Source: Hysterangium stoloniferum (Eukaryota > Basidiomycota > Agaricomycetes > Hysterangiales > Hysterangiaceae). Taken from it: a DNA stretch of 64,000 bases. The notes below the pieces were generated by a model. The model saw nothing but the letters and a program-made list of their open reading frames with translations, was not told the origin of the DNA and did not search any database. Position 1 is the first letter of the stretch. Every line of letters starts with the position of its first letter. Below, piece by piece: positions 1-64,000 of the stretch. The position numbers were made by a program, and so were the translations under genes. The stretch spans positions 4,216,001 through 4,280,000 of the forward strand of contig WHVD01000001.1 of NCBI GenBank assembly GCA_015178975.1, written 5' to 3'.

Positions 1-57
1 ATATATATTTATATTGTTTGACACAAAATTAATATTTCATCAGATTCAGTCCATCAG
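1..57 (-). repeat. Terminal part of a 105-bp AT-rich repeat (copy 1, cut by window edge)
   Basis: The first 57 bases match the reverse complement of sequences at 18,230-18,330 and 20,726-20,830. In all three the similarity stops at the same CATCA/TATCA edge, so this is a defined repeat end. The full copy at 20,726 runs TGATGG to TTAACA. It may be a short LTR or an LTR end, but no target duplication was found. Confidence 0.5.
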
Positions 58-120
58 GTAATATTCATGAGGTTGGAGTTTGAAAAAATTTTCATTGTCT
101 ATTTTCATGTTCATCAATCA

Positions 121-956
121 ATGTCTGACATAGAAGTCGATCAATTCGAATCAGAATCCAAGTTTTTGGGTTTCGAGGATAGGGATATGGTTGTTGATGC
201 AGTTGGTAAGTCATTTTCTGGGATTTCTTTTAAATTAGTTAATTAGTTTTTTTTAGAAGAAATTCCCAAAAAGTGCATAGCAGACTGCGAAGAACCGTTC
301 AATAAGGCAACTCACAAAGGAATTGGGATGCAATGGGAATTTGAGGCAAAATTGGAAGATTCGTAATTTTTTGGTTTTGTCGAATTTTTGTCGATTGTTG
401 CTAATTTGTTTTTTCCAGTTGCATGATGTGTTTTAACACAAATTTCATGTGCAAGAAGAGTAACGTGTCATTGAATTGTGATCGGTGCAATTGATTGCAT
501 CGGGCCTGTTATTGGACTGTGAATAGGCCAGCCGGAAAACTGCATCGAAACCAAAAGAAAAGTCAAAATGTGATCAAAGAGTCAGAAAATGAAAGTGAAG
601 ATGGTAGTCCAGGGATTCACAAGCTTGGACAAAGGAAGAATATTCATCATAACATCATGTCAAGAATGTCAAATTTTTCGAGACAGCCGAGAAGGTCGGA
701 AAACTGATCGGATAACCACTTGGAGAAAGAGATAAACTCGATCGGTGAAAGGATGTCGAAATTGGAAGATACTGTGAAGGATTTAATCGGTGAGGTCAAA
801 GCATTTAGAGAGGATTTTTCGATTTTGTCGAAGAAATTGGTCGAAAGTGGTGATTTTAGCGAGGAGACTGATATTAGTGTTAATAGTGGAAGATTTAGAG
901 GGGCATGGTTTGATAAGATGGTGGAGTTGAGAGAGGAAGGAATTGAGGATTTGTAG
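121..956 (+). pseudogene. Antisense zinc-cluster gene of gypsy element A (broken)
   Basis: This gene lies downstream of the element A chromodomain and runs opposite to gag-pol. I model exons 121-205, 257-362 and 419-956 with introns GTAAGT..TTAG and GTAATT..CCAG; the phases close. Exon 3 opens with a CX2CX6CX8CX2CX6C cysteine series (CMMC, then C, CDRC and C), the spacing of fungal Zn2Cys6 clusters. After it comes a basic/acidic linker and a helix with heptad-like leucines near codons for SIGERMSKLEDTVKDLI. Two in-frame TGA codons (492-494, 705-707) break it. Related genes sit at the same place in gypsy elements at 15,605 and 52,368. No function is known to me; a DNA-binding or regulatory role is inference. 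Confidence 0.55.
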
Positions 957-1064
957 ATACTTAAAATTTTGATATAATTGATGTTTTTGGCATTTTTGAT
1001 AATTTTTTTCAATTTTGTTGAATAGATGTTGAAATTAGTGTCTAAAGATAGTTGAATGAAATTT

Positions 1065-4000
1065 TTAATGTTGTGGAAGATTTGGATATTTTTGATGAAA
1101 TTCTTCGATAAGGTCGAAAGCATGTTCGAGATCTTGAGATCCTAACCACGAAGTTTCTTTGTCTGTTCCTTCATAACCTAACCAAGCAACTAAATATCAT
1201 AATGAATCTTTATATCTTTTATTGAATTTTGAATCCAAAATTTCTCGAATTTCATATTCAGGTTCTTCTTCAACATAAATTGGTGGAGGAGGAGGTTGTT
1301 TTCGATTTGGGAAAGTATTGGGATAAAATGGTTCTAACATTGAGACATGAAAGATGGCATGAATTCCTTTGAGATGATTGGGAAGTTTTAATGTGTATGA
1401 ATGAGATCCTGGTTGAGCAATGATTTCGAATGGGCCTAATAATTTTTCTGATAATTTTTTCGATGGTCGAGTCGTTCGAATGAAGTCGGATCGTATGAAG
1501 ACTTGAGAATGGCTCAGAAAGTCAAATGACTCTTTTCAATGTATGTCAGAATATTTTTGATAATGTATTTGCGCTTTCTGGATATTTGATTTAAGATGTT
1601 TATGTAGAGCTTTGAGATCTGTTGTATAATCATGAGCTAGATCTTTTTCAGGGTGAATTTCTAACAGTGGATGATAACCTTTATTAGCAAAAAATGGCAT
1701 TTCACCAGTTGTTTTGGAAGGTGCATTGTTGTAAGCGAATTCGGCTAAAGGAAGTAATTTGGCCCAATTGTCTTGTTGATAATTGGAATATATTCGTAAA
1801 TATTGTTCGAGAGTTTGATTGACTTGTTTGGTTTGCCCATCGCCTTCAGGATGGTATCCCGAAGTGAAATGTAATTTCATGTCGAGTGCTGTTCCGAGAG
1901 ATCGAAAGAAATGCGACACAAATTCGGATCCTCGATCGGAAGTTACATGACTTGGGACTCCATGTTTTGAAAAGACATGTAATATGAAAAGTCGAGTGAG
2001 TTCGGGGGCATTGATCATAGTATAAGTTGGAATGAATATTGCTTGTTTCGAAAGTCGATCAACGATTACAAGTATCGAGTCATAACCATTCGAGGTCGGT
2101 AATTGTTTGATAAAGTCCATCAATATTGAATGCCATGGTCGAAGAGGAATCGGAAGTTGCTTAAGTAATCCAATGGGTCGATGTTGTGGAGTTTTCGATT
2201 TTGTACATGTTACACATGATCGAATAAAATCTTGAATATCTTGTCGGAGTCGTGGCCAAAAGAAATCTCGATATATTGTTCGATATGTTTTTGTTTGACC
2301 GAAATGGCCTGTGTTAATATGATCGTGTCATGATTGAAGAATTCGAAGTCAGAGAGTTTGATGATCGGGAATGTAAATTCTGTTTCAGAAACATAAAAAG
2401 TCTTGTTCATTCTTTTGCCAATCTTCTTTGGTACTGTCGGAAATCTGTCGAATTTTGTCGAGAGTAAATTGATCTTCTTTTTGAGCTTTGAATATATCTT
2501 TCAATAGTTGCGTATCCATAATAAGAGTAGCTTTTCTCACTATTGGAAGATAATATGTTGAATTTGCTCATTTGTAAATACCGGTCAAAGATTAGTCGGA
2601 TTATTTTTCAAGTAATCGGGTTCATTCGGATAAACATCATTTCTTCTGGAAAGAACATCTGTTTTCAAATTTAGTTTTCCCAGTCGAAATCGAATAATCA
2701 AATTGAAAGTTGATAAATATTCTGCCCATCGAGCTTGTTGTCGAGACAGAATTCGAGTTGTTGCAAAATATTCGAGATTCTTGTGATCCGTTAAAACTTC
2801 AATTGGTTCTTTTGTTCCTTCGAAGTAATGTCACCAAATTTTGAAAGATTCAAATATTGCCAATAATTCTTTGTCGTAAGTGTCATAGTTAATTTCAGAG
2901 GTCGAAAGAGTTCTTGAATGATAAGCGACTGGATGAATTTCATTATCAGGAGTCTGCATAGAAAATATTGAAGCTATGGCATGATCAGAAGCATCAGTTT
3001 CAAGTATGGGTTTATAATCTGGATTCCAATGAATTAAAATCGGAGCTGTAGTAAATTCTTTTTTCAAATAGTTAAATGCATGTTGACATTTTTCGTTGAA
3101 ATGCCATTGAACCTTTTTTCAAGTAAGTCGAGTCAACGGTAAAACAATTTCAGAATAACTTGGAATAAATCTTTGATAGAAATTCGTGAATCCTAAAAAT
3201 GATTGAATGTTGCAGACTTTTTGTGGTTCGGGCCAATCTTGAATAACTTTGATTTTTTCTTTGTCCATATATACACCTTGAGGGGAAATAACATATCCTA
3301 GAAACTTGACACTGGTTTTATGAAATTCACATTTTTCAGGTTTTGCAAATAATCGATTTTGTCGAAGCAATCGAAGAACTTCTCAAACATGTTGTAAATG
3401 TTCTTCGAGATTGTCAGAAAATATTAGTATGTCGTCGAGATAGATAATTACCCAAATATCAAGTAAATCTGAAAATATTTCATTCATTAATTGTTGAAAG
3501 GTTGCCAGAGCATTGCATAGTCCAAAAGGCATAACCAAATATTTGAAAGATCCATATCAAGTCCGAAAGGCTGTTTTCCACTCGTCACCTGGAGCAATCC
3601 TAACTAAATTATAGGCACCTCAGAGATCGATTTTCATAAAGTATTTTGCCATTTGAAGTCAATCCAAAGGATCAGGAATTAAAGGAAGTGGATATTGGTT
3701 TTTTCACGTGATTTTATTAAGTCCTTGATAGTCAACGCAAAGTCATAGGCTTCCGTCTTTCTTCTTAATGAATAAAATTGGTGCACCAGCAGGAGATTGC
3801 GACGATTGAATAAATTTCATTGAAAGGTTCTCTTGAAGATATTCTTGTAACACTTGAAGTTCTGTCTCAGATAACGAATAGATTGGACCTATAGGTGGAG
3901 TAGTTCCTTCTTCTAATGGGATAGCGTGATCATAACTTCGATGTTGAGGTAAAGCTTCAGCTTCTTTTTTGTCGAAAATGTCCAAGAAATCAGAATATTC

Positions 4001-4620
4001 GGTCGGAATGTTTGGTATGTCGAATGAAGTCAAAGTTGTAGTTTTTGCACCAGAGGCCTTACAAGTCTTGAAAGATTCATTGTGAATGAAGACCACAAAA
4101 GTTTGAGAGTCTTTTGCTTTTGCAGCTCGTAAGAAAGTCTTCTGGTTGACTATGTTGATATTCAGATTGACAGTCTCAGATTTTGATTCTTCATGGATTT
4201 TCTCAGATGTCGATGAATGACTCGCCGAGGTTGAAGCATGCTTCTCTTCCAATAACGTTTTGATTGATGGTTGAATCGGATTCGGATTTGTCGAAGGTGT
4301 CAAAGTAGGTTCGAACAATATATGGCCAGATTGCCAGTCAATCGCAGGATTGTATTGCTTCAGCTAGTTGAGTCCTAATACCACTTGACAAGACGAGTCG
4401 AGATTGGTTAAAAAGAATTGTAATTCTTGAGTCTGCCCAGATGGAAAGTAAACTTGTAACGTAGTCGTATATGTGATTTGTCCTGATGTCGGAGTTGATC
4501 TATTGATTAATTTTAATGATAACGAATTTTTCAATTGGTCAAAAGATAGATTATTTTGTTGTGCAAACATTTTGTCCATAAAAAGATGACATCAATTAAT
4601 GCTTTCATTTTCGGAATTTT
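1065..4620 (-). pseudogene. gypsy A pol: protease, RT, RNase H, integrase, chromodomain
   Basis: The protein reads through in one general order but is cut by many stops. RT shows [11 protein letters not shown]; RNase H shows ETDASDHA and YDKELLAIF; integrase shows HPEGDGQTKQVNQTLEQYLR and a MDFIKQLP start; the chromodomain shows the W-GYEGTDKETSWL pattern. At least nine in-frame TGA codons are present (for example 1,536, 2,831, 3,119, 3,743). Several are at positions where relatives have Arg, as in WRHY, VREVL and SLRLCVD. One TAG (near 4,364) replaces the Trp of the usual GHNW-type motif. Near 4,560-4,600 the protease reads LID and then jumps to HLFMDK out of frame, so the catalytic Ser-Gly region of the D-S/T-G motif is deleted. 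Confidence 0.85.
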
Positions 4621-4811
4621 CTTCGATTTAAGTTCAATAATTAAAGAATCAGAAATTGTTACCGCTCATAATATTACACAAGAATCTTTTTGGCATGATC
4701 GAGTTTTCTTTGATACTCTTCACACACCTGAAGAGTATCCCTTTTCAATTTTCTGATTTAACATTTGATGTTTGATTCAACTGATTGAATTGAACTGTCG
4801 AATCTTGGACT

Positions 4812-5283
4812 TCAACGATTCGTCCTTTTGCAATTTGACGAGTTTTTCTTTTTCAGGCAATCCCTTGCTGAATGGCCTTTTTCTCCACATAATATACATA
4901 ACCCTTCTTTAAATCTTCTGTCTTGTTCAGCAGGAAGTAATCGTCCATCAGGTCCTAAAATTGTCAAAGGTGGTTTTGCTTGAGTCAAAGGCCTAATTAT
5001 TTTTGAATTCAAAGTTGTCAATTTTGAAGTCAAAGGTGTTCATGATGTAAAAGGATAAGTCGAAATGTCGTAACATTGTTTCATCTTCAGATGTAACAGG
5101 TTCAGGAGGTGGAGATTCGGGCAAAGGCATTAAAGGGGATTCAGATTCTTGAATTGGCAAGATCAGTTCTTCTCAAACTTCTTCGGGTTCTCGAACTGAA
5201 GACATCGTAGCTCTTCAAGTTTTGGTCAAAGGAGAAACTGGAATTCGTGATGGCCAAATAACTCTTGGTGATGGAATGGGAGC
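4812..5283 (-). pseudogene. gypsy A gag, 3-prime part with zinc knuckle
   Basis: The minus-strand reading contains CILCGEKGHSARDC, a CX2CX4HX4C zinc knuckle of retroelement nucleocapsid, preceded by GPDGRLLPAEQDRR, which resembles the GLDGKLTPQERQR stretch of gypsy C gag. The segment is joined, across the insertion at 5,284-7,393, to the gag start at 7,399-7,461. Several stops and a frameshift are present upstream of the knuckle. Identification as gag is secure from the knuckle and its place before protease. Confidence 0.7.
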
Positions 5284-7393
5284 TGTGAGGTATCAGCCTC
5301 ATCTCATAATATTCTCTTAATTTTCTGTGAATTATTTAATATTTTCTCGAATTTATTGTATTTTTATTATATTTTTATTGTGAAATATGAGGCCTTATTC
5401 CTTTTAACTTTGCATAATAATAGCATATATAAGCTCATATAATGCTATTATATCTTATTTATTTTATTATAATTTTTAACTAATTATTTATATTTTATCT
5501 ACTTAGTTATTGCTTTTTGGCACCTTGCTGCAGCCTTGTCTGTGCATTTTTGGAGTCACGTGACTTATGAGATAAGCCTCCAGTGTCGGGATATCACACA
5601 AGTCACGGATGTGACTACTCGAGTCATTAATTGATTCCACTGACTCATCATTTGCTTCCATCCTGGGACCGTGGCCTTGAACCTTCATGTTCAAGCAAGA
5701 AATTAGAACCCTTGTCTCAGAAAGGGGAATCACATGGTGAATAAAGGGTAAAAAATAAGTAGAATATGAGGTCATTATGACCTAACTAATTACCTCATAA
5801 AATAAATAAATGGTTAAATATTTAGTTATCAAAATGTATATAAGGGCCAAGTTTCCAATAAAATCATCTTATCACACACACATTTTACTGCACAGCTCAG
5901 AAGCTTATCTAATCATCCTAAGGACAATAATAGCCTTAGTCTGATACACTAACTGCAAGCACCTACACTTGCAGAATCTTGAATCTTTGTCAGCAACTCT
6001 TGAACTTAGCTAATCATCTAAGTTCCCCCAGCCTCACAGCTACCCTTTAGGCTTATTAATTACATAATAAACCTAATAAGTATCTAAGTATCTTTACTGA
6101 AATTCCCTGCCAATACTAGATGTTACGACTGGACAATCCCACCAGACTCCAGGCACTAACCCGTACACCCCCACGCGCTACAAGCACCAATCGTCTGTTT
6201 ATAGGATTTCCCACCCGAACTCCATCACATCAAGACTAGTTACATTCGACCTCATTACGACACATATCAGTCACCGGACTTCCCCCGGACTCCGTCTCTG
6301 TCTATGTCCGTCTTCGTCCCATGAATCAGTCACCGGACCCCACTTAGAATCCCGTCACCGCTCTAATCGAGCCCTGTTCCCATTTTAGTCAAATGACCTG
6401 TCACGATTTAGGACTCCGCTCCCGCTCCATTTCCCGTTATGGGTTATGCTTTGTCACAATTCGGACTCCGCTCCGTTCTGTTCTGTTCCTAACACCAATT
6501 TGGTGTTTACTATTCCCATTTCATGTTTTGTTAGTTTCGTTTCACCATTACTGGATTTGGTATGTCATTCACTCCATGGTCTATATAAACTGGCAGATGT
6601 TGTACATACAATCCAGTCAGAAAATTAGCTTAGATTCCCCCCAGTAATCTAATAACATTTTCCGCTCTAAAACCTTACTTGATTCACATCGCTCGCACTA
6701 GTCGGAGCCCACGGGCTCCAGCGCATCTATCTCTCTCAACTATCTCGACTTACAACCCACGAGCTTCGACTTACAACCCACGACCCCCGACTTACAACCT
6801 ATGACCCATGAACCCCACCTGGACTCCCTGGGATCCCCCTCCGTCCGTTTGAAATTGGACAACATGATCTAGCGAGGGCGCAGCCTATAAGCCGAAGCCA
6901 AGTCCTACCAGATATCCTGTGGGTTTCTCCGGAAACCCGGCCTGTGTGTGTATCCTAACACTAGATTATTCAAGGCCCAGCCCTAAGTTTATTGAATTAA
7001 TCAAGTACAAGCACTCAGATAATCCAATACAAATTATTTCCTCTATTAATAAATTATTTAACACCTTGTTAAATAATTATTAATAGTTACAAAGAAGCAT
7101 ACAAGAATCCAAAGCTTTATATCAAGTCTCTGCTAAGTTACTGCGCATATACTCAGCTTCCAGCCCCTATTCTCAAGGAATAGTTCTTTTATTTGCTAAA
7201 AGAGTCATATATTGTTCTATTGAACCTTTCAATAATCAAAATAAGCATTGATTTGAGTTGTTTAAGCTTAATAGTGCAGCTCATTAATCTATCAGTATTT
7301 AAATTACTGGATCTTTGCTTGTTTTATTGTTGAAGCTCTGTGACACTATAGCATATATTGAGCTATCTAAGAGAAACCCCTGAATACATTACA
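5284..7393 (+). mobile_element. Solo LTR-L (about 1,265 bp) inserted in gypsy A gag, itself carrying a nested LTR
   Basis: The insert runs from TGTGAGGTATC to ATTACA and is flanked by a perfect 5-bp duplication GGAGC (5,279-5,283 and 7,394-7,398). Removing the nested 840-bp LTR and its 5-bp duplication leaves about 1,265 bp. The gag reading frame of element A resumes past 7,398. The same start is seen at 63,736, which confirms the family. No coding region lies between the ends, so a solo LTR left by LTR-LTR recombination is the best reading. Confidence 0.8.
6121..6960 (+). mobile_element. Solo LTR-C (840 bp), nested inside LTR-L
   Basis: It runs from TGTTACGACTGG to TATCCTAACA with a perfect 5-bp target duplication CTAGA (6,116-6,120; 6,961-6,965). 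It matches the LTRs of full-length gypsy C at 45,386 and 52,578. The shared LTR stem-loop lies at 6,877-6,899, here with one mismatch in the inner stem. Confidence 0.92.
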
Positions 7394-7398
7394 GGAGC

Positions 7399-7461
7399 CA
7401 CGGATTGGAGTGCTGTAGAACTTGATGCTTTGGTAGTCTCAGATCGCATCCTGGGCTTCAT
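7399..7461 (-). pseudogene. gypsy A gag, start region
   Basis: A minus-strand ATG at 7,461 opens the frame that runs into the LTR-L insertion site; the frame continues at 5,283 after the insert. It lies just inside the 5-prime LTR of element A (LTR end at 7,486), the usual position for gag. Too short to characterise alone. Confidence 0.5.
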
Positions 7462-7485
7462 CAACAGTTGATAGTCGAAATATAC

Positions 7486-8090
7486 TGTCACGAATCGTTT
7501 ATTCTTCAATAAAGTCGAATAATATTCTACTGATTGAACTCGAAAGCCTCATTCGACGAAGTATATATTTGCCCTGTTGATGAAGTTAGAGGCTATTATC
7601 AGTCGCAAGAACTCATGGAAGTATTTGTCGAAGAAGTTACAACAAGATAGATTACTAGTATCACTAATTTACAGATATTTCGACTGACTTCCCTTGCTCC
7701 TTTTGTAGCCCTTTTATGCTTTTCTACATATTGTCATGACTATGTTATGAACTAATAATGAAATCATACATGACGTTGAAATGAGACATGTCAAAAGAGA
7801 TTTGATGTTGTCAAAATATGTTCGGGTTTGTCGAGTCAAATTCAACTCTTCGAATTCGATGAGTCGAAGAGTTGTCGAAAGTTACCTTTGAATATTTGTG
7901 ACAGTTTTGTGACTTGTGATGGTTGTGACAGTAATATGGAGAACTATTTCTGATGGTTATTTTTTGATGATATAATTGTTTCAGAATAGATATCACTATT
8001 TAAAGATGGAGTTTTGTAAAAATAAGACTTTTATTAGTAAATATTTGAGATTATAGTAATTATAAATACCCTCCTTATCCCAATGATTAA
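7486..8090 (-). mobile_element. LTR-A, 5-prime LTR of gypsy A
   Basis: On the plus strand it begins TGTCACGAATCG. The adjoining internal sequence (TATATTTCGAC on the minus strand) resembles the internal start after LTR-C. A TATA-like CATAAAAGGG is read on the minus strand near 7,720. Parts of this LTR recur at 14,440-14,560 and 63,615-63,735. The outer edge near 8,090 is estimated because no target duplication can be checked. Confidence 0.6.
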
Positions 8091-8240
8091 GTCATAACCC
8101 GAATAATATTGTTTAACCATGACATTTGTGGATATTTTAATAAAGTCACAGATACCAGAGAATACATCTGATTCAAAGGATTAGGTCATAACCCAAATAA
8201 TCTTGTTTAACCATTACATATGTATGTGCATATTTTAAAG
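8084..8240. repeat. Diverged tandem duplication of about 60 bp
   Basis: Two copies of GATTAAGTCATAACCC-type sequence followed by AATAAT-TTGTTTAACCAT and a TATTTTAA end are found at about 8,084-8,145 and 8,179-8,240. The core recurs inverted near 19,143-19,170. AT-rich spacer with no gene. Confidence 0.45.
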
Positions 8241-8325
8241 GGCCACACAAGTCTTAAAGATAAACCTTTGGTGTAATGAAATATAAACTCATAGAATATA
8301 CAGTCATATGTCAGAAGGAATAGTC

Positions 8326-9137
8326 TCACTTAAAAATGTGAGGGATTTCAGTAAAATTTTGGATATTGAGGAAATTGTGAACATCCTCCTCCTGAACAGC
8401 AAGTCTGGCAGTTGCATTGTGAGCTATCAACGCTGAAATGGTGCTTTGTTCTGTGAGCGGAGGATCTGGAAGACTACAGGGTATGCACCAATTTAGTAGC
8501 TTGTAAGGTTGTGCACAGAACACCAATACTCGCTGCCATTGCGAAGGGAACGGCCTAACAGGCCACAAAATAATGCCAATATCAGTGGCTCCCAGCTCAA
8601 CTGCTAACAAATGCACCCCAGCAGCTTCGGAGATGGTAAGTTTGAACGTGCCAGTGCTTGTCTCGACTTCTTTCTTCAAATGAATGAGTGTCACGATGAC
8701 GTCAGTGCTTTCAGTGCTGACGACAAGGGGAATATCGCCCTGCATAGTACAAGATACACGATTAGCTTGAGGAAGGCGATGTTTGGAATTGTCTTGTGGT
8801 GAAAGTGACTACCTACATCTGTAACTGTGGCGAATGCAGCCTTCAGGTCGCCTTTGCCACCTTCCCACAGAAGTCTCCTTAGAGTTGTAATTTGAGTGCT
8901 TATGCTAGGCTCGCTGTTGGATGAGTATCCAATCGTAACATGTAAAGTGGCAGTATGGCAGATTACAGTGCCCTTGTGAGGTGGTGTTAATACCACGATG
9001 TATATACATAAGTACCGTGGTTCGCTGAGACTTACCTTCTCCAACTTGTGCACAGCGCCGAAGAATGTACTATAGCCTGAAAACACACTGGAATGGACCG
9101 GTGCTGTGATGGCCGTCATGACACCAGAGATGTATGT
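8326..9137 (-). pseudogene. C-terminal fragment of an amidohydrolase-family protein
   Basis: The minus-strand exons give, in order, GVMTAITAP, HTATLHVTIGYSS, STQITTLRRLL, GDIPLVVSTESTDVIVTLI, PFPSQWQR and PPLTEQSTISALIAHN. I recognise these as the C-terminal part of the fungal membrane-anchored amidohydrolase (imidazolonepropionase-like metal-dependent hydrolase superfamily). Introns remain near 9,036-8,972 and 8,806-8,745. The junction after SQWQR does not keep phase, and the N-terminal two thirds are absent, so this is a remnant. It ends abruptly at about 9,138, where NLR sequence starts. The matching N-terminal piece is at 38,346-39,258. Confidence 0.65.
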
Positions 9138-9177
9138 TAACCTTCAAGGCAATAGCTCGATTAGGAGTAGCAATTAG

Positions 9178-10257
9178 GGTTAAATTATAGTATGCATCCA
9201 GATTGTTCCTAAATTATCTGCTGTGGTGTCTGGGGCTGACAACATAGAACCAATAGACATGCATAAGGATCACATTGGGATGTCTAAATTTCACTCAGTT
9301 GATGATTATTATTTCAAGTCTCTGCTGTCTGCTGTACAAGAGATGGTTAAGAAAGCCCTAGTCATGGTTCATGACCAGTGGATTAAATTTAATCAACAAA
9401 GTGGTGTGTGTTAATGTGAATGGACATACATGAGCTAACATTATTGAGCAGAGGATAACCCCAAGGAACCTATATACATGTCTAAGCACTGTCCTAGTCC
9501 AAGTGAAGATGTTTTAAGTATCTTAGTGGTTAAATGTTCACTGTATTATACAATACCTAAAGACGTTTTAAGTACTAAATACATATGATAAGTTTTGCTT
9601 TGCAATGAGGCAATTGACATATCACTTACTCTCAGCAGTTAAATGTTAGCCTGAGAGATTCACTAACTGTACTATGCATATATAATAGTATATTTAAGAG
9701 GAGATTGAACATTTGATCCTTATTTTGTCTTTTCGAGACATTCTGTCTCACCTTTTTCATATGAGTGCTTACTTCTACAATACTCATTATACCTAATACC
9801 AAGGTTTGTGGGACAGGAGAAATATTGTTTGAGACTCAGACAATTTTTGCCCCTGACAACTCCCTCCCAGCGTGGAATCATTTCCTTTTATATGGAATGG
9901 GAGGAGTTGGGAAAACTCAGATTTGTTTGAAATTCATTGAAGAGATGCTTGGCAATGACTAGTAAGTCACTAATACTGTGATTATTCTTACTAGCACTCA
10001 CAGGAAAACATTAAGTAACTTTTGGAGCATTTTCTGGATAGATAGTACAAACACAGAAACTTTAACAAATGGTTTTTCAAAGATTGGTGAAGATCCTGAA
10101 GCCCAATCCAAGGGCATTGAAAAGTCTCTAGAGGCAGATTTGAGGTGGCTTATAGCAATCAAAAGAAATGTCTCATCATCTTTGACAATGCTGATGGAAT
10201 AGATGAAGTGGTTAAAGACTATTTGCAACAGACCTGCCAAATTCATGTGTTGATCAC
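9178..10257 (+). pseudogene. NLR-type STAND NTPase remnant (copy 1): linker and NB-ARC
   Basis: The sequence parallels 42,007-42,767. It starts in an intron end (TTAAATTATAG) and keeps AVVSGADNIEPIDMHKDHIG, a linker motif that follows the hydrolase domain in fungal NLRs. Then come the P-loop GMGGVGKTQ (near 9,895) and Walker B CLIIFDNADGIDE (near 10,170). The hydrolase exons are absent. A 295-bp insert splits it at 9,504-9,798, and a frameshift lies near 10,150. After LTR-C the frame continues at 11,098-11,131 as TSCNPGLASH, the region expected after LIT in this family. Fungal NLRs act in non-self recognition; this copy cannot make a protein. Confidence 0.75.
9504..9798 (+). mobile_element. 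295-bp insertion in NLR copy 1
   Basis: Comparison with NLR copy 2 (42,300-42,345) shows that 295 bp, TGAAGATG to ACCTAATA, were added between CCTAGTCCAAG and GTTTGTGG. The insert is flanked by a 5-bp duplication CCAAG (9,499-9,503; 9,799-9,803). Size and duplication suit a decayed solo LTR or small LTR-like element. No other copy was seen in the window. Confidence 0.6.
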
Positions 10258-11097
10258 TGTTAGGATACACACACAGGCCGGGTTTCCGGAGAAACCCACA
10301 GGATATCTGGTAGGACTTGGCTTCAGCTTATAGGCTGCACCCTCGCTAGATCGTGTTGTCCAATTTCAGACAGGCAGACGGGAATCCCGGGGAGCCCGGG
10401 CGGGTTCGTGGGTCGTAGGTCATAAGTCGGGGGTCGTGGGTCATAAGTCAGAGGTCATGGGTCGTGAGTCGAGATAGTTGAGAGAGATAGATGCGCCGGA
10501 GCCCGTGGGCTCCAACTAGTGTGAGCGATGTGAATCAAGTAAGGTTTTAGAGTGGAAAATGTTATTAGATTACTGGGGGGAATCTAAGCTAATTTTCTGA
10601 CTGGATTGTATGTACAACATCTGCCAGTTTATATAGACCATGGAGTGAATGACATACCAAATCCAGTAATGGTGAAACGAAAACTAACAAAACATAAAAT
10701 GGGAATAGTAAACACCAAATTGGTGTTAGGAATGGGATGGAACAGAGCAGAGTCCGAATCGTGACAAAGCATAACCCATAATGGGAAACGGAGCGGGAGT
10801 GGAGTCCTAAATCGTGACAGGTCATTTGACTAAAACGGGAATGGGGCTCGATTAGAGTGGTGACGGGATTCTGAGTGGGGTCCGGTGACTGATGCATGGG
10901 ACGAAGATGGACATAGACAGAGACGAAGTCCAAGGGAAGTCCGGTGACTGATATGTGTCGTAATGAGGTCAAACGTAACTAGTCTTGACGTAACGGAGTC
11001 TGGGCGGGAAATCCTATAAACAGACGATTGGTGCTTGTAGCGCGTGGGGGCGTACAGGTTAGTGCCCAGAGTCCAGCGGGATTGTCTGGTCATAACA
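10258..11097 (-). mobile_element. Solo LTR-C (840 bp) inside NLR copy 1
   Basis: On the plus strand it runs TGTTAGGATAC to TGGTCATAACA with a perfect target duplication ATCAC (10,253-10,257; 11,098-11,102). Removing it restores the NLR frame across HVLIT-SCNPGLASH. The shared LTR stem-loop is at 10,319-10,341. Confidence 0.92.
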
Positions 11098-11131
11098 ATC
11101 ACTAGCTGTAATCCTGGACTAGCCAGCCATG

Positions 11132-11606
11132 TGTTAGGACCGGGAAACCCACTGGGACCTGGAACTTACCCTATAAGTATTTGACTCTCTATATCACACC
11201 AACTAACCACTGGACTCCACCTGGACATCCCAGACCCCTTGTTCCCAATCTGTCTTTGCCCATTTGACATCTGGTTTGGTCTGCCCCTTGTTCTGATTCC
11301 ATTTGACACCTGGTTCATTGTGTTATTGTACTCTTGTTATGTGTTTTTGTATGTCTGATTTAGTAGTACAATAATCTACTAGTCTATATAGCCAAGTAGT
11401 TAATTGTACATGCAATCCAATCAGAATATCAACTAAGTTTCTACTTGTCTTTTGTCCCTTGCATATTCTCGGAACCATGGGTTTCCCATCTGCTCCTGTC
11501 TGAAATTGGATCTGTGAAGGCACAGCACATAAGCTGAAGCCAACTCCTTTCCTGGAACTTCCACAGGTTTCCCCTGGAGACTCACCCATGAGCCCTGCAC
11601 TTAACA
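11132..11606 (+). mobile_element. LTR-B (475 bp), 5-prime LTR of gypsy fragment B
   Basis: It runs TGTTAGGACCGGG to GCACTTAACA. The following sequence GTATATTCTGATCAG and a gag ATG at 11,643 match the layout after LTR-C in gypsy C. The stem-loop is at 11,519-11,541. It abuts the NLR copy 1 remnant at 11,131. A second, inverted copy is at 13,929. Confidence 0.8.
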
Positions 11607-11642
11607 GTATATTCTGATCAGATCTTGCAGATTGTCTTGATC

Positions 11643-13928
11643 ATGCCTCCAAGAAAGAAACCATCTGAACAACCATAGCCTGCTACACTCTGGTCACCAC
11701 TCATTTTGTATACCAGTCAGACATCCAGACACAAGCCAGACACCATGGACAAATGCTGTTTCGAAGAAATACCAGAGAGCCCAGATGCCTCTGAGCACTA
11801 GGAGGAGTCTGCAGCCCCCAACAAGGGCAAAGGTATTGAAAACCCCCCAACTATGGAATGACCACACATCTAGGACCCCACTTCTGAAGTTTTAGCAGGT
11901 ACTATAGATAAAGATAAATTTATGACTCACCTGCTTGAAGAATGAAAGAAGAAGGAACAGGAACCTCTGTGGTCAAAGGTCAATGCTCTAGAACCCATCA
12001 CAGGTTCCAACTCCAATAAACTGACCACCTGTTAAGAACTGGAAACTGACTAATGTCGGTGGCCAACAGGGACCGATCAGAAGGACTTGGCTTCAGCTGA
12101 TGTGCTGCGCCCTCGCAAATATCCGTAGGATGTCCTTAAATTTCGGGCGGGCGAAGACTAATCCTAGTGAGTCCCTTTCGGCGTGATACCGATCGGAATC
12201 GAAGGACAAGTCGAGCGTCGGGCCCAAGGGGTTGGGGCCGGGAGTGGGCGAGCGCACGCGAAGGCGGATGGGGGGATTCTGAGTATGAGACTGATACAGG
12301 CGTATGAGGGTATTCTGAGTCGATATTCTGATTGCCTAGTAACTACAACTATAGCGGGTTCATATACAAGTAACAGGCGTCTGGAAAATACTAATGGGGA
12401 GAAGGGCGGAACACGGTATTAACAATAAGCTTGACTAGAAACGGGAAGTTTATGATTAGTTCGGAGGCCGATGATAACCGAGAGCGGGATTACGATAAAA
12501 GGAAATAGTTCAAGGACTACAAATATAGATAGACATATGCGAAACATAAGATTGAACGGATCAACATAATAAAGGGGACGTATCAAAGTTTGACCAGACA
12601 ATACGAGTTGTTTTGACGTGGGCGTAAACGGAGTTTGATCTTTGCAAAAACATTCGTCAGCTTCGGGGCCGATGGTTTCCGAGAGGGTGACTTGTCGTTG
12701 ACAAGTGGCGATAACCTCAGGACCGATAGGGTTGCGACACGGTCGTAACACCACCTTCCTCATGCAATGTCACTTCAACTTCTGCAATTGACCTGCTGCA
12801 TTCTCCATGGACTCCTGAAAAGTCAATTATGCACACTCTTACCTCTTGGGATCTGCATTGAAATGGTTCAAACTGGCTTTTAGCAGACTTACCAAGGAAG
12901 AGCTGATTTGGCTTGATGATTGGAATGCATTTGTTGAAGAATTGGAAACACATTTTGGCCTGTATTACCTAACTGGAGAAGCCAAGAATAGCCTCACTAA
13001 TATTTGTATGAAGGACAACCAGCATACATGGACTATATTGTCCAATTCAATAATCTTGCAACACATTGTCAATGGGGTGATTCCACACTCTGCCATCAGT
13101 TCTAATCTGGCTTACCTTCCTGCCTCAAGGATGAAGTCTTGAAAGACAAGGATGGCAAACCCAAGACACTTTCCCAGATACACCTCAAAGCTCAAACTGC
13201 AGATGCACACTATTGGGAATGTTGAGCAGAAGTTGCCCACAAGACACCCATGGACAAATCCAATAAGTCCATGACAAAAAAAACCAACAACAGCAACCCA
13301 TCTACCAGCAATTCAAACTCCACACAATCCAACTGGAAGAATGACAAGAAATCTTCCAACAACAACAACTATGGCAACACTAACAAAGGTCAGCAATCTG
13401 GAAAATCTGCCAGAAAACCTGACCTTACAGGCAAACTTAGACCTGATGGCAAATTGACCCCACAGGAAAGACAGCATTGTATGGACAACAACCTCTGTCT
13501 TTTGTGCAGAAAACCCAGTCATCGTGTCCTGGAATGCCTGATAGTGAAAGCCAACTCTGCCAAGCAGTTAATACTTCCTCCACAGTGACCCCATTGAAGG
13601 AGAAACTGGCTCCTGATCCAAAAAAAGAGTAAGCAACCCTCTGGACTCCATGCAGGTTGAGGGTTGCATTATCTCTCCATGCATTCTTGAGTTCACCTGT
13701 CTTAACACATCCACTCTTTTGAACTCTGACTCATTATTTGTAAAATTTACATGTGATAGGATCCTGCACTCCATTTTTTCCATGGTTCTAGATTCTGGCT
13801 TGACCCATTGTTTTGTAGATATTGAATTCACTCAAAAAAACTTGTTGTAAACCTATTCAATAAACCTGGTCAGACTCTGACTTTTGATGGTACAAGCAAT
13901 TCAGTTATCACCCAAGCTCGTGACCTAT
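11643..13928 (+). pseudogene. gypsy B gag and start of pol, interrupted by LTR-D
   Basis: The start MPPRKKPSEQP and later segments (LGSALKWFKLAFSRLTKEEL, LDDWNAFVEELETHFGLYYL, KLTPQERQHCMDNNLCLLC) align with gypsy C gag (46,236-47,511). The zinc knuckle CLLCRKPSHRVLEC keeps CX2CX4HX4C. A protease start (VLDSGLTHCFVD) follows near 13,790. Stops and frameshifts are many. The element is cut at 13,928 by an inverted LTR-B, so RT and integrase are missing. Confidence 0.75.
12030..12750 (-). mobile_element. Solo LTR-D (721 bp) inside gypsy B gag
   Basis: It runs TGTTAAGAACTGG to CGGTCGTAACA with target duplication CCACC (12,025-12,029; 12,751-12,755). The gag frame rejoins when it is removed. It matches LTRs at 19,598 and 43,065. 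Stem-loop at 12,089-12,111. Confidence 0.92.
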
Positions 13929-14412
13929 TATTAAATGTGGGGCTCATGGGTGGGTCTCTGGGGGAAACCTACAGAGGTTCCAGGAAAGGACTTGGCTTCA
14001 GCTTATGTGCTGCACCTTCACAGATCACATTGTCCAATTTCAGATAGGAGTGGACAGGAAATCTGTTGATTCCGAGAATATGCAAGAGACAAAAGACAAG
14101 TAGAAACTAAGTTGATATTCTGATTGGATTTACATACAAATAACTACTTGGTTATATAGATTAGTACATTATTGTACTACTAAATCAGACATACAAAAAG
14201 ACATAACAAGAGTACAATAACACCATAAAACCAGGTGTCAAACAGATTTGAAATAAGGGACAGACTGAACCAGATGTCAAATGGGCAAAGACAGATTGGG
14301 AATAAGGGGTCTGGGATGTCTGGGTGGAGTCTGGTGGTTAGTTTGTGCAATATAGAGGGTTGAATACTTATGAGGTGAGCTCTGGGTCTTGGCAGGTTTC
14401 CTGGTCCTAAGG
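13929..14412 (-). mobile_element. LTR-B, inverted copy, decayed ends
   Basis: This is the reverse complement of 11,132-11,606 with terminal changes (TATTAAATG in place of TGTTAAGTG; GGTCCTAAGG in place of GGTCCTAACA). Stem-loop at 13,994-14,016. The gypsy B reading does not resume beyond it, and no clear target duplication is seen. Confidence 0.7.
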
Positions 14413-15098
14413 AGGTGGTCTATAATTACTATACTGTAATATCAGATGTTCACTGGTAAAATTTATATTTCTACAAAACTCCATCTTTAAATAGTGATAT
14501 ATCTTCTGAGACTATTATATCGTTATCCACCAACCATGAGAAACAATTCTCCATGTTATATCCTAAACAAGTCAGAGTCAATTAATAGAACCTATTGTAT
14601 ATGGTTTTCCAAGTTATGTAAATACTTGCTAATACTTTTGTTGGTACTTTGTTTTTTAAAAGCTAAACTGTAGTTATTTCCTAGTAAAATATGTGAGATA
14701 TCATTGGATATTTTTCATCCTGTGGCTTTCTTTAATAAATGAAACCACCTATATATTCTTGGTATGTTGAATCAAGTAGAAATCTGTTCAGATTGACAGA
14801 CCCATTTCAATGTAATACATATGTATTTAAAGATGTCAATGACATGCATGTGTATGAAATGGACCATTTAAAAGGATATGCTTTTTAAAAGTCTTAATGC
14901 TTTAATCTACAAAAATTTTTCATAATCTATTCAGGTCCTGAAAGATGCTTTGTTCCATAATATACAAATAAGTTTTAAATATTCCCAAAGTTTGAAAATC
15001 CAAATTATGTTTGAATCACATCCCAGATGTTTAAATGACCTTTAGAGTATATTAAAATTTGATATACTTAATAGTTTTCAGATATCCTCCTAATAGTA
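14413..15098. repeat. AT-rich stretch with an LTR-A-like part; no gene
   Basis: Positions 14,440-14,560 match the reverse complement of LTR-A at about 7,930-8,060, including ACAAAACTCCATCTTTAAAT. The remainder is AT-rich without a usable reading frame. Its right edge (CCTCCTAATA) adjoins the polypurine tract of gypsy C-prime, so it could be a diverged LTR of that element. Confidence 0.4.
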
Positions 15099-15423
15099 TG
15101 TTAGAATATGGGATAGTCCGATTAGTGATGATCTCATACCTCATCTTGTGACTGATTAGATCCTACCGGTTCACATCATGTGATAGTTATATTTAGTTTA
15201 GTGTTCACCTAGTTCTGTGTTGCACACACATGTTTGCCACACAGACCAGTGCACAGACCATGTATTCTAGTATATAGTTAACCCCAGCTGAGGAGTGGAT
15301 CCTCATCTGGAAGCCTAGCTATAGCATCAGTTTACTCCACACTGCTCTACTCTTAAGTGGCATTCACTCCTAGATAGAGAGCTCTCGTACTTTGCTCCCC
15401 CTTGCTACCAGATTATTTTAACA
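15099..15423. mobile_element. Small solo LTR (325 bp)
   Basis: It runs TGTTAGAATATGG to ATTTTAACA with a perfect target duplication TAGTA (15,094-15,098; 15,424-15,428). It sits directly against the polypurine tract of gypsy C-prime. Its sequence is unlike LTR-B, -C and -D. Confidence 0.7.
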
Positions 15424-15540
15424 TAGTACCCTCCCTTTGAGACCAAAATCCCATAGAGGCTCTAGAACTTGTTAGAGTTTGTTAGTTACATATGTGTCAA
15501 TATGTCAGGTGATCTGGAAGGTAAGGTTCAAACATGAGGA

Positions 15541-15552
15541 GCCTATATAAAA
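15541..15552 (+). promoter_or_regulatory. TATA box of the antisense gene in gypsy C-prime
   Basis: CTATATAAAAAT lies 53 bp before the antisense ATG (15,605), after the block GTGATCTGGAAGGTAAGG. The same order is found before the antisense ATG in gypsy C (CTATATATAAAT near 52,425). A CT-rich stretch follows, as is common at fungal start sites. Confidence 0.5.
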
Positions 15553-15604
15553 ATAGAAATAATAAAATTTCTTCTTCTTTCATACCCCCATCAACATCCA
15601 GGAA

Positions 15605-16402
15605 ATGGGACCAAAACCCATGCCACACAAACTCACCACCACTGCTGTAACTCCCATGGGGGCCACATACTAGGCTCCACTCACAGCTGCACAGATACTT
15701 GTGCAGCATGAGGAACAGCAGCAATGACAGGAAGAGGAGGAAAAGAAGGTGAGGAGGTAACATTGGAGAGGGAGTACCAGGTAGCTGTGGGAAAGGTAAG
15801 TCAAGCATATTTTATTGTCTAAGTCCTTACTAACTGTCCTGATAACACAAAGCAGCAGACATTGAGATGGAGTCTGAAGAGCAGGAGGGTCCTCAAAAGG
15901 TAAGTGGGCAGTCCTCTGTAATGCACAACTGGCTTATGTCTTATGTTTGACAGAAGGTCCAGAAAAACACTCCAGCCTGGCTGGAGACCAAAAATGACCT
16001 GTGGTGTTCTGGTTGTCATGACTGGAACATGGATTGTTTCTGGAAAGCTGGTTGGGACCAGGCTGCTGGCCATGTGTGCACTTGAAAGCCAAGTGCTCAC
16101 TGGTGCAGGATGCCTCAGGTTCTAGTTCCTGGGAAGTGGGTGGTCATGCAGAAAGCCCAGGGGCATTGGAGGAGGATTGGGGGAGGATTGGGGTGGGCAT
16201 TGAGGCCCAAAATGTCTTGTTGCATGATGGCAACAATGTGTGGAGGACTTTGGTAGGCTACATTCAGGACTTCTGTGGGTTATTCCAGAAGTTCCTGAAG
16301 GACTACAAAGACTATGAGGAGTCTGAGGCTGGGGGTTCCAAGGGTTCTGAGGAGATGGACATACATATCTGTGGGACCCAAGGAGGTCAAAGAATTGCAT
16401 AA
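15605..16402 (+). pseudogene. Antisense coiled-coil zinc-cluster gene of gypsy C-prime
   Basis: The ATG opens MGPKPMPHKLTTTA, matching MGPKPTPRRVMPTTG of the gypsy C antisense gene. A glutamine/glutamate-rich helix follows, then the exon HKAADIEMESEEQEGPQK with a GTAAGT donor near 15,900 and acceptor at 15,953. The next exon has CSGC, NMDC, then in a shifted frame GPGCWPCVHLKAKC, giving CX2CX6C-(about 9)-CX2CX6C. The tail IGVGIEAQNVLL is conserved with gypsy C. Stops in exon 1 and the frameshift show decay. The strand is opposite to pol, as in elements A and C. Function unknown. Confidence 0.6.
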
Positions 16403-16679
16403 GGAGTTTGTAAAGGTGGGGCAACCAGGACCTATAATAATCCTAGATGACTAATAATATATATATATGTATATATATATTTATATGTGTGAAAATGTTG
16501 AGAAAATCTGCAGAATATCCACTTAGCCAAAATTAAAACAAGTCAAAATCTGTAAAAGCAAGAGAGATGTAGGGTGACAAGGAAGAATGAGATGAGTCCA
16601 AGATATATATGGAGTCCATGGATAATGTGGCTAGAGAGAAGATAATGGGCCAGGTTTGAGTGGGCATGCTGTATGTAAG

Positions 16680-18092
16680 TCAGTGACGATCTCTGTGGCA
16701 TTTCTGAGTTCTGTGGCCAAAATCCAAGATGTTTCTTCATCTGTGCCCTTGTAACCTCCCTACTTGACCAAGTAAAGCAGTTTACAAGTGTGTAGATGAT
16801 TATCTATTTTTGAGTCTAAAATTTGTGAGATTTCAAACTCGGATTCTCTGTCTATAATGACTGGAGGGGGTGGAGGTTGCATGTGGTCTGGGATAGTGTT
16901 AGCAGTACATGGTTCTAACATTGAGATATGAAATACTGGGTGTACCATGTGCATGCTATCCAGAAGCTGCAAGGTCCATGATACAGAGCCGGCTTGTGCT
17001 ATGATTTTAAATGGTCCTAAATACTTTTCAGCAAGTTTTTTTAGAAGGACAGGTAGTCTGGAAGAATTGAGCTTTAACAAAAACATGGTCACCAATCTTA
17101 AAGTTAGTTGGTGGAATCTAGTTTCTGTTGGCTGAACATTGGTATTGTTCCTGGGCAGATGTTATCACTTTCCAGAGTTCTTGGTGGAGTTCATTGAGGT
17201 CCATGACAAACTCTTGAGCATGGGTGGAGGCAAGGTTCTGTTCTGGGTGTATCATGATATTGGGATTGTAACCTTTATTTGCAAAGAAAGGGGATACACC
17301 AGTAGTGGCTGAGGGTGCATTGTTGTATGCAAATTCTGCAAGGGGTAACAGGAATTTCCAGTTGTCCTGTTAATAGTTGCAATATATGCAGAGGTATTGT
17401 TCCAGTGTCTGGTTGACACACTTGGTTTGTCTGTCACCTTCTGGGTGGTACCTGGACATAAAGTGCAACTTCATGTCCAAGGATTTTCTGAGGGATCTAA
17501 AGAAGTGAGATACAAACTCTGAACTTCAATTGGAAGTTACATGGGATGGGACTCTGTGCTTGGAAAATACATGGATAATGAAAGGTTCCGCTAACTGCAC
17601 AGATGTAATGGTATCATGCATGGGGATGAAAATACCTGGCTTGGAGAATCTGTCAACAACAACTAGGATGGTGGAAAAGCCTTCAGAATCTGGTAGTTGC
17701 TCAATGAAATCCATAGAGATGGAATTCCATGGGTGTTCCAGTACTGGGAGTTGTTTAAGAAGGCTGTATGGCTTGTAATGCTGTGTTTTAGAGCATAAAC
17801 AAGTAATGCAAGATTTGCAATAGTGCTTAATGAAATCCCAGAGTCCAGGCCAAGTATATTCTCTGTGCAACATTGACAGAGTTTTGTTGAGCCCACAATG
17901 TCCTGAGAGTAGATGATCATGTTTGTACTGGAGGACCCCAAGGCAGCGGTCATCAGAATCCAGTACATATATTCAATCATCAAGGCTAATGAAACCATGC
18001 CAGTCTAGGGACCACTGGGGTTGACTGGAGTCCACAGGGTTATCGTGATATGCCTTGGCTACTGGGTCTAGTGGAATTGCCAATAGAATATC
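16680..18092 (-). pseudogene. gypsy C-prime pol: integrase and chromodomain
   Basis: The integrase zinc-binding region (CCKSCITC-type Cys pair near 17,820), the catalytic core start WNSISMDFIEQLPDSEGF and the DGQT-type block near 17,420 are visible. The chromodomain near 16,760-16,850 has SEFEISQILDSKI and LVK-GGYKGTDEETSW. Stops (for example after LYLVK) and frameshifts break it. It parallels 49,780-51,189 of gypsy C. Confidence 0.75.
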
Positions 18093-18229
18093 TGTTGGAA
18101 TTTGTGGTTCAGAACCCTAAGTACCCACATGTATCCATAATAGTCCCTATCCATGTCTGTGACTCTGTCCAGTATGCAGTCATCTGAGTTCAGTCACTTC
18201 TGGTAACCAGTCTGTGTCTGTATCTGAGT

Positions 18230-18330
18230 TGATAGACTGAATTTGATTAAATATTAATTTACAACAAACAATATAAATATATATACTTTAGTGGATAAAT
18301 AACTTTTAAAGTTTTGGGTTATCCTCCTTA
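18230..18330 (+). repeat. 105-bp AT-rich repeat, copy 2
   Basis: TGATAGACTGAATTTG to TTATCCTCCTTA matches 20,726-20,830 and the reverse of 1-57. The flanks differ among the copies. No target duplication is visible. Confidence 0.5.
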
Positions 18331-18377
18331 CTCATATTGTACTATCTGCTCTGTTTCTGAAATACTGAAGCACCCTG

Positions 18378-18986
18378 TGTTAAGAATAGAAAACTGACTG
18401 ATGTCGGTAAACTGATGGGGACTGAATGGAAGGACTTGGCTTCAGCTTATATGCTGCACCCTCACAAGTTACCGGGTGTCCTTAAATTTTGGGTGGGTGG
18501 GAAACTAGTCCTGTCAAACAATCCTCTTGGTAAGTCACTGATCAGAAGCCAAAGGATAAGTTGAGGGTTGGGTTGAAGGGTCAGAGACCAAGAGTCGGAA
18601 ACTGAGGGTGAGTGAGCACAAGCAGAGGTGGAGAGTGGGATATTTACAGTGAGACTATGAGTTGTTTAGGAGTGTTCTGAGTTGATATTCTGATTGTCCT
18701 AATACTATGATACATGAGAGGCATATATACAGAAATCCAGCACTTATCTGAACGAAAAGAGAACAAAGGAAAGTATTCATGGAGACTGATAGATGGAACA
18801 TTATAAATCTGGATGTAGACTACTACGGGGGCAGAAAAGGCATAAACTGGTTGTATAGGATAAGGGGCAGATGGAAATACCAATCAGGAACAATGAAGGT
18901 GCTTAATGGGGTTAGTCAGGATACTGACGGTTTGCAAGCGATTGGAGTTTTGTGTGAGGTCTGATCAGGTCTGACAGGTTGTAACA
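18378..18986 (-). mobile_element. Solo LTR of LTR-D type (609 bp)
   Basis: It runs TGTTAAGAATAG to GGTTGTAACA with target duplication CCCTG (18,373-18,377; 18,987-18,991). The first 170 bp resemble LTR-D and the middle has diverged. Stem-loop at 18,438-18,460 with a G-T wobble in the outer stem. Confidence 0.85.
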
Positions 18987-18991
18987 CCCTG

Positions 18992-19160
18992 ACAGTTTGT
19001 GCAAGGGCACAACACATAAGTTGAAGCCAAGCTCCACTACAGTTATAGAGTTGGACCTCCCAACTAGTACAATTATCATCACCCCCCTGATTAACTCATA
19101 TCTCATCACCAGCCCTCTGACTTAGAGCATTCCCTTTACTTCCCAGCTTAGATCTTAACA
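18992..19160 (+). mobile_element. 3-prime end of another LTR
   Basis: The stem-loop (19,006-19,028) is followed by sequence ending GATCTTAACA, as at the ends of LTR-B and LTR-D. Here the inner stem reads CAAC/GTTG rather than CAGC/GCTG. The LTR start is missing. Confidence 0.5.
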
Positions 19161-19597
19161 GTTATGACTTAATCTTTGGGATAAGATGCATTCTCTTGTA
19201 TATATGCAAACTTTCAAACATGGTTTATATAATTTAAATTTATTTGGTTTAGAAACTTCACCAGAACTATCTGGCCAACCAATCCATGTTGTGAAATTTA
19301 TCCCCAAAAAGATAATCTTCATATGATTGTTTGACTATCTTTTATCAGATTACAAAATAAATATTAATATTTTCCTACCCTCCAGAGTGTCACCTGATGT
19401 GTCAGGGTATTGATTTTATTTTATTATGCACCTACAAAACAGTACAGGCAAAGGCGCAAGTGCAATTACATAATCACACTGCCACCTGCATGAAAAGTGG
19501 CCACACCATGACACAGCGACTGCAGCACAGCAGCACTGCGATGCAACGTAGCGGTGGCACAGCCAAATGACAGCACCAACATAAGGCTGATGCTGCC
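19161..19597. other. Intergenic, no gene seen
   Basis: AT-rich to 19,440, then a short GC-rich CA/TG-rich stretch to the LTR-D insertion site. A 75-codon minus frame here is partly LTR sequence and has no recognisable domain. Confidence 0.4.
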
Positions 19598-20317
19598 TGT
19601 TACGACCGTGTCGCAACCCTATCGGCCCCGAGGTTATCGCCACCTGTCAATGTTTCAAGTCCTTCTCTCGGAAACCATCGGCCCCGAAGCTGACGAATGT
19701 TTCGCGAAGATCAAACTCCATTTACGCCCACGTCAAATAACTCGTATTGTCTGGTCAAACTTTGATACGTCCCCTTTATTATGTTGATCCGTTCAATCTT
19801 ATGTTTCGCATATGTCTATCTATATTTGTAGTCCTCGAACCATTTCCTTTTATCGTAATCCCGCTCTCGGTTATCATCGGCCTCCGAACTAATCATAAAC
19901 TTCCCGTTCCTAGTCAAGCTTATTGTTAATACCGTGTTCCGCCCTTCTCCCCATTAGTATTTTCCAGACGCCTGTTACTGGTATATGAACCCGCTGTAAT
20001 TGTAGTTACTAGGCAATCAGAATAGCGACTCAGAATACCCTCATACACCTGTATCAGTCTCATACTAAGAATCCCCCCATCCGCCTTCGCGTGCGCTCGC
20101 CCACTCCCGGCCCCGACCCCTTGGCCCGACGCTCGACTTGTCCTTCGATTCCGATCGGTATCACGCCGAAAGGGACTCACTAGGATTAGTCTTCGCCCAC
20201 CCGAAATTTAAGGACATCCTACGGATATTTGCGAGGGCGCAGCACATAAGCTGAAGCCAAGTCCTTCCGATCGGTCCCTGTCGGCCACCAACATTAGTCA
20301 GTTTCCAGTTCTTAACA
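19598..20317 (+). mobile_element. Solo LTR-D (720 bp)
   Basis: It runs TGTTACGACCGTGTC to CAGTTCTTAACA with a perfect target duplication CTGCC (19,593-19,597; 20,318-20,322). Stem-loop at 20,236-20,258. This is the cleanest LTR-D copy in the window. Confidence 0.93.
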
Positions 20318-20322
20318 CTGCC

Positions 20323-20361
20323 CCAATGGACACATAGTGCTTCACACTGTGTGCCCATTGG
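20323..20361. repeat. Short inverted repeat (hairpin)
   Basis: CCAATGGACACA (20,323-20,334) and TGTGTGCCCATTGG (20,348-20,361) are complementary apart from a 2-nt bulge, with a 13-nt loop. It lies just outside the LTR-D target duplication. No function is evident. Confidence 0.5.
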
Positions 20362-20725
20362 GCCTCCTTGTGTGACAGCACTGTAAATCCAGTTGGCACC
20401 TATGCAAGTGCCAGCAAGCTGTGTGGGCCTACACAGCACCAGGTGGCCTTACATAAGCGCTGGGGTGTGGCTATGCCCTGTAGGGTGCATACTGTACATG
20501 CCATTTTTAGTATTTTTCTCAGATTTCTAATAAATAAAAAATACTAAAAAATATTAAATAAATAGTATAAATAGTATACCTGTACATACTCATTTCTTTA
20601 GTTTCAATCTCTTTGGAATCCCACTAAAACAAGTGTGATCTCCCTGTCATTGAGCTGTCCCCTCTTCACTTCATATTTCTATATTCTATCTTGTGTTTGG
20701 TAGCCTTGTTAGTGTTGCCCTAATA

Positions 20726-20830
20726 TGATGGATTGAATTTGATGAAATATTAATTCTACAGCAGACAATATAAATATATATACTTGAGTGGATAAATAAC
20801 TTTTGAAGTTTTTGGTTATCCTTCTTAACA
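20726..20830 (+). repeat. 105-bp AT-rich repeat, copy 3 (most complete)
   Basis: TGATGGATTG to CTTCTTAACA. It directly adjoins the copia-like gag fragment, which suggests an LTR or LTR end on the minus strand (TGTTAAGAAGG to CATCA). Confidence 0.5.
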
Positions 20831-21120
20831 CAAAATCCATATTTGACATGGCAATGTTTGCATTCTCACCCATGTTGCTATTTCCATTATCATCATCCCT
20901 TTCATCATGCCTTTTCTTCAGTTTGCAACAGTTGGCTGCAAAGTGACCCTTTCTTCCACAGTTCTAGCATTTGATGCGTTGTAGTTAACGAGTCGATGGT
21001 GGCTTCTTTTGACGTTGTTGTGCAGGGTGGTATTCTCGTTCTCCGTAAGATTGCACTAGTTGAGACAGCGTTGATAAAATGATATCGTGAATGCACTTTA
21101 TCATCGAACGGCATCCTGAT
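20831..21120 (-). pseudogene. Ty1/copia-like gag fragment with zinc knuckle
   Basis: The minus-strand reading has IKC-stop-NCGRKGHFAANC, a CX2CX4HX4C knuckle with a TAG inside, then KLKKRHDERDDDNGN. Upstream residues QRQKKPPSTR are basic, as in gag spacer regions. Short and broken; assignment to copia is by resemblance only. Confidence 0.5.
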
Positions 21121-23619
21121 TAGCGGCGAAAATCAATCAATACCAATGATAAATTAATCACCCGCTCACGGACGCTATAACGACCCTAACATTGGAGTAC
21201 CATTTAAATGAAATTTACAGCATTTTTTCTGGGCTTTATCTGATGCCCTACAGGACATCGCTATCCTTTCGACGGTGCGGGGAGCTACGAGGGTACGAAT
21301 ATGCCTTTGAACACCCTAATGCTATAACAATGACGGAAGGAGTGCAGCTTAAGTCGACTGTCTAGTATGCATACCTTTGCAGGTCGGAGATGTCACTCTG
21401 TCCGCCAGGCATGTTCAACCACCACCCCCATATAGCGTATAATTACAGAGATCAATGCCAACTCAAGAAAAATAATCGCTCCGTTATTCTCTCCTGGGCC
21501 TGCTCTGTAATGCTCAGTTTATCAGTTATGTTACCTTAGAGGCTGTACTGCAACTTGACAATTCCATCAGCACTTATCAGTGGATATGATCAATCCGCAT
21601 TTGTAGCAACTAAGTAATGATGATATTAAGGGTTATGTGAGAGTAACGTTCTTGATAACGTTTCGAGTTCTTCTTCAGGTATCCTAGTTCGGGACGACCT
21701 GAACTGCGCCACTTAGTGCTCACTAGCAGTAGAAACTCTCACAAGGACTCCCCTCTTTCTCCTATCTAATCCATATCACCTGGGGGAGGAGTTAAGGTGA
21801 GAATTACCCTTAATAATTGGATGCTGTAATGGGCAGTTGAGCCCGTCCTCGCAGGGTATTGAGAGCATAGTTATTACATGTAACAGAAGATATTCACGGT
21901 TTACACTTAATATCAGATCTAATCTCACGAACAGCCCCGTGCAGAGTGATTTGAATTGTTTTACATATGTGGTTGTATTACAGCGCTTCCACTTGCGATC
22001 ACAAGGTTGTGAGAACCGTCGATTCTGGAGGCAGGATCTGATCTCCTAATATATTATTGGACGCTGCAGAAAGCTTATGTTTATTCATTCGGGTAGTGCC
22101 GACGTGGCCCGTGCACGACTCGGAGGTCGGGACTGGAAATAGCCGGAAAGGTATATAAGAAGGATACCCGGGTTCCCTGTTTCCTCAGAACATACTCAGC
22201 TAGGATCTATTCTATAGAAACTAACTCGAGTCTCGCATGTTTACACATGCCACATCCTTTAAATCCATTCGATGACATTTAGCATAACCCCGTCATACCG
22301 AGAACATGCCTTCCTTGTGGAGGCTCGAGGACGTAGGCTGGCTTTACTATTTCCCTTTGGGAAGTGGAACGGGCTTGCCAACGGGTGTTTTGCGAGTCTG
22401 ATGGATTCTCTTTTATGTTATATTTGATTACCCAGAAAAATCTTTTATATAACATTATGAATATATTTGAACATTGTCGAGAAAAGTTTATTTTCTGTGG
22501 ATACTCTAAGAGGAAGAGTCTGACCCTTATTGCTCTGACAACTTGTGACAAAACATCTGCATGTCCTAATCCACGCACGCCTTAGACGTCGGTGTAACTT
22601 TTCCTCTAAGAATATGAGTTTGTTGTGCTAGTTGCTGAGATGTCTGTTCATGGCGCAAATTGACAGCTTCAACACTTCATTTTGTGTCACTCGTATTTTA
22701 GCACACTTGGAGTTGCGTATCTTATGACAACACTTCAGCTGGCAGGTGGCAATTTCGTAGATGCACTTGAATTATTATTCGAGTATACTTATCCATCTTA
22801 TTTATGAACACCATTACTGAAAAATATTATTTGATTACATTGTCACAGGAACACTTGGTCATTGCTGAGGGCCCGCAGCAGACGATCTCCGGGAGGCACC
22901 AGCATAGACAGATTATTATTAAAACTGTTATGCAAGTATTCACAGTAATCAGGCTTGCAAATAGGATTGGTCAGATTGTATGTTTGATAACCCAATTGTT
23001 GAAATATGCGTGTCTCTATCACGTACTTGAGTAGCAGAAGACCCTCGAAATCGCGCAGGGAGTTGTATTCGCATGTAGCTACGTATACAAACTCTTAAGA
23101 ACAATGGAATTCTAAATGAGGAAGACTGTGAAACAAGGGGACAATGAGACAATAGGAGTCGGGAACAAAGGAGTCGGGAACAAAGGAACTCGAGCTTGTG
23201 TGATGCTCGAAATCCAATACCAATGTGCGTAAAACACAGGGATTTTTTATTTATTACAAATTATACAAGATAACTGTTGGATAGCGCTCAGACTATACAT
23301 GAAAGTGACCTCGAAGATGGACACATATGTAGCACGTTGTTCTCATAATTGGGCACCTGACCTGAACCAAGCTCATGAGAGAGCCAGTAGCAGTGCGATT
23401 TGAATAAGCGCAACATAATAATGTCTTCCAATATGATGAATCAGTCTCGGCGATCCGGAACCTGTCCTCGTGATGAAGCATCGGTCCCCTACTTTATTAT
23501 TACGACCTCTCACATCGAATTTGATAAACCTGCACACAATCGAAGGCAATATATTATTCCATAGAGTACTACGGGAAATTTGTCGGATTGGTAATAACTT
23601 GATGTTCGCGTTAGCTAGA
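21121..23619. other. 2.5-kb stretch without a recognisable gene
   Basis: No frame here shows a known domain. A TATA-like GGTATATAAGAAGG at 22,153 is followed by CT/CA-rich sequence and an ATG near 22,237, which looks like a promoter but leads only to short frames. This might be the relic of a gene or a short-peptide gene. Non-retroelement composition suggests that the gene island begins here. Confidence 0.35.
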
Positions 23620-23688
23620 CACAGGGATAACCCCCCTCTCCAAAACATTTTAGGATCCTTAGTAGAGCCGTATTTTATATAAACTCCA
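23620..23688. repeat. 69-bp repeat, copy 1
   Basis: CACAGGGATAACCCCC to ATATAAACTCCA matches 38,139-38,207 with about five differences and sharp edges. On the plus strand one frame gives HRDNPPLQ-ILxSLVEPYFI-stop in both copies, with several of the differences synonymous, so it may be a conserved 3-prime coding end. Confidence 0.55.
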
Positions 23689-23729
23689 GTGACTCGATGG
23701 GTATCCGAACCACTCCTTGGAAAGACTTA

Positions 23730-24516
23730 CTATAATTCGGGACTCCAAGTCCTGTGTCCATCGTGATTCAGACATCCTGTGTCTCCTCCGCGACACAACC
23801 CCTCAACGAACAGAATCACACGGAAACCGCATTGATACTGTAATGCATCGAGTTGTTTTTTGATAATATAGGGGGTTAAATTAGAATAATAGTAGCATTA
23901 TTCAATGAAATAACCTGTCATTTTATCATGATTTGTTTTCCACCAGGATGAAAATTCGACCGTGTACTAGTACGGTCGTTTGTACTCTCATTGAAGAAAC
24001 CGCGAGATTCGCTGGACATAATTGATTAATGAGTAGCCTATTAGAGGCTCATAAACGATGCCTGTACCTGGAAAATATGCATGTTTGTGTTTGCCCGAGT
24101 ACTCCTGCAAACTATATCATAGCCACGGATTTCTCGCATGGTGGTGTGCACTGCCCAATACTCGGTGTTGGGTTCCTCAATAAACCAGCTCAATTGTGAA
24201 TAAATAGCTTGTAGAGCAGTTATTCTGAAGAAGGAACTCACACATGAAAGTACTGGCTGACTTGGGCTGATTTAATAGAGCCATTAACTATCGAAACAGT
24301 GCAGACAAACTATATACTTCTGACAATTCATCTGAATTTTAATGGACGAAAGAAATATAACGCACCTCGGATTGTCCACAACGAATCTGTGGAAAATAAA
24401 AGAAGTGATCCCAATTCCTTCTGCAGTGGAGACTGAATTGTTATATCTGCGTGACCATTTTGCTTCCTAATCTCGTTAAGAAGTGCGACAACAGCCCGAG
24501 GTGGCCGAATTGGCAT
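23730..24516 (-). CDS. Predicted small protein of unknown function (147 aa, 3 exons)
   Basis: I model exons 24,516-24,366, 24,252-24,068 and 23,837-23,730. Donors GTGCGT and GTACAG and acceptors CCAG and TACAG all keep phase, and the frame ends at TAG 23,730. The protein starts MPIRPPRAVVALLNEIRKQ and contains SFFRITALQAIYSQLSWFIE and a Cys-rich end (CGF, LCRGGDTGCLNH). I do not recognise a family. The ATG lies 327 bp from the divergent ATG of the NIPA gene, so the two may share a promoter region. The second intron (230 bp) is long for this locus, so exon 3 is the least certain part. Confidence 0.4.
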
Positions 24517-24842
24517 CTTTGAGGTTCGTGGGAGACATTATAATATTGCCGTGATGGCCACCACGGCCCCGAAATTCTGCTTAACTTTGAAAAGAGAAAG
24601 AGCTTGGAAAAAGTCTACTCATTGATTATATGCCCACATGTCATCTCCATAAATCTTGCGCTGTGTACTTACAATCGAAATCGCTGATTCCATCAACCAC
24701 CACAACGGAATCACTTGCTTATATAAGCCCGGAACCAAACACTAACTGTCAACAGCCGTTCCTCAATATTCGCCCTACCTTTTTCGACAACGTTAACGAC
24801 AACGACAACCACGGCGACAGCAGGGCTGACATTTACTCAACT
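24517..24842. promoter_or_regulatory. Divergent intergenic promoter region
   Basis: This 326-bp space separates the outward-facing starts of the small minus gene and the NIPA gene. The half near NIPA has CA/AC-rich sequence with ACAACGACAACGACAAC near 24,790-24,810, a common fungal 5-prime UTR composition. No clear TATA box was chosen. Confidence 0.35.
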
Positions 24843-27338
24843 ATGTCCTCGGCAACCTCCGCAGTAGCTAGTGCCACTTCAAGTGCTGCTGGAGGCATTC
24901 CGCAGTTACCCTCATCCTTTAAGGTATTCTCAAGTCTTAAAACTGTTACTCTTTCTAATTGAGACATTCAGGTTGTTGGTGTTATATTGGCCATTCTTTC
25001 AGGTGGATATTGGGAATTTTCTGTGCTGGTTGATTTGGAGCCTAACATCATATCACTTGCAGGTGTATTGATCGGCTCGAGCTTTGTGTTTAAGAAGAAG
25101 GGCTTGTTATCGTCTCAGGCTGGCCATGAGCTGGGAGAAGGGGTTGGCTATCTCAAATCGGTCAGTTAGCCCACTCAGGACGTGCATAATGTATAGCTGA
25201 GGAAATGTCATGTGTAGCCGATGTGGTGGACTGGCATGACGATGATGATTTTAGGTAGGGGCACGGCGCGCTGATCAAGCTGAGCCGGCTCTAGACTGAT
25301 GCCTGAATTAGGGGAATTTTGTAATTTTGCGGCATATGCGTTTATTCCCGCCATCGTAGTGGTGTGTGCAGCTTTCCTGACCTAGGCCTTGCAGTTCAAT
25401 TCTCGACCAGACACCGTTAGGGGCCTTATCTGTCGTCATCTGTGCTATCTTATCATCCATATTCCTTAAGGAAACACTAACGTTTTTTGGCTGGATTGGT
25501 TGTGCATTATGCATCGTCGGATCTGTGATCATTGCTCTAAATGGTATTGACCTACACTTGCACCGAATCCATATGGCACTCATAACCCATGCCACTTTTT
25601 AGGTCCCGCAGAGGCAACCGTAGGGCATATTAAAGACTTTCAGAAGCTTTTTCTGGCACCAGCATTCCTTGTTTTCGCAGGCGTACTAATTGCCTCGTCA
25701 TTGGTCATTATTATCTATTTTATTCCGCGTTATGGGAAGAAGAATATGCTTTGGTGTATTATGGTATGCAGCATGATCGGTGGACTCAGTGTAAGCACGA
25801 CGACCGGGCTGGGTGCATCCATTGTTACGAGCATTTTCCTGCATGAGAATCAAGTACGTTTTGAATCGCTTATGACGTCGATCTTCTGCTTACCTGTGTC
25901 GTAGTTCAAAAATGTTTTTATCTATATCCTCATTGTCTTTGTAATTGTTACTCTATGTAAGTTTTGGCGGCTCGACATTGAATCGATTTCAAGAACTATT
26001 TCTTCTAGTAACAGAAGTGTATTACCTCAATATGGCTCTTGCATTATTCAATACAGGTGTGCACTTTTTCTCAGCTTTCATTCCAGGTTATCGAGCTGTG
26101 GTTGATCATCTTCTCTTTAGCAATGGGTAGAGTCACTTTTTCTTCGTTCTAATCGTCCATTTCTCATAAACAATAAAGTTACCCCTACGTATTATGTCAT
26201 TTTCACTGGCTTTGCTCTGGTGACATCTGTAGTAGGTAGTAGAGACTCAGGTCATTCCGAACCTTCTAATCGTCCTCTAGGTCTTATACCAAGGTTTGAA
26301 GGCAACCGTGGTTCAAATTTTAACGGTTGTAATGGGCTTCCTTGTCATATGTCCGTATATTACTCTATGTAACATCCCGCCGCTTTTTAACCGTTTACTC
26401 CTATAGGCGCTGGAATCACAATTCTCCAAATGAGCAAGGTTGATCCGACGAAACTCACCAGCCTCGATCGAAGATCTACCATCCTCCTACAAGCATCACG
26501 CAACAACACCGAAAGCACCGAGAAGTCTGTTGCAGGCGCTGAAGACCCCGGTATGGACGCACTACGTGGCTCGTTTGGCACGGTCGGCAGTATCATCCGT
26601 GCGCGCAGCGCCCGCCGGTTAAGTCAATCCTCAAAGGGCACAGCACGGTCACGTCATGGAGTTGGACTTCCCGTTATAGGATCACCGCTGCCGTTACAAC
26701 GGCACCAGTTATACGACGCGCCGATGCCTGAGCGGCATGTGAGCATGATTAGTGCAGATTCTGGGGCAGGCGACGTCTCGATGCTCAGTGGCGGGAGCGG
26801 ACCGCCGAGGACACCTACAATCAAGTTCACAGACGAGGATGTTGCGCATTATTACGCCGGGCCTGGGATGACGGCTGGTGCGCGCCACGAGAGGCTCGCG
26901 GCGCATGGTGGGCCGTCGAAGGGATCGGTGCATCCGCAGCGCCAGCCATCGCCGCTGACCATGGACAGTTTGGAACGTGTGCCGTCTAGCGCGCCGCCAC
27001 TGGGCGGGGGGAGAGGAGGAGTGACACTTTATGATTCGAAGGCGAAGGATCCATTTGGAGGGTCGCCTGCGACTGCGACGGGGGCTGGTTTCCCGTTGTT
27101 TGAGCATGATGATGAGACGCCGCGTGGGGGGCGGTCGGGGCATGAGAAGCGGGTATCGAGCCCGCGGCGATATCCTAAGGGGTCGGAGGGGGATGATAAG
27201 GATGAGAGTGTTAGTTTGGTGAGGGACCCGTTGGATACCCCTACTACAGAGTCGGATGCGGAGCCGGATACGGATCCTGATGATCCTCAGCGGGGAGGTA
27301 TTCGGTTGTTAACTTCTAATTCTGGGACTCGTATATAA
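24843..27338 (+). CDS. NIPA-type magnesium transporter (DUF803), 13 exons, 619 aa
   Basis: Exons: 24843-24923, 24972-25002, 25063-25160, 25218-25254, 25312-25361, 25411-25543, 25603-25853, 25905-25956, 26009-26056, 26121-26126, 26179-26231, 26281-26368, 26407-27338. All phases close. Family motifs: GVLIGSSFVFKKKGLL, YLKS-PMWWTGM, VTPLGALSVVICAILSSIF, FFGWIGCALCIVGSVIIALN, RYGKKNMLW, EVYYLNMALALFNT-AM-VTPTYYVIFT and YQGLKATVVQ. NIPA proteins are multi-pass membrane carriers of the drug/metabolite transporter clan linked to Mg2+ uptake; about nine membrane helices fit. The C-terminal 300 residues are polar, Ser/Pro-rich and probably cytosolic. A 6-nt microexon supplies Ala-Met in the conserved NTAMVTPTYYV. 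Confidence 0.9.
26121..26126 (+). other. 6-nt microexon of the NIPA gene
   Basis: CAATGG, between acceptor TTTAG and donor GTAGAG, joins ACA-G upstream to TT-ACC downstream to give Thr-Ala-Met-Val-Thr-Pro. Skipping it keeps frame but drops two residues of a strongly conserved helix. Confidence 0.7.
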
Positions 27339-28452
27339 GGTATGGGATGCATAGTGGATGGTTTATTTGCTTATTGGTTGAGGTTTGATACAGTAGTCAA
27401 GTGTTTTACGTTGGACTATCTATTCCTTTTGTCTAGTTTATTGTTGATATATATATATCTTCTATGTCATACCGCTGTAGTGTACTCATATGCCTCTCAC
27501 ATATGTTATTTCTGTTGACAAGTTCCTATTGTTACATCCAATTTGCAGGGTGGGCGGGGCAAGTCAGTCGGATAACACTGCCTTTAGTGTTTTTGATCGG
27601 CTTAGCCGGAGCCTGGCATAGCCCTTCTACACCCTTATATCAAAAAATGATCGTAATGATGAGCCTTGGGTCAATAAGATACGTGGTGCCAGAAAGATTA
27701 TGGATAGTAGCAACGAGTCAAGACACTGGTAAGCCCCCATCGCTCGGTAGCTCGTGGTGCGACGCCAGCCAAGTTGCGGCCTGTCATTCGAGATTACCAT
27801 TGATGGAGCGTTAGGACTAGCATCATGGGAATATATGATGCCAAAATAGGTGAGGGCTCCGGGACGCTGCGATCTAGCTATAGTAGTAGTGTTGGTTGCG
27901 GTAGTTTTGCAGACTTGGGCGGGCGGCCTATATAATACCTTGGCAGTATAGCCCACCCATCTCTGTATTTTTTAATGGCCTAGGTAAGCGTTTGAATATT
28001 GATTGATGATATGAGATGGACACTTGGGTTTGTTGGGACACTTGACTCGTCCAGGCTATGTACTTGCACACAGCTTGGATCGACGACTGATCCCACATCA
28101 ACAACCCTTGCGAGTCAATGCTGGTTAACAACTACGCCAAATAATCTCGTTGGACTCAGACATCGATCAGTGGACGGTGATCGAGACTGTCTGGCAGTGA
28201 GCTCACAGTGATCAACGACTCGTAACTCGATCCTGGTTATAAGTTCTTTGATTTGAATCATCCGAGCCTTACTAAACAACGGCCCCTTGTTCGTTTTCAG
28301 AATATCCGTTATTTCCTGATCATTTGATTCCATGCTTCCACATATTTACAGAGTTCACGTCGGAGTTTGCCGCTAAAGCCACTTTCCATAGTACTAGTAC
28401 TAAGTGCTCGGCTCGACAGCTTCAGAGCCGCCACGCCACGGCCACCTCGACG
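27339..28452. other. Intergenic region between NIPA and adenylate cyclase
   Basis: It holds the NIPA 3-prime end (TA repeats at 27,447-27,460) and the adenylate cyclase upstream region. No gene seen; a 116-codon plus frame at 27,464 has no domain. An in-frame ATG at 28,324 could add 43 residues to the cyclase. Confidence 0.4.
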
Positions 28453-31400
28453 ATGCACACGTCGTCCACATCCACAGAGATTTCACTTGATGATTACTCT
28501 TCTGTATCAGTAGAGACGCCCCCTCCAAATAACCACGACGACATGCGAGAAATCGCTCCTTGGGATGACCCACCCCCCACTCCACCACCAAAGCGCACCA
28601 ATTTCCCCTTCGGCGCGACCAGAGTCCGAGGTTATCCAGGCAGCTTGGGAGACGTTTCTACGAATGGCGACTATACCCGCTCACGGCCCAGCGAAGGCAC
28701 CCACGATTCACACCATAATGGAGATACCCAACGCAAGACAGGGATTATACATACAATCAAGCGCACTCTTAGCAGGCCGAATCTCAGGAAGCAACCTATG
28801 GAAATACCGTCGATACCCCAACCTCCGCCTCCCTTCTTGCACAATGTCAGCTCCGAGAAATCCAGTCCCGATTCCATATACTCAGGCGGCCTTTACCCAT
28901 CCACCTTCTCCCTCCAACGTCCCCACTCCCCTATCCACAAGATATCAATGAAGAATATTCGTCGAAAAAAGTCGCAGGGCAATCTCGTACCTCCCCTACC
29001 CGGTGAGATCGAGCGACCACCCGTCCCAGAATTTTCGATGGAGAAAATCCAGAACGTGTCATTACATGACATTGTGAGGGATTACACACCGGGAGATCGT
29101 CGGCTGGATACCACATCATATCATGGATCAGGTAGCAACAACGACGATATACCGCCCGTGCTTGACATTACCAGTACTAGCCCGACAATTGAAACGATTC
29201 CGCAGGACCTCCCGACACCCAAGTATACATTGGAGACATTTGTCAAACCTAGTATCGAGAGTGTCGCAGTCGTCTCCGGCGACATTCTGTTGGAAGGTCC
29301 ACGAATGCTTGGCTCCAGCGGAGGGATAGACAACCCCTCGTGGGCTGCGCCGGAAAGTTGGGCTGTTCCCGAAGCTGATCTCGAAAACGCGCCCGTGGAC
29401 CATCCGAGTTCAGATGAGGATGATGACGAGTCGTTGCAGGAGTTGTCCGGATTATCTCCCGAAGTGATTACCGAGGAGAAAGCTAAGGAATCGGTCGCAT
29501 TGTATCACCGCAAGAAAGAGCGCATTGCGTTGCGAAAAGAATCATCAGCGTCCCGGCAGCATGGGAATGGATTACATGCGACACAAAAACACACATCTGC
29601 CGCTAAGGTTTGTCACGTCTTTAATCAAAACCCTGATTCTGCTCACCACGATGCTTTTACAGTACTTGATTCGTGTCGACCGCGACGATCGTGTGAGCTA
29701 TCATGTGGTGTCGTGTTATCTCCACACAACCGTGCAAGACCTCCAGAAAGTCTTACGCAAGAAGATCTTCAAGTTTGATTCGCAATTGAAGCATGATCAA
29801 GAGGAGATGGATGGAGTGATGAAGAACGATACCTTGGAACCTCACAGACTGTACCTGCGAGAACGTGGTCGAGGTGGGTAATTTTACTCTTTCACAAGGC
29901 ACGATGATTTAATCTGGCCTTGCAGAACGTTTACTAGCACCTACTGAACGACCAGCGACGATCGTACGTCGTCGGCTCGAACAAGCTGGATACGTCCCTT
30001 CGGACGGTTTTGAGCAGCTCGGGATCTCGGAGCTTCCTTTCTTACTGAGGTTCGTGTACAGGAGCGAGCAGTTGGGAAAGCCTCTGCGCAATGAGCGGTT
30101 TATGCCTGAGATCCCGAGAGAGCCGCAGATCATCAGCTTTGATTTGTCGATGCGAGGATTGCGTGCCATTCCTACTATTTGCTATCAGCATGGGGCGAGG
30201 ATCGGATTCTTGGATTTGTCCAAGAATCCACTTCTAGAGATCCCCCTGGACTTTGCGCAGCAGTGCGAGTCGCTGGTGGATCTTAAACTATGCCATATGA
30301 CAATGAAGAAGGTTCCTCAGTCGGTTCGGTGTATCGAGTCATTGAAATCGTTGGATATCTCGTGTAATCGTCTTACTGATATCGATGAAGCTGGGTTAGA
30401 GCTCCTTCCGAACCTTACCGAGCTGGAGATGCACAATAATCGGATCGATCATTTCCCCGCATTGACGAACGTTAGCCGTCTGAATATCTCAAATAACAAG
30501 TTCGACAGCTTGCCGGAGGCCGTGTGTGAGATGCGCAATCTGCAGCATCTTGATATTTCGTTCAACACTATCTCGGAACTTCCATCTGGTCTTGGAAATT
30601 TATCCAACTTACGGAAGCTGATTCTTGTGGGAAACCAGGTCTCAGAGTTTCCGCCTGAATGCGATAAACTTGTCAAACTCACCGAGCTGGATTGTCGGCG
30701 AAATAATATCACGGATCTTACTGCCATTTGCAAACTGCCGGAACTAGAAGTGCTGCGCGCTGACTATAACACCGTCAGTGCTCTTGATCTATCGTTTGGC
30801 CCTCGTTTCAGCCGTCTGGAGGTCACGAACAATGATATAACGCGGCTGACGCTTATTCCTGGATCGTCGCATATCCACACGTTCTCGCTCAAGACCCTCG
30901 ACATATCTCATGCCAAACTCTCCTCCCTGAACGATTTTGCGCTGGCGGCGTTAACATCGTTAACCACACTACGGATGAACTACAACTCATTCCGAAGTCT
31001 GCCTGATGCCATATGTTCATTAACAGACCTTCAAGTGCTGTCCTGCACGGACAACGAGCTAGATTCGCTCCCGGTGAATATCGGCTCTTTACAGAAACTG
31101 GAGACGCTCGATTTACATAATAATAACCTCACCGAGGTTCCTCCTGGGATTTGGGAATGCGGCGTTCTAAAAAGCGTCAATATGACTTCGAATTTGATCA
31201 GGATTTGGCATGATCCGCCACCGATATTGGAGCATGAAGATGGCACGAAGACTATCTATAGTCGTACGGCATGGGATCGGAAGATGTCTGCCACGACGCT
31301 GGCGGGCAATTGGCAATGCTCGCAACCCCCGCAGCCGCCACCTCTGACAAGGTCATTGAAGGAGTTGTATTTGGGCGATAATCGACTGGAGGACGACGTT

Positions 31401-34400
31401 TTCCATCCTTTGAATCTGTTAAAGGAACTTGTCGTGTTGAATCTGTCGTTTAACGAAATTCAGGAGATCCCCCCGTTTTGGCTGCAGTCGCTGTCTCAAC
31501 TACAGCGACTCTATCTCAGCGGTAACAAGTTGACAAGCTTGCCCTCTGAGAACCTTCATCATATGGCACAGTTGACGGAGCTCTTTTTGAACGGCAATAA
31601 GCTACAAACGCTTCCGAAGGAACTTGACAGTCTGAAGAAGCTAGCAGTGATTGACGTGGGTAGTAACTCACTGAAGTACAACATTAACAACCACGAGTTC
31701 GACTGGAACTGGTACGTTTTCACTTTTTTTTTTTTTTTCCAACTGTTATGTCATTCATTCATTCATCATTTTTTTTACCGTTGTAAACAGGAATAATAGC
31801 CCCGAGTTGCGTTATCTGAATCTTTCAGGTAACGAGCGCCTCGTTATTAAACCAGACTCCAAAGGCGATTACCAGCCCCCCCTGCAATACAGCGTCTTGA
31901 CAAATCTCCGAGTGCTTGGTCTAATAGGCGTGAGGATCGACGATGTGCGCTTTCGGGATGAGACCACTGATGTCCGTCGCGTGCGGCTTACAAGACCTAC
32001 CATCAATAACATGGCGTATGGGATTGCTGATATGCTTGGCAACCATTCCCATATTGGCATGTTCGACATGGTACATTCGAGCCTGCAGGGACGGGAGAGG
32101 GAGGACGAATGTCTGTTTGGCATGTTTGGACTCCTTAAGCCGCCGGAAGGCAGAGATCTGTTGAAGCCCTCGGACGCTACGAACAGCATTGCGCAGTTTT
32201 TGTGTCAAAATTTCGCACAGGCGTTCGTCACACACCTCGTCCCTCAATCACAGACAATAAGCGACGCTCTCCGTCGGACCTTCTTGAGCCTTAATATGAA
32301 TCTCTATGACCATCTAACAAAGCCGAAGGACGCCCGCAAGATGTCGACTGCGAGCAGCGTATCTGGCCCTCTGCCTGCGGAACACACCAATTTTGATATT
32401 AAACGCGGGGCGGAAGCGGTTGTGGTGTATATGGTAGATAGGACAATGTATGTTGCCAATCTCGGGAAGGCTCTAGCCGTCGTGTCACGACAAGGAACCG
32501 CGCATGTTCTATCAATGGACCACGATCCTTTTGATCGTTCTGAGACGGCCCGTATTCGAGCTGCAGAAGGCTGGGTGTCAACGGAGGGTCTTGTCAATGG
32601 CGAAGTGGACACCGCACGTTCGTTTGGCTACTATCATGTTCTTCCTGCTGTAAATTCGCGACCAGAGGTTAGGGAGTGGCAACTCTCGAAAGAGGATGAA
32701 TTCGTCATCATCGCGAACCGTGGTCTTTGGAGCTACATCACTTATCAAACGGCTGTTGATATCGCGCGGAACCACAGAGACGACCCGATGATTGCAGCGC
32801 AGAAGCTTCGAGATTTCGCTATGAGCTATGGCGCTGTGGGTAGTACGATGATCATGGTTATCCGGGTTTCTGATAGATTCCGTCCTGAGGGTCTCATGGT
32901 CGAACCTCCTGAAAGTCTTAAACGTAGGGCAAACAGGGGGGATGGTCCTCTGGATCGTACAATTGCTCGCCTGGAGCCCGAAGTCGAACCGCCTAAAGGT
33001 CACCTTACCCTGGTGTTCACCGATATCCGAAACTCGACACTCCTATGGGATAAGAACGCTGGAATGGCCACTGCAATAAAGCTACATCACAATCTCCTTC
33101 GCAGGCTTCTCCGAATGACACGCGGATACGAAGTTAAGACTGAAGGCGACGCCTTCATGGTGAGCTTCTCAGACGTTCTCTCTGCCGTCCACTGGTGTTT
33201 TATGGTCCAAGTCCAATTGTTGCATGAGCACTGGCCGCTGGAGATTCTGGAGAGTGAGGATGGGAAGGAGATCAGGGATTCTCAGGACCGGTTGATTGCT
33301 CGGGGTTTATCTGTTCGGATGGGGATTCATTGTGGTGTTCCCTACTGTGAACGGGATCCTGTGACAAGACGTATGGACTATTTGGGCCCTATGGTGAACC
33401 GCTGCGCCCGTATCAATCAAGCTGCCGCCGGAAATCAAATCCTTTGCAGCAAAGATGTTATTAAGGAGATCACTGAACGCGTCATCGACCGCGATCCGAA
33501 TGCACAGCTAGATGCGGAGGAAATGGCGACAATCGAGGCCCTGGAATCGAAGGGCATTAGGATTAAGTATATAGGAGAGAAGCGGATGAAAGGCATTCAA
33601 GATCCAGAGCCTGTCTCTCTTATATTCCCTCAGGAGCTTGATGGTCGTCTGGAGTTGGAGGAAGCCCAGGCTGATCCCGCTGTGGCATTGGATGCTTCGA
33701 CGGTTAAGCTCGATCCAGAACAAGTCGTTCTCGATGCGCCTGCAAAGATATCCCAGGAGGTTGATCATCCAGATGGGACAGAGGCGTCGTCCAGCGATGG
33801 TTGGCGATTCCCTGCGTACGGCGATAGGGCGGACATCCCGGATTTTGAGGACTTGTCGGCAAGCACGGGGAGTGCTGAATCGCCCATTGACCGACTTATT
33901 GTAGTAGGTGAGGGCAAAGTTCCAAGACGTCAGTCAGTGGACCAGTCAACGCATGTGCTGCCAAAGCTCGTGTTTGGCACTGATGACGGGTCTGAAGATA
34001 ATCCTGTCTTCCCCTTCAGCTCGCTGGACGAACCACTACTACGCGAGAAGGTCGACAAACAGGGCGAGACGACGGCATCGATCAGAATTAAACCTCGTCC
34101 GGGACGCCCACGTCTACGACCTAAAGACCCTGTCGTCTCCTCCACCATCAGTCGGGATGACCCATATTCCGAAGACCTGGAAGGTGAAGTCAAGCAGGTC
34201 GCGATTATATGTCTTCGGCTAGAAGCACTCTCTTCGAATCGCGTTTTCCGGCCATTGTCCTCTAGTGAGACGATGTCGCGGGGCCCGTATACATGCTCAT
34301 ATACTGACCCTAATGTTTTCTTTGCCGACCCCGAACTTCTTCTGCCGCCATTGAAAGGGCGATCAGAACTCGAGCTCAAATTCCTCCTAGATTCTTTCTC

Positions 34401-34476
34401 TGTACGCATCAGCAACGCTCTCACCACATTGCAAATTCAACGGACTTTGGCACTGACAACAAATTATCCATTATAA
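28453..34476 (+). CDS. Adenylate cyclase (RA-LRR-PP2C-cyclase), 1,945 aa
   Basis: Exons 28453-29607, 29663-29873, 29926-31711, 31791-34476; phases close. Converts ATP to cAMP, normally at the membrane under Ras/G-protein control. Order: Pro/Ser-rich N-terminus (1-380), Ras-associating domain (about 386-470; YLIRVDRDDRVSYHVV), some twenty leucine-rich repeats (about 500-1,080), PP2C-like domain (about 1,130-1,410; DHDPFDRSE, ARSFGYYHVLP) and class III cyclase (about 1,453-1,640). Catalytic signs are LVFTDIRNSTLLWD, KTEGDAFMVSF, GIHCGVPY and LGPMVNRCARI. An acidic tail and conserved-looking C-terminus follow. Length is close to that of other basidiomycete enzymes. The start at 28,453 is preferred over in-frame 28,324. 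Intact. Confidence 0.95.
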
Positions 34477-34762
34477 CAGCATGCTTTGATTTAACATTAT
34501 ATTGTAGCTGTCTTATTGTACCATGAAATAGTAGATTGTGTTATATTATATTATACTCTACATACTTACAAATATTAGTCGATTTATTCGTGTTTTAGTA
34601 AAGGAACCCTCGGGCAGTTTAATGAAAATTTTCAAGAAACAATTGACACAGGGACTTGTGAGGTAAAAGTGGGAAGCGCGTGCTTATGTGAGCACTTCTA
34701 CTTTATATTTGCTCACCGGGAGCTTCATTGGTTTCTCTCTCCTACACCCTGGTTATCTTACT
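34477..34762. other. Short intergenic region, cyclase to deacetylase
   Basis: 286 bp with AT-rich cyclase 3-prime sequence (TTATATTATATTATAC near 34,539) and the deacetylase promoter. An in-frame ATG at 34,688 would extend the deacetylase by 25 mostly hydrophobic residues; I treat it as upstream sequence. Confidence 0.4.
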
Positions 34763-37700
34763 ATGGCTGTTGTAGATCCCACTGAGGTTGAGGTCAATGG
34801 TTTTGCTGAGCTAGGTCCACGAGCTGGCCCTTCCAATGGTGTTATTCAGGTCACAATGGACACTGCACCGCTGACAATCACAGCCCCACTTATTGTCGAG
34901 GATGGGGTCGAGTCTCGTCCAGATGCAGAGGAGGATTACTCGGAAGCTGAGAGCCATAATCAACTATCCACCACCGGCTATGTTTATGATACACGGATGC
35001 TGGATCACTGGCCTACCATCGTTCATGACAATGAAGAGGATCCTCATCCCGAACAACCAGAGCGTATTTCTAAAATATATTCTGCTTTACGCACGGCTAT
35101 GTGTTTCAAGCGAATGCGTAAGCTAAAAACACGCGATCTTTTGAAGCACGAAGCTATGTTGGTACACAGCGAAGACCATTGGGATAAGGTCGATGCTATT
35201 GCAAGTGAGTGAACGCCTCGCCACAACCTGTTAATTCACTCGTGCGCCATATGCGTCTTTCAGACGTGTCATCTTGTTGCAAATTACACTTCGAGTGAAT
35301 GTAATGACAATTACTGATTGCGTATTTTCTTATGCAGTGATGGACGATGAAGCAATCCGGAATTCCGAGACGTATTACGAACGGTTGTCATTATATATTC
35401 ACAAGCACACACCTCAGGTAGCGAAACTGAGTGCTGGTAGTGTTATTGAAACATGCCTTGCAGTCGCTCGTGGTGACGTCCGAAATGCATTCGCAATAGT
35501 CCGCCCGCCAGGACATCACGCTGAGCCCGAAGAACATATGGGTTTCTGCTTTTTCAACAATGTTGCTATTGCTGCACGGGTTGTACAGCAAGAGACATCC
35601 ATTAAGAAGATTCTCATATTAGACTGGTAATTACTGATGACTTATTGTACTGTTTAGCTGATAAACAGATCAGGGATGTGCACCACGGTAAGTTTAATTC
35701 ATGTAGAATTTTTGCGTTAGTAAACCTGGCCAGGCAATGGTACACAGCGTGCGTTCTGGACTGATGAGAGTGTACTATACATTTCTCTCCATCGATACGA
35801 ATCCGGTACCTTTTATCCTAGTGGGCCTTATGGAAGCATGGAATCATGTGGAGAAGGAAAAGGTCTCGGCACGTACGTAGTATCCTAAAGATTGTCCAAC
35901 TGCTGTCTGAAAGACGCCTACCAGCTCGGTCAACATTCCTTGGCCAACTAAAGGCATGGGCGATGCTGACTATCTATACGCTTTTGAGAAGGTTGTTCTA
36001 CCAATAGCGTATGAGTTTGCCCCAGAACTTGTAATAAGTATGTGATCGCATTGCAGGAATCATTCTTATCACTGACACTTCCACAGTTTCGGCAGGATTT
36101 GACGCTGCCGATGGGGACATTCTGGGTGAATGCTTTGTGACACCTGCGGGCTATGCACATATGACCCATATGTTATCCTGCCTTGCCGGAGGAAAATTAG
36201 CTGTTGCATTAGAGGTGGGTAGCTTCCCTTTAGATATTGACATTCCTGCTCACACTCTTCAGGGGGGTTATAATTTGGATTCAATATCACGATCTGCTCT
36301 AGCAGTTACCCAGGTTTTATTAGGAGAGGCACCTCCGGAATTACCGCCCATGGTGGCGAGCGAGGAGGCTACGGAGACTATCTGGCACGTCACCATGCAA
36401 CAAAGCCAGTATTGGAAATGTATGCACCCCAAGGCTGTGGAACCTCGCGATGGTTTGATCTACACATTTCTTTTATTTGAAGAGATAGTGCTGACGTGAT
36501 AATATAGAAGTACAGGCCCACACTCTTTCTATTCCCGGTATGTAGTAGCTTTGTTGTAATGATGTCACTCAGTTCTAAAGACTTTTATCACAGAACTACT
36601 CAAGCTTTACCGAGCGGACTACCTATTCCGCGCCCATAAAATGTATCAAATACCCTTCGTCGATGAAAGCCTCGAGAGTCGATTCAACGGACAAATCGTC
36701 TGCACGTTAGTTCTTCCACGAGTGACTTTAGGGCATCTTCTCATCCTTATTAGACAAAATGTATATTCATGTACCAGTACCCTAGTGGTTTTTATGCATG
36801 ACTTGTTAGTATTGTTTGGTTTAGCGGTTCGATTGACTTTGACTCACCTATTACAGATGTAATCTACGTGTGGAGCTTGATGGCAAGACACATTGCAATG
36901 TACAACAAGAGAAATCATATTTGGTACGTTTCTCTAATTTTTGTCGGAAGCTTAATTTGACGGCCAGAAATTCAGGTGGATTCAACAAAGCAACTCATTG
37001 AATGGGTTACAAATTCGGAAGAGTATGGGTATATTGACCTTAATCTGAACGCGCAACCGATTCCGCAGACACGACTTCATCATGCAGTTAGTCGAAGCTT
37101 GATCCAACATCTCATGCTCATTCTTCATGTATGTAGACTGCTAAATCTGCAGACCAAGCTGTTCGCGAAGCAGTCGTTTATGTATGGGATAACTACATTG
37201 AGCACGTCCGGTGGTTTCTCTAACCTTGCTGAACTAACTAATGGGTCATTGTAGACTTTCTGAAGCACAGAATGTTGTCTTCATCTGTCATGGTCCCGGC
37301 TGTCGTGCTACGATGAGTCTTCTACCGGCAAGAGGTGTGTGACTTATCTCTCACGTCGCTGTGCTTCAATTAATAATCAACGTCGAACATGCAGATGTGA
37401 AACGAAAAGTGCAGGCGATTGTGCATATTGTAGCGAAAGGCCTGCCGCCGAAAGCACCCCAAGATGAGATGCAGAGCTGGTATCGTACAGTGTGTCTTCA
37501 CCCACCCTAACCTAACGATTTTCCTTTTCCTCAATCACGGACTAATCAACACGTTTCTAGCGTTCCCTTGTCTTTGTGCCGAAAGACAACTCTTTACTTG
37601 GAGATTCACCAAAGAGAATCTTAAAGCGCTACGGAAACGTTCGACCACTAGGTAAACTCTATTACGTACCGTTTCTGATCGACCACTCGGCTAAAGGCAT

Positions 37701-37872
37701 TTTCTTACTGCAAGATATAGACAGCTCCGTGCGAATGCTATCGGCTGCCCTGCCTTTTATACAGGCATTCGTTACAGAAGGAACAATAGGTTTAGCGCAG
37801 ACCCAGCCTGTGGAAACAAATGGCGAACCAGTGACAAGTAATAATTACACGGGGTCATTTGACGAGATTTAA
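34763..37872 (+). CDS. Class II histone deacetylase, Hda1/Clr3 type, 745 aa, 16 exons
   Basis: Exons 34763-35204, 35338-35626, 35674-35687, 35734-35872, 35925-36037, 36087-36214, 36263-36452, 36508-36537, 36594-36705, 36754-36804, 36857-36923, 36976-37086, 37137-37201, 37255-37334, 37395-37489, 37561-37872; phases close. Zn-dependent removal of acetyl groups from histone lysines in the nucleus; Clr3-type enzymes support silencing. Catalytic signs: [53 protein letters not shown]. The second half matches the Arb2-like C-terminal domain ([20 protein letters not shown]). Exon 3 has only 14 nt, and intron 13 appears to use a GC donor (37,202). Intron 6 (36,215-36,262) has no in-frame stop and is easily misread as coding. 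Confidence 0.93.
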
Positions 37873-37948
37873 TGAATAATGTGAGTACTGGTTCGTTCTG
37901 TGTGCAACTTTACAAGCCACTAAATCGGTGTACATCTTTGTCTTCCAG

Positions 37949-38082
37949 GTCCTCCACTCATGGAACAAAGTGCCGTTTCAGCTATGATAGCTCACAATGT
38001 AACTGTTGGACTTGCCGTCCAGGAAGCATGGGAATCACGTAATGCAAGCATGAGTAAGGAGGGTAGCCAATACGAGAGGTGA
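37949..38082 (+). pseudogene. Amidohydrolase C-terminal scrap
   Basis: An acceptor-like TCTTCCAG precedes PPLMEQSAVSAMIAHNVTVG and GLAVQEAWESRNAS, the same region as the C-terminus of the fragment at 8,326-9,137 (PPLTEQSTISALIAHN). It lies on the opposite strand to the N-terminal remnant next to it, so the gene was rearranged. Confidence 0.6.
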
Positions 38083-38138
38083 GGGGGCAACTGACCTGCT
38101 CTCAGGTAACCAATGGGACGGTCAAGTTGTAAGGGAAT

Positions 38139-38207
38139 CACCGGGATAACCCCCCTCTCCAAAAAATTCTAGAATCCTTAGTAGAGCCTTATTTTATATA
38201 AACTCCA
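38139..38207. repeat. 69-bp repeat, copy 2
   Basis: Matches 23,620-23,688 (see that entry). Here it lies between two oppositely oriented amidohydrolase pieces. Confidence 0.55.
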
Positions 38208-38345
38208 ACAATCATCCATACACGAATAAACAATGTTAATTTTTCAGGAGTCCAATTTACAGAAGAAAATACATGTTAGGATTTTCCCCACAACCATGTC
38301 TGGAGTAAATGTGCATAGGCGTCATACATATTTCTTCATTGAGTT

Positions 38346-39258
38346 CACTTACTTTATCTGTCTCCAGCCAGTGGAAGTGGAGGAGCCAGGCTGCTCGATT
38401 AGCTTCGGGGAAGGGGATCCTTCAGTCGTAGTGCGAAGCTTGATGGGAAATGCTTGACCACCTACCAACATCAGCTTAGCGGCACAATCTGGGAACACTT
38501 TGTCATAAAACATGATACTTACCAATTGCATTAGCACTCCCAGGCAAGGCGTTGACCCTCGTGACACCGCCCGAGATGGTGAACCTAAATGCATCATCAT
38601 GCGTATTTAAACCATGTAAAGACTTTAAATTGGGTTGTGCTATGCCTTTGACGGAGTTCAGGTCGGTTGCGTCATCCAATTCAGGTACAGACTCGACACC
38701 TAGATGTGAGTGAAGGTCAACAATTCTGCGTCAGCATTCTAACAGCGAGCAAGGCAAAACAACGAGTTATTCATATTTCACTCACCCTGGGGTCACCTAA
38801 GCCCCCTTCGCATCGACGATTACAAGGCTCGAGCCGTAGAGACTTTCCTCTTGGAGATATGAGCCTCCCACCGATCTGATCAACCCTCTGTTGAATCAGT
38901 AACACGTCGCCTTTCACGATTTCGTAGCCCCACAGTTTCCAGTCCAAATCGTCGCGTTGTGTATTATCGTAGGTCGTGTGCCCGCTTCACACCTGTCGGA
39001 CTGATTACGCCTTCCAAAGTTCGCAGGAGGACCTGGTATGATCTCAAGCTCCTGGCAACGCTCCGGAACATGAGCAGCATTGGCAAGGATGTGGTGGCTG
39101 GCGTTGGATGATATGTACGAATGGCAATACACTGGAAAGCATAGCAGGGTTATCGCAGATAAGGCTAAACCAACGCAAGCAAATGGTTGACTTCTCCTTC
39201 CACGTTTGTATACATGGTTTACACGATTGGGCCACGAAAGCTCTCCCATAAAGCTCAA
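38346..39258 (-). pseudogene. Amidohydrolase N-terminal remnant
   Basis: The minus-strand start has a signal-anchor helix (FACVGLALSAITLLCFPVY), then CQELEIIPGPPANF, PTIIHNATIWTG, EIVKGDVLL, LVIVDAKGA-stop-VTPG, NALPGSANAI and GGQAFPIKLRTTTEGSPSP. These are the N-terminal landmarks of the fungal membrane-anchored amidohydrolase. A frameshift follows TIWTG, and a TAG replaces the Trp usually before VTPG. A GTAAGT intron remains near 38,515. Only about the first 200 residues are represented; the metal-binding His region is not recognisable. Confidence 0.65.
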
Positions 39259-41140
39259 ACTAAGTCCAGCTGCGACGACCTATACTCTAGAAAGTTGTAA
39301 AAGACGAGAAATGCTTTAAGCGAGAAGATAAATTTGTTTATATTCAATTGACTATGAATTGCTCACATGCTAAACCCCGTAGTCGGCGATCTGGGTGTCC
39401 TTAGTATCAAGCCTGATTAGACCAAACAAGCTGTACTTTTTGCATCACTCTTAGCGTTCATAAAATATTATGATGCGTAATTAAAATGTGTTTTTATGGT
39501 AACAAGGACTGGACAGCTTGCTTTTTGGCACATGCTGTTGACGGGTAGTATATAGAGCGCCTTTCAGCGCTAACTTTGGGTCATTTTTTTAGCTTGTGTG
39601 TGCACCTTATCTTCTTGCGTATCTCGCTAAAGCAACTTTTGCAGATTATACCTGCTACTCATGTAACTTTTCTAATGAATTAAATGAACACTCCTTTCTC
39701 TGTTCGCCTACCTGCCTGCGGCGATCACCTTCGAACCCATTTGCTCCTACGAAATTCGAAAGTTCTCCTCGTTCATGAAGATAGGAGATAATCTTATTTA
39801 CTTTTCGAATCGCTCGGTGTAAGCTGTGAGATGAAAGAGTCAACAACTGAATGAAAAGCAGTCGGGCATGGACGCATTGTGCCGCTGTCGGATGTGCCAA
39901 TCGGCGGCTGTACTTCATGATTGGGATAATAAGGGTGCATTTCAGTCTCCACCGCGACAGTCTACTCCAGGGCTTGGTGATAGAAATATATTTTCTGGAT
40001 TGAGATGCAGTACTGCGACATATACAAACGAATCCAGCTGGTTGTATGGTCATGTTTTCCTTGTCGCAGACTCGATAAGTCAGGGATTCGCTCGAGAACA
40101 TCGTAGACGCATCACTAGGATATTGAAGTGATGTATAGTCTTTTCACTAAACGAAGGCGCAGTCATGTGTATCTATCGCACTGCGACTTGAGCATTTATG
40201 ATCCCGATGCGTATCTTCTCGCGAGCTAGAGACTGATCGCACATGAACGACCCAGCCATCCACTACCCATGTCGTAAACAGTCCTGTACCATGAGGCAGA
40301 CAATAAAAAATTTCTTCGACCTGTACAATGTCGCGTCGTATCAGGAGGAAGAAGTTGAAATGACACATCCTGCAGTTGCTTTCCGTGCTTTTAAACGGTG
40401 CAAGCCACTAAGACGCGACGGACACACCGTCTCCTCAGGCTTCACTTTTTCTACTCCCTTATACTGGATAGCAACTTTACCGATTCGAACCCTCATGGCT
40501 CTTATAATTTCTTGCAACGAATAGCTTTTGATTCGCAGCTGGGGAGTCATCCGGTTCTATTGGTCCCGACACTAATGAAGTACCCTGGATATATGCCTTC
40601 CAAAGAGCCTGGTTCGTCATGCCATAAGCACTACGCTCGTCGAATTGTCAAAATCTTATTATCTCAATCAAATATTCGTTCATCTTTTTCGTTTTATGCT
40701 ACGCAGAGGTGTCGGACCTAACCGCACATCTCCACTCTCTTCGTTCGATCAATCAATTTACTATCGATCCCTCATATTTTCTTGACCTTCATATCGTCCT
40801 AGAACATGATCCCGGCCATTTGCTGCACTTGCTATGACATACCCTTCTAAGTTTTTCTATTGATATGTGCTCTACATCTGTATTGTCCAATTCAGAAATT
40901 GTTGAACGATGTTGTTCTCTGAAGTCAACATTCAGATTAAATCAGAAGAGTCTGGTTCTCTAATTTCGACCATACAAACAATCCAAACGTGATTTTCAAC
41001 ACATGTGCCAGGGTTGACAAACTACTCGGCTACCGCATGTACAAGGAAGCAAGTCACAAGTCACCAACGTATCACCCTTCCGGCCACGTTGATCTACGTC
41101 CTTAGGACTCCCGACTACTACCGTATCATACCATCTCGCC
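39259..41140. other. 1.9-kb stretch without a supported gene
   Basis: Frames of 87-148 codons occur on both strands (39,655-40,101 minus; 40,243-40,721 plus) but none shows a known domain or a consistent spliced model. A TTTTTTAGC stretch near 39,586 and the region before 41,141 may hold the upstream sequence of the NLR gene. Confidence 0.35.
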
Positions 41141-42767
41141 ATGCCGTTTTTTTCGAATTTGCGTCGTTTTGCTAAAAACAAACTAACAACTGCTGATTTT
41201 GCTAATGTCGTGGAGCAACAAGGAAACACGTACAATGATCCCGGCTTTGGATTTAAAGAACTTTCGCCAGGGACTACCCCTACCGTTTATGGGTTTGATG
41301 GGCATCGCGAAAAGTCCTGGACAGCCGATAACGGGAAGCTCTGGCTCCGGGACTTTCTCCCACAGGCTATACCTACAGCACGCATTTTGACATTTGGTTA
41401 TGATGCCTACACAGACAGTTCATCGTCTGTGCAGACTTTACATGGTCATGCACAGGATTTCCTTGCGCGACTTTGCATGTCTAGGGAAACAATCGACACT
41501 AAGGTTCACTGACTGAAACTCACCGATATTGTCTTGCTTGCTGATGGTTGTTTTCTATTTTCTGTAGCAACGCCCAATAATCTTCATTGCACATAGCCTT
41601 GGCGGTATTATTCTTAAGAGTGTACGTCACCTCAAAATAAAAAAATCGTCTGGTACATTTCATTCATGCTTGGAAGCAGGCCTTAATCCAAGTGAATGCT
41701 GCCAATGAAGGGCATCTTCTGCCACATAAATGGATTCATGTATCGACATATGGCATTGTCTTCCTTGGTACACCTCACCAAGGCACAGACATAGTGCCCA
41801 AACTGGTTTCGCTGTGCACCCGGCCAAATAATATCTTGTTGAAGCATTTAACCACTCACTCTGAGCTATTACAGCAACAAAATTCCGATTTTAATCCCAT
41901 CACTGCCCAATTTCATATGAAATTTTTCTATGAAACTTTACCTACTACTCTCCTCGGTTGTATTTCTGAGACCGTGAGTTTAGAGATTCTGATAGACCTC
42001 ACAACCATGTTAAATTATAGTATGCATCCAGATTGTTCCCAAATCATCTGCTGTGGTGCTGGGGCTGTCAACATAGAATCAATAGGCATGCATAAGGATC
42101 ACATTGGGATATCTAAATTTCAGTCTGTTGATGATGATGATTTCAAGTCTCTGTTGTCTGCTGTACAAGACATGGTTAAAAAAGCCCTAGTCATGGTTCA
42201 TGACCGGTGGATTAAATTTAATCAACAAAATGGTGTGTGTATTAATGTGAATGAACATACATAGGCTAACATTATTGAGCAGAGGGTACTCCCAAGGAAC
42301 CTATATACATGTCTAAGCACCGTCCTAGTCCAAGGTTTGTGGGACAGGAGAAATATCTTATGAGACTTGGACAATTTTTTGCCCCTGAGAACTCCCTCCC
42401 AGCATGGAATCATTTCCTTTTGTATGGAATGGGAGGAGTTGGGAAAACTCAGACTTGTTTGACATTCATTGAAGAGATGCTTGGCAATGACTAGTAAGTT
42501 ACTAATACTGTGTATTCTTACCAGCACTCACAGGAAAACATTAAGTAACTTTTGGGGCATTTTCTGGATAGATAGTACAAACACGGAAACTTTAACATAT
42601 GGCATTTCAAATATTGTTGAAGATGCTGAAGCCAAGGGCATTGAAAAGTCTCCAGAGGCAGTTTTAAGATGGCTTGCAGCCAATCAAAAGCAATGTCTCA
42701 TCATCTTTGACAATGCTGATGGAATAGATGGAGTGGTTACAGACTATTTGCAACAGAGAAGACATCC
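41141..42767 (+). pseudogene. NLR-type protein (copy 2): alpha/beta-hydrolase plus NB-ARC, truncated
   Basis: Exons 41141-41503, 41568-41621 and 41680-41973 keep phase and give a lipase-like domain: TARILTFGYDAY, then IIFIAHSLGGIILKSAL (nucleophile motif), VFLGTPHQG and FYETLP. This is the SesB-like effector domain of fungal NLRs. After a linker (ESIGMHKDHIG) come P-loop GMGGVGKTQ (42,428), FWIDSTNTETL and Walker B CLIIFDNADGIDG (42,698). Relative to copy 1 it lacks one T in GTGGTG-CTGGGGCT (near 42,052), which shifts the frame. It is cut at 42,767, so the rest of NB-ARC and the sensor repeats are missing. Fungal NLRs of this type act in heterokaryon incompatibility or defence; that role is inferred from the family. 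Confidence 0.8.
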
Positions 42768-42876
42768 ATGACTGGGGGAGGCTCCTTGAGGACTTCCTGG
42801 ATAGGGTGATCAATATCCATCAATGTAATATCAGGTTGATGAATGGGGCTCCCCAGGGAAATGCAAGGTGAGCAGG
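42768..42876 (-). pseudogene. Unrecognised minus-strand gene, 3-prime piece
   Basis: The minus frame PIHQPDITLMDIDHPIQEV and KEPPPVMDVFS lies beyond the outer LTR-D and appears to continue the broken gene of 44,350-45,385. It directly abuts the NLR break at 42,767. Confidence 0.4.
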
Positions 42877-44349
42877 TGTTACGACCGTGTCACAACCTGA
42901 TGGCCCCTGAGGTTATCGCCACCCATCAACGATTCAAGTCATCATTCAAGTCCTCACATTGGAAACCATTGGTTTCCCGATGCTGACATATGCCTTTGCA
43001 GTGATCAAACTCCATTTACACGCCAGTCAAAATATACTCCTACTATCTGGTTAAACTCTGATAGTGTTACGACTGTGTCACAACCCTATCTGTCCCAAGG
43101 TTATTGCCACCTATCAATGTTTCAAGTCACCATCTCGGAAACCATCGGCCCCGAAGCTGACGTATGTTTTCGTGAAGATCAAACTCCGTTTATGCCCACG
43201 TCAAAATAACTCGTATTGTCTGGTCAAACTTTGATACATCCCCTTTTATTATGTTGATCCGTTCAATCTTATGTTTCATATATGTCTATCTATATTTGTA
43301 GTCCTTGAACTATTTCCTTTTATCGTAATCCCGCTCTCGGTTATCATCGGCCTCTGAACTAATCATAAACCTCCCGTTCCTAGTCAAGCTTATTGTTAAT
43401 ACCGTTTTCTGCCCTTCTCCCCATTAGTATTTTCTAGACGCCTGTTACTTGTATATGAACCCACTGTAGTTGTAGTTACTAGGCAATCAGAATATCGACT
43501 CAGAATACCCTCATACGCCTGTAACAGTCTCATACTAAGAATCCCCCATCCGCCTTTGCGTGCGCTCGCCCACTCCCGGCCCCGACCCCCTTGGCCCGAC
43601 GCTCGACTTGTCCTTCGGTTCCGATCGGTATCTCGCCGAGAGGAGCTCTTTAGGATTAGTCTTCGCCCGCCCGAAATTTAAGGACACCCTACGGATATTT
43701 GCAAGGGCGCAGCACATAAGCTGAAGCCAAGTCCTTCCAATCGGTCCCTGTCGGCCACCAACATTTAGTCAGTTTTTAGTTCTTAACAGATAGGTCCCTT
43801 TTTTATTATGATGATCCGTTCTACTCTATGTTTCACATATGTCTATATATACTTGTAACCCACGGACTATTTTCTTTTCGCATAATTCCACTCTCAGTTA
43901 ACCCATGGCCTCCAAACTAATTGTAACCTTCCTGTTCCTAGTCAAGCTTATTTGTCAATACCATTTTCCGCTCTTCTCCTAGTTAGTATTTTCTAGATGC
44001 CAAATTTTTGTATATGAACCCACTGTAGTTCTAGTTACAAGGCAATCAGAATATCGACTCAGAATACCCTCTTACACCTCTAGAAGTCTCATACTAAGTA
44101 CTCCACTATCCGCCTTTGTGTGGGCTCGCCCACTCTCGGTCTCCGACCCCTTGGCCCGACACTCGACTTATCCTTCGGTTCCAATCAGTAGTTTTGCTGA
44201 GAGGTATTCATTAGAACTAGTCTTCACCCATCTGAAATTTAAGGACACCTGACAGATAATTGCGAGGGCGCAGCACATAAGCTGAAGCCAAGTCCTTCTG
44301 ATCGGTCCCTGTTGGCCTACTGACATTAGTCATTTTTCAGTTCTTAACA
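42877..44349 (+). mobile_element. Solo LTR-D (outer, about 744 bp) carrying a nested LTR-D
   Basis: It starts TGTTACGACCGTGTC and ends CAGTTCTTAACA, with target duplication GCAGG (42,872-42,876; 44,350-44,354). The inner LTR and its duplication account for 729 bp. Stem-loop at 44,267-44,289. Confidence 0.9.
43065..43788 (+). mobile_element. Nested solo LTR-D (724 bp)
   Basis: TGTTACGACTGTGTC to TTAGTTCTTAACA with target duplication GATAG (43,060-43,064; 43,789-43,793). It inserted into an LTR of its own family in the same orientation. Stem-loop at 43,706-43,728. Confidence 0.92.
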
Positions 44350-45385
44350 GCAGGGAGAGGCAGGTGGTGGACTCCGAACTGGCAGGGGAATGAGGGATGT
44401 GTCTGACACCGTAGAGAACAATGGTGTCGGGGTAGAGCAGGTGGCAACAAGGGGGTCAGGCGATGTGCAGGAGGGTGGAGTTGGCCACGGTGCTGGAGAG
44501 GGCTTGGGCACGGGTGAGGGCGGTGGTACGAGGGAAGGTCCTGTGGAGGGGAGAGGTAATGGTATAGGGGGAAGAGGAGGTGGGTCGGTGGCAGATGGCT
44601 CAAGACTTCCCAGCAGCTCTGAAAAAGGTGTGAAGTGCTGCAGTGGGGGCATGGAAGAAATGGATGGAGGTGGAGAGAGGTGGGTGGAGCTGGACAGCAT
44701 CGCAGGTTTGGCTGGACGATACCCCCTCCAAACCCTGATGGAAGTCGGTAATTTTCTTCATTGGTTAGGGTCACTCGTGAAGAAGTGAATGTTGTCAGGA
44801 AGTAAAAAAACTTTGTGGCAGTCAGTGCTGAGGTACTTGTCATCATAGGTGGGGTAGCATGGTTCATCATCCTCCAAGTTGGATGAGAAATCGATGGGGC
44901 CCATCTGGCCATCTGGTAGGTTCATTCCTGGGGCCCACGTTGGGAAGGAGGTCTGGGAGGTAGTGCAACTCCGTCCCCATGTCATAATGCAATGCTTTGT
45001 AGTTTGATCCTCCATACTCTGTCCCAATCGTAGAAGGTGACACTGTCCTTTCCTTTCCTGCTTTTCTGTCCCACACTCTGAACGCATGGTGTTCCCCTGT
45101 CACTGCAATCCATCTCAGTGAAATCCGTCCACTTATGGCCCAGGGGGGGGCAATGGTTGAAGGGTTGTTGCTTCCTTCCATTCTCCTCCATTCCTGCTGT
45201 GTCCGCTTTGAGGGGACATTATCCCTAGCACCCATCTTTTGCTGTCCTTCTAAGTACTCCTCCCTCCTCTTCCTCTTGAGCATTTTCAGTTCCTCCTGAA
45301 CTTGCACAGAGAAAGCCTCGGACTGCCATTTTTTTCTGATCTCCTCAGTGGAAGGGAAGATACTATGAGGGGGTGGGGGGGTGTC
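44350..45385 (-). pseudogene. Unrecognised minus-strand gene, middle piece
   Basis: Minus-strand frames give VQEELKMLKRKRREEYLEGQ, then SGRISLRWIAVTGEHHAF, GTELHYLPDLLPNVGPRNEP, MGPIDFSSNLEDDEPCYPTY, HKVFLLPDNIHFF and a Pro-rich end. Two frames are needed (a frameshift near 45,000), and a TGA follows DPNQ. The coiled start is basic. I know no family for it. It is interrupted by gypsy C on the right and by LTR-D on the left, and continues at 53,393-53,820 and 42,768-42,876. Confidence 0.45.
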
Positions 45386-46199
45386 TGTTACGACTGGAAA
45401 TCCCGCCGGACTACGGGCACTAACTTATACGCACCCGCCCCCTATATTCACCCATTATCAGTTCACCGGAATTCCCGCTGAACTCCATATGTCAGACTCG
45501 TCTATGTTTGTCTTTGTTACATTGTGTTTCAGTCACCGGAAAACCCACTGGACTCCATCTCTGTCTATTTCCAACCTTGTCCCGTGCATCAGTCACTGGA
45601 CCCTGCTCAGTAAAACCTGTCACCTCTCTAACAGAGCCCCATTCCCATTTTAGTCAAATGACCTGTCACAATTCAGACTCCACTCCCGCTGTTTCCCGTT
45701 ATGGTTTATGATTTGTCACTATTCGGACTCTGCTCCGTTCCATCCCGTTCCTAACACCAATTTGGTGTTTACTATTCCCATTTTATGTTTTGCTCATTTC
45801 ATTTCATTATTACTGGATTCAGTATGACATTTACTCCACTGTCTATGTAAACTGGCAGATGTTGTACATACAATCCAGTCAGAAAATCGGCTTAGATTCC
45901 CCCCAGTAATCTAATACATTTTCTGCTCTAAAACCCTACTTGAATCACACTGCTCGCACTAGTCGGAGCCCACGGGCTCCAGTGCATCTATCTCTCTCAC
46001 TAATCTCGACTTACGACCCACGACCTCTGACCTACGACCCCTCAAACCATGACCCCCACCCAGACTCCCCGGGATTCCCATCTGCCTGTCTGAAATTGGA
46101 TAACACGATCTAGCAAGGGCGCAGCCTATAAGCTGAAGCCAAGTCCTGCCAGATATTCTGTGGGTTTCTCCGGAGACCCACCCTGTACGTATCCTAACA
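45386..46199 (+). mobile_element. 5-prime LTR-C of gypsy C
   Basis: 814 bp, TGTTACGACTGG to TATCCTAACA. Stem-loop at 46,118-46,140 with intact CAGC/GCTG and GGC/GCC arms. The internal region begins GTATTTTCTGACTAAGAC. Confidence 0.92.
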
Positions 46200-46235
46200 G
46201 TATTTTCTGACTAAGACTTGCAGATTGCTTTCATT

Positions 46236-47511
46236 ATGCCACCAAGAAGAAATACACACGCACAGGCATCATTACCTGGACCGTCGACTCTTCATTCCCC
46301 ATTAACTCTGTATACCAGCCAGACGCTTGTGAACCAGTCGGAACCCATGGAAGAAGCCCGTATCGCAGAAGTCCCAGAAAACCAGGATGAATCTGAGCAC
46401 AAGGACGAATCTGTGGCCCCTGACAAGGGCAAAGGTGTTGAAATTCCTCTGCCTATCAAACGATCACACTAGGGGGATCCTACTTCTGAATTTTTAGCAG
46501 GTACTATAGATAAATTCATGACGCACCTGCTCGAAGAATGAAAGAAAAAGGAACAAGAACCTCCACAGTCAAAAGTCAATGCTCTGGAACCCTTCATGGG
46601 TTCCAACCCAAACAAACTCTCTACTTTCCTCATGCAATGTCGCTTCAATTTCCATGATCGATCCACCGCATTCTCCATGGACTCCCAAAAAGTCAACTAT
46701 GCACTTTCATACTTGTCGGGATCCGCGTTGAAATGGTTCGAACCGGCTTTTAGCGGAATTTCCGGGGAAGAGCTGCTCTGGCTCAAAGATTGGGATGCTT
46801 TTGTTGAGGAGCTTGAAACCAACTTTGGCCCATATGACCTGACAGGAGAAGCTGAGAATAGTCTCACAAATCTTCATATGAAGGACACGCAGCACATCAC
46901 AGACTACATCATCCAATTCAATAATCTTGCAGCTCATTGTCAGTGGGGCGATCCCACTCTCCGCCAAATTCTATGCCGATCTACTGTCCCACCTTAAAGA
47001 CAAAGTCTCAAAAGGAGAAGATGGCAAGCCAAAAACCCTGTCCCATATGTGCCTCAAAGCTCAAAATGCAGACACACGTTATTGGGAACATCACGTGGAA
47101 GTTGCCTGCGAGACCTCCGTGGACAAAGTAAACAAGTCCACGGCCAATAAAACCAACAACAACAACTCGTCAACCAGCAACCAAAACTCCATGCAATCCG
47201 ACAAGAAGAGCGATAAAAAGTCTTCAAACAACAACAACAATAACAACAAGGACAATAACAAGGGTCAACAGTCTGGCAAGCAAGCCAGAAAACCCGACCT
47301 TTCAGGCAAACTCGGACTCGATGGCAAATTGACCCCACAGGAAAGACAACGTTGCATGGACAACAACCTCTGTCTCTTGTGTGGGAAACCTGGTCATCGA
47401 GTCCCGGAATGTCCACTGGCAAAAGCAAACTCTTCAAAGGGTCAAACAGCCAAGGCCTCCACAGAAACCCCGTCGAAGGACAAACCGGCTTCTGACTTGA
47501 AAAAAGAGTAA
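46236..47511 (+). pseudogene. gypsy C gag
   Basis: Starts MPPRRNTHAQASLPG, with an acidic region, a capsid-like core (SALKWFEPAFSGISGEELLW, WDAFVEELETNFGPYDL, ENSLTNLHMKDTQHITDYI), an Asn-rich linker (47,150-47,260) and the zinc knuckle CLLCGKPGHRVPEC. TAG at 46,470 and TGA at 46,539 interrupt it, and a frameshift lies near 46,965. Gag packages element RNA into particles in the cytoplasm. Ends TAA 47,509. Confidence 0.85.
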
Positions 47512-50500
47512 GCAACCCTGCAGACTCCGTGTGGGTTGGGGGTTGCATTGCCTCTCCGCGCATTCAAGAGTTTACCTGTCTCAATGCATCTGCTCTTTCA
47601 CATTCTGATTCATTTTTCATTAAACTTATGTCTAATATGATTCCGAAATTCGTTTTTTCAGCTCTTATAGATTCCGGCTCAACTCATTGTTTTTTAGATA
47701 CAAAATTCACGCAAAAAAATTCTTTGTCAACTTATTCAATAAATCCCATTGGTCTCCACCTCTTCGATGGCACAAGTAATTCGGTTGTTACCCAAGCTTG
47801 TGATTTATCCATCTGTTTCCCGTGTGGAACATCTCAATTGGTCACTTTCTATGTGACCCAGTTAGACTCAAGTTGCTCGGTGGTCCTAGGACATAACTGG
47901 CTTACCCGCTACAATCCATTGATTGACTGGATAGCTAACAGTATAACATCCTGGACTCCTGCAGCAGCTGATGAAACTGTGCCTGTCCTGGCCTCCACAG
48001 CACCCATGGCCTTCCCAGCACCTGAAGTCTCAAGGACTCCTGTGATCCCTACGGCACCCATGCTTCCCAGAACCCACGGCACCTCCATCTATTTCTCTGA
48101 TTAATGCTGCAGCTTTTATTAGGGCTTCAAAAATGGACGGGTCCCAGGTGTTCACTATCAACTTAAAAATTGATGAAGCAACTGGACGTTTTTCAACCCC
48201 GGTATCTGAATCTGAGCAAGCTGCTGACCTAGAAGGCATCCTGGAGAAATATCATGACTTCACAGATGTTTTTAGCAAGTGGAAAGTTGACTGGCTTCCA
48301 CCTCACAGAGAATACAACTTAAAAATTGATCTCGAAGACGGTGCCCAGCCACCCCTAGGACATATTTACCTGCTCTTGTCCATGGAACTTTCCGTGATCC
48401 GTGATTTCCTGGATGAACATTTGTCCATAGGTTTTATCAGACCCTCAAAGGCTCCTTTTGGAGCACCTGTTCTGTTTGTCAGAAAAAAGGATGGATCCCT
48501 TCGACTATGTGTTGATTTTAGAGGACTCAATGCTGTCACCAAAAAGGATAAATATCCACTCCCACTTATATCTGATCTGCTCGATGCTCCGTGGAATGCC
48601 CAGATTTACACCAAAATAGATCTCAAACATGCCTATCATTTGGTCTGGATTGCCACGGGCGATGAATGGAAAACCACTTTTAGAACCCATTATGGGGCCT
48701 TTGAGTGGTTGGTGATGCCCTTTGGACTCACCAATGCTCCGTCTGTTTTTCAGCATTTTATCAATGACATTTTCTCTGACATGCTTGATGTATGCGTCAT
48801 TGTCTACTTGGATGACATTCTTATCTACTCCGAGAACTCCGTGGAACATGACAAACAAGTCCGTGAAGTTCTCTGGAGACTCCAACAACATGGTTTATTC
48901 ACAAATGGTAAAAAAATGTACTTTTGACACAGACTCTGTGGAATTCCTGGGTTTCATGATGGGACCCAATGGACTCCGCATGGATGAAACTAAGTGCAAG
49001 TCATCAAAGATTGGCCCAAACCCCAAAAAGTTAAAGATATACAATCCTTCCTCAGATTTGCCAATTTTTACCGACGTTTTATCCGTGGATATTCTGACAT
49101 CACAGTGCCCCTTACCCATCTTACGTGTAAGGGTACTCTGTGGAATTTTAATGATAAGTGTCAAAAAGCTTTCAATCTTTTAAAAAATTCTTTTTCTACA
49201 GCTCCTATTCTGTCGCATTGGAAACTGGACTTCCTGCTCATTGTTGAAACAGACGCCTCGGATTATGCACTTGGAGCCATTCTGTCTATCCAGGACTCCG
49301 ACGGAGAAGTCCATCCTGTGGCTTTTCTGTCCCAGACTTTCACCGGAGCAGAGCTCAACTATGATGTTCATGATAAGGAACTCCTGGCAATCTTTTCAGC
49401 TTTCAAAGTGTGGCGACACTATTTGGAAGGCTTGGGAACTCCTATTGACATTGTAACAGATCACAAAAACCTGGAATACTTGTCTACCACAAGATTTTTG
49501 ACCCATCGGCAGGCCCGTTGGTCTGAATATCTATCTGCTTTCAACATGATTATCCATTTTTGACCTGGCAGTCTTGGCGGCAAACCCGACGCTTTAACTA
49601 GACGATGGGACGTCTATCCTAAAGAGGGGAGCAATGACTATGCCACGGTAAACCCACACAACCTGAAACCTATTTTCACGAATCAACAACTTACCGCATC
49701 GGTCTGTGCAACTTTCCTCATCAATCCCATTGTCTGTGGAATTATCATTATGGATATCGAGAAGTTACATCATGATATTCTATTGGCAATTCCACTAGAC
49801 CCGATTACTAATGCTCACCTTGATAATACCGTGGACCCCGATCAACCTCGGTGGTCTCTTGATCAGCATGGTTTCATTAGACTTGACGATTGGATCTATG
49901 TACCGGACTCTGACGACCTCTGCCTCAGGATCCTTCAATACAAAGATGATCATCCACTCTCAGGACATTTTGGGTACAACAAAACTCTATCATTAATAGG
50001 AAGAGAATACACTTGGCCTGGACTCCGTGGATTTGTTAAGCACTATTGTAAATCTTGCACTACTTGTCCCCACTCGAAATCTCAGCGACACAAGCCATAT
50101 GGCCTTTTGAAACAACTCCCAGTACTGGAACACCTGTGGAATTCTATCTCTATGGATTTCATTGAACACCTACTGGATTCCGAAGGCTTTTCCACCATTC
50201 TAGTCATTGTTGACAGATTCTCAAAACAAGGTATATTCATCCCTACATATGACACAATTACGTCCGTGCAGTTAGTGGAACATTTCATTATCCATGTATT
50301 TTCCAAGCACAGAGTTCATATCTCACTTCTTTAGATCCCTTGGGAAATCCTTGGACATGACATTACATTTCACGTCCGGACATCACCCGGAAGGTGACGG
50401 ACAAACCGAATGCTTCAACCAGACATTGGAACAATATCTCTGCGTGTATTGCAACTACCAACAGGACAATTGGAAATCCTTGTTACCACTTGCAGAGTTT

Positions 50501-51189
50501 GCTTACAACAATGCACCTTCGGCCACTACTGGCATTTCCCCGTTCTTTGCAAATAAAGGATATAATCCAAATATTACAGTACATCCAGAACGAAATCTCA
50601 CCTCTGCTCGCACTCAAGAGTTCACCACGGATCTCCACAAGGAACTCCGGACTGCTATAATGTCTGCCCAAGAGCAATACCAACATTCAGCGGACAAACA
50701 CCAGATCCCGCCACCAAACTTCAAGATTGGCGATCGTGTTTTTGTCAAAGCTCAATTCTTCCGGATTACCTGTCCATCAAAAAGCTTGCTGAAAAATATT
50801 TAGGTCCTTTTGAAATTATCGCACAAGTAGGTTCAGTCTCTTCGACTCTACGGCTTCCAGATAGCATGTGTGCGGTACACCCGGCATTTCATGTTTCTAT
50901 GCTAGAACCTTGTACTGCTAACACTATCCCAGATTGCGTGCAATCTCCGCCTCCTCTGGTCACTATTGACGGAGAACCTGAGTTTGAAATCTCACAAATT
51001 TTATATTCAAAAATTGACAAGCGTCAACACACTTGTAAACTGCTTTTCTTGGTCAAGTGGGCGGGTTACGAGGGCACGGATGAAGAAACTTCATGGATTT
51101 TTGCCACGGAACTCGGTAATGCCATGGAAATCGTTACTGACTTTCATACAGCTTACCCACTCAAACCTGGACCACTATCTTCTCTCTGA
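47512..51189 (+). pseudogene. gypsy C pol: protease, RT, RNase H, integrase, chromodomain
   Basis: Protease ALIDSGSTHCFLD (47,663); RT GSLRLCVDFRGLNAVTKKD, MPFGLTNAPSVFQ, YLDDILIYSE (48,480-48,840); RNase H VETDASDYALGA, YDVHDKELLAIF; integrase zinc finger (H..H near 49,940; CKSCTTC), core start SISMDFIEHL, then HPEGDGQTECFNQTLEQYL; chromodomain LVKWAGYEGTDEETSWIF. Breaks: frameshifts near 48,100, 48,915, 50,330 and 50,800, and a TGA at 49,561 where relatives have Arg. The D,D,E integrase core is split by the 50,330 shift. Gag and pol lie in separate frames. Confidence 0.88.
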
Positions 51190-51401
51190 CTGCACTCCAC
51201 AGACCCCGTGTTACGTTTGGACTCATTTTCATTATTCCCTGTCGCCCTATGTCTCTCTTTCCTTTTACAGGTTCTGACATGTCTTTCAAGTCCTCAAGTG
51301 GATTTCCCGCGGACTTTTGACTTTGACTTTGACTTTGCTCTTATGTCTTTTTCACACTTTACTTTTATGTCCAAAATTATTTTTTATTCTATACTACTTT
51401 T

Positions 51402-52368
51402 TCAGTCTACATTTATGGGACTGTGTTTTTTCCCCACCTCCTCAGCTACCTCCTCAGGGAGCTCCTCGACCTCCATGGTGACCCCAGCCTCATCTGACCC
51501 GGCCTCCTCGGAACTTCTGGCTTGTGGCTCCTCATATACATATCCACCAAACTCCACCAGGAACTTCCAAAATTCCGAGTGGAGCCCACAGAGCTCATTC
51601 GCCACCACCACTTGCACTTTGTTGCACTTTCTGAGCAACACGTTCTGGGCCTCTATGCCCTTGGCGATCCGTCCCAGGATTTTGTCCAACCCGGAAAATC
51701 TGTCCGACCTGCTGATGTCTCGTGCCCCGGACCCTGCAGCCTGCTTGTGAACGAGTGAACACCTCGCCTTGAGGTGCACACATTGGTAGCAGCCTGGACC
51801 CTGGCCAGACTTTCGGTTCCATTCTGTGTTCCGGTCATTACAACCGGAACACCGCGGGTCGTTCCGTGTGGGTAGGCAGACTGGCGCCACCTTCCTTGCC
51901 TTCTGTTGATGTGGTTAGTTCCACGGTATTTCCCACGGACCCGATGCTTAACTTTTGGGGGCTCTCTGGCTCCCCCTTGGACTCCAATTCAATTTCTGCT
52001 GCTTTGTGCTGAAAATGACAAGTCAGTGAGAAAAAAACAAAATGACAAGTCATTTTGGGACTTACCTTTCCTGCGATAATTGCAGCCCTGTCTGCAGCCA
52101 CCCGTGCCTTCTCTGCGGCCACCCACACAGCCTCGTCCTCATCTCTGTTCCTCTGCCTCTCAGCCTCCTCTGTGGCCAATGCCACCTGGTACTCCCTGTC
52201 TAAGGCCTCTTTGGCCTCTCTAGCCTCCTTCTCTGCTTCTTCACGAAGTTGGTGCTGCTCTTCTCGCTGCGCCAAGAGTTGGGCCACACTCCAAGTTGCC
52301 CGATACAGAGTGCCCATGGAGGGCCCGGTGGTTGGCATCACCCGTCTTGGTGTTGGCTTTGGTCCCAT
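51402..52368 (-). pseudogene. Antisense coiled-coil zinc-cluster gene of gypsy C
   Basis: Start MGPKPTPRRVMPTTG at 52,368. A long Glu/Ala/Arg coiled coil follows (EAEKEAREAKEALDREYQ), then a GTAAGT..TTTCAG intron (52,066-52,010), exon HKAAEIELESKGEPESPQK, and a second intron whose donor reads TTAAGC where C-prime has GTAAGT. The last exon has KARKVAPVCLPTRND, CSGC, NTEW, GPGCYQCVHLKARC, IAKGIEAQNVLL and an acidic end. The Cys pattern is CX2CX6(W)X9CX2CX6C; the third Cys is Trp here but Cys in elements A and C-prime. A TATA-bearing upstream block is shared with C-prime. No known function. Confidence 0.65.
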
Positions 52369-52424
52369 TTTGTTGAAGATGGGGGTAATAAAGAAGAAGA
52401 ATTTCTATTTTTTCAAATTTATAT

Positions 52425-52436
52425 ATAGGCTCATCG
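52425..52436 (-). promoter_or_regulatory. TATA box of the gypsy C antisense gene
   Basis: On the minus strand CTATATATAAAT follows the block GTGATCTGGAAGGTAAGG and precedes a CT-rich run and the ATG at 52,368, the same order as at 15,541 in C-prime. Confidence 0.5.
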
Positions 52437-52577
52437 TGTTTGAACCTTACCTTCCAGATCACATGACTCCTTGACACATACATGTAACCGACATGACTTT
52501 TGACACATGTGTGTAGCCGACAAGAACCTTATCGAGGTCTAGAGCCTCTTTGGGACTTCAGCATAAAGGGAGGGTAC

Positions 52578-53392
52578 TGTTACGACCGGAAATTCTACCG
52601 GACTCCAGGCACTAACTTTATGCACCCGTGCCCTATATGCACCCATTATCAGTTCACCAGAATTCCCACCAGACTCCGTACATCAGACTCATCTACGTTT
52701 GTCTTTGTTACATTGTGTTTCAGTCACCGGAAAACCCACCGGACTCCATCTCTGTCTATTTCCGACCTTGTCCCACGCGTCAGTCACTGGACCCCACTCA
52801 GTAAAACCCATCACCTCTCTAACAGAGCCCCATTCCCATTTTAGTCAAATGACCTGTCACAATTCGGACTCCGCTCCCACTCTGTTTCCTGTTATGGTTT
52901 ATGATTTGTCACTATTTGGACTCCACTCCGTTCCATCCCATTCCTAACACCAATTTGGTGTTTACTATCCCCGTTTTATGTTTTGCTCGTTTCATTTCAT
53001 TATTACTGGATTCGGTATGACATTTACTCCACAGTCTATTTAAACTGGCAGATGTTATACATACAATCCAGTCAGAAAATTGGCTTAGATTCCCCCCAGT
53101 AATCTAATACATTTTCTGCTCTAAAACCCTACTTGAATTACACCGCTCACACTAGTCAGACCCCACGGGCTCCGGCGCATCTATCTCTCTCACTAATCTT
53201 GACTTATGACCCACGACCTCTGACCTATGACCCCTTGAACCACAACCCCCGCCCGGACTCCCCAGGATTCCCTTCCGCCTGTCTGAAATTGGATGACACA
53301 ATCTAGCGAGGGCGCAGCCTATAAGCTGAAGCCAAGTCCTACTGGATATTCCACAGGTTTCTCTGGAGACCTGCCCTGTATGTATCCTAACA
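52578..53392 (+). mobile_element. 3-prime LTR-C of gypsy C
   Basis: 815 bp, TGTTACGACCGG to TATCCTAACA, directly after the polypurine tract. Stem-loop at 53,311-53,333. Confidence 0.92.
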
Positions 53393-53820
53393 GTTTCACT
53401 CCATGTTCCTGTGAAAGCCCCCCAAGTGCCAGAGGATGGGGGTGCAGTTTTTGGGACAGGGTCCGTCCATGTAGGATATGTGGATGAAGAGGCCTCCCCC
53501 AAGCACTCGACAATCTCTGTTTGAGGTGGTGAGGAAGGAGTAACCATCATTTGGGGTTGGGGGATCCTTTTAAAGTTGGGAAGTTGGGGTCTGGGGAGAG
53601 GAGTATATGGAGTGAAAACAGTTCTGCTCCCCGAGCTGGTGGAGGTTCCTGCCATGTTGTCCTGCACGGTGGAGTGCATTGATGATGGCATCCCAGAATT
53701 ACCTGTACAGTGCTCAACATTTTCAGTACGAGACGACATGGTAGAAGTATTGATAGGTTGGGGTCGCAGTATTCTTTTGAAGTTGGGGAGCCTGGGTTTG
53801 GGTTGTTGTTCCTGTGACAT
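53393..53820 (-). pseudogene. Unrecognised minus-strand gene, 5-prime piece
   Basis: Starts MSQEQQPKPRLPNFKRILRP. A second PNFKRIPQP repeat and Ser/Thr/Pro-rich sequence follow to SGTWGAFTGTWSE, where the frame runs into gypsy C. The duplicated PNFKRI motif is the only distinctive feature. With 44,350-45,385 this suggests one gene split by the element. Whether it is host or mobile is unknown. Confidence 0.45.
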
Positions 53821-53869
53821 AGTGCACTGACTTGCGCGGTTGATGTGGAGGGAAGAGACAGGGGGATAA

Positions 53870-54693
53870 TGTTAGGGTACGTACATGGCAGATTTCCGGA
53901 GAAACCTGTGGGAAATCCAGTAGGACTTGGCTTCAGCTTATAGGCTGCACCCTCACAAGATCGTGTTGTCCAATTTCAGACAGGCAGATGGGAATCCTGG
54001 GGAGTCCAGGTGGGGTTCGTGGGTCAAGGGGTCATAGGTCAGAGGTCGTGGGTTGAGAGGTCAGGAGTCGAGATAAATAAGAGAGATAGATGCATGGGAG
54101 CCCATGGGCTCTGACTAGCATGAGCGGTGTAATTCAAGTAAGAGTTTAGAGCGGAAAATGTATTAGATTACTGGGGGGAATCTAAGCCAATTTTCTGACT
54201 GGATTGTATGTACAACATCTGCCAGACTATATAGACTGTGGAATGAATAACATACCAAATCCAGTAATGATGAAACGAAACTAGCAAAACATGAAACGAG
54301 AATAGGAAACACCAAATTTGGTGTTAGGAACAGGATGGAATGGAGCGGAGTCTGAATCATGACAAATCATAAACCATAACAGGAAATGGAGCGGGAGTGG
54401 AGTCCAAATCATGACAGATCATTTAACTAAAACGGGAATGGAGCTCTGTTAGAGGGATGATGGGTTTTCTGAGAGGGGTCCAGTGACTGATGTGTGGGAC
54501 AGAGTCGGACATAGACAGGGATGGAGTCCAGTGGGTATTCCGGTGACTGATACACAATGTAATGAAGTCAAATGTGGACAAGTCTGACATACGGAGTCCA
54601 GCGGGAATTCTGGTAAACTGACAATTGGTGTGTATAGGGCACGGGTGCATATAAGTTAGTGCCCAGAGTCCAGTGGCAATTCCGGTCATCCCA
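53870..54693 (-). mobile_element. Solo LTR-C (824 bp)
   Basis: TGTTAGGGTACG to CCGGTCATCCCA with target duplication GATAA (53,865-53,869; 54,694-54,698). Stem-loop at 53,939-53,961. Confidence 0.9.
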
Positions 54694-54891
54694 GATAAAA
54701 ATTTCTTTAGTGGATTTACGTATTTTATATTAATTTTACGCTCCACTCGGTTATTGAGGTGAAAGGCTGAGGGATGAATAATGAAGGGTAGAGTTAAAAG
54801 TAATAAACAGTGTTTTCATCATGAGAAGGTGAAATGATCATTAGATTCGATAAATAGTTTTGTAAGCTCTGAGCAGAGTGGGGGTGTTACA

Positions 54892-57800
54892 AAGATCATT
54901 GCCATTTAACCAAGTGTCCTCTTCCGGTCCATATCCTTTCCATCGAACTTGGAAAAGGAGTCAATTTCAATGCTTTTTGTGTCCCACTATAGCTTCTACT
55001 TCATACTCCTCATCGTTATAGTCTAGTTCCTGAGGGTTTTCAAGTATTGCCCTTGATCCAAATTCCTTGGGGGAGAAATGTTACTTTTTAAGATGGTCTC
55101 GGTTGATCATGGGGTGTATTTGATATTCCGGGGGAATGTGGAGTTGAAAGACTTGAGGATTGATCTTCTCCAAGACTTCGAATGGTCCTATCTGTCTTTG
55201 AATGAGTTTCCTCCCAGGTCCTTTGGCTTCAACAAGCTTGAGAGAATGAGGATTGATTAGAACATAATCTCCTTTTGAGATATGTTCCACCGATCTCCTT
55301 TTCTTATTGTAGCTGCGAGCTTGCATTTCTTGTGCACGTGTGATCGAATCTCGCATCACCTGTCGATGGTTCTCCAGTTCTAAGATCCATTGGTCAGCTA
55401 AGGGGCTATCTGACAATTCTCTGGGAACCATGGGGTCGACCCCTCCTAGGCAGCGAGACAGTCCTCTCAGTAAGTATCCCATCAGCAAAAAGGCCGGTGT
55501 GTAGCTCATTGAACTCTGAACCGTCGAATTGTAGGTATGGGCCACCACTTGAGTCCATTTAGACCATTCCTCTTTCAAAGAAGCACAGTATGCTCTGAGC
55601 ATTTGCTCAATGATAGCATTGGCATTCTCCATTTGACCGTCACTTTGAGGATGATGGGATGAGGATACTGCGAGAGTGCTTCCATATACCTTGCAGACCT
55701 CTCTCCAGAACCTACAAGTCCATCTCTTGTCTTGATCACAGGTTATCCTTGAGGGTAAGCCAAAGGGAGCGGCTACTTTATTCACAAAGATTTGCGTGAA
55801 TCCTTCTGCAGGTAAATCCAAGGTCATGGGCTCACAAATTAAGAAACACGTGAGTTTATCCACAGCAACAAAGATGGCTGAGTAAGCACCCTCTGCAGAA
55901 GGTGGCAATCTGGTAATCAGGTCCATTGAGACAACCTCAAATGGCCTTAAGGGTACTTCTGCGGGTCGAAGAGCTCCTTGTCAAGCGGAATGATCAACCT
56001 TAGTTTTCTGGCATATGTCACAGCTGTGAGCATACACCATGCAGTCCTGCAACATCCTCGGCCAGAAAAACTGGTCCTTCATCAGCTGAAAAAGTCTGTG
56101 ACCGCCTGCATGAGCTCCTTTGAAGGGATTGTCATGTATCAATTTGAGTATGGTTGACATCATGCTGCTAGGTATGCAGATTCGACGTTTCCAGTCTGAA
56201 TCTCAAAAGAACAATAGCTTATTCTTGCTGATGAAATAGTGCAAAGGGGTAGCTACCATGTTTGGGGAAATGGGATTGGTGGCATAATGATTTCTGAAGG
56301 CAGGATCTTTCTGATATCCATTGCAAAGTTCCTTAGCATAATTCTCATCGATTTCTATAAGCAATTGGGGGTTTGAGAGAGTAAAGTTTGCCTCATCAAT
56401 TTCATCATTTCTGGGGAGGTTGTGCAGATACCATTTCGTTTGGGGGACCTCTTCCATCATTCCAATCGGTTCAACTAACTCATGATGAGTGAGAAGGATG
56501 GCCTTTTCCACTGGTTTGTTCTCCCATAATGTCTCGTTGTCATTCCAGTTGTAAGAATCTGCTATGATTGGTAAGAGGTTGTCTCTTGCGGGACTAGTGC
56601 AGTCAGATACTCGAGGGAGTCTAGACAGTGGGTCAACATTGCTGTGTATTTGTCCTGCTCGATGTAGGATTTCCAGACTGGGGTATGCAGCATATACCAC
56701 CCCCATGCGGCCAGTCGACGATTGGTATTCTCATAAGATCTGGCCCATAGTAACACTGCATGGTCAGTGATCAGAAGGGTATGTTCTCCCTCGATAAAGG
56801 GCTGGAAATGGACTAGTCCCTCCTTAGTGGCTAATGCCTCTCGCTCCGTGGCTGAGTAATTACATTCTGCTTTCTTGAGCATGCAGCTCCAATAGGCGAT
56901 GACATGCTCAATGGTGACACTGGTGTCATCAAAATCTGAGGCCTAGGAATCTGTTTAAGTGAATTCTGGCTCCTTGGTTTTATAACAAGTGACGAAAATT
57001 GGCATGTCTCGAGATTGATCAAAGGTTGATCTTGCTTGGGCATAGATTTTGGTGTCTTTTAGATCCTTGAGCATCATTTTCTGTATTTGTTGGAGACAAC
57101 ATCCCAATGTGAAGTCCGAAGCGTCTGTGTATAGCTGATAAGGCATGCTGCTCATGGGGTGTCCAAGTACTGGAGCAGAGCTCAATACAACTTTGATGTC
57201 TTTAAAAGCTCGGGTGTGTTCGGAATCCCAAGTCCAACAGACTCCTTTCTTTAAGAGGTTGAAGACCGGAGCAACCATCCAGGAATAAAATGGTATGTAA
57301 GTGGAGAAGTACAGAACCATCCCGAGGAAATGTTGAAGATCTGCTATCTTGGTAGGCATAGCTAGTTCTAGTATGGCAGCAACCTTTTCTTGATGGGTTG
57401 AAAAACTGAGTCTAGACACCTTATGTCCTAGTAATAGAATCAAGTTATACCCAATGTAGCACTTTTTGGGTGAGAGGGTGATTCCCGCTGCAATTATGGT
57501 TTGTAGGACCTGGTCTAAATACTCTAAATGATCATCCCATGTCTTAGAAAAGATCACGATGTCATCAATATAAACTAGGCAGAATATCCATAAGTAAGGT
57601 GTGAGTACGGTTTGCATAACTCTCTGGAATATAGAGGGTCCATTACGGAGTCCAAAGGGCATTCCCCTAAATTGCCACAGTCCTCGGTGGGATCTGAAGG
57701 TGGTCTTCGGTTTGTCTTCTTCTAACATTTTGAGTTGGGTAAAGCCGGCTAGCGCATCAAAGGAAGATAGGATGTTGGATCCTGAAAGCACTTGCATGAT

Positions 57801-58130
57801 TTCAGACTGGTGTGGCAACAGGAATTCATCAGGAACTGTTAGGCTGTTCAACTTCCTATAGTCAATCACCACTCGCAGTTTCCCATTGCAATAGATGACA
57901 AAGGGCACCCCCCAAGGACTCTTTGACGGTTCAATTACTCCCTATTGAAACCAGGTATCCATTTGTTCATCAATGACCTTCCTATTGGCTGGGGAAGTTG
58001 GAAACATTGGCATTGAAATAGGTTGCATGCCTTCTTTCAATGGGACACTGACTTTAACGTCTACTTGTCCTAAATGCCCGTCTACTCCAATGGCTTGGAC
58101 GTTCTTAGTCAAAACCAACTCCAAGTGAGA
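54892..58130 (-). pseudogene. gypsy E pol: RT, RNase H, integrase, chromodomain
   Basis: RT: GKLRVVIDYRKLNSLTVPDE, FDALAGFTQLKM, GMPFGLRNGPSIFQRVM, LVYIDDIVIFSKTWDDHL (56,955-57,908). RNase H: LYTDASDFTLGCCLQQ, SATEREALA. Integrase: zinc finger H-x-H-x-CDIC near 56,000-56,150, core MDLITRLPPS, SSHHPQSDGQMENAN. Chromodomain: LLFQVRWKGYGPEEDTWL near 54,905-54,960. TGA codons at 55,980 and two before LLFQVRW sit where Arg is plausible; frameshifts separate RT, RNase H and integrase. Confidence 0.85.
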
Positions 58131-60200
58131 GGAGACATCAGTAGGAATGTCAGGTCCTCTTGTAGATTGTTAGCATAAGTCTGCAAGCTCATGATGTCAT
58201 CGATGGGTTGTCCTTGTAGAAGGTAAAGCCATTCCATGGACAGTGTCAGGATAAGTCTGCATGTTTCATCCTTTTGATTTTGGTGGAACCCATACAGTAA
58301 TCGATAAAGTTTAATTCTCCATTGAATGTAGTGAATGGGTGTCTCACGATCGTGGCCAACTTGTCGAAATTTCATGGCTTCCCATTCTAAGGCTAAGGAT
58401 TCGCACCAATGAGTTCCAAGTAATCCCTCTACGATGCCCCACAGGAACAACCCATGAGATTGACTGAATTCATTGTGATGTTCACAGTCCAGGGTACTCC
58501 ACCAGACCTTGGCATTGCCAGTGAGTCATCTTGGCAGAGTGACTCCTAACAACGTGCTCATGGAGTCTGATACCTCCAAGAGACTCATGATATCCATGAT
58601 GTAGTCCAAAGCCTTGGATTGAGTTCCATCGTATTTGGGAAGGTCAGACCATTTTATCTTGATGTCATTGGTGTTAAGAGTAATCTTCTTATCCTTAGGT
58701 AAGTTATCAATAAACGCGCTGGCTTGAGGCTGCATTGGAGTTCGAAAGGGGGAGTTAGGTACTTCACTGTGATGCCCCCCATGTCCTGAATTCCCTCCAT
58801 AGTCTGAATTATTCAAACTCCCAGATGAACTGCTAGGGGGTCCTCCTAGTGGTAGAAAGGGATTTGAGGTGATTGGCAGAGAATGGCGGGGATCATCTGG
58901 ATTCAGCAATCCTCAACCAGCGACCTGACCAGCTATACCCTCAGTGAATGTGGTAGAGAAGGAGGGTTGACCCTTGCTGGTGACTGATCGATTCCTAACC
59001 GTGGGCTGTTCGTCACTGAAGTTGGGGCTATCCGAAGTTCTTTCAAATGCGATGTGAGAATCCCCTGGTGGGGCGTAGGGCTGGGTTCCATCACGATTCA
59101 TCTCTCAATTTTGATCGTATTCAAAGGCCGACATGGCTGAGGCTGATGGAAAGGAGCGCAGACTTCAATCCTTTTTTCCTGAAGGTGATCTATCACTTCT
59201 GTCCTCATATCCAACAGTAAATCCTCCAAAATGACAGGACAATTGAGTGAATGGAGGAAATGAGTATCAGGAGACCCATTCAGGTTGCGAACGAATGAAT
59301 TAGTCATGGAGATAGGTGAATTGGGCACTTGAATTGAATTGTTACAAGGGTGAAGCACCTCCAGAACCATTTCATTGAGTCTTCTCGGGTTTTGCTTCAA
59401 CCAGCCCCTTAGAGTAAAGTATGTAAACGATACATTTGGCATGACTCCGTTAAGAGATTCCTCCAACATTTGAATGTACATATACTGGTAGTCAACCTTG
59501 GGCATGATGTGATCCCCACTGAGTAGGACGTGAAGGATTTGCAGCATGTCATTGTGTGTATGAAGCACTTCAAGGAATAAAGAGAACACTTCCCCTTAAA
59601 AATTGTTCTTCCCCCTTCCATAACGGATGTAACATCACTCGACCATTCTGGAATCAAGTGGGTCAGATCCTGAAGGGTTCCTGGTCACGTGAATAAGTCC
59701 CATGCCGATAAGATAGCCTGATAATGACTTAACCAGACTGGTACCATCACTGGTAAAGAAGGGTAATCCATTTTGTACTCCTCCACAAAAGGAGTAAGCT
59801 GATCAGCAGAGATTCGATCGGTGCAGTACATCTCCCACTTCACATCAATAGGCTCAGCGTAAACCATATGACCCCCAATAAACTGCTTAAGGATGACCTG
59901 CCTTGGTGGGAACACGAGAATGGGCTCAGGTGCATGGGTAGGCTCGACATTAGCTCCAGGGGTGCTCAACTGCCCAGTTGATGAATGTTCCTCAGGCAGA
60001 TCGGGGAGAGTATCCATTGATGGTCAAGCTGCTACTCTGGGGGAATCCTCAGGAGGGGCTGATCTTTGAAAAGTCAATGAAGACTTCCTCATGGTGATGT
60101 TATGAGGTGGTTCCAGACTAGCAGGTCTTTGACGAGGTGTTGAACTACTTGGGGTTGTTGAAGATCTTGGTGTTTGGTTCTTGCCTGTGGTCATTTGCAT
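58109..60200 (-). pseudogene. gypsy E gag region
   Basis: From the start near 60,200 (MTTGKNQTPRSSTTPS) it has a Pro/Ser-rich lead, then HMVYAEPIDVKWEMYCTD, a long helical region, PFRTPMQPQASAFIDNLPKD (58,730), KWSDLPKYDGTQSKALDYI and, near 58,200-58,450, HWCESLALEWEAMKFRQ and IQWRIKLYRLLYGF, as in capsid domains of Tf1-like elements. Several stops and frameshifts are present. No zinc knuckle was found. Confidence 0.7.
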
Positions 60201-60650
60201 GTTTAGAAATTAATAGTCATAGAGTAATGTTTTCTTTGTAGGGAAAGAGCTGTCTGGCCCAGATCACCACTGCAAAGAGTGGTGGAAATTCTAACCATTT
60301 TATATACAAAGAATATTGACTGTCTAGGTATGACATGACAATGTATTGACTATCTAAGTCTAATACAGACCAAACACATATTGACTATCTAGTTCAATAT
60401 GGTTGAGAGAATTAGCTATCTTAAGTAGAATAGAAAGCTAAGATGATACCCCAATCACAACCTACAGGACACTAAGTGGGTGTCTGGGTAAGTTGTGGTT
60501 ACGGGGTAAAAAGTGTCTAAGTTCTAACTATCGGCACTAGAATACATAGGTCTGGCACATATGTGCCCACAAGAGTCAATGTACCGAATGCATAGGTCAT
60601 TGAACTAAATATATGCATATAATAAAATAGGGAGAAAATAGAAATAATAA
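60201..60650 (-). mobile_element. Probable 5-prime LTR of gypsy E
   Basis: Non-coding, with a minus-strand TATATAAAATGG (about 60,295-60,306) 100 bp before the gag start, and repeats of GACTATCTA-type sequence (60,310-60,400). The LTR start was not found and may lie near the minisatellite. Confidence 0.45.
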
Positions 60651-60699
60651 TGGAAATATAGTATGGGCTCGTCCAGACTATATTTTGGAATATATTTCA

Positions 60700-62400
60700 C
60701 CGTACCTCTCACAGCAAGCACACTGTGTGAGCACACCAACACGTCATGTGGGTACACAAGTATGCTGCACAAGCATGCCAACACATCACGTGGGTACATG
60801 AGTGTGCTGCATGGGTGCAATTCGAGGGAGTACCATGCGAGTGTACAAGTGCAGTATGAGGGTGCAGCTTGAAGGTGGGGCACAGCTTGAAGATGCACTG
60901 CATGGGTGCACAGGTGTGCCAAGTGCAGCATGGGTGTGGTTCGAGGGTGTGCTATGTGGCAGTACAAGGGTGTGCTGCATGGTTGCGCAAGTGCGCAGGT
61001 GCACTGCATGAGTGCACAAGTGTGCAAGTGTGCTGCATGGGTGTGCAAACACGCCATGTGGGTACACAAGTGCACAAGTGCACTGTGTGGGAGCATGAGT
61101 GCACAAGTGCACTGTGTGGGAGCATGAGTGCACAAGTGTGCTGTGTGGGAGCATGAGTGCACAAGTGTGCTGTGTGGGTGCACAAGTGTGCTGTGTGGGT
61201 GCACAAGTGTGCTGTGTGGGTGCACAAGTGTGCTGTGTGGGTGCACAAGTGTGCTGTGTGGGTGCACAAGTGTGCTGTGTGGGTGCACAAGTGTGCTGTG
61301 TGGGTGCACAAGTGTGCTGTGTGGGTGCACAAGTGTGCTGTGTGGGTGCACAAGTGTGCTGTGTGGGTGCACAAGTGTGCTGTGTGGGTGCACAAGTGTG
61401 CTGTGTGGGTGCACAAGTGTGCTGTGTGGGTGCACAAGTGTGCTGTGTGGGTGCACAAGTGTGCTGTGTGGGTGCACAAGTGTGCTGTGTGGGTGCACAA
61501 GTGTGCTGTGTGGGTGCACAAGTGTGCTGTGTGGGTGCACAAGTGTGCTGTGTGGGTGCACAAGTGTGCTGTGTGGGTGCACAAGTGTGCTGTGTGGGTG
61601 CACAAGTGTGCTGTGTGGGTGCACAAGTGTGCTGTGTGGGTGCACAAGTGTGCTGTGTGTGGGTGCACAAGTGTGCTGTGTGGGTGCACAAGTGTGCTGT
61701 GTGGGTGCACAAGTGTGCTGTGTGGGTGCACAATTGTGCTGTGTGGGTATGCAAGTGTGCCGCACAAGTGAACAAGTGCACAAGTGCATTGCACAGATGC
61801 ACAACTGCACAACTGCACTGTGTGGGGGCACAAGTGTGCCATGCAGATATGCAAGTGCACAACTGCACTGTGTGGGGGCACAAGTGTGCCATGCAGATAT
61901 GCAAGTGTGCCATGCAGATACGCAAGTGTGCCACACAGATACGCCAGTGCACCGTGCAGATATGCAAGTGTGCCATGCAGATATGCAAGTGTGCCATGCA
62001 GATATGCAAGTGTGCTGCACAGATACGCAAGTGCACTGTGCAGATATGCAAGTGTGCCGCACAGATATGCAAGTGCACCACACAGATATGCAAGTGCACC
62101 ACACAGATATGCAAGTGCACCACACAGATATCCAAGTGCACCACACAGATATGCAAGTGCACCACACAGATATGCAAGTGCACCACACAGATATGCAAGT
62201 GCACCACACAGATATGCAAGTGCACCACACAGATATGCAAGTGCACCACACAGATATGCAAGTGCACACAGATATGCAAGTGCACCACACAGATATGCAA
62301 GTGCACCACACAGATATGCAAGTGCACCACACAGATATGCAAGTTCACCGTGCACATACACAAGTGCACCATGTGGGTGTGCAGGTGCAGTGCAAGGGCA
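60700..62400. repeat. 21-bp minisatellite with two homogenised arrays
   Basis: Array 1 (about 61,158-61,745) repeats GCACAAGTGTGCTGTGTGGG plus T, roughly 28 units, nearly identical, with one 23-bp unit near 61,656. Array 2 (about 61,985-62,345) repeats GCAAGTGCACCACACAGATA plus T, about 17 units, with one 18-bp unit at 62,262. Diverged units lie on both sides from 60,700. Because 21 is a multiple of three and the unit lacks stops in most frames, long open frames (200-617 codons) appear on both strands. I read these as artefacts of the repeat, not genes. Confidence 0.9.
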
Positions 62401-63614
62401 CAGTTTGAAGGCATGTGGGCATGACTTGAAGGTGTCTGCATGGGTGCAGTTCGAGAGTGCACTGCATGGGTGCATCTATGGTTCGAAGGGCAACTGGCCC
62501 AACAGAAACAGACAGTGCTGCAGAGCAAGGTGATGTAGGGGTGCAGGTTTGGGTCACTGGGGAGATACCCTTGAAGTGACGAGCAATTCGGGCAGAGAAG
62601 CAGACATAGGCCTACTTTCAAAGAGCCATCCCATGGCACTGCATAGAGATGGGTGACAGTGCTAAGATACCTTACCCAGTTCTTCCAATGACAAGGAGAT
62701 GGTGTGAGATCGACAGTCGAGTATGAAACAGAGTAAAGGACTGACCTCCAAAACTTGTGGACACATGTGGATGCAGGGCCGTGTCACCTCACAATGAAGC
62801 CTTCACACCGTCTTGACTTTCAAGGTCACCTACACTTAGCCTTCCCCTCCACTAAAGCTTCACACTGAAATAGTTGAAGCTTTGCCTTTCTGACCTTCAC
62901 AACTTACAGGTTCGGTGCACACTGTTCAACAAGGTGCGGCTAATGGTTCAGTTCAGCTAGGGTTCAGCGTGCAACATTTTTCAACAAGGCATCCATGGGT
63001 TCAGGTTCGGGTTTGTGTCAGGAAGAAGAGGGTCTGCGATGATAAAATTCACCATCCCAGAAATTCAGCAGATCTTCAATTTCTCCTCCTCCTGGTATGA
63101 TGAGTCTCAATTTCATAGCACCAATGTCTCCCTCCCCAAGTTGCACATCCACTTGATGGCTTTACAGGTGCTCTTAGCATCTTCAATGCCTACAAAATGC
63201 ACACATGGCTGCAGGCCTGACAATGCAACAATGATGGCAGCACACAACTTCCAGTGGAGTTTGCGAGTCGCATTGATGTGCTCATTGCTTGTGGTTGAAT
63301 TCATGAGCATCCTTCTCACACATGTCGATGCGCCAGTTGCCTTCTGGTCACACAACACTGTTCCCCGACAACATTTCACCAACACACATGGACCCTTTTC
63401 CCCCACCCCCTCCACTTTACTTTCATCGGTGGTTGACTAACTGCAAAAGGTCCGATAACTCACAGGGCAACACCTAGACTGGATATATCTGGAGGGAACT
63501 GAGGAAAGTGTACACACCCAACCCCGGTGCCATATTTGGGCTCACTATCACAATCGCACTGAACTCAGTTGATTTTGTGATTTTTTCTTTTTCCTCTGGA
63601 CCCACCCACCTACT
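62401..63614. other. Unassigned sequence after the minisatellite
   Basis: No supported gene. Overlapping frames at 63,015-63,440 (plus) and 63,113-63,415 (minus, CVHFVGIEDAKSTCKAIKWM) have a protein-like look but no recognised family. The minus one could be a transposon-derived fragment. Confidence 0.35.
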
Positions 63615-63735
63615 TGCTGTCACAACTGTCACAAGTCACAACATGGTCACAAATAATCAAAGGTAATATTCGACAAATCTTTGACTCATCAAATTCAACT
63701 TGAAAAACCCGAACATTATTTGACAACATTGAATC
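63615..63735 (+). mobile_element. LTR-A fragment, plus orientation
   Basis: Matches the reverse complement of about 7,810-7,930 (CTGTCACAA, CACAAGTCACAA, CAAAGGTAA, CCCGAACAT, TTTGACAACAT). It ends where LTR-L begins. Confidence 0.65.
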
Positions 63736-64000
63736 TGTGAGGTATCAGCATTATCTCATAATGTTCTCTTAATTTTCTTTGAATTACTTAATATTTTCTC
63801 AAATTTTTATTGTATTTTTATTATGTTTATTGTGAAAAATAGGCCTTATTCCTTTTAACTTCGCATAAATAATAGCATATATGGACTCATATTATGCTAT
63901 TATTACTTAATTTATTTATTATAATTTTTAACTAATTTCTTATATTTTATCTACTTAGTTATTGCTATTCGGCACCTTGCTGCAGCTTTGTTTGCGCATT
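63736..64000 (+). mobile_element. LTR-L start, cut by window end
   Basis: TGTGAGGTATCAGC onward matches 5,284-5,550 closely, including GGCACCTTGCTGCAGC near the end. It inserted in LTR-A sequence. The right end lies outside the window. Confidence 0.8.

What the first reader, a model, noticed from the sequence alone, without database searches (positions are those of the whole stretch)
51402..52368. Antisense, intron-bearing zinc-cluster gene carried by gypsy elements (three copies)
Seen: elements A (121-956), C-prime (15,605-16,402) and C (52,368-51,402) each carry, between chromodomain and 3-prime LTR, a gene on the strand opposite to pol. Shared: MGPKP start (C, C-prime), coiled coil, introns at like places, GIEAQNVLL (C, C-prime), and cysteines spaced CX2CX6CX8-9CX2CX6C. 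Known: that spacing is the fungal Zn2Cys6 cluster. Inferred: an accessory DNA-binding or regulatory protein of the element. Introns in antisense orientation would survive retrotransposition because the genomic RNA is the other strand.
Basis: partly seen in the sequence, partly recalled or inferred. Interest (0 to 1): 0.85.

Follow-up and report, generated by a model that had tools for sequence, protein, structure and literature searches.

The report
Antisense regulator-like gene in fungal retrotransposons
Jumping genes in this probably fungal genome carry, on their back strand, an extra intron-containing gene for a probable nuclear DNA-binding protein that selection has kept intact, which suggests that the element makes its own regulator.

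Summary
The antisense gene is real and belongs to a large element family, not to three odd copies. Of 150 scored pol ends, 112 have a listed copy 665-806 bp downstream, on the opposite strand each time; 38 are undecided because the lists are capped. In 12 of 22 aligned copies the inferred spliced frame is open (286-309 aa): coiled coil, bipartite-NLS-like stretch, CX2CX6CX9CX2CX6C, helix, acidic tail. Intron 1 keeps GT-AG in 22 of 22, intron 2 in 20 of 22. Exon 3 dN/dS averages 0.17 against 1.3-1.8 in four of the other five frames; the wobble-mirror frame gives 0.22 but holds stops. Two copies have identical LTRs. A TATA box upstream of the ATG is conserved, also in C-prime. All three window copies are broken. 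Pfam Zn_clus stays below cut-off. Antisense accessory genes are known (plant Grande and Retand, Botrytis brtn); this intron-bearing, zinc-cluster-like form seems a new variant. Most likely it is a nuclear regulator made by the element. Splicing, zinc and DNA binding, and function are inferred, not shown.

The parts
45375..46201 (+). 5' LTR of element C
   Evidence: self-alignment, 89.9% identical to the 3' LTR
52568..53394 (+). 3' LTR of element C by alignment (TG start near 52578, preceded by a purine tract)
46236..47508 (+). gag of element C (decayed)
   Evidence: tblastn with L018 gag; Retrotrans_gag
47409..51186 (+). pol of element C (decayed): protease, RT, RNase H, integrase zinc domain, SH3_Tf2-1, chromodomain just under cut-off
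52066..52368 (-). antisense gene, exon 1 (MGPKP start, charged coiled-coil region)
   Evidence: alignment of 22 copies
52009..52065 (-). intron 1 (GTAAGT...CAG)
   Evidence: GT-AG in 22 of 22 copies
51952..52008 (-). exon 2 (57 nt)
   Evidence: 57 nt in 22 of 22 copies
51903..51951 (-). intron 2; donor lost here (TT)
   Evidence: GT-AG in 20 of 22 copies
51402..51902 (-). exon 3 (cluster, helix, acidic tail)
   Evidence: 501 nt in 22 of 22 copies; mean dN/dS 0.17
51759..51851 (-). six-cysteine cluster region; third Cys is Trp in this copy
52418..52428 (-). TATA box of the antisense gene, about 50-60 nt before the ATG
   Evidence: conserved in the aligned copies that align there and in C-prime
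15605..16402 (+). C-prime antisense gene (stops and frame shift)
121..956 (+). A antisense gene (stops at 492 and 705)

Best explanation
It is a conserved accessory gene of a chromodomain Ty3/gypsy retrotransposon family, tail-to-tail with pol and driven by its own TATA promoter between the 3' LTR and its ATG. Two short introns are inferred to be spliced out; splicing brings two basic clusters (KRK and KKARK) to either side of the short exon 2 as a bipartite nuclear localisation signal in front of a six-cysteine cluster. The introns persist because the packaged genomic RNA is the opposite strand. The product most likely enters the nucleus, binds DNA, perhaps as a coiled-coil dimer, and regulates transcription of the element, from the 5' LTR (gag-pol), from the 3' side (itself), or both. 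Shown: the gene, its copies, position and strand, conservation of frame, splice sites and promoter. Inferred: splicing, nuclear entry, zinc and DNA binding, regulation and its sign.
For: Opposite strand beside pol in 112 of 150 scored pol ends. 12 of 22 aligned copies open; GT-AG in 22 and 20 of 22; no indel in exons 2 and 3 of 22. dN/dS mostly 0.15-0.30 between copies (range 0.14-0.53), other frames 1.29-1.75 except the wobble mirror 0.22; gag and pol of the same elements, against L018, 0.11-0.57 and 0.09-0.35. Identical LTRs in L017 and L018, which keep both introns. Promoter segment 92.3% identical where the gene is 79.2%; TATA and CT tract conserved also in C-prime. Cysteines kept at 42-47% identity: four of six invariant in 13 rows, the other two each lost in one row. 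Long confident helix after the cluster. Precedents: Grande gene23 is nuclear with its own promoter (PMC7264820); HBZ is a spliced antisense nuclear regulator (PMC10186651 passages).
Against: Pfam Zn_clus is under cut-off, and the first half lacks the usual run of basic residues, which here lie in the second half (canonical layout recalled). The model of the cluster is poor (pLDDT about 40), and no PDB relative was found. No transcript or binding data. The CGG-N3-CCG excess in the L018 LTR (5 against 0.46 expected) was not seen in the three other LTRs tested. 38 of 150 pol ends have no listed gene. Copies were picked by protein similarity, which lowers dN somewhat.
Confidence: 0.6

Rival explanations
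1. The protein acts after transcription: a nuclear adaptor or chaperone of the pre-integration complex or of chromatin targeting, with the cluster as a protein- or RNA-binding fold.
For: Nuclear signal, coiled coils and acidic tail fit this as well; reviewers propose such roles for plant antisense ORFs (PMC7264820). The chromodomain shows that chromatin targeting matters to the element.
Against: A separate promoter and spliced mRNA would make the amount independent of gag-pol, which suits a regulator better; six Cys with cluster spacing suggests nucleic-acid binding. Neither point is decisive.
Confidence: 0.2
2. The antisense RNA is what matters: it pairs with the genomic RNA and limits the element through dsRNA or interference, and the reading frame is secondary.
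For: Tail-to-tail genes can give overlapping transcripts; proposed for plant elements (PMC7264820).
Against: Protein-level constraint: dN/dS 0.17 in exon 3, no indel in exons 2 and 3 of 22 copies, conserved splice sites. An RNA role in addition is not excluded.
Confidence: 0.1
3. A host zinc-cluster gene was captured and is a passive passenger.
For: Introns look like those of a host gene; host Zn_clus genes exist (62 matches of 83 scored).
Against: Several lineages (39-81% identity in the L048 search, query aside) under purifying selection, in tail-to-tail position with pol. Capture long ago as the origin stays possible; by eye none of the places is one search place.
Confidence: 0.05

Closest known systems
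brtn of Boty-like chromodomain Ty3/gypsy elements of Botrytis cinerea (Zhao et al. 2011; title and passages seen in PMC8365987, PMC4227169 and PMC7264820; the paper itself not read)
   Same: additional antisense gene in a fungal gypsy element with gag, integrase and chromodomain
   Different: no zinc cluster or introns mentioned in the passages seen; sequence not available here for comparison
gene23 of maize Grande and the TRP28 antisense ORFs of Retand elements (PMC7264820 parts 1-2 of 3, PMC11963269 passages)
   Same: antisense, between pol and 3' LTR, present in most copies, nuclear protein with its own promoter (Grande), predicted DNA binding (TRP28)
   Different: plant elements; Retand is a non-chromovirus lineage; a find for 'intron' in PMC11963269 gave 0; different domains
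HBZ of HTLV-1 (PMC10186651 passages)
   Same: spliced antisense gene near the 3' LTR, nuclear regulatory protein that lowers 5' LTR transcription
   Different: bZIP, not zinc cluster; promoter inside the 3' LTR; retrovirus; no homology claimed
Fungal Zn(2)-Cys(6) binuclear cluster (PF00172)
   Same: two CX2CX6C halves and a helix that may dimerise after the cluster
   Different: below the Pfam cut-off; basic residues in the second half; carried by a retrotransposon

Membership tests
Antisense additional ORF (aORF-3R) of LTR retrotransposons | open frame between pol and 3' LTR, antisense to gag-pol | tested here: met
Antisense additional ORF (aORF-3R) of LTR retrotransposons | present in most copies of the family | tested here: inconclusive
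   112 of 150 scored pol ends; 38 undecided because the lists are capped
Antisense additional ORF (aORF-3R) of LTR retrotransposons | conservation like that of the other element proteins | tested here: met
   dN/dS in the range of gag and pol
brtn of Boty-like elements | sequence homology to BRTN | not tested
   no BRTN sequence was compared
Fungal Zn2Cys6 cluster (PF00172) | CX2CX6CX5-12CX2CX6-8C spacing (range recalled) | tested here: met
   22 of 28 C-type and 8 of 20 C-prime-type loci
Fungal Zn2Cys6 cluster (PF00172) | score above the Pfam cut-off | tested here: not met
   L018 10.2 bits against 21; best E among 13 members 0.016
Fungal Zn2Cys6 cluster (PF00172) | binds two zinc ions and DNA | not testable with these tools
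   needs purified protein
Chromodomain Ty3/gypsy element (chromovirus) | gypsy order of pol domains with a chromodomain after integrase | tested here: met
   Chromo 23.5 bits, slightly under its cut-off of 25.1, in the decayed window copy
Tf1/sushi-like self-priming | primer site complementary to the start of its own RNA | tested here: inconclusive
   by eye, ATTTTCTGACT after the 5' LTR is complementary to AGTCAGAAAAT about 30 nt after the LTR TATA; tRNA priming not tested

The most novel reading that the evidence does not exclude
The element encodes its own sequence-specific zinc-cluster repressor or activator, whose sites are the reiterated CGGACTCC(G) motifs in the LTR, so that U3 of the 5' LTR controls gag-pol while U3 of the 3' LTR, just upstream of the antisense TATA, controls the regulator itself. 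Regulator and LTR would diverge as a pair and set copy-number or immunity groups, much as repressor and operator do in phages.
Probability: 0.2. Interest if true: 0.88.

Novelty: new variant of a known kind. Interest (0 to 1): 0.62.

Why it matters
The roles of antisense accessory genes of LTR retrotransposons are described as unknown in the review read here (PMC7264820). This product has a readable architecture (nuclear signal, zinc-cluster-like motif, coiled coil), the gene is under measured purifying selection, and candidate sites sit in the LTRs, so the regulator hypothesis becomes a short bench test. If true, a fungal retrotransposon would have converged on the HTLV arrangement of a spliced antisense nuclear regulator. 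It is also a clean case of introns kept through retrotransposition because their gene is antisense.

Tried and rejected
Swapped regulator-LTR module: dS of the antisense gene between L018 and the window copy (0.70; 0.61 without CpG codon contexts) is 3-5 times that of pol (0.22; 0.13), and some pol ends identical to L018 over 189 aa sit beside genes 87-89% identical to L018 (C535, C70). But over 187 pairs of 20 held elements pol and gene distances correlate at 0.93, the partial correlation of gene with U3 given pol is 0.41 and of gene with pol given U3 0.63, and my permutation test returned no valid permutation (0 of 0). So the module idea is not supported; the higher dS is unexplained.

No fold search was run, because the model is poor (mean pLDDT 52). 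Scans of viral contigs, prokaryote genomes and plasmids gave no relative, nor did PHROGs; PDB searches gave only weak helix matches (E 0.13 and above) or nothing. Homology of A's gene to C's was not detected from its pieces. Conservation of A's six Cys in other copies could not be tested; of 125 listed matches to its last 81 aa, at least ten list an open frame of 183 aa, long enough to reach back to the cluster.

A zinc-cluster or intron-bearing antisense gene in a fungal retrotransposon was not found in paper searches. These cover open-licence papers only; Zhao 2011, Gomez-Orte 2013 and Steinbauerova 2011 were not read.

Full report
What is there. Element C is a Ty3/gypsy element with LTRs at 45375-46201 and 52568-53394, 89.9% identical, gag and pol on the + strand (Retrotrans_gag, RVP_2, RVT_1, RNase H, Integrase_H2C2 and SH3_Tf2-1 above cut-off, Chromo 23.5 bits against 25.1), and an antisense gene at 52368-51402. 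C-prime and A have the same tail-to-tail arrangement. The window copies are decayed: C has Trp for the third Cys and TT at the intron 2 donor; C-prime has stops in exon 1 and a frame shift in the cluster; A has stops at 492 and 705.

Copies and position. With the window exon 3 as query, 150 of 150 scored places match, from 1,288 first-look candidates. With L018 exon 3, 150 of 150 scored from 1,341; by hand count 110 list no stop and 19 are 100% identical. For the pol C-terminus 150 were scored of 3,479. Of these 150, 98 have a gene 704-787 bp downstream, none on the same strand; 14 of the other 52 have one at 665-806 bp, each on the other strand. 38 remain undecided, since the lists are capped. 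Distances run from hit start to hit start.

Structure. Of 28 C-type loci, 22 were aligned; left out were three duplicates (L002-L004) and three with split or partial matches (L009, L014, L023). Intron 1 is GT-AG in 22 of 22, intron 2 in 20 of 22 (lost in the window copy and in L011). Exon 2 is 57 nt and exon 3 501 nt in 22 of 22; exon 1 has a length divisible by three in 18 of 22; intron 1 varies from 48 to 64 nt. In 12 of 22 the joined frame has no stop, the window copy with its lost donor among them. The L018 product is 294 aa: basic N-terminus, charged coiled-coil-like region, KRK and KKARK on either side of exon 2, the six-Cys cluster, a long helix, an acidic tail. L017 and L018 have LTRs identical over 822 and 821 nt and keep both introns.

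Selection. Among the printed pairs of 15 copies (at least 40 differences) dN/dS is 0.14-0.53, mostly 0.15-0.30; for seven representatives it is 0.29, 0.23 and 0.17 in exons 1, 2 and 3, and variable sites by codon position are 75, 77 and 160 of 295 each. In exon 3 the other frames give 1.37, 1.31, 1.29 and 1.75, and 0.22 in the mirror frame that shares the wobble position and holds about 2.9 stops per copy (0.6 in the gene's own frame). Bootstrap intervals for L018 against L012, L008, L010 and the window copy lie between 0.11 and 0.41. Copies were chosen by protein similarity, which lowers dN somewhat. Pol and gag of the same elements against L018 give 0.09-0.35 and 0.11-0.57.

Relatives. Five C-prime-type rows have 42-47% identity to L018 in exon 3; over 13 rows four of the six Cys are invariant, the third is lost in the window copy and the fifth in L031. 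A search with L048 lists further lineages at 39-81% identity, most with open frames. A's gene has the same order of parts (CX2CX6CX8CX2CX6C apart from its stop) and 39 further listed copies at 85-90% DNA identity, but no detectable homology; its cluster may be convergent or too diverged.

Promoter and LTR. The 210 nt between ATG and LTR are 92.3% identical between L018 and the window copy; the gene is 79.2%, the LTRs 81-82%, gag-pol 90-93%. They hold CTATATAAA about 50-60 nt before the ATG and a CT tract, both also in C-prime. CGGACTCC is, with its near-complement CGGAGTCC, the commonest 8-mer of the L018 LTR: 4 exact in 821 nt against 7 in 6,457 internal nt; the window LTR has 4 in 818 against 0 in 6,366. 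The positions are shared among the LTRs compared, often decayed at the CpG, and two are missing in L013. CGG-N3-CCG is in excess in L018 (5, expected 0.46, 0 of 200 shuffles) but not in L012, the window LTR or L013. It is a candidate site, no more.

Comparison. [quoted passage not shown] HTLV HBZ is a spliced antisense nuclear regulator. The present gene is of that kind. Its zinc-cluster-like motif, its two conserved introns and its presence in several chromodomain lineages of one genome were not found in the papers searched. As a Zn2Cys6 protein it meets the spacing but not the Pfam cut-off, so I call it zinc-cluster-like and do not file it as a member.

Limits. One genome; no transcripts; no binding data; species not determined. 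A host gene with LRR, PP2C and adenylate cyclase domains at 29913-34473 fits a fungus (architecture recalled); 'basidiomycete' was not tested.

Noticed in passing
window 60605-62783: Array of 21-nt repeats (29 listed copies in one family, 35 in another) with long open frames on both strands; coding status unknown.
   Followed up: partly
window 29913-34473: Probable host gene with LRR, PP2C and adenylate cyclase domains, the layout of fungal adenylate cyclase (recalled); in two overlapping open frames, so introns are likely.
   Followed up: no
L018 1234-1260 and its LTR at about 490-510: Putative self-priming site: the start of the internal region is complementary by eye to the presumed start of the RNA.
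   Followed up: partly
window LTR pair 45375-46201 / 52568-53394: Of 80 differences between the two LTRs 73 are transitions, and 41 fall in a CpG of either copy, as expected of CpG decay.
   Followed up: partly
own genome C56:27459-45410, C113:99414-111360, C115:74483-75050: Clusters of Zn_clus matches, some with several clusters in one short open frame; an expanded family of unknown nature.
   Followed up: no
L018 versus window element C: Synonymous divergence of the antisense gene is 3-5 times that of gag-pol in the same pair, also without CpG codon contexts; unexplained.
   Followed up: partly
window 54850-58067, - strand: A fourth, distant gypsy pol (26-32% identity to L018 pol) beside C-type LTR sequence; whether it has an antisense gene was not tested.
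   Followed up: no
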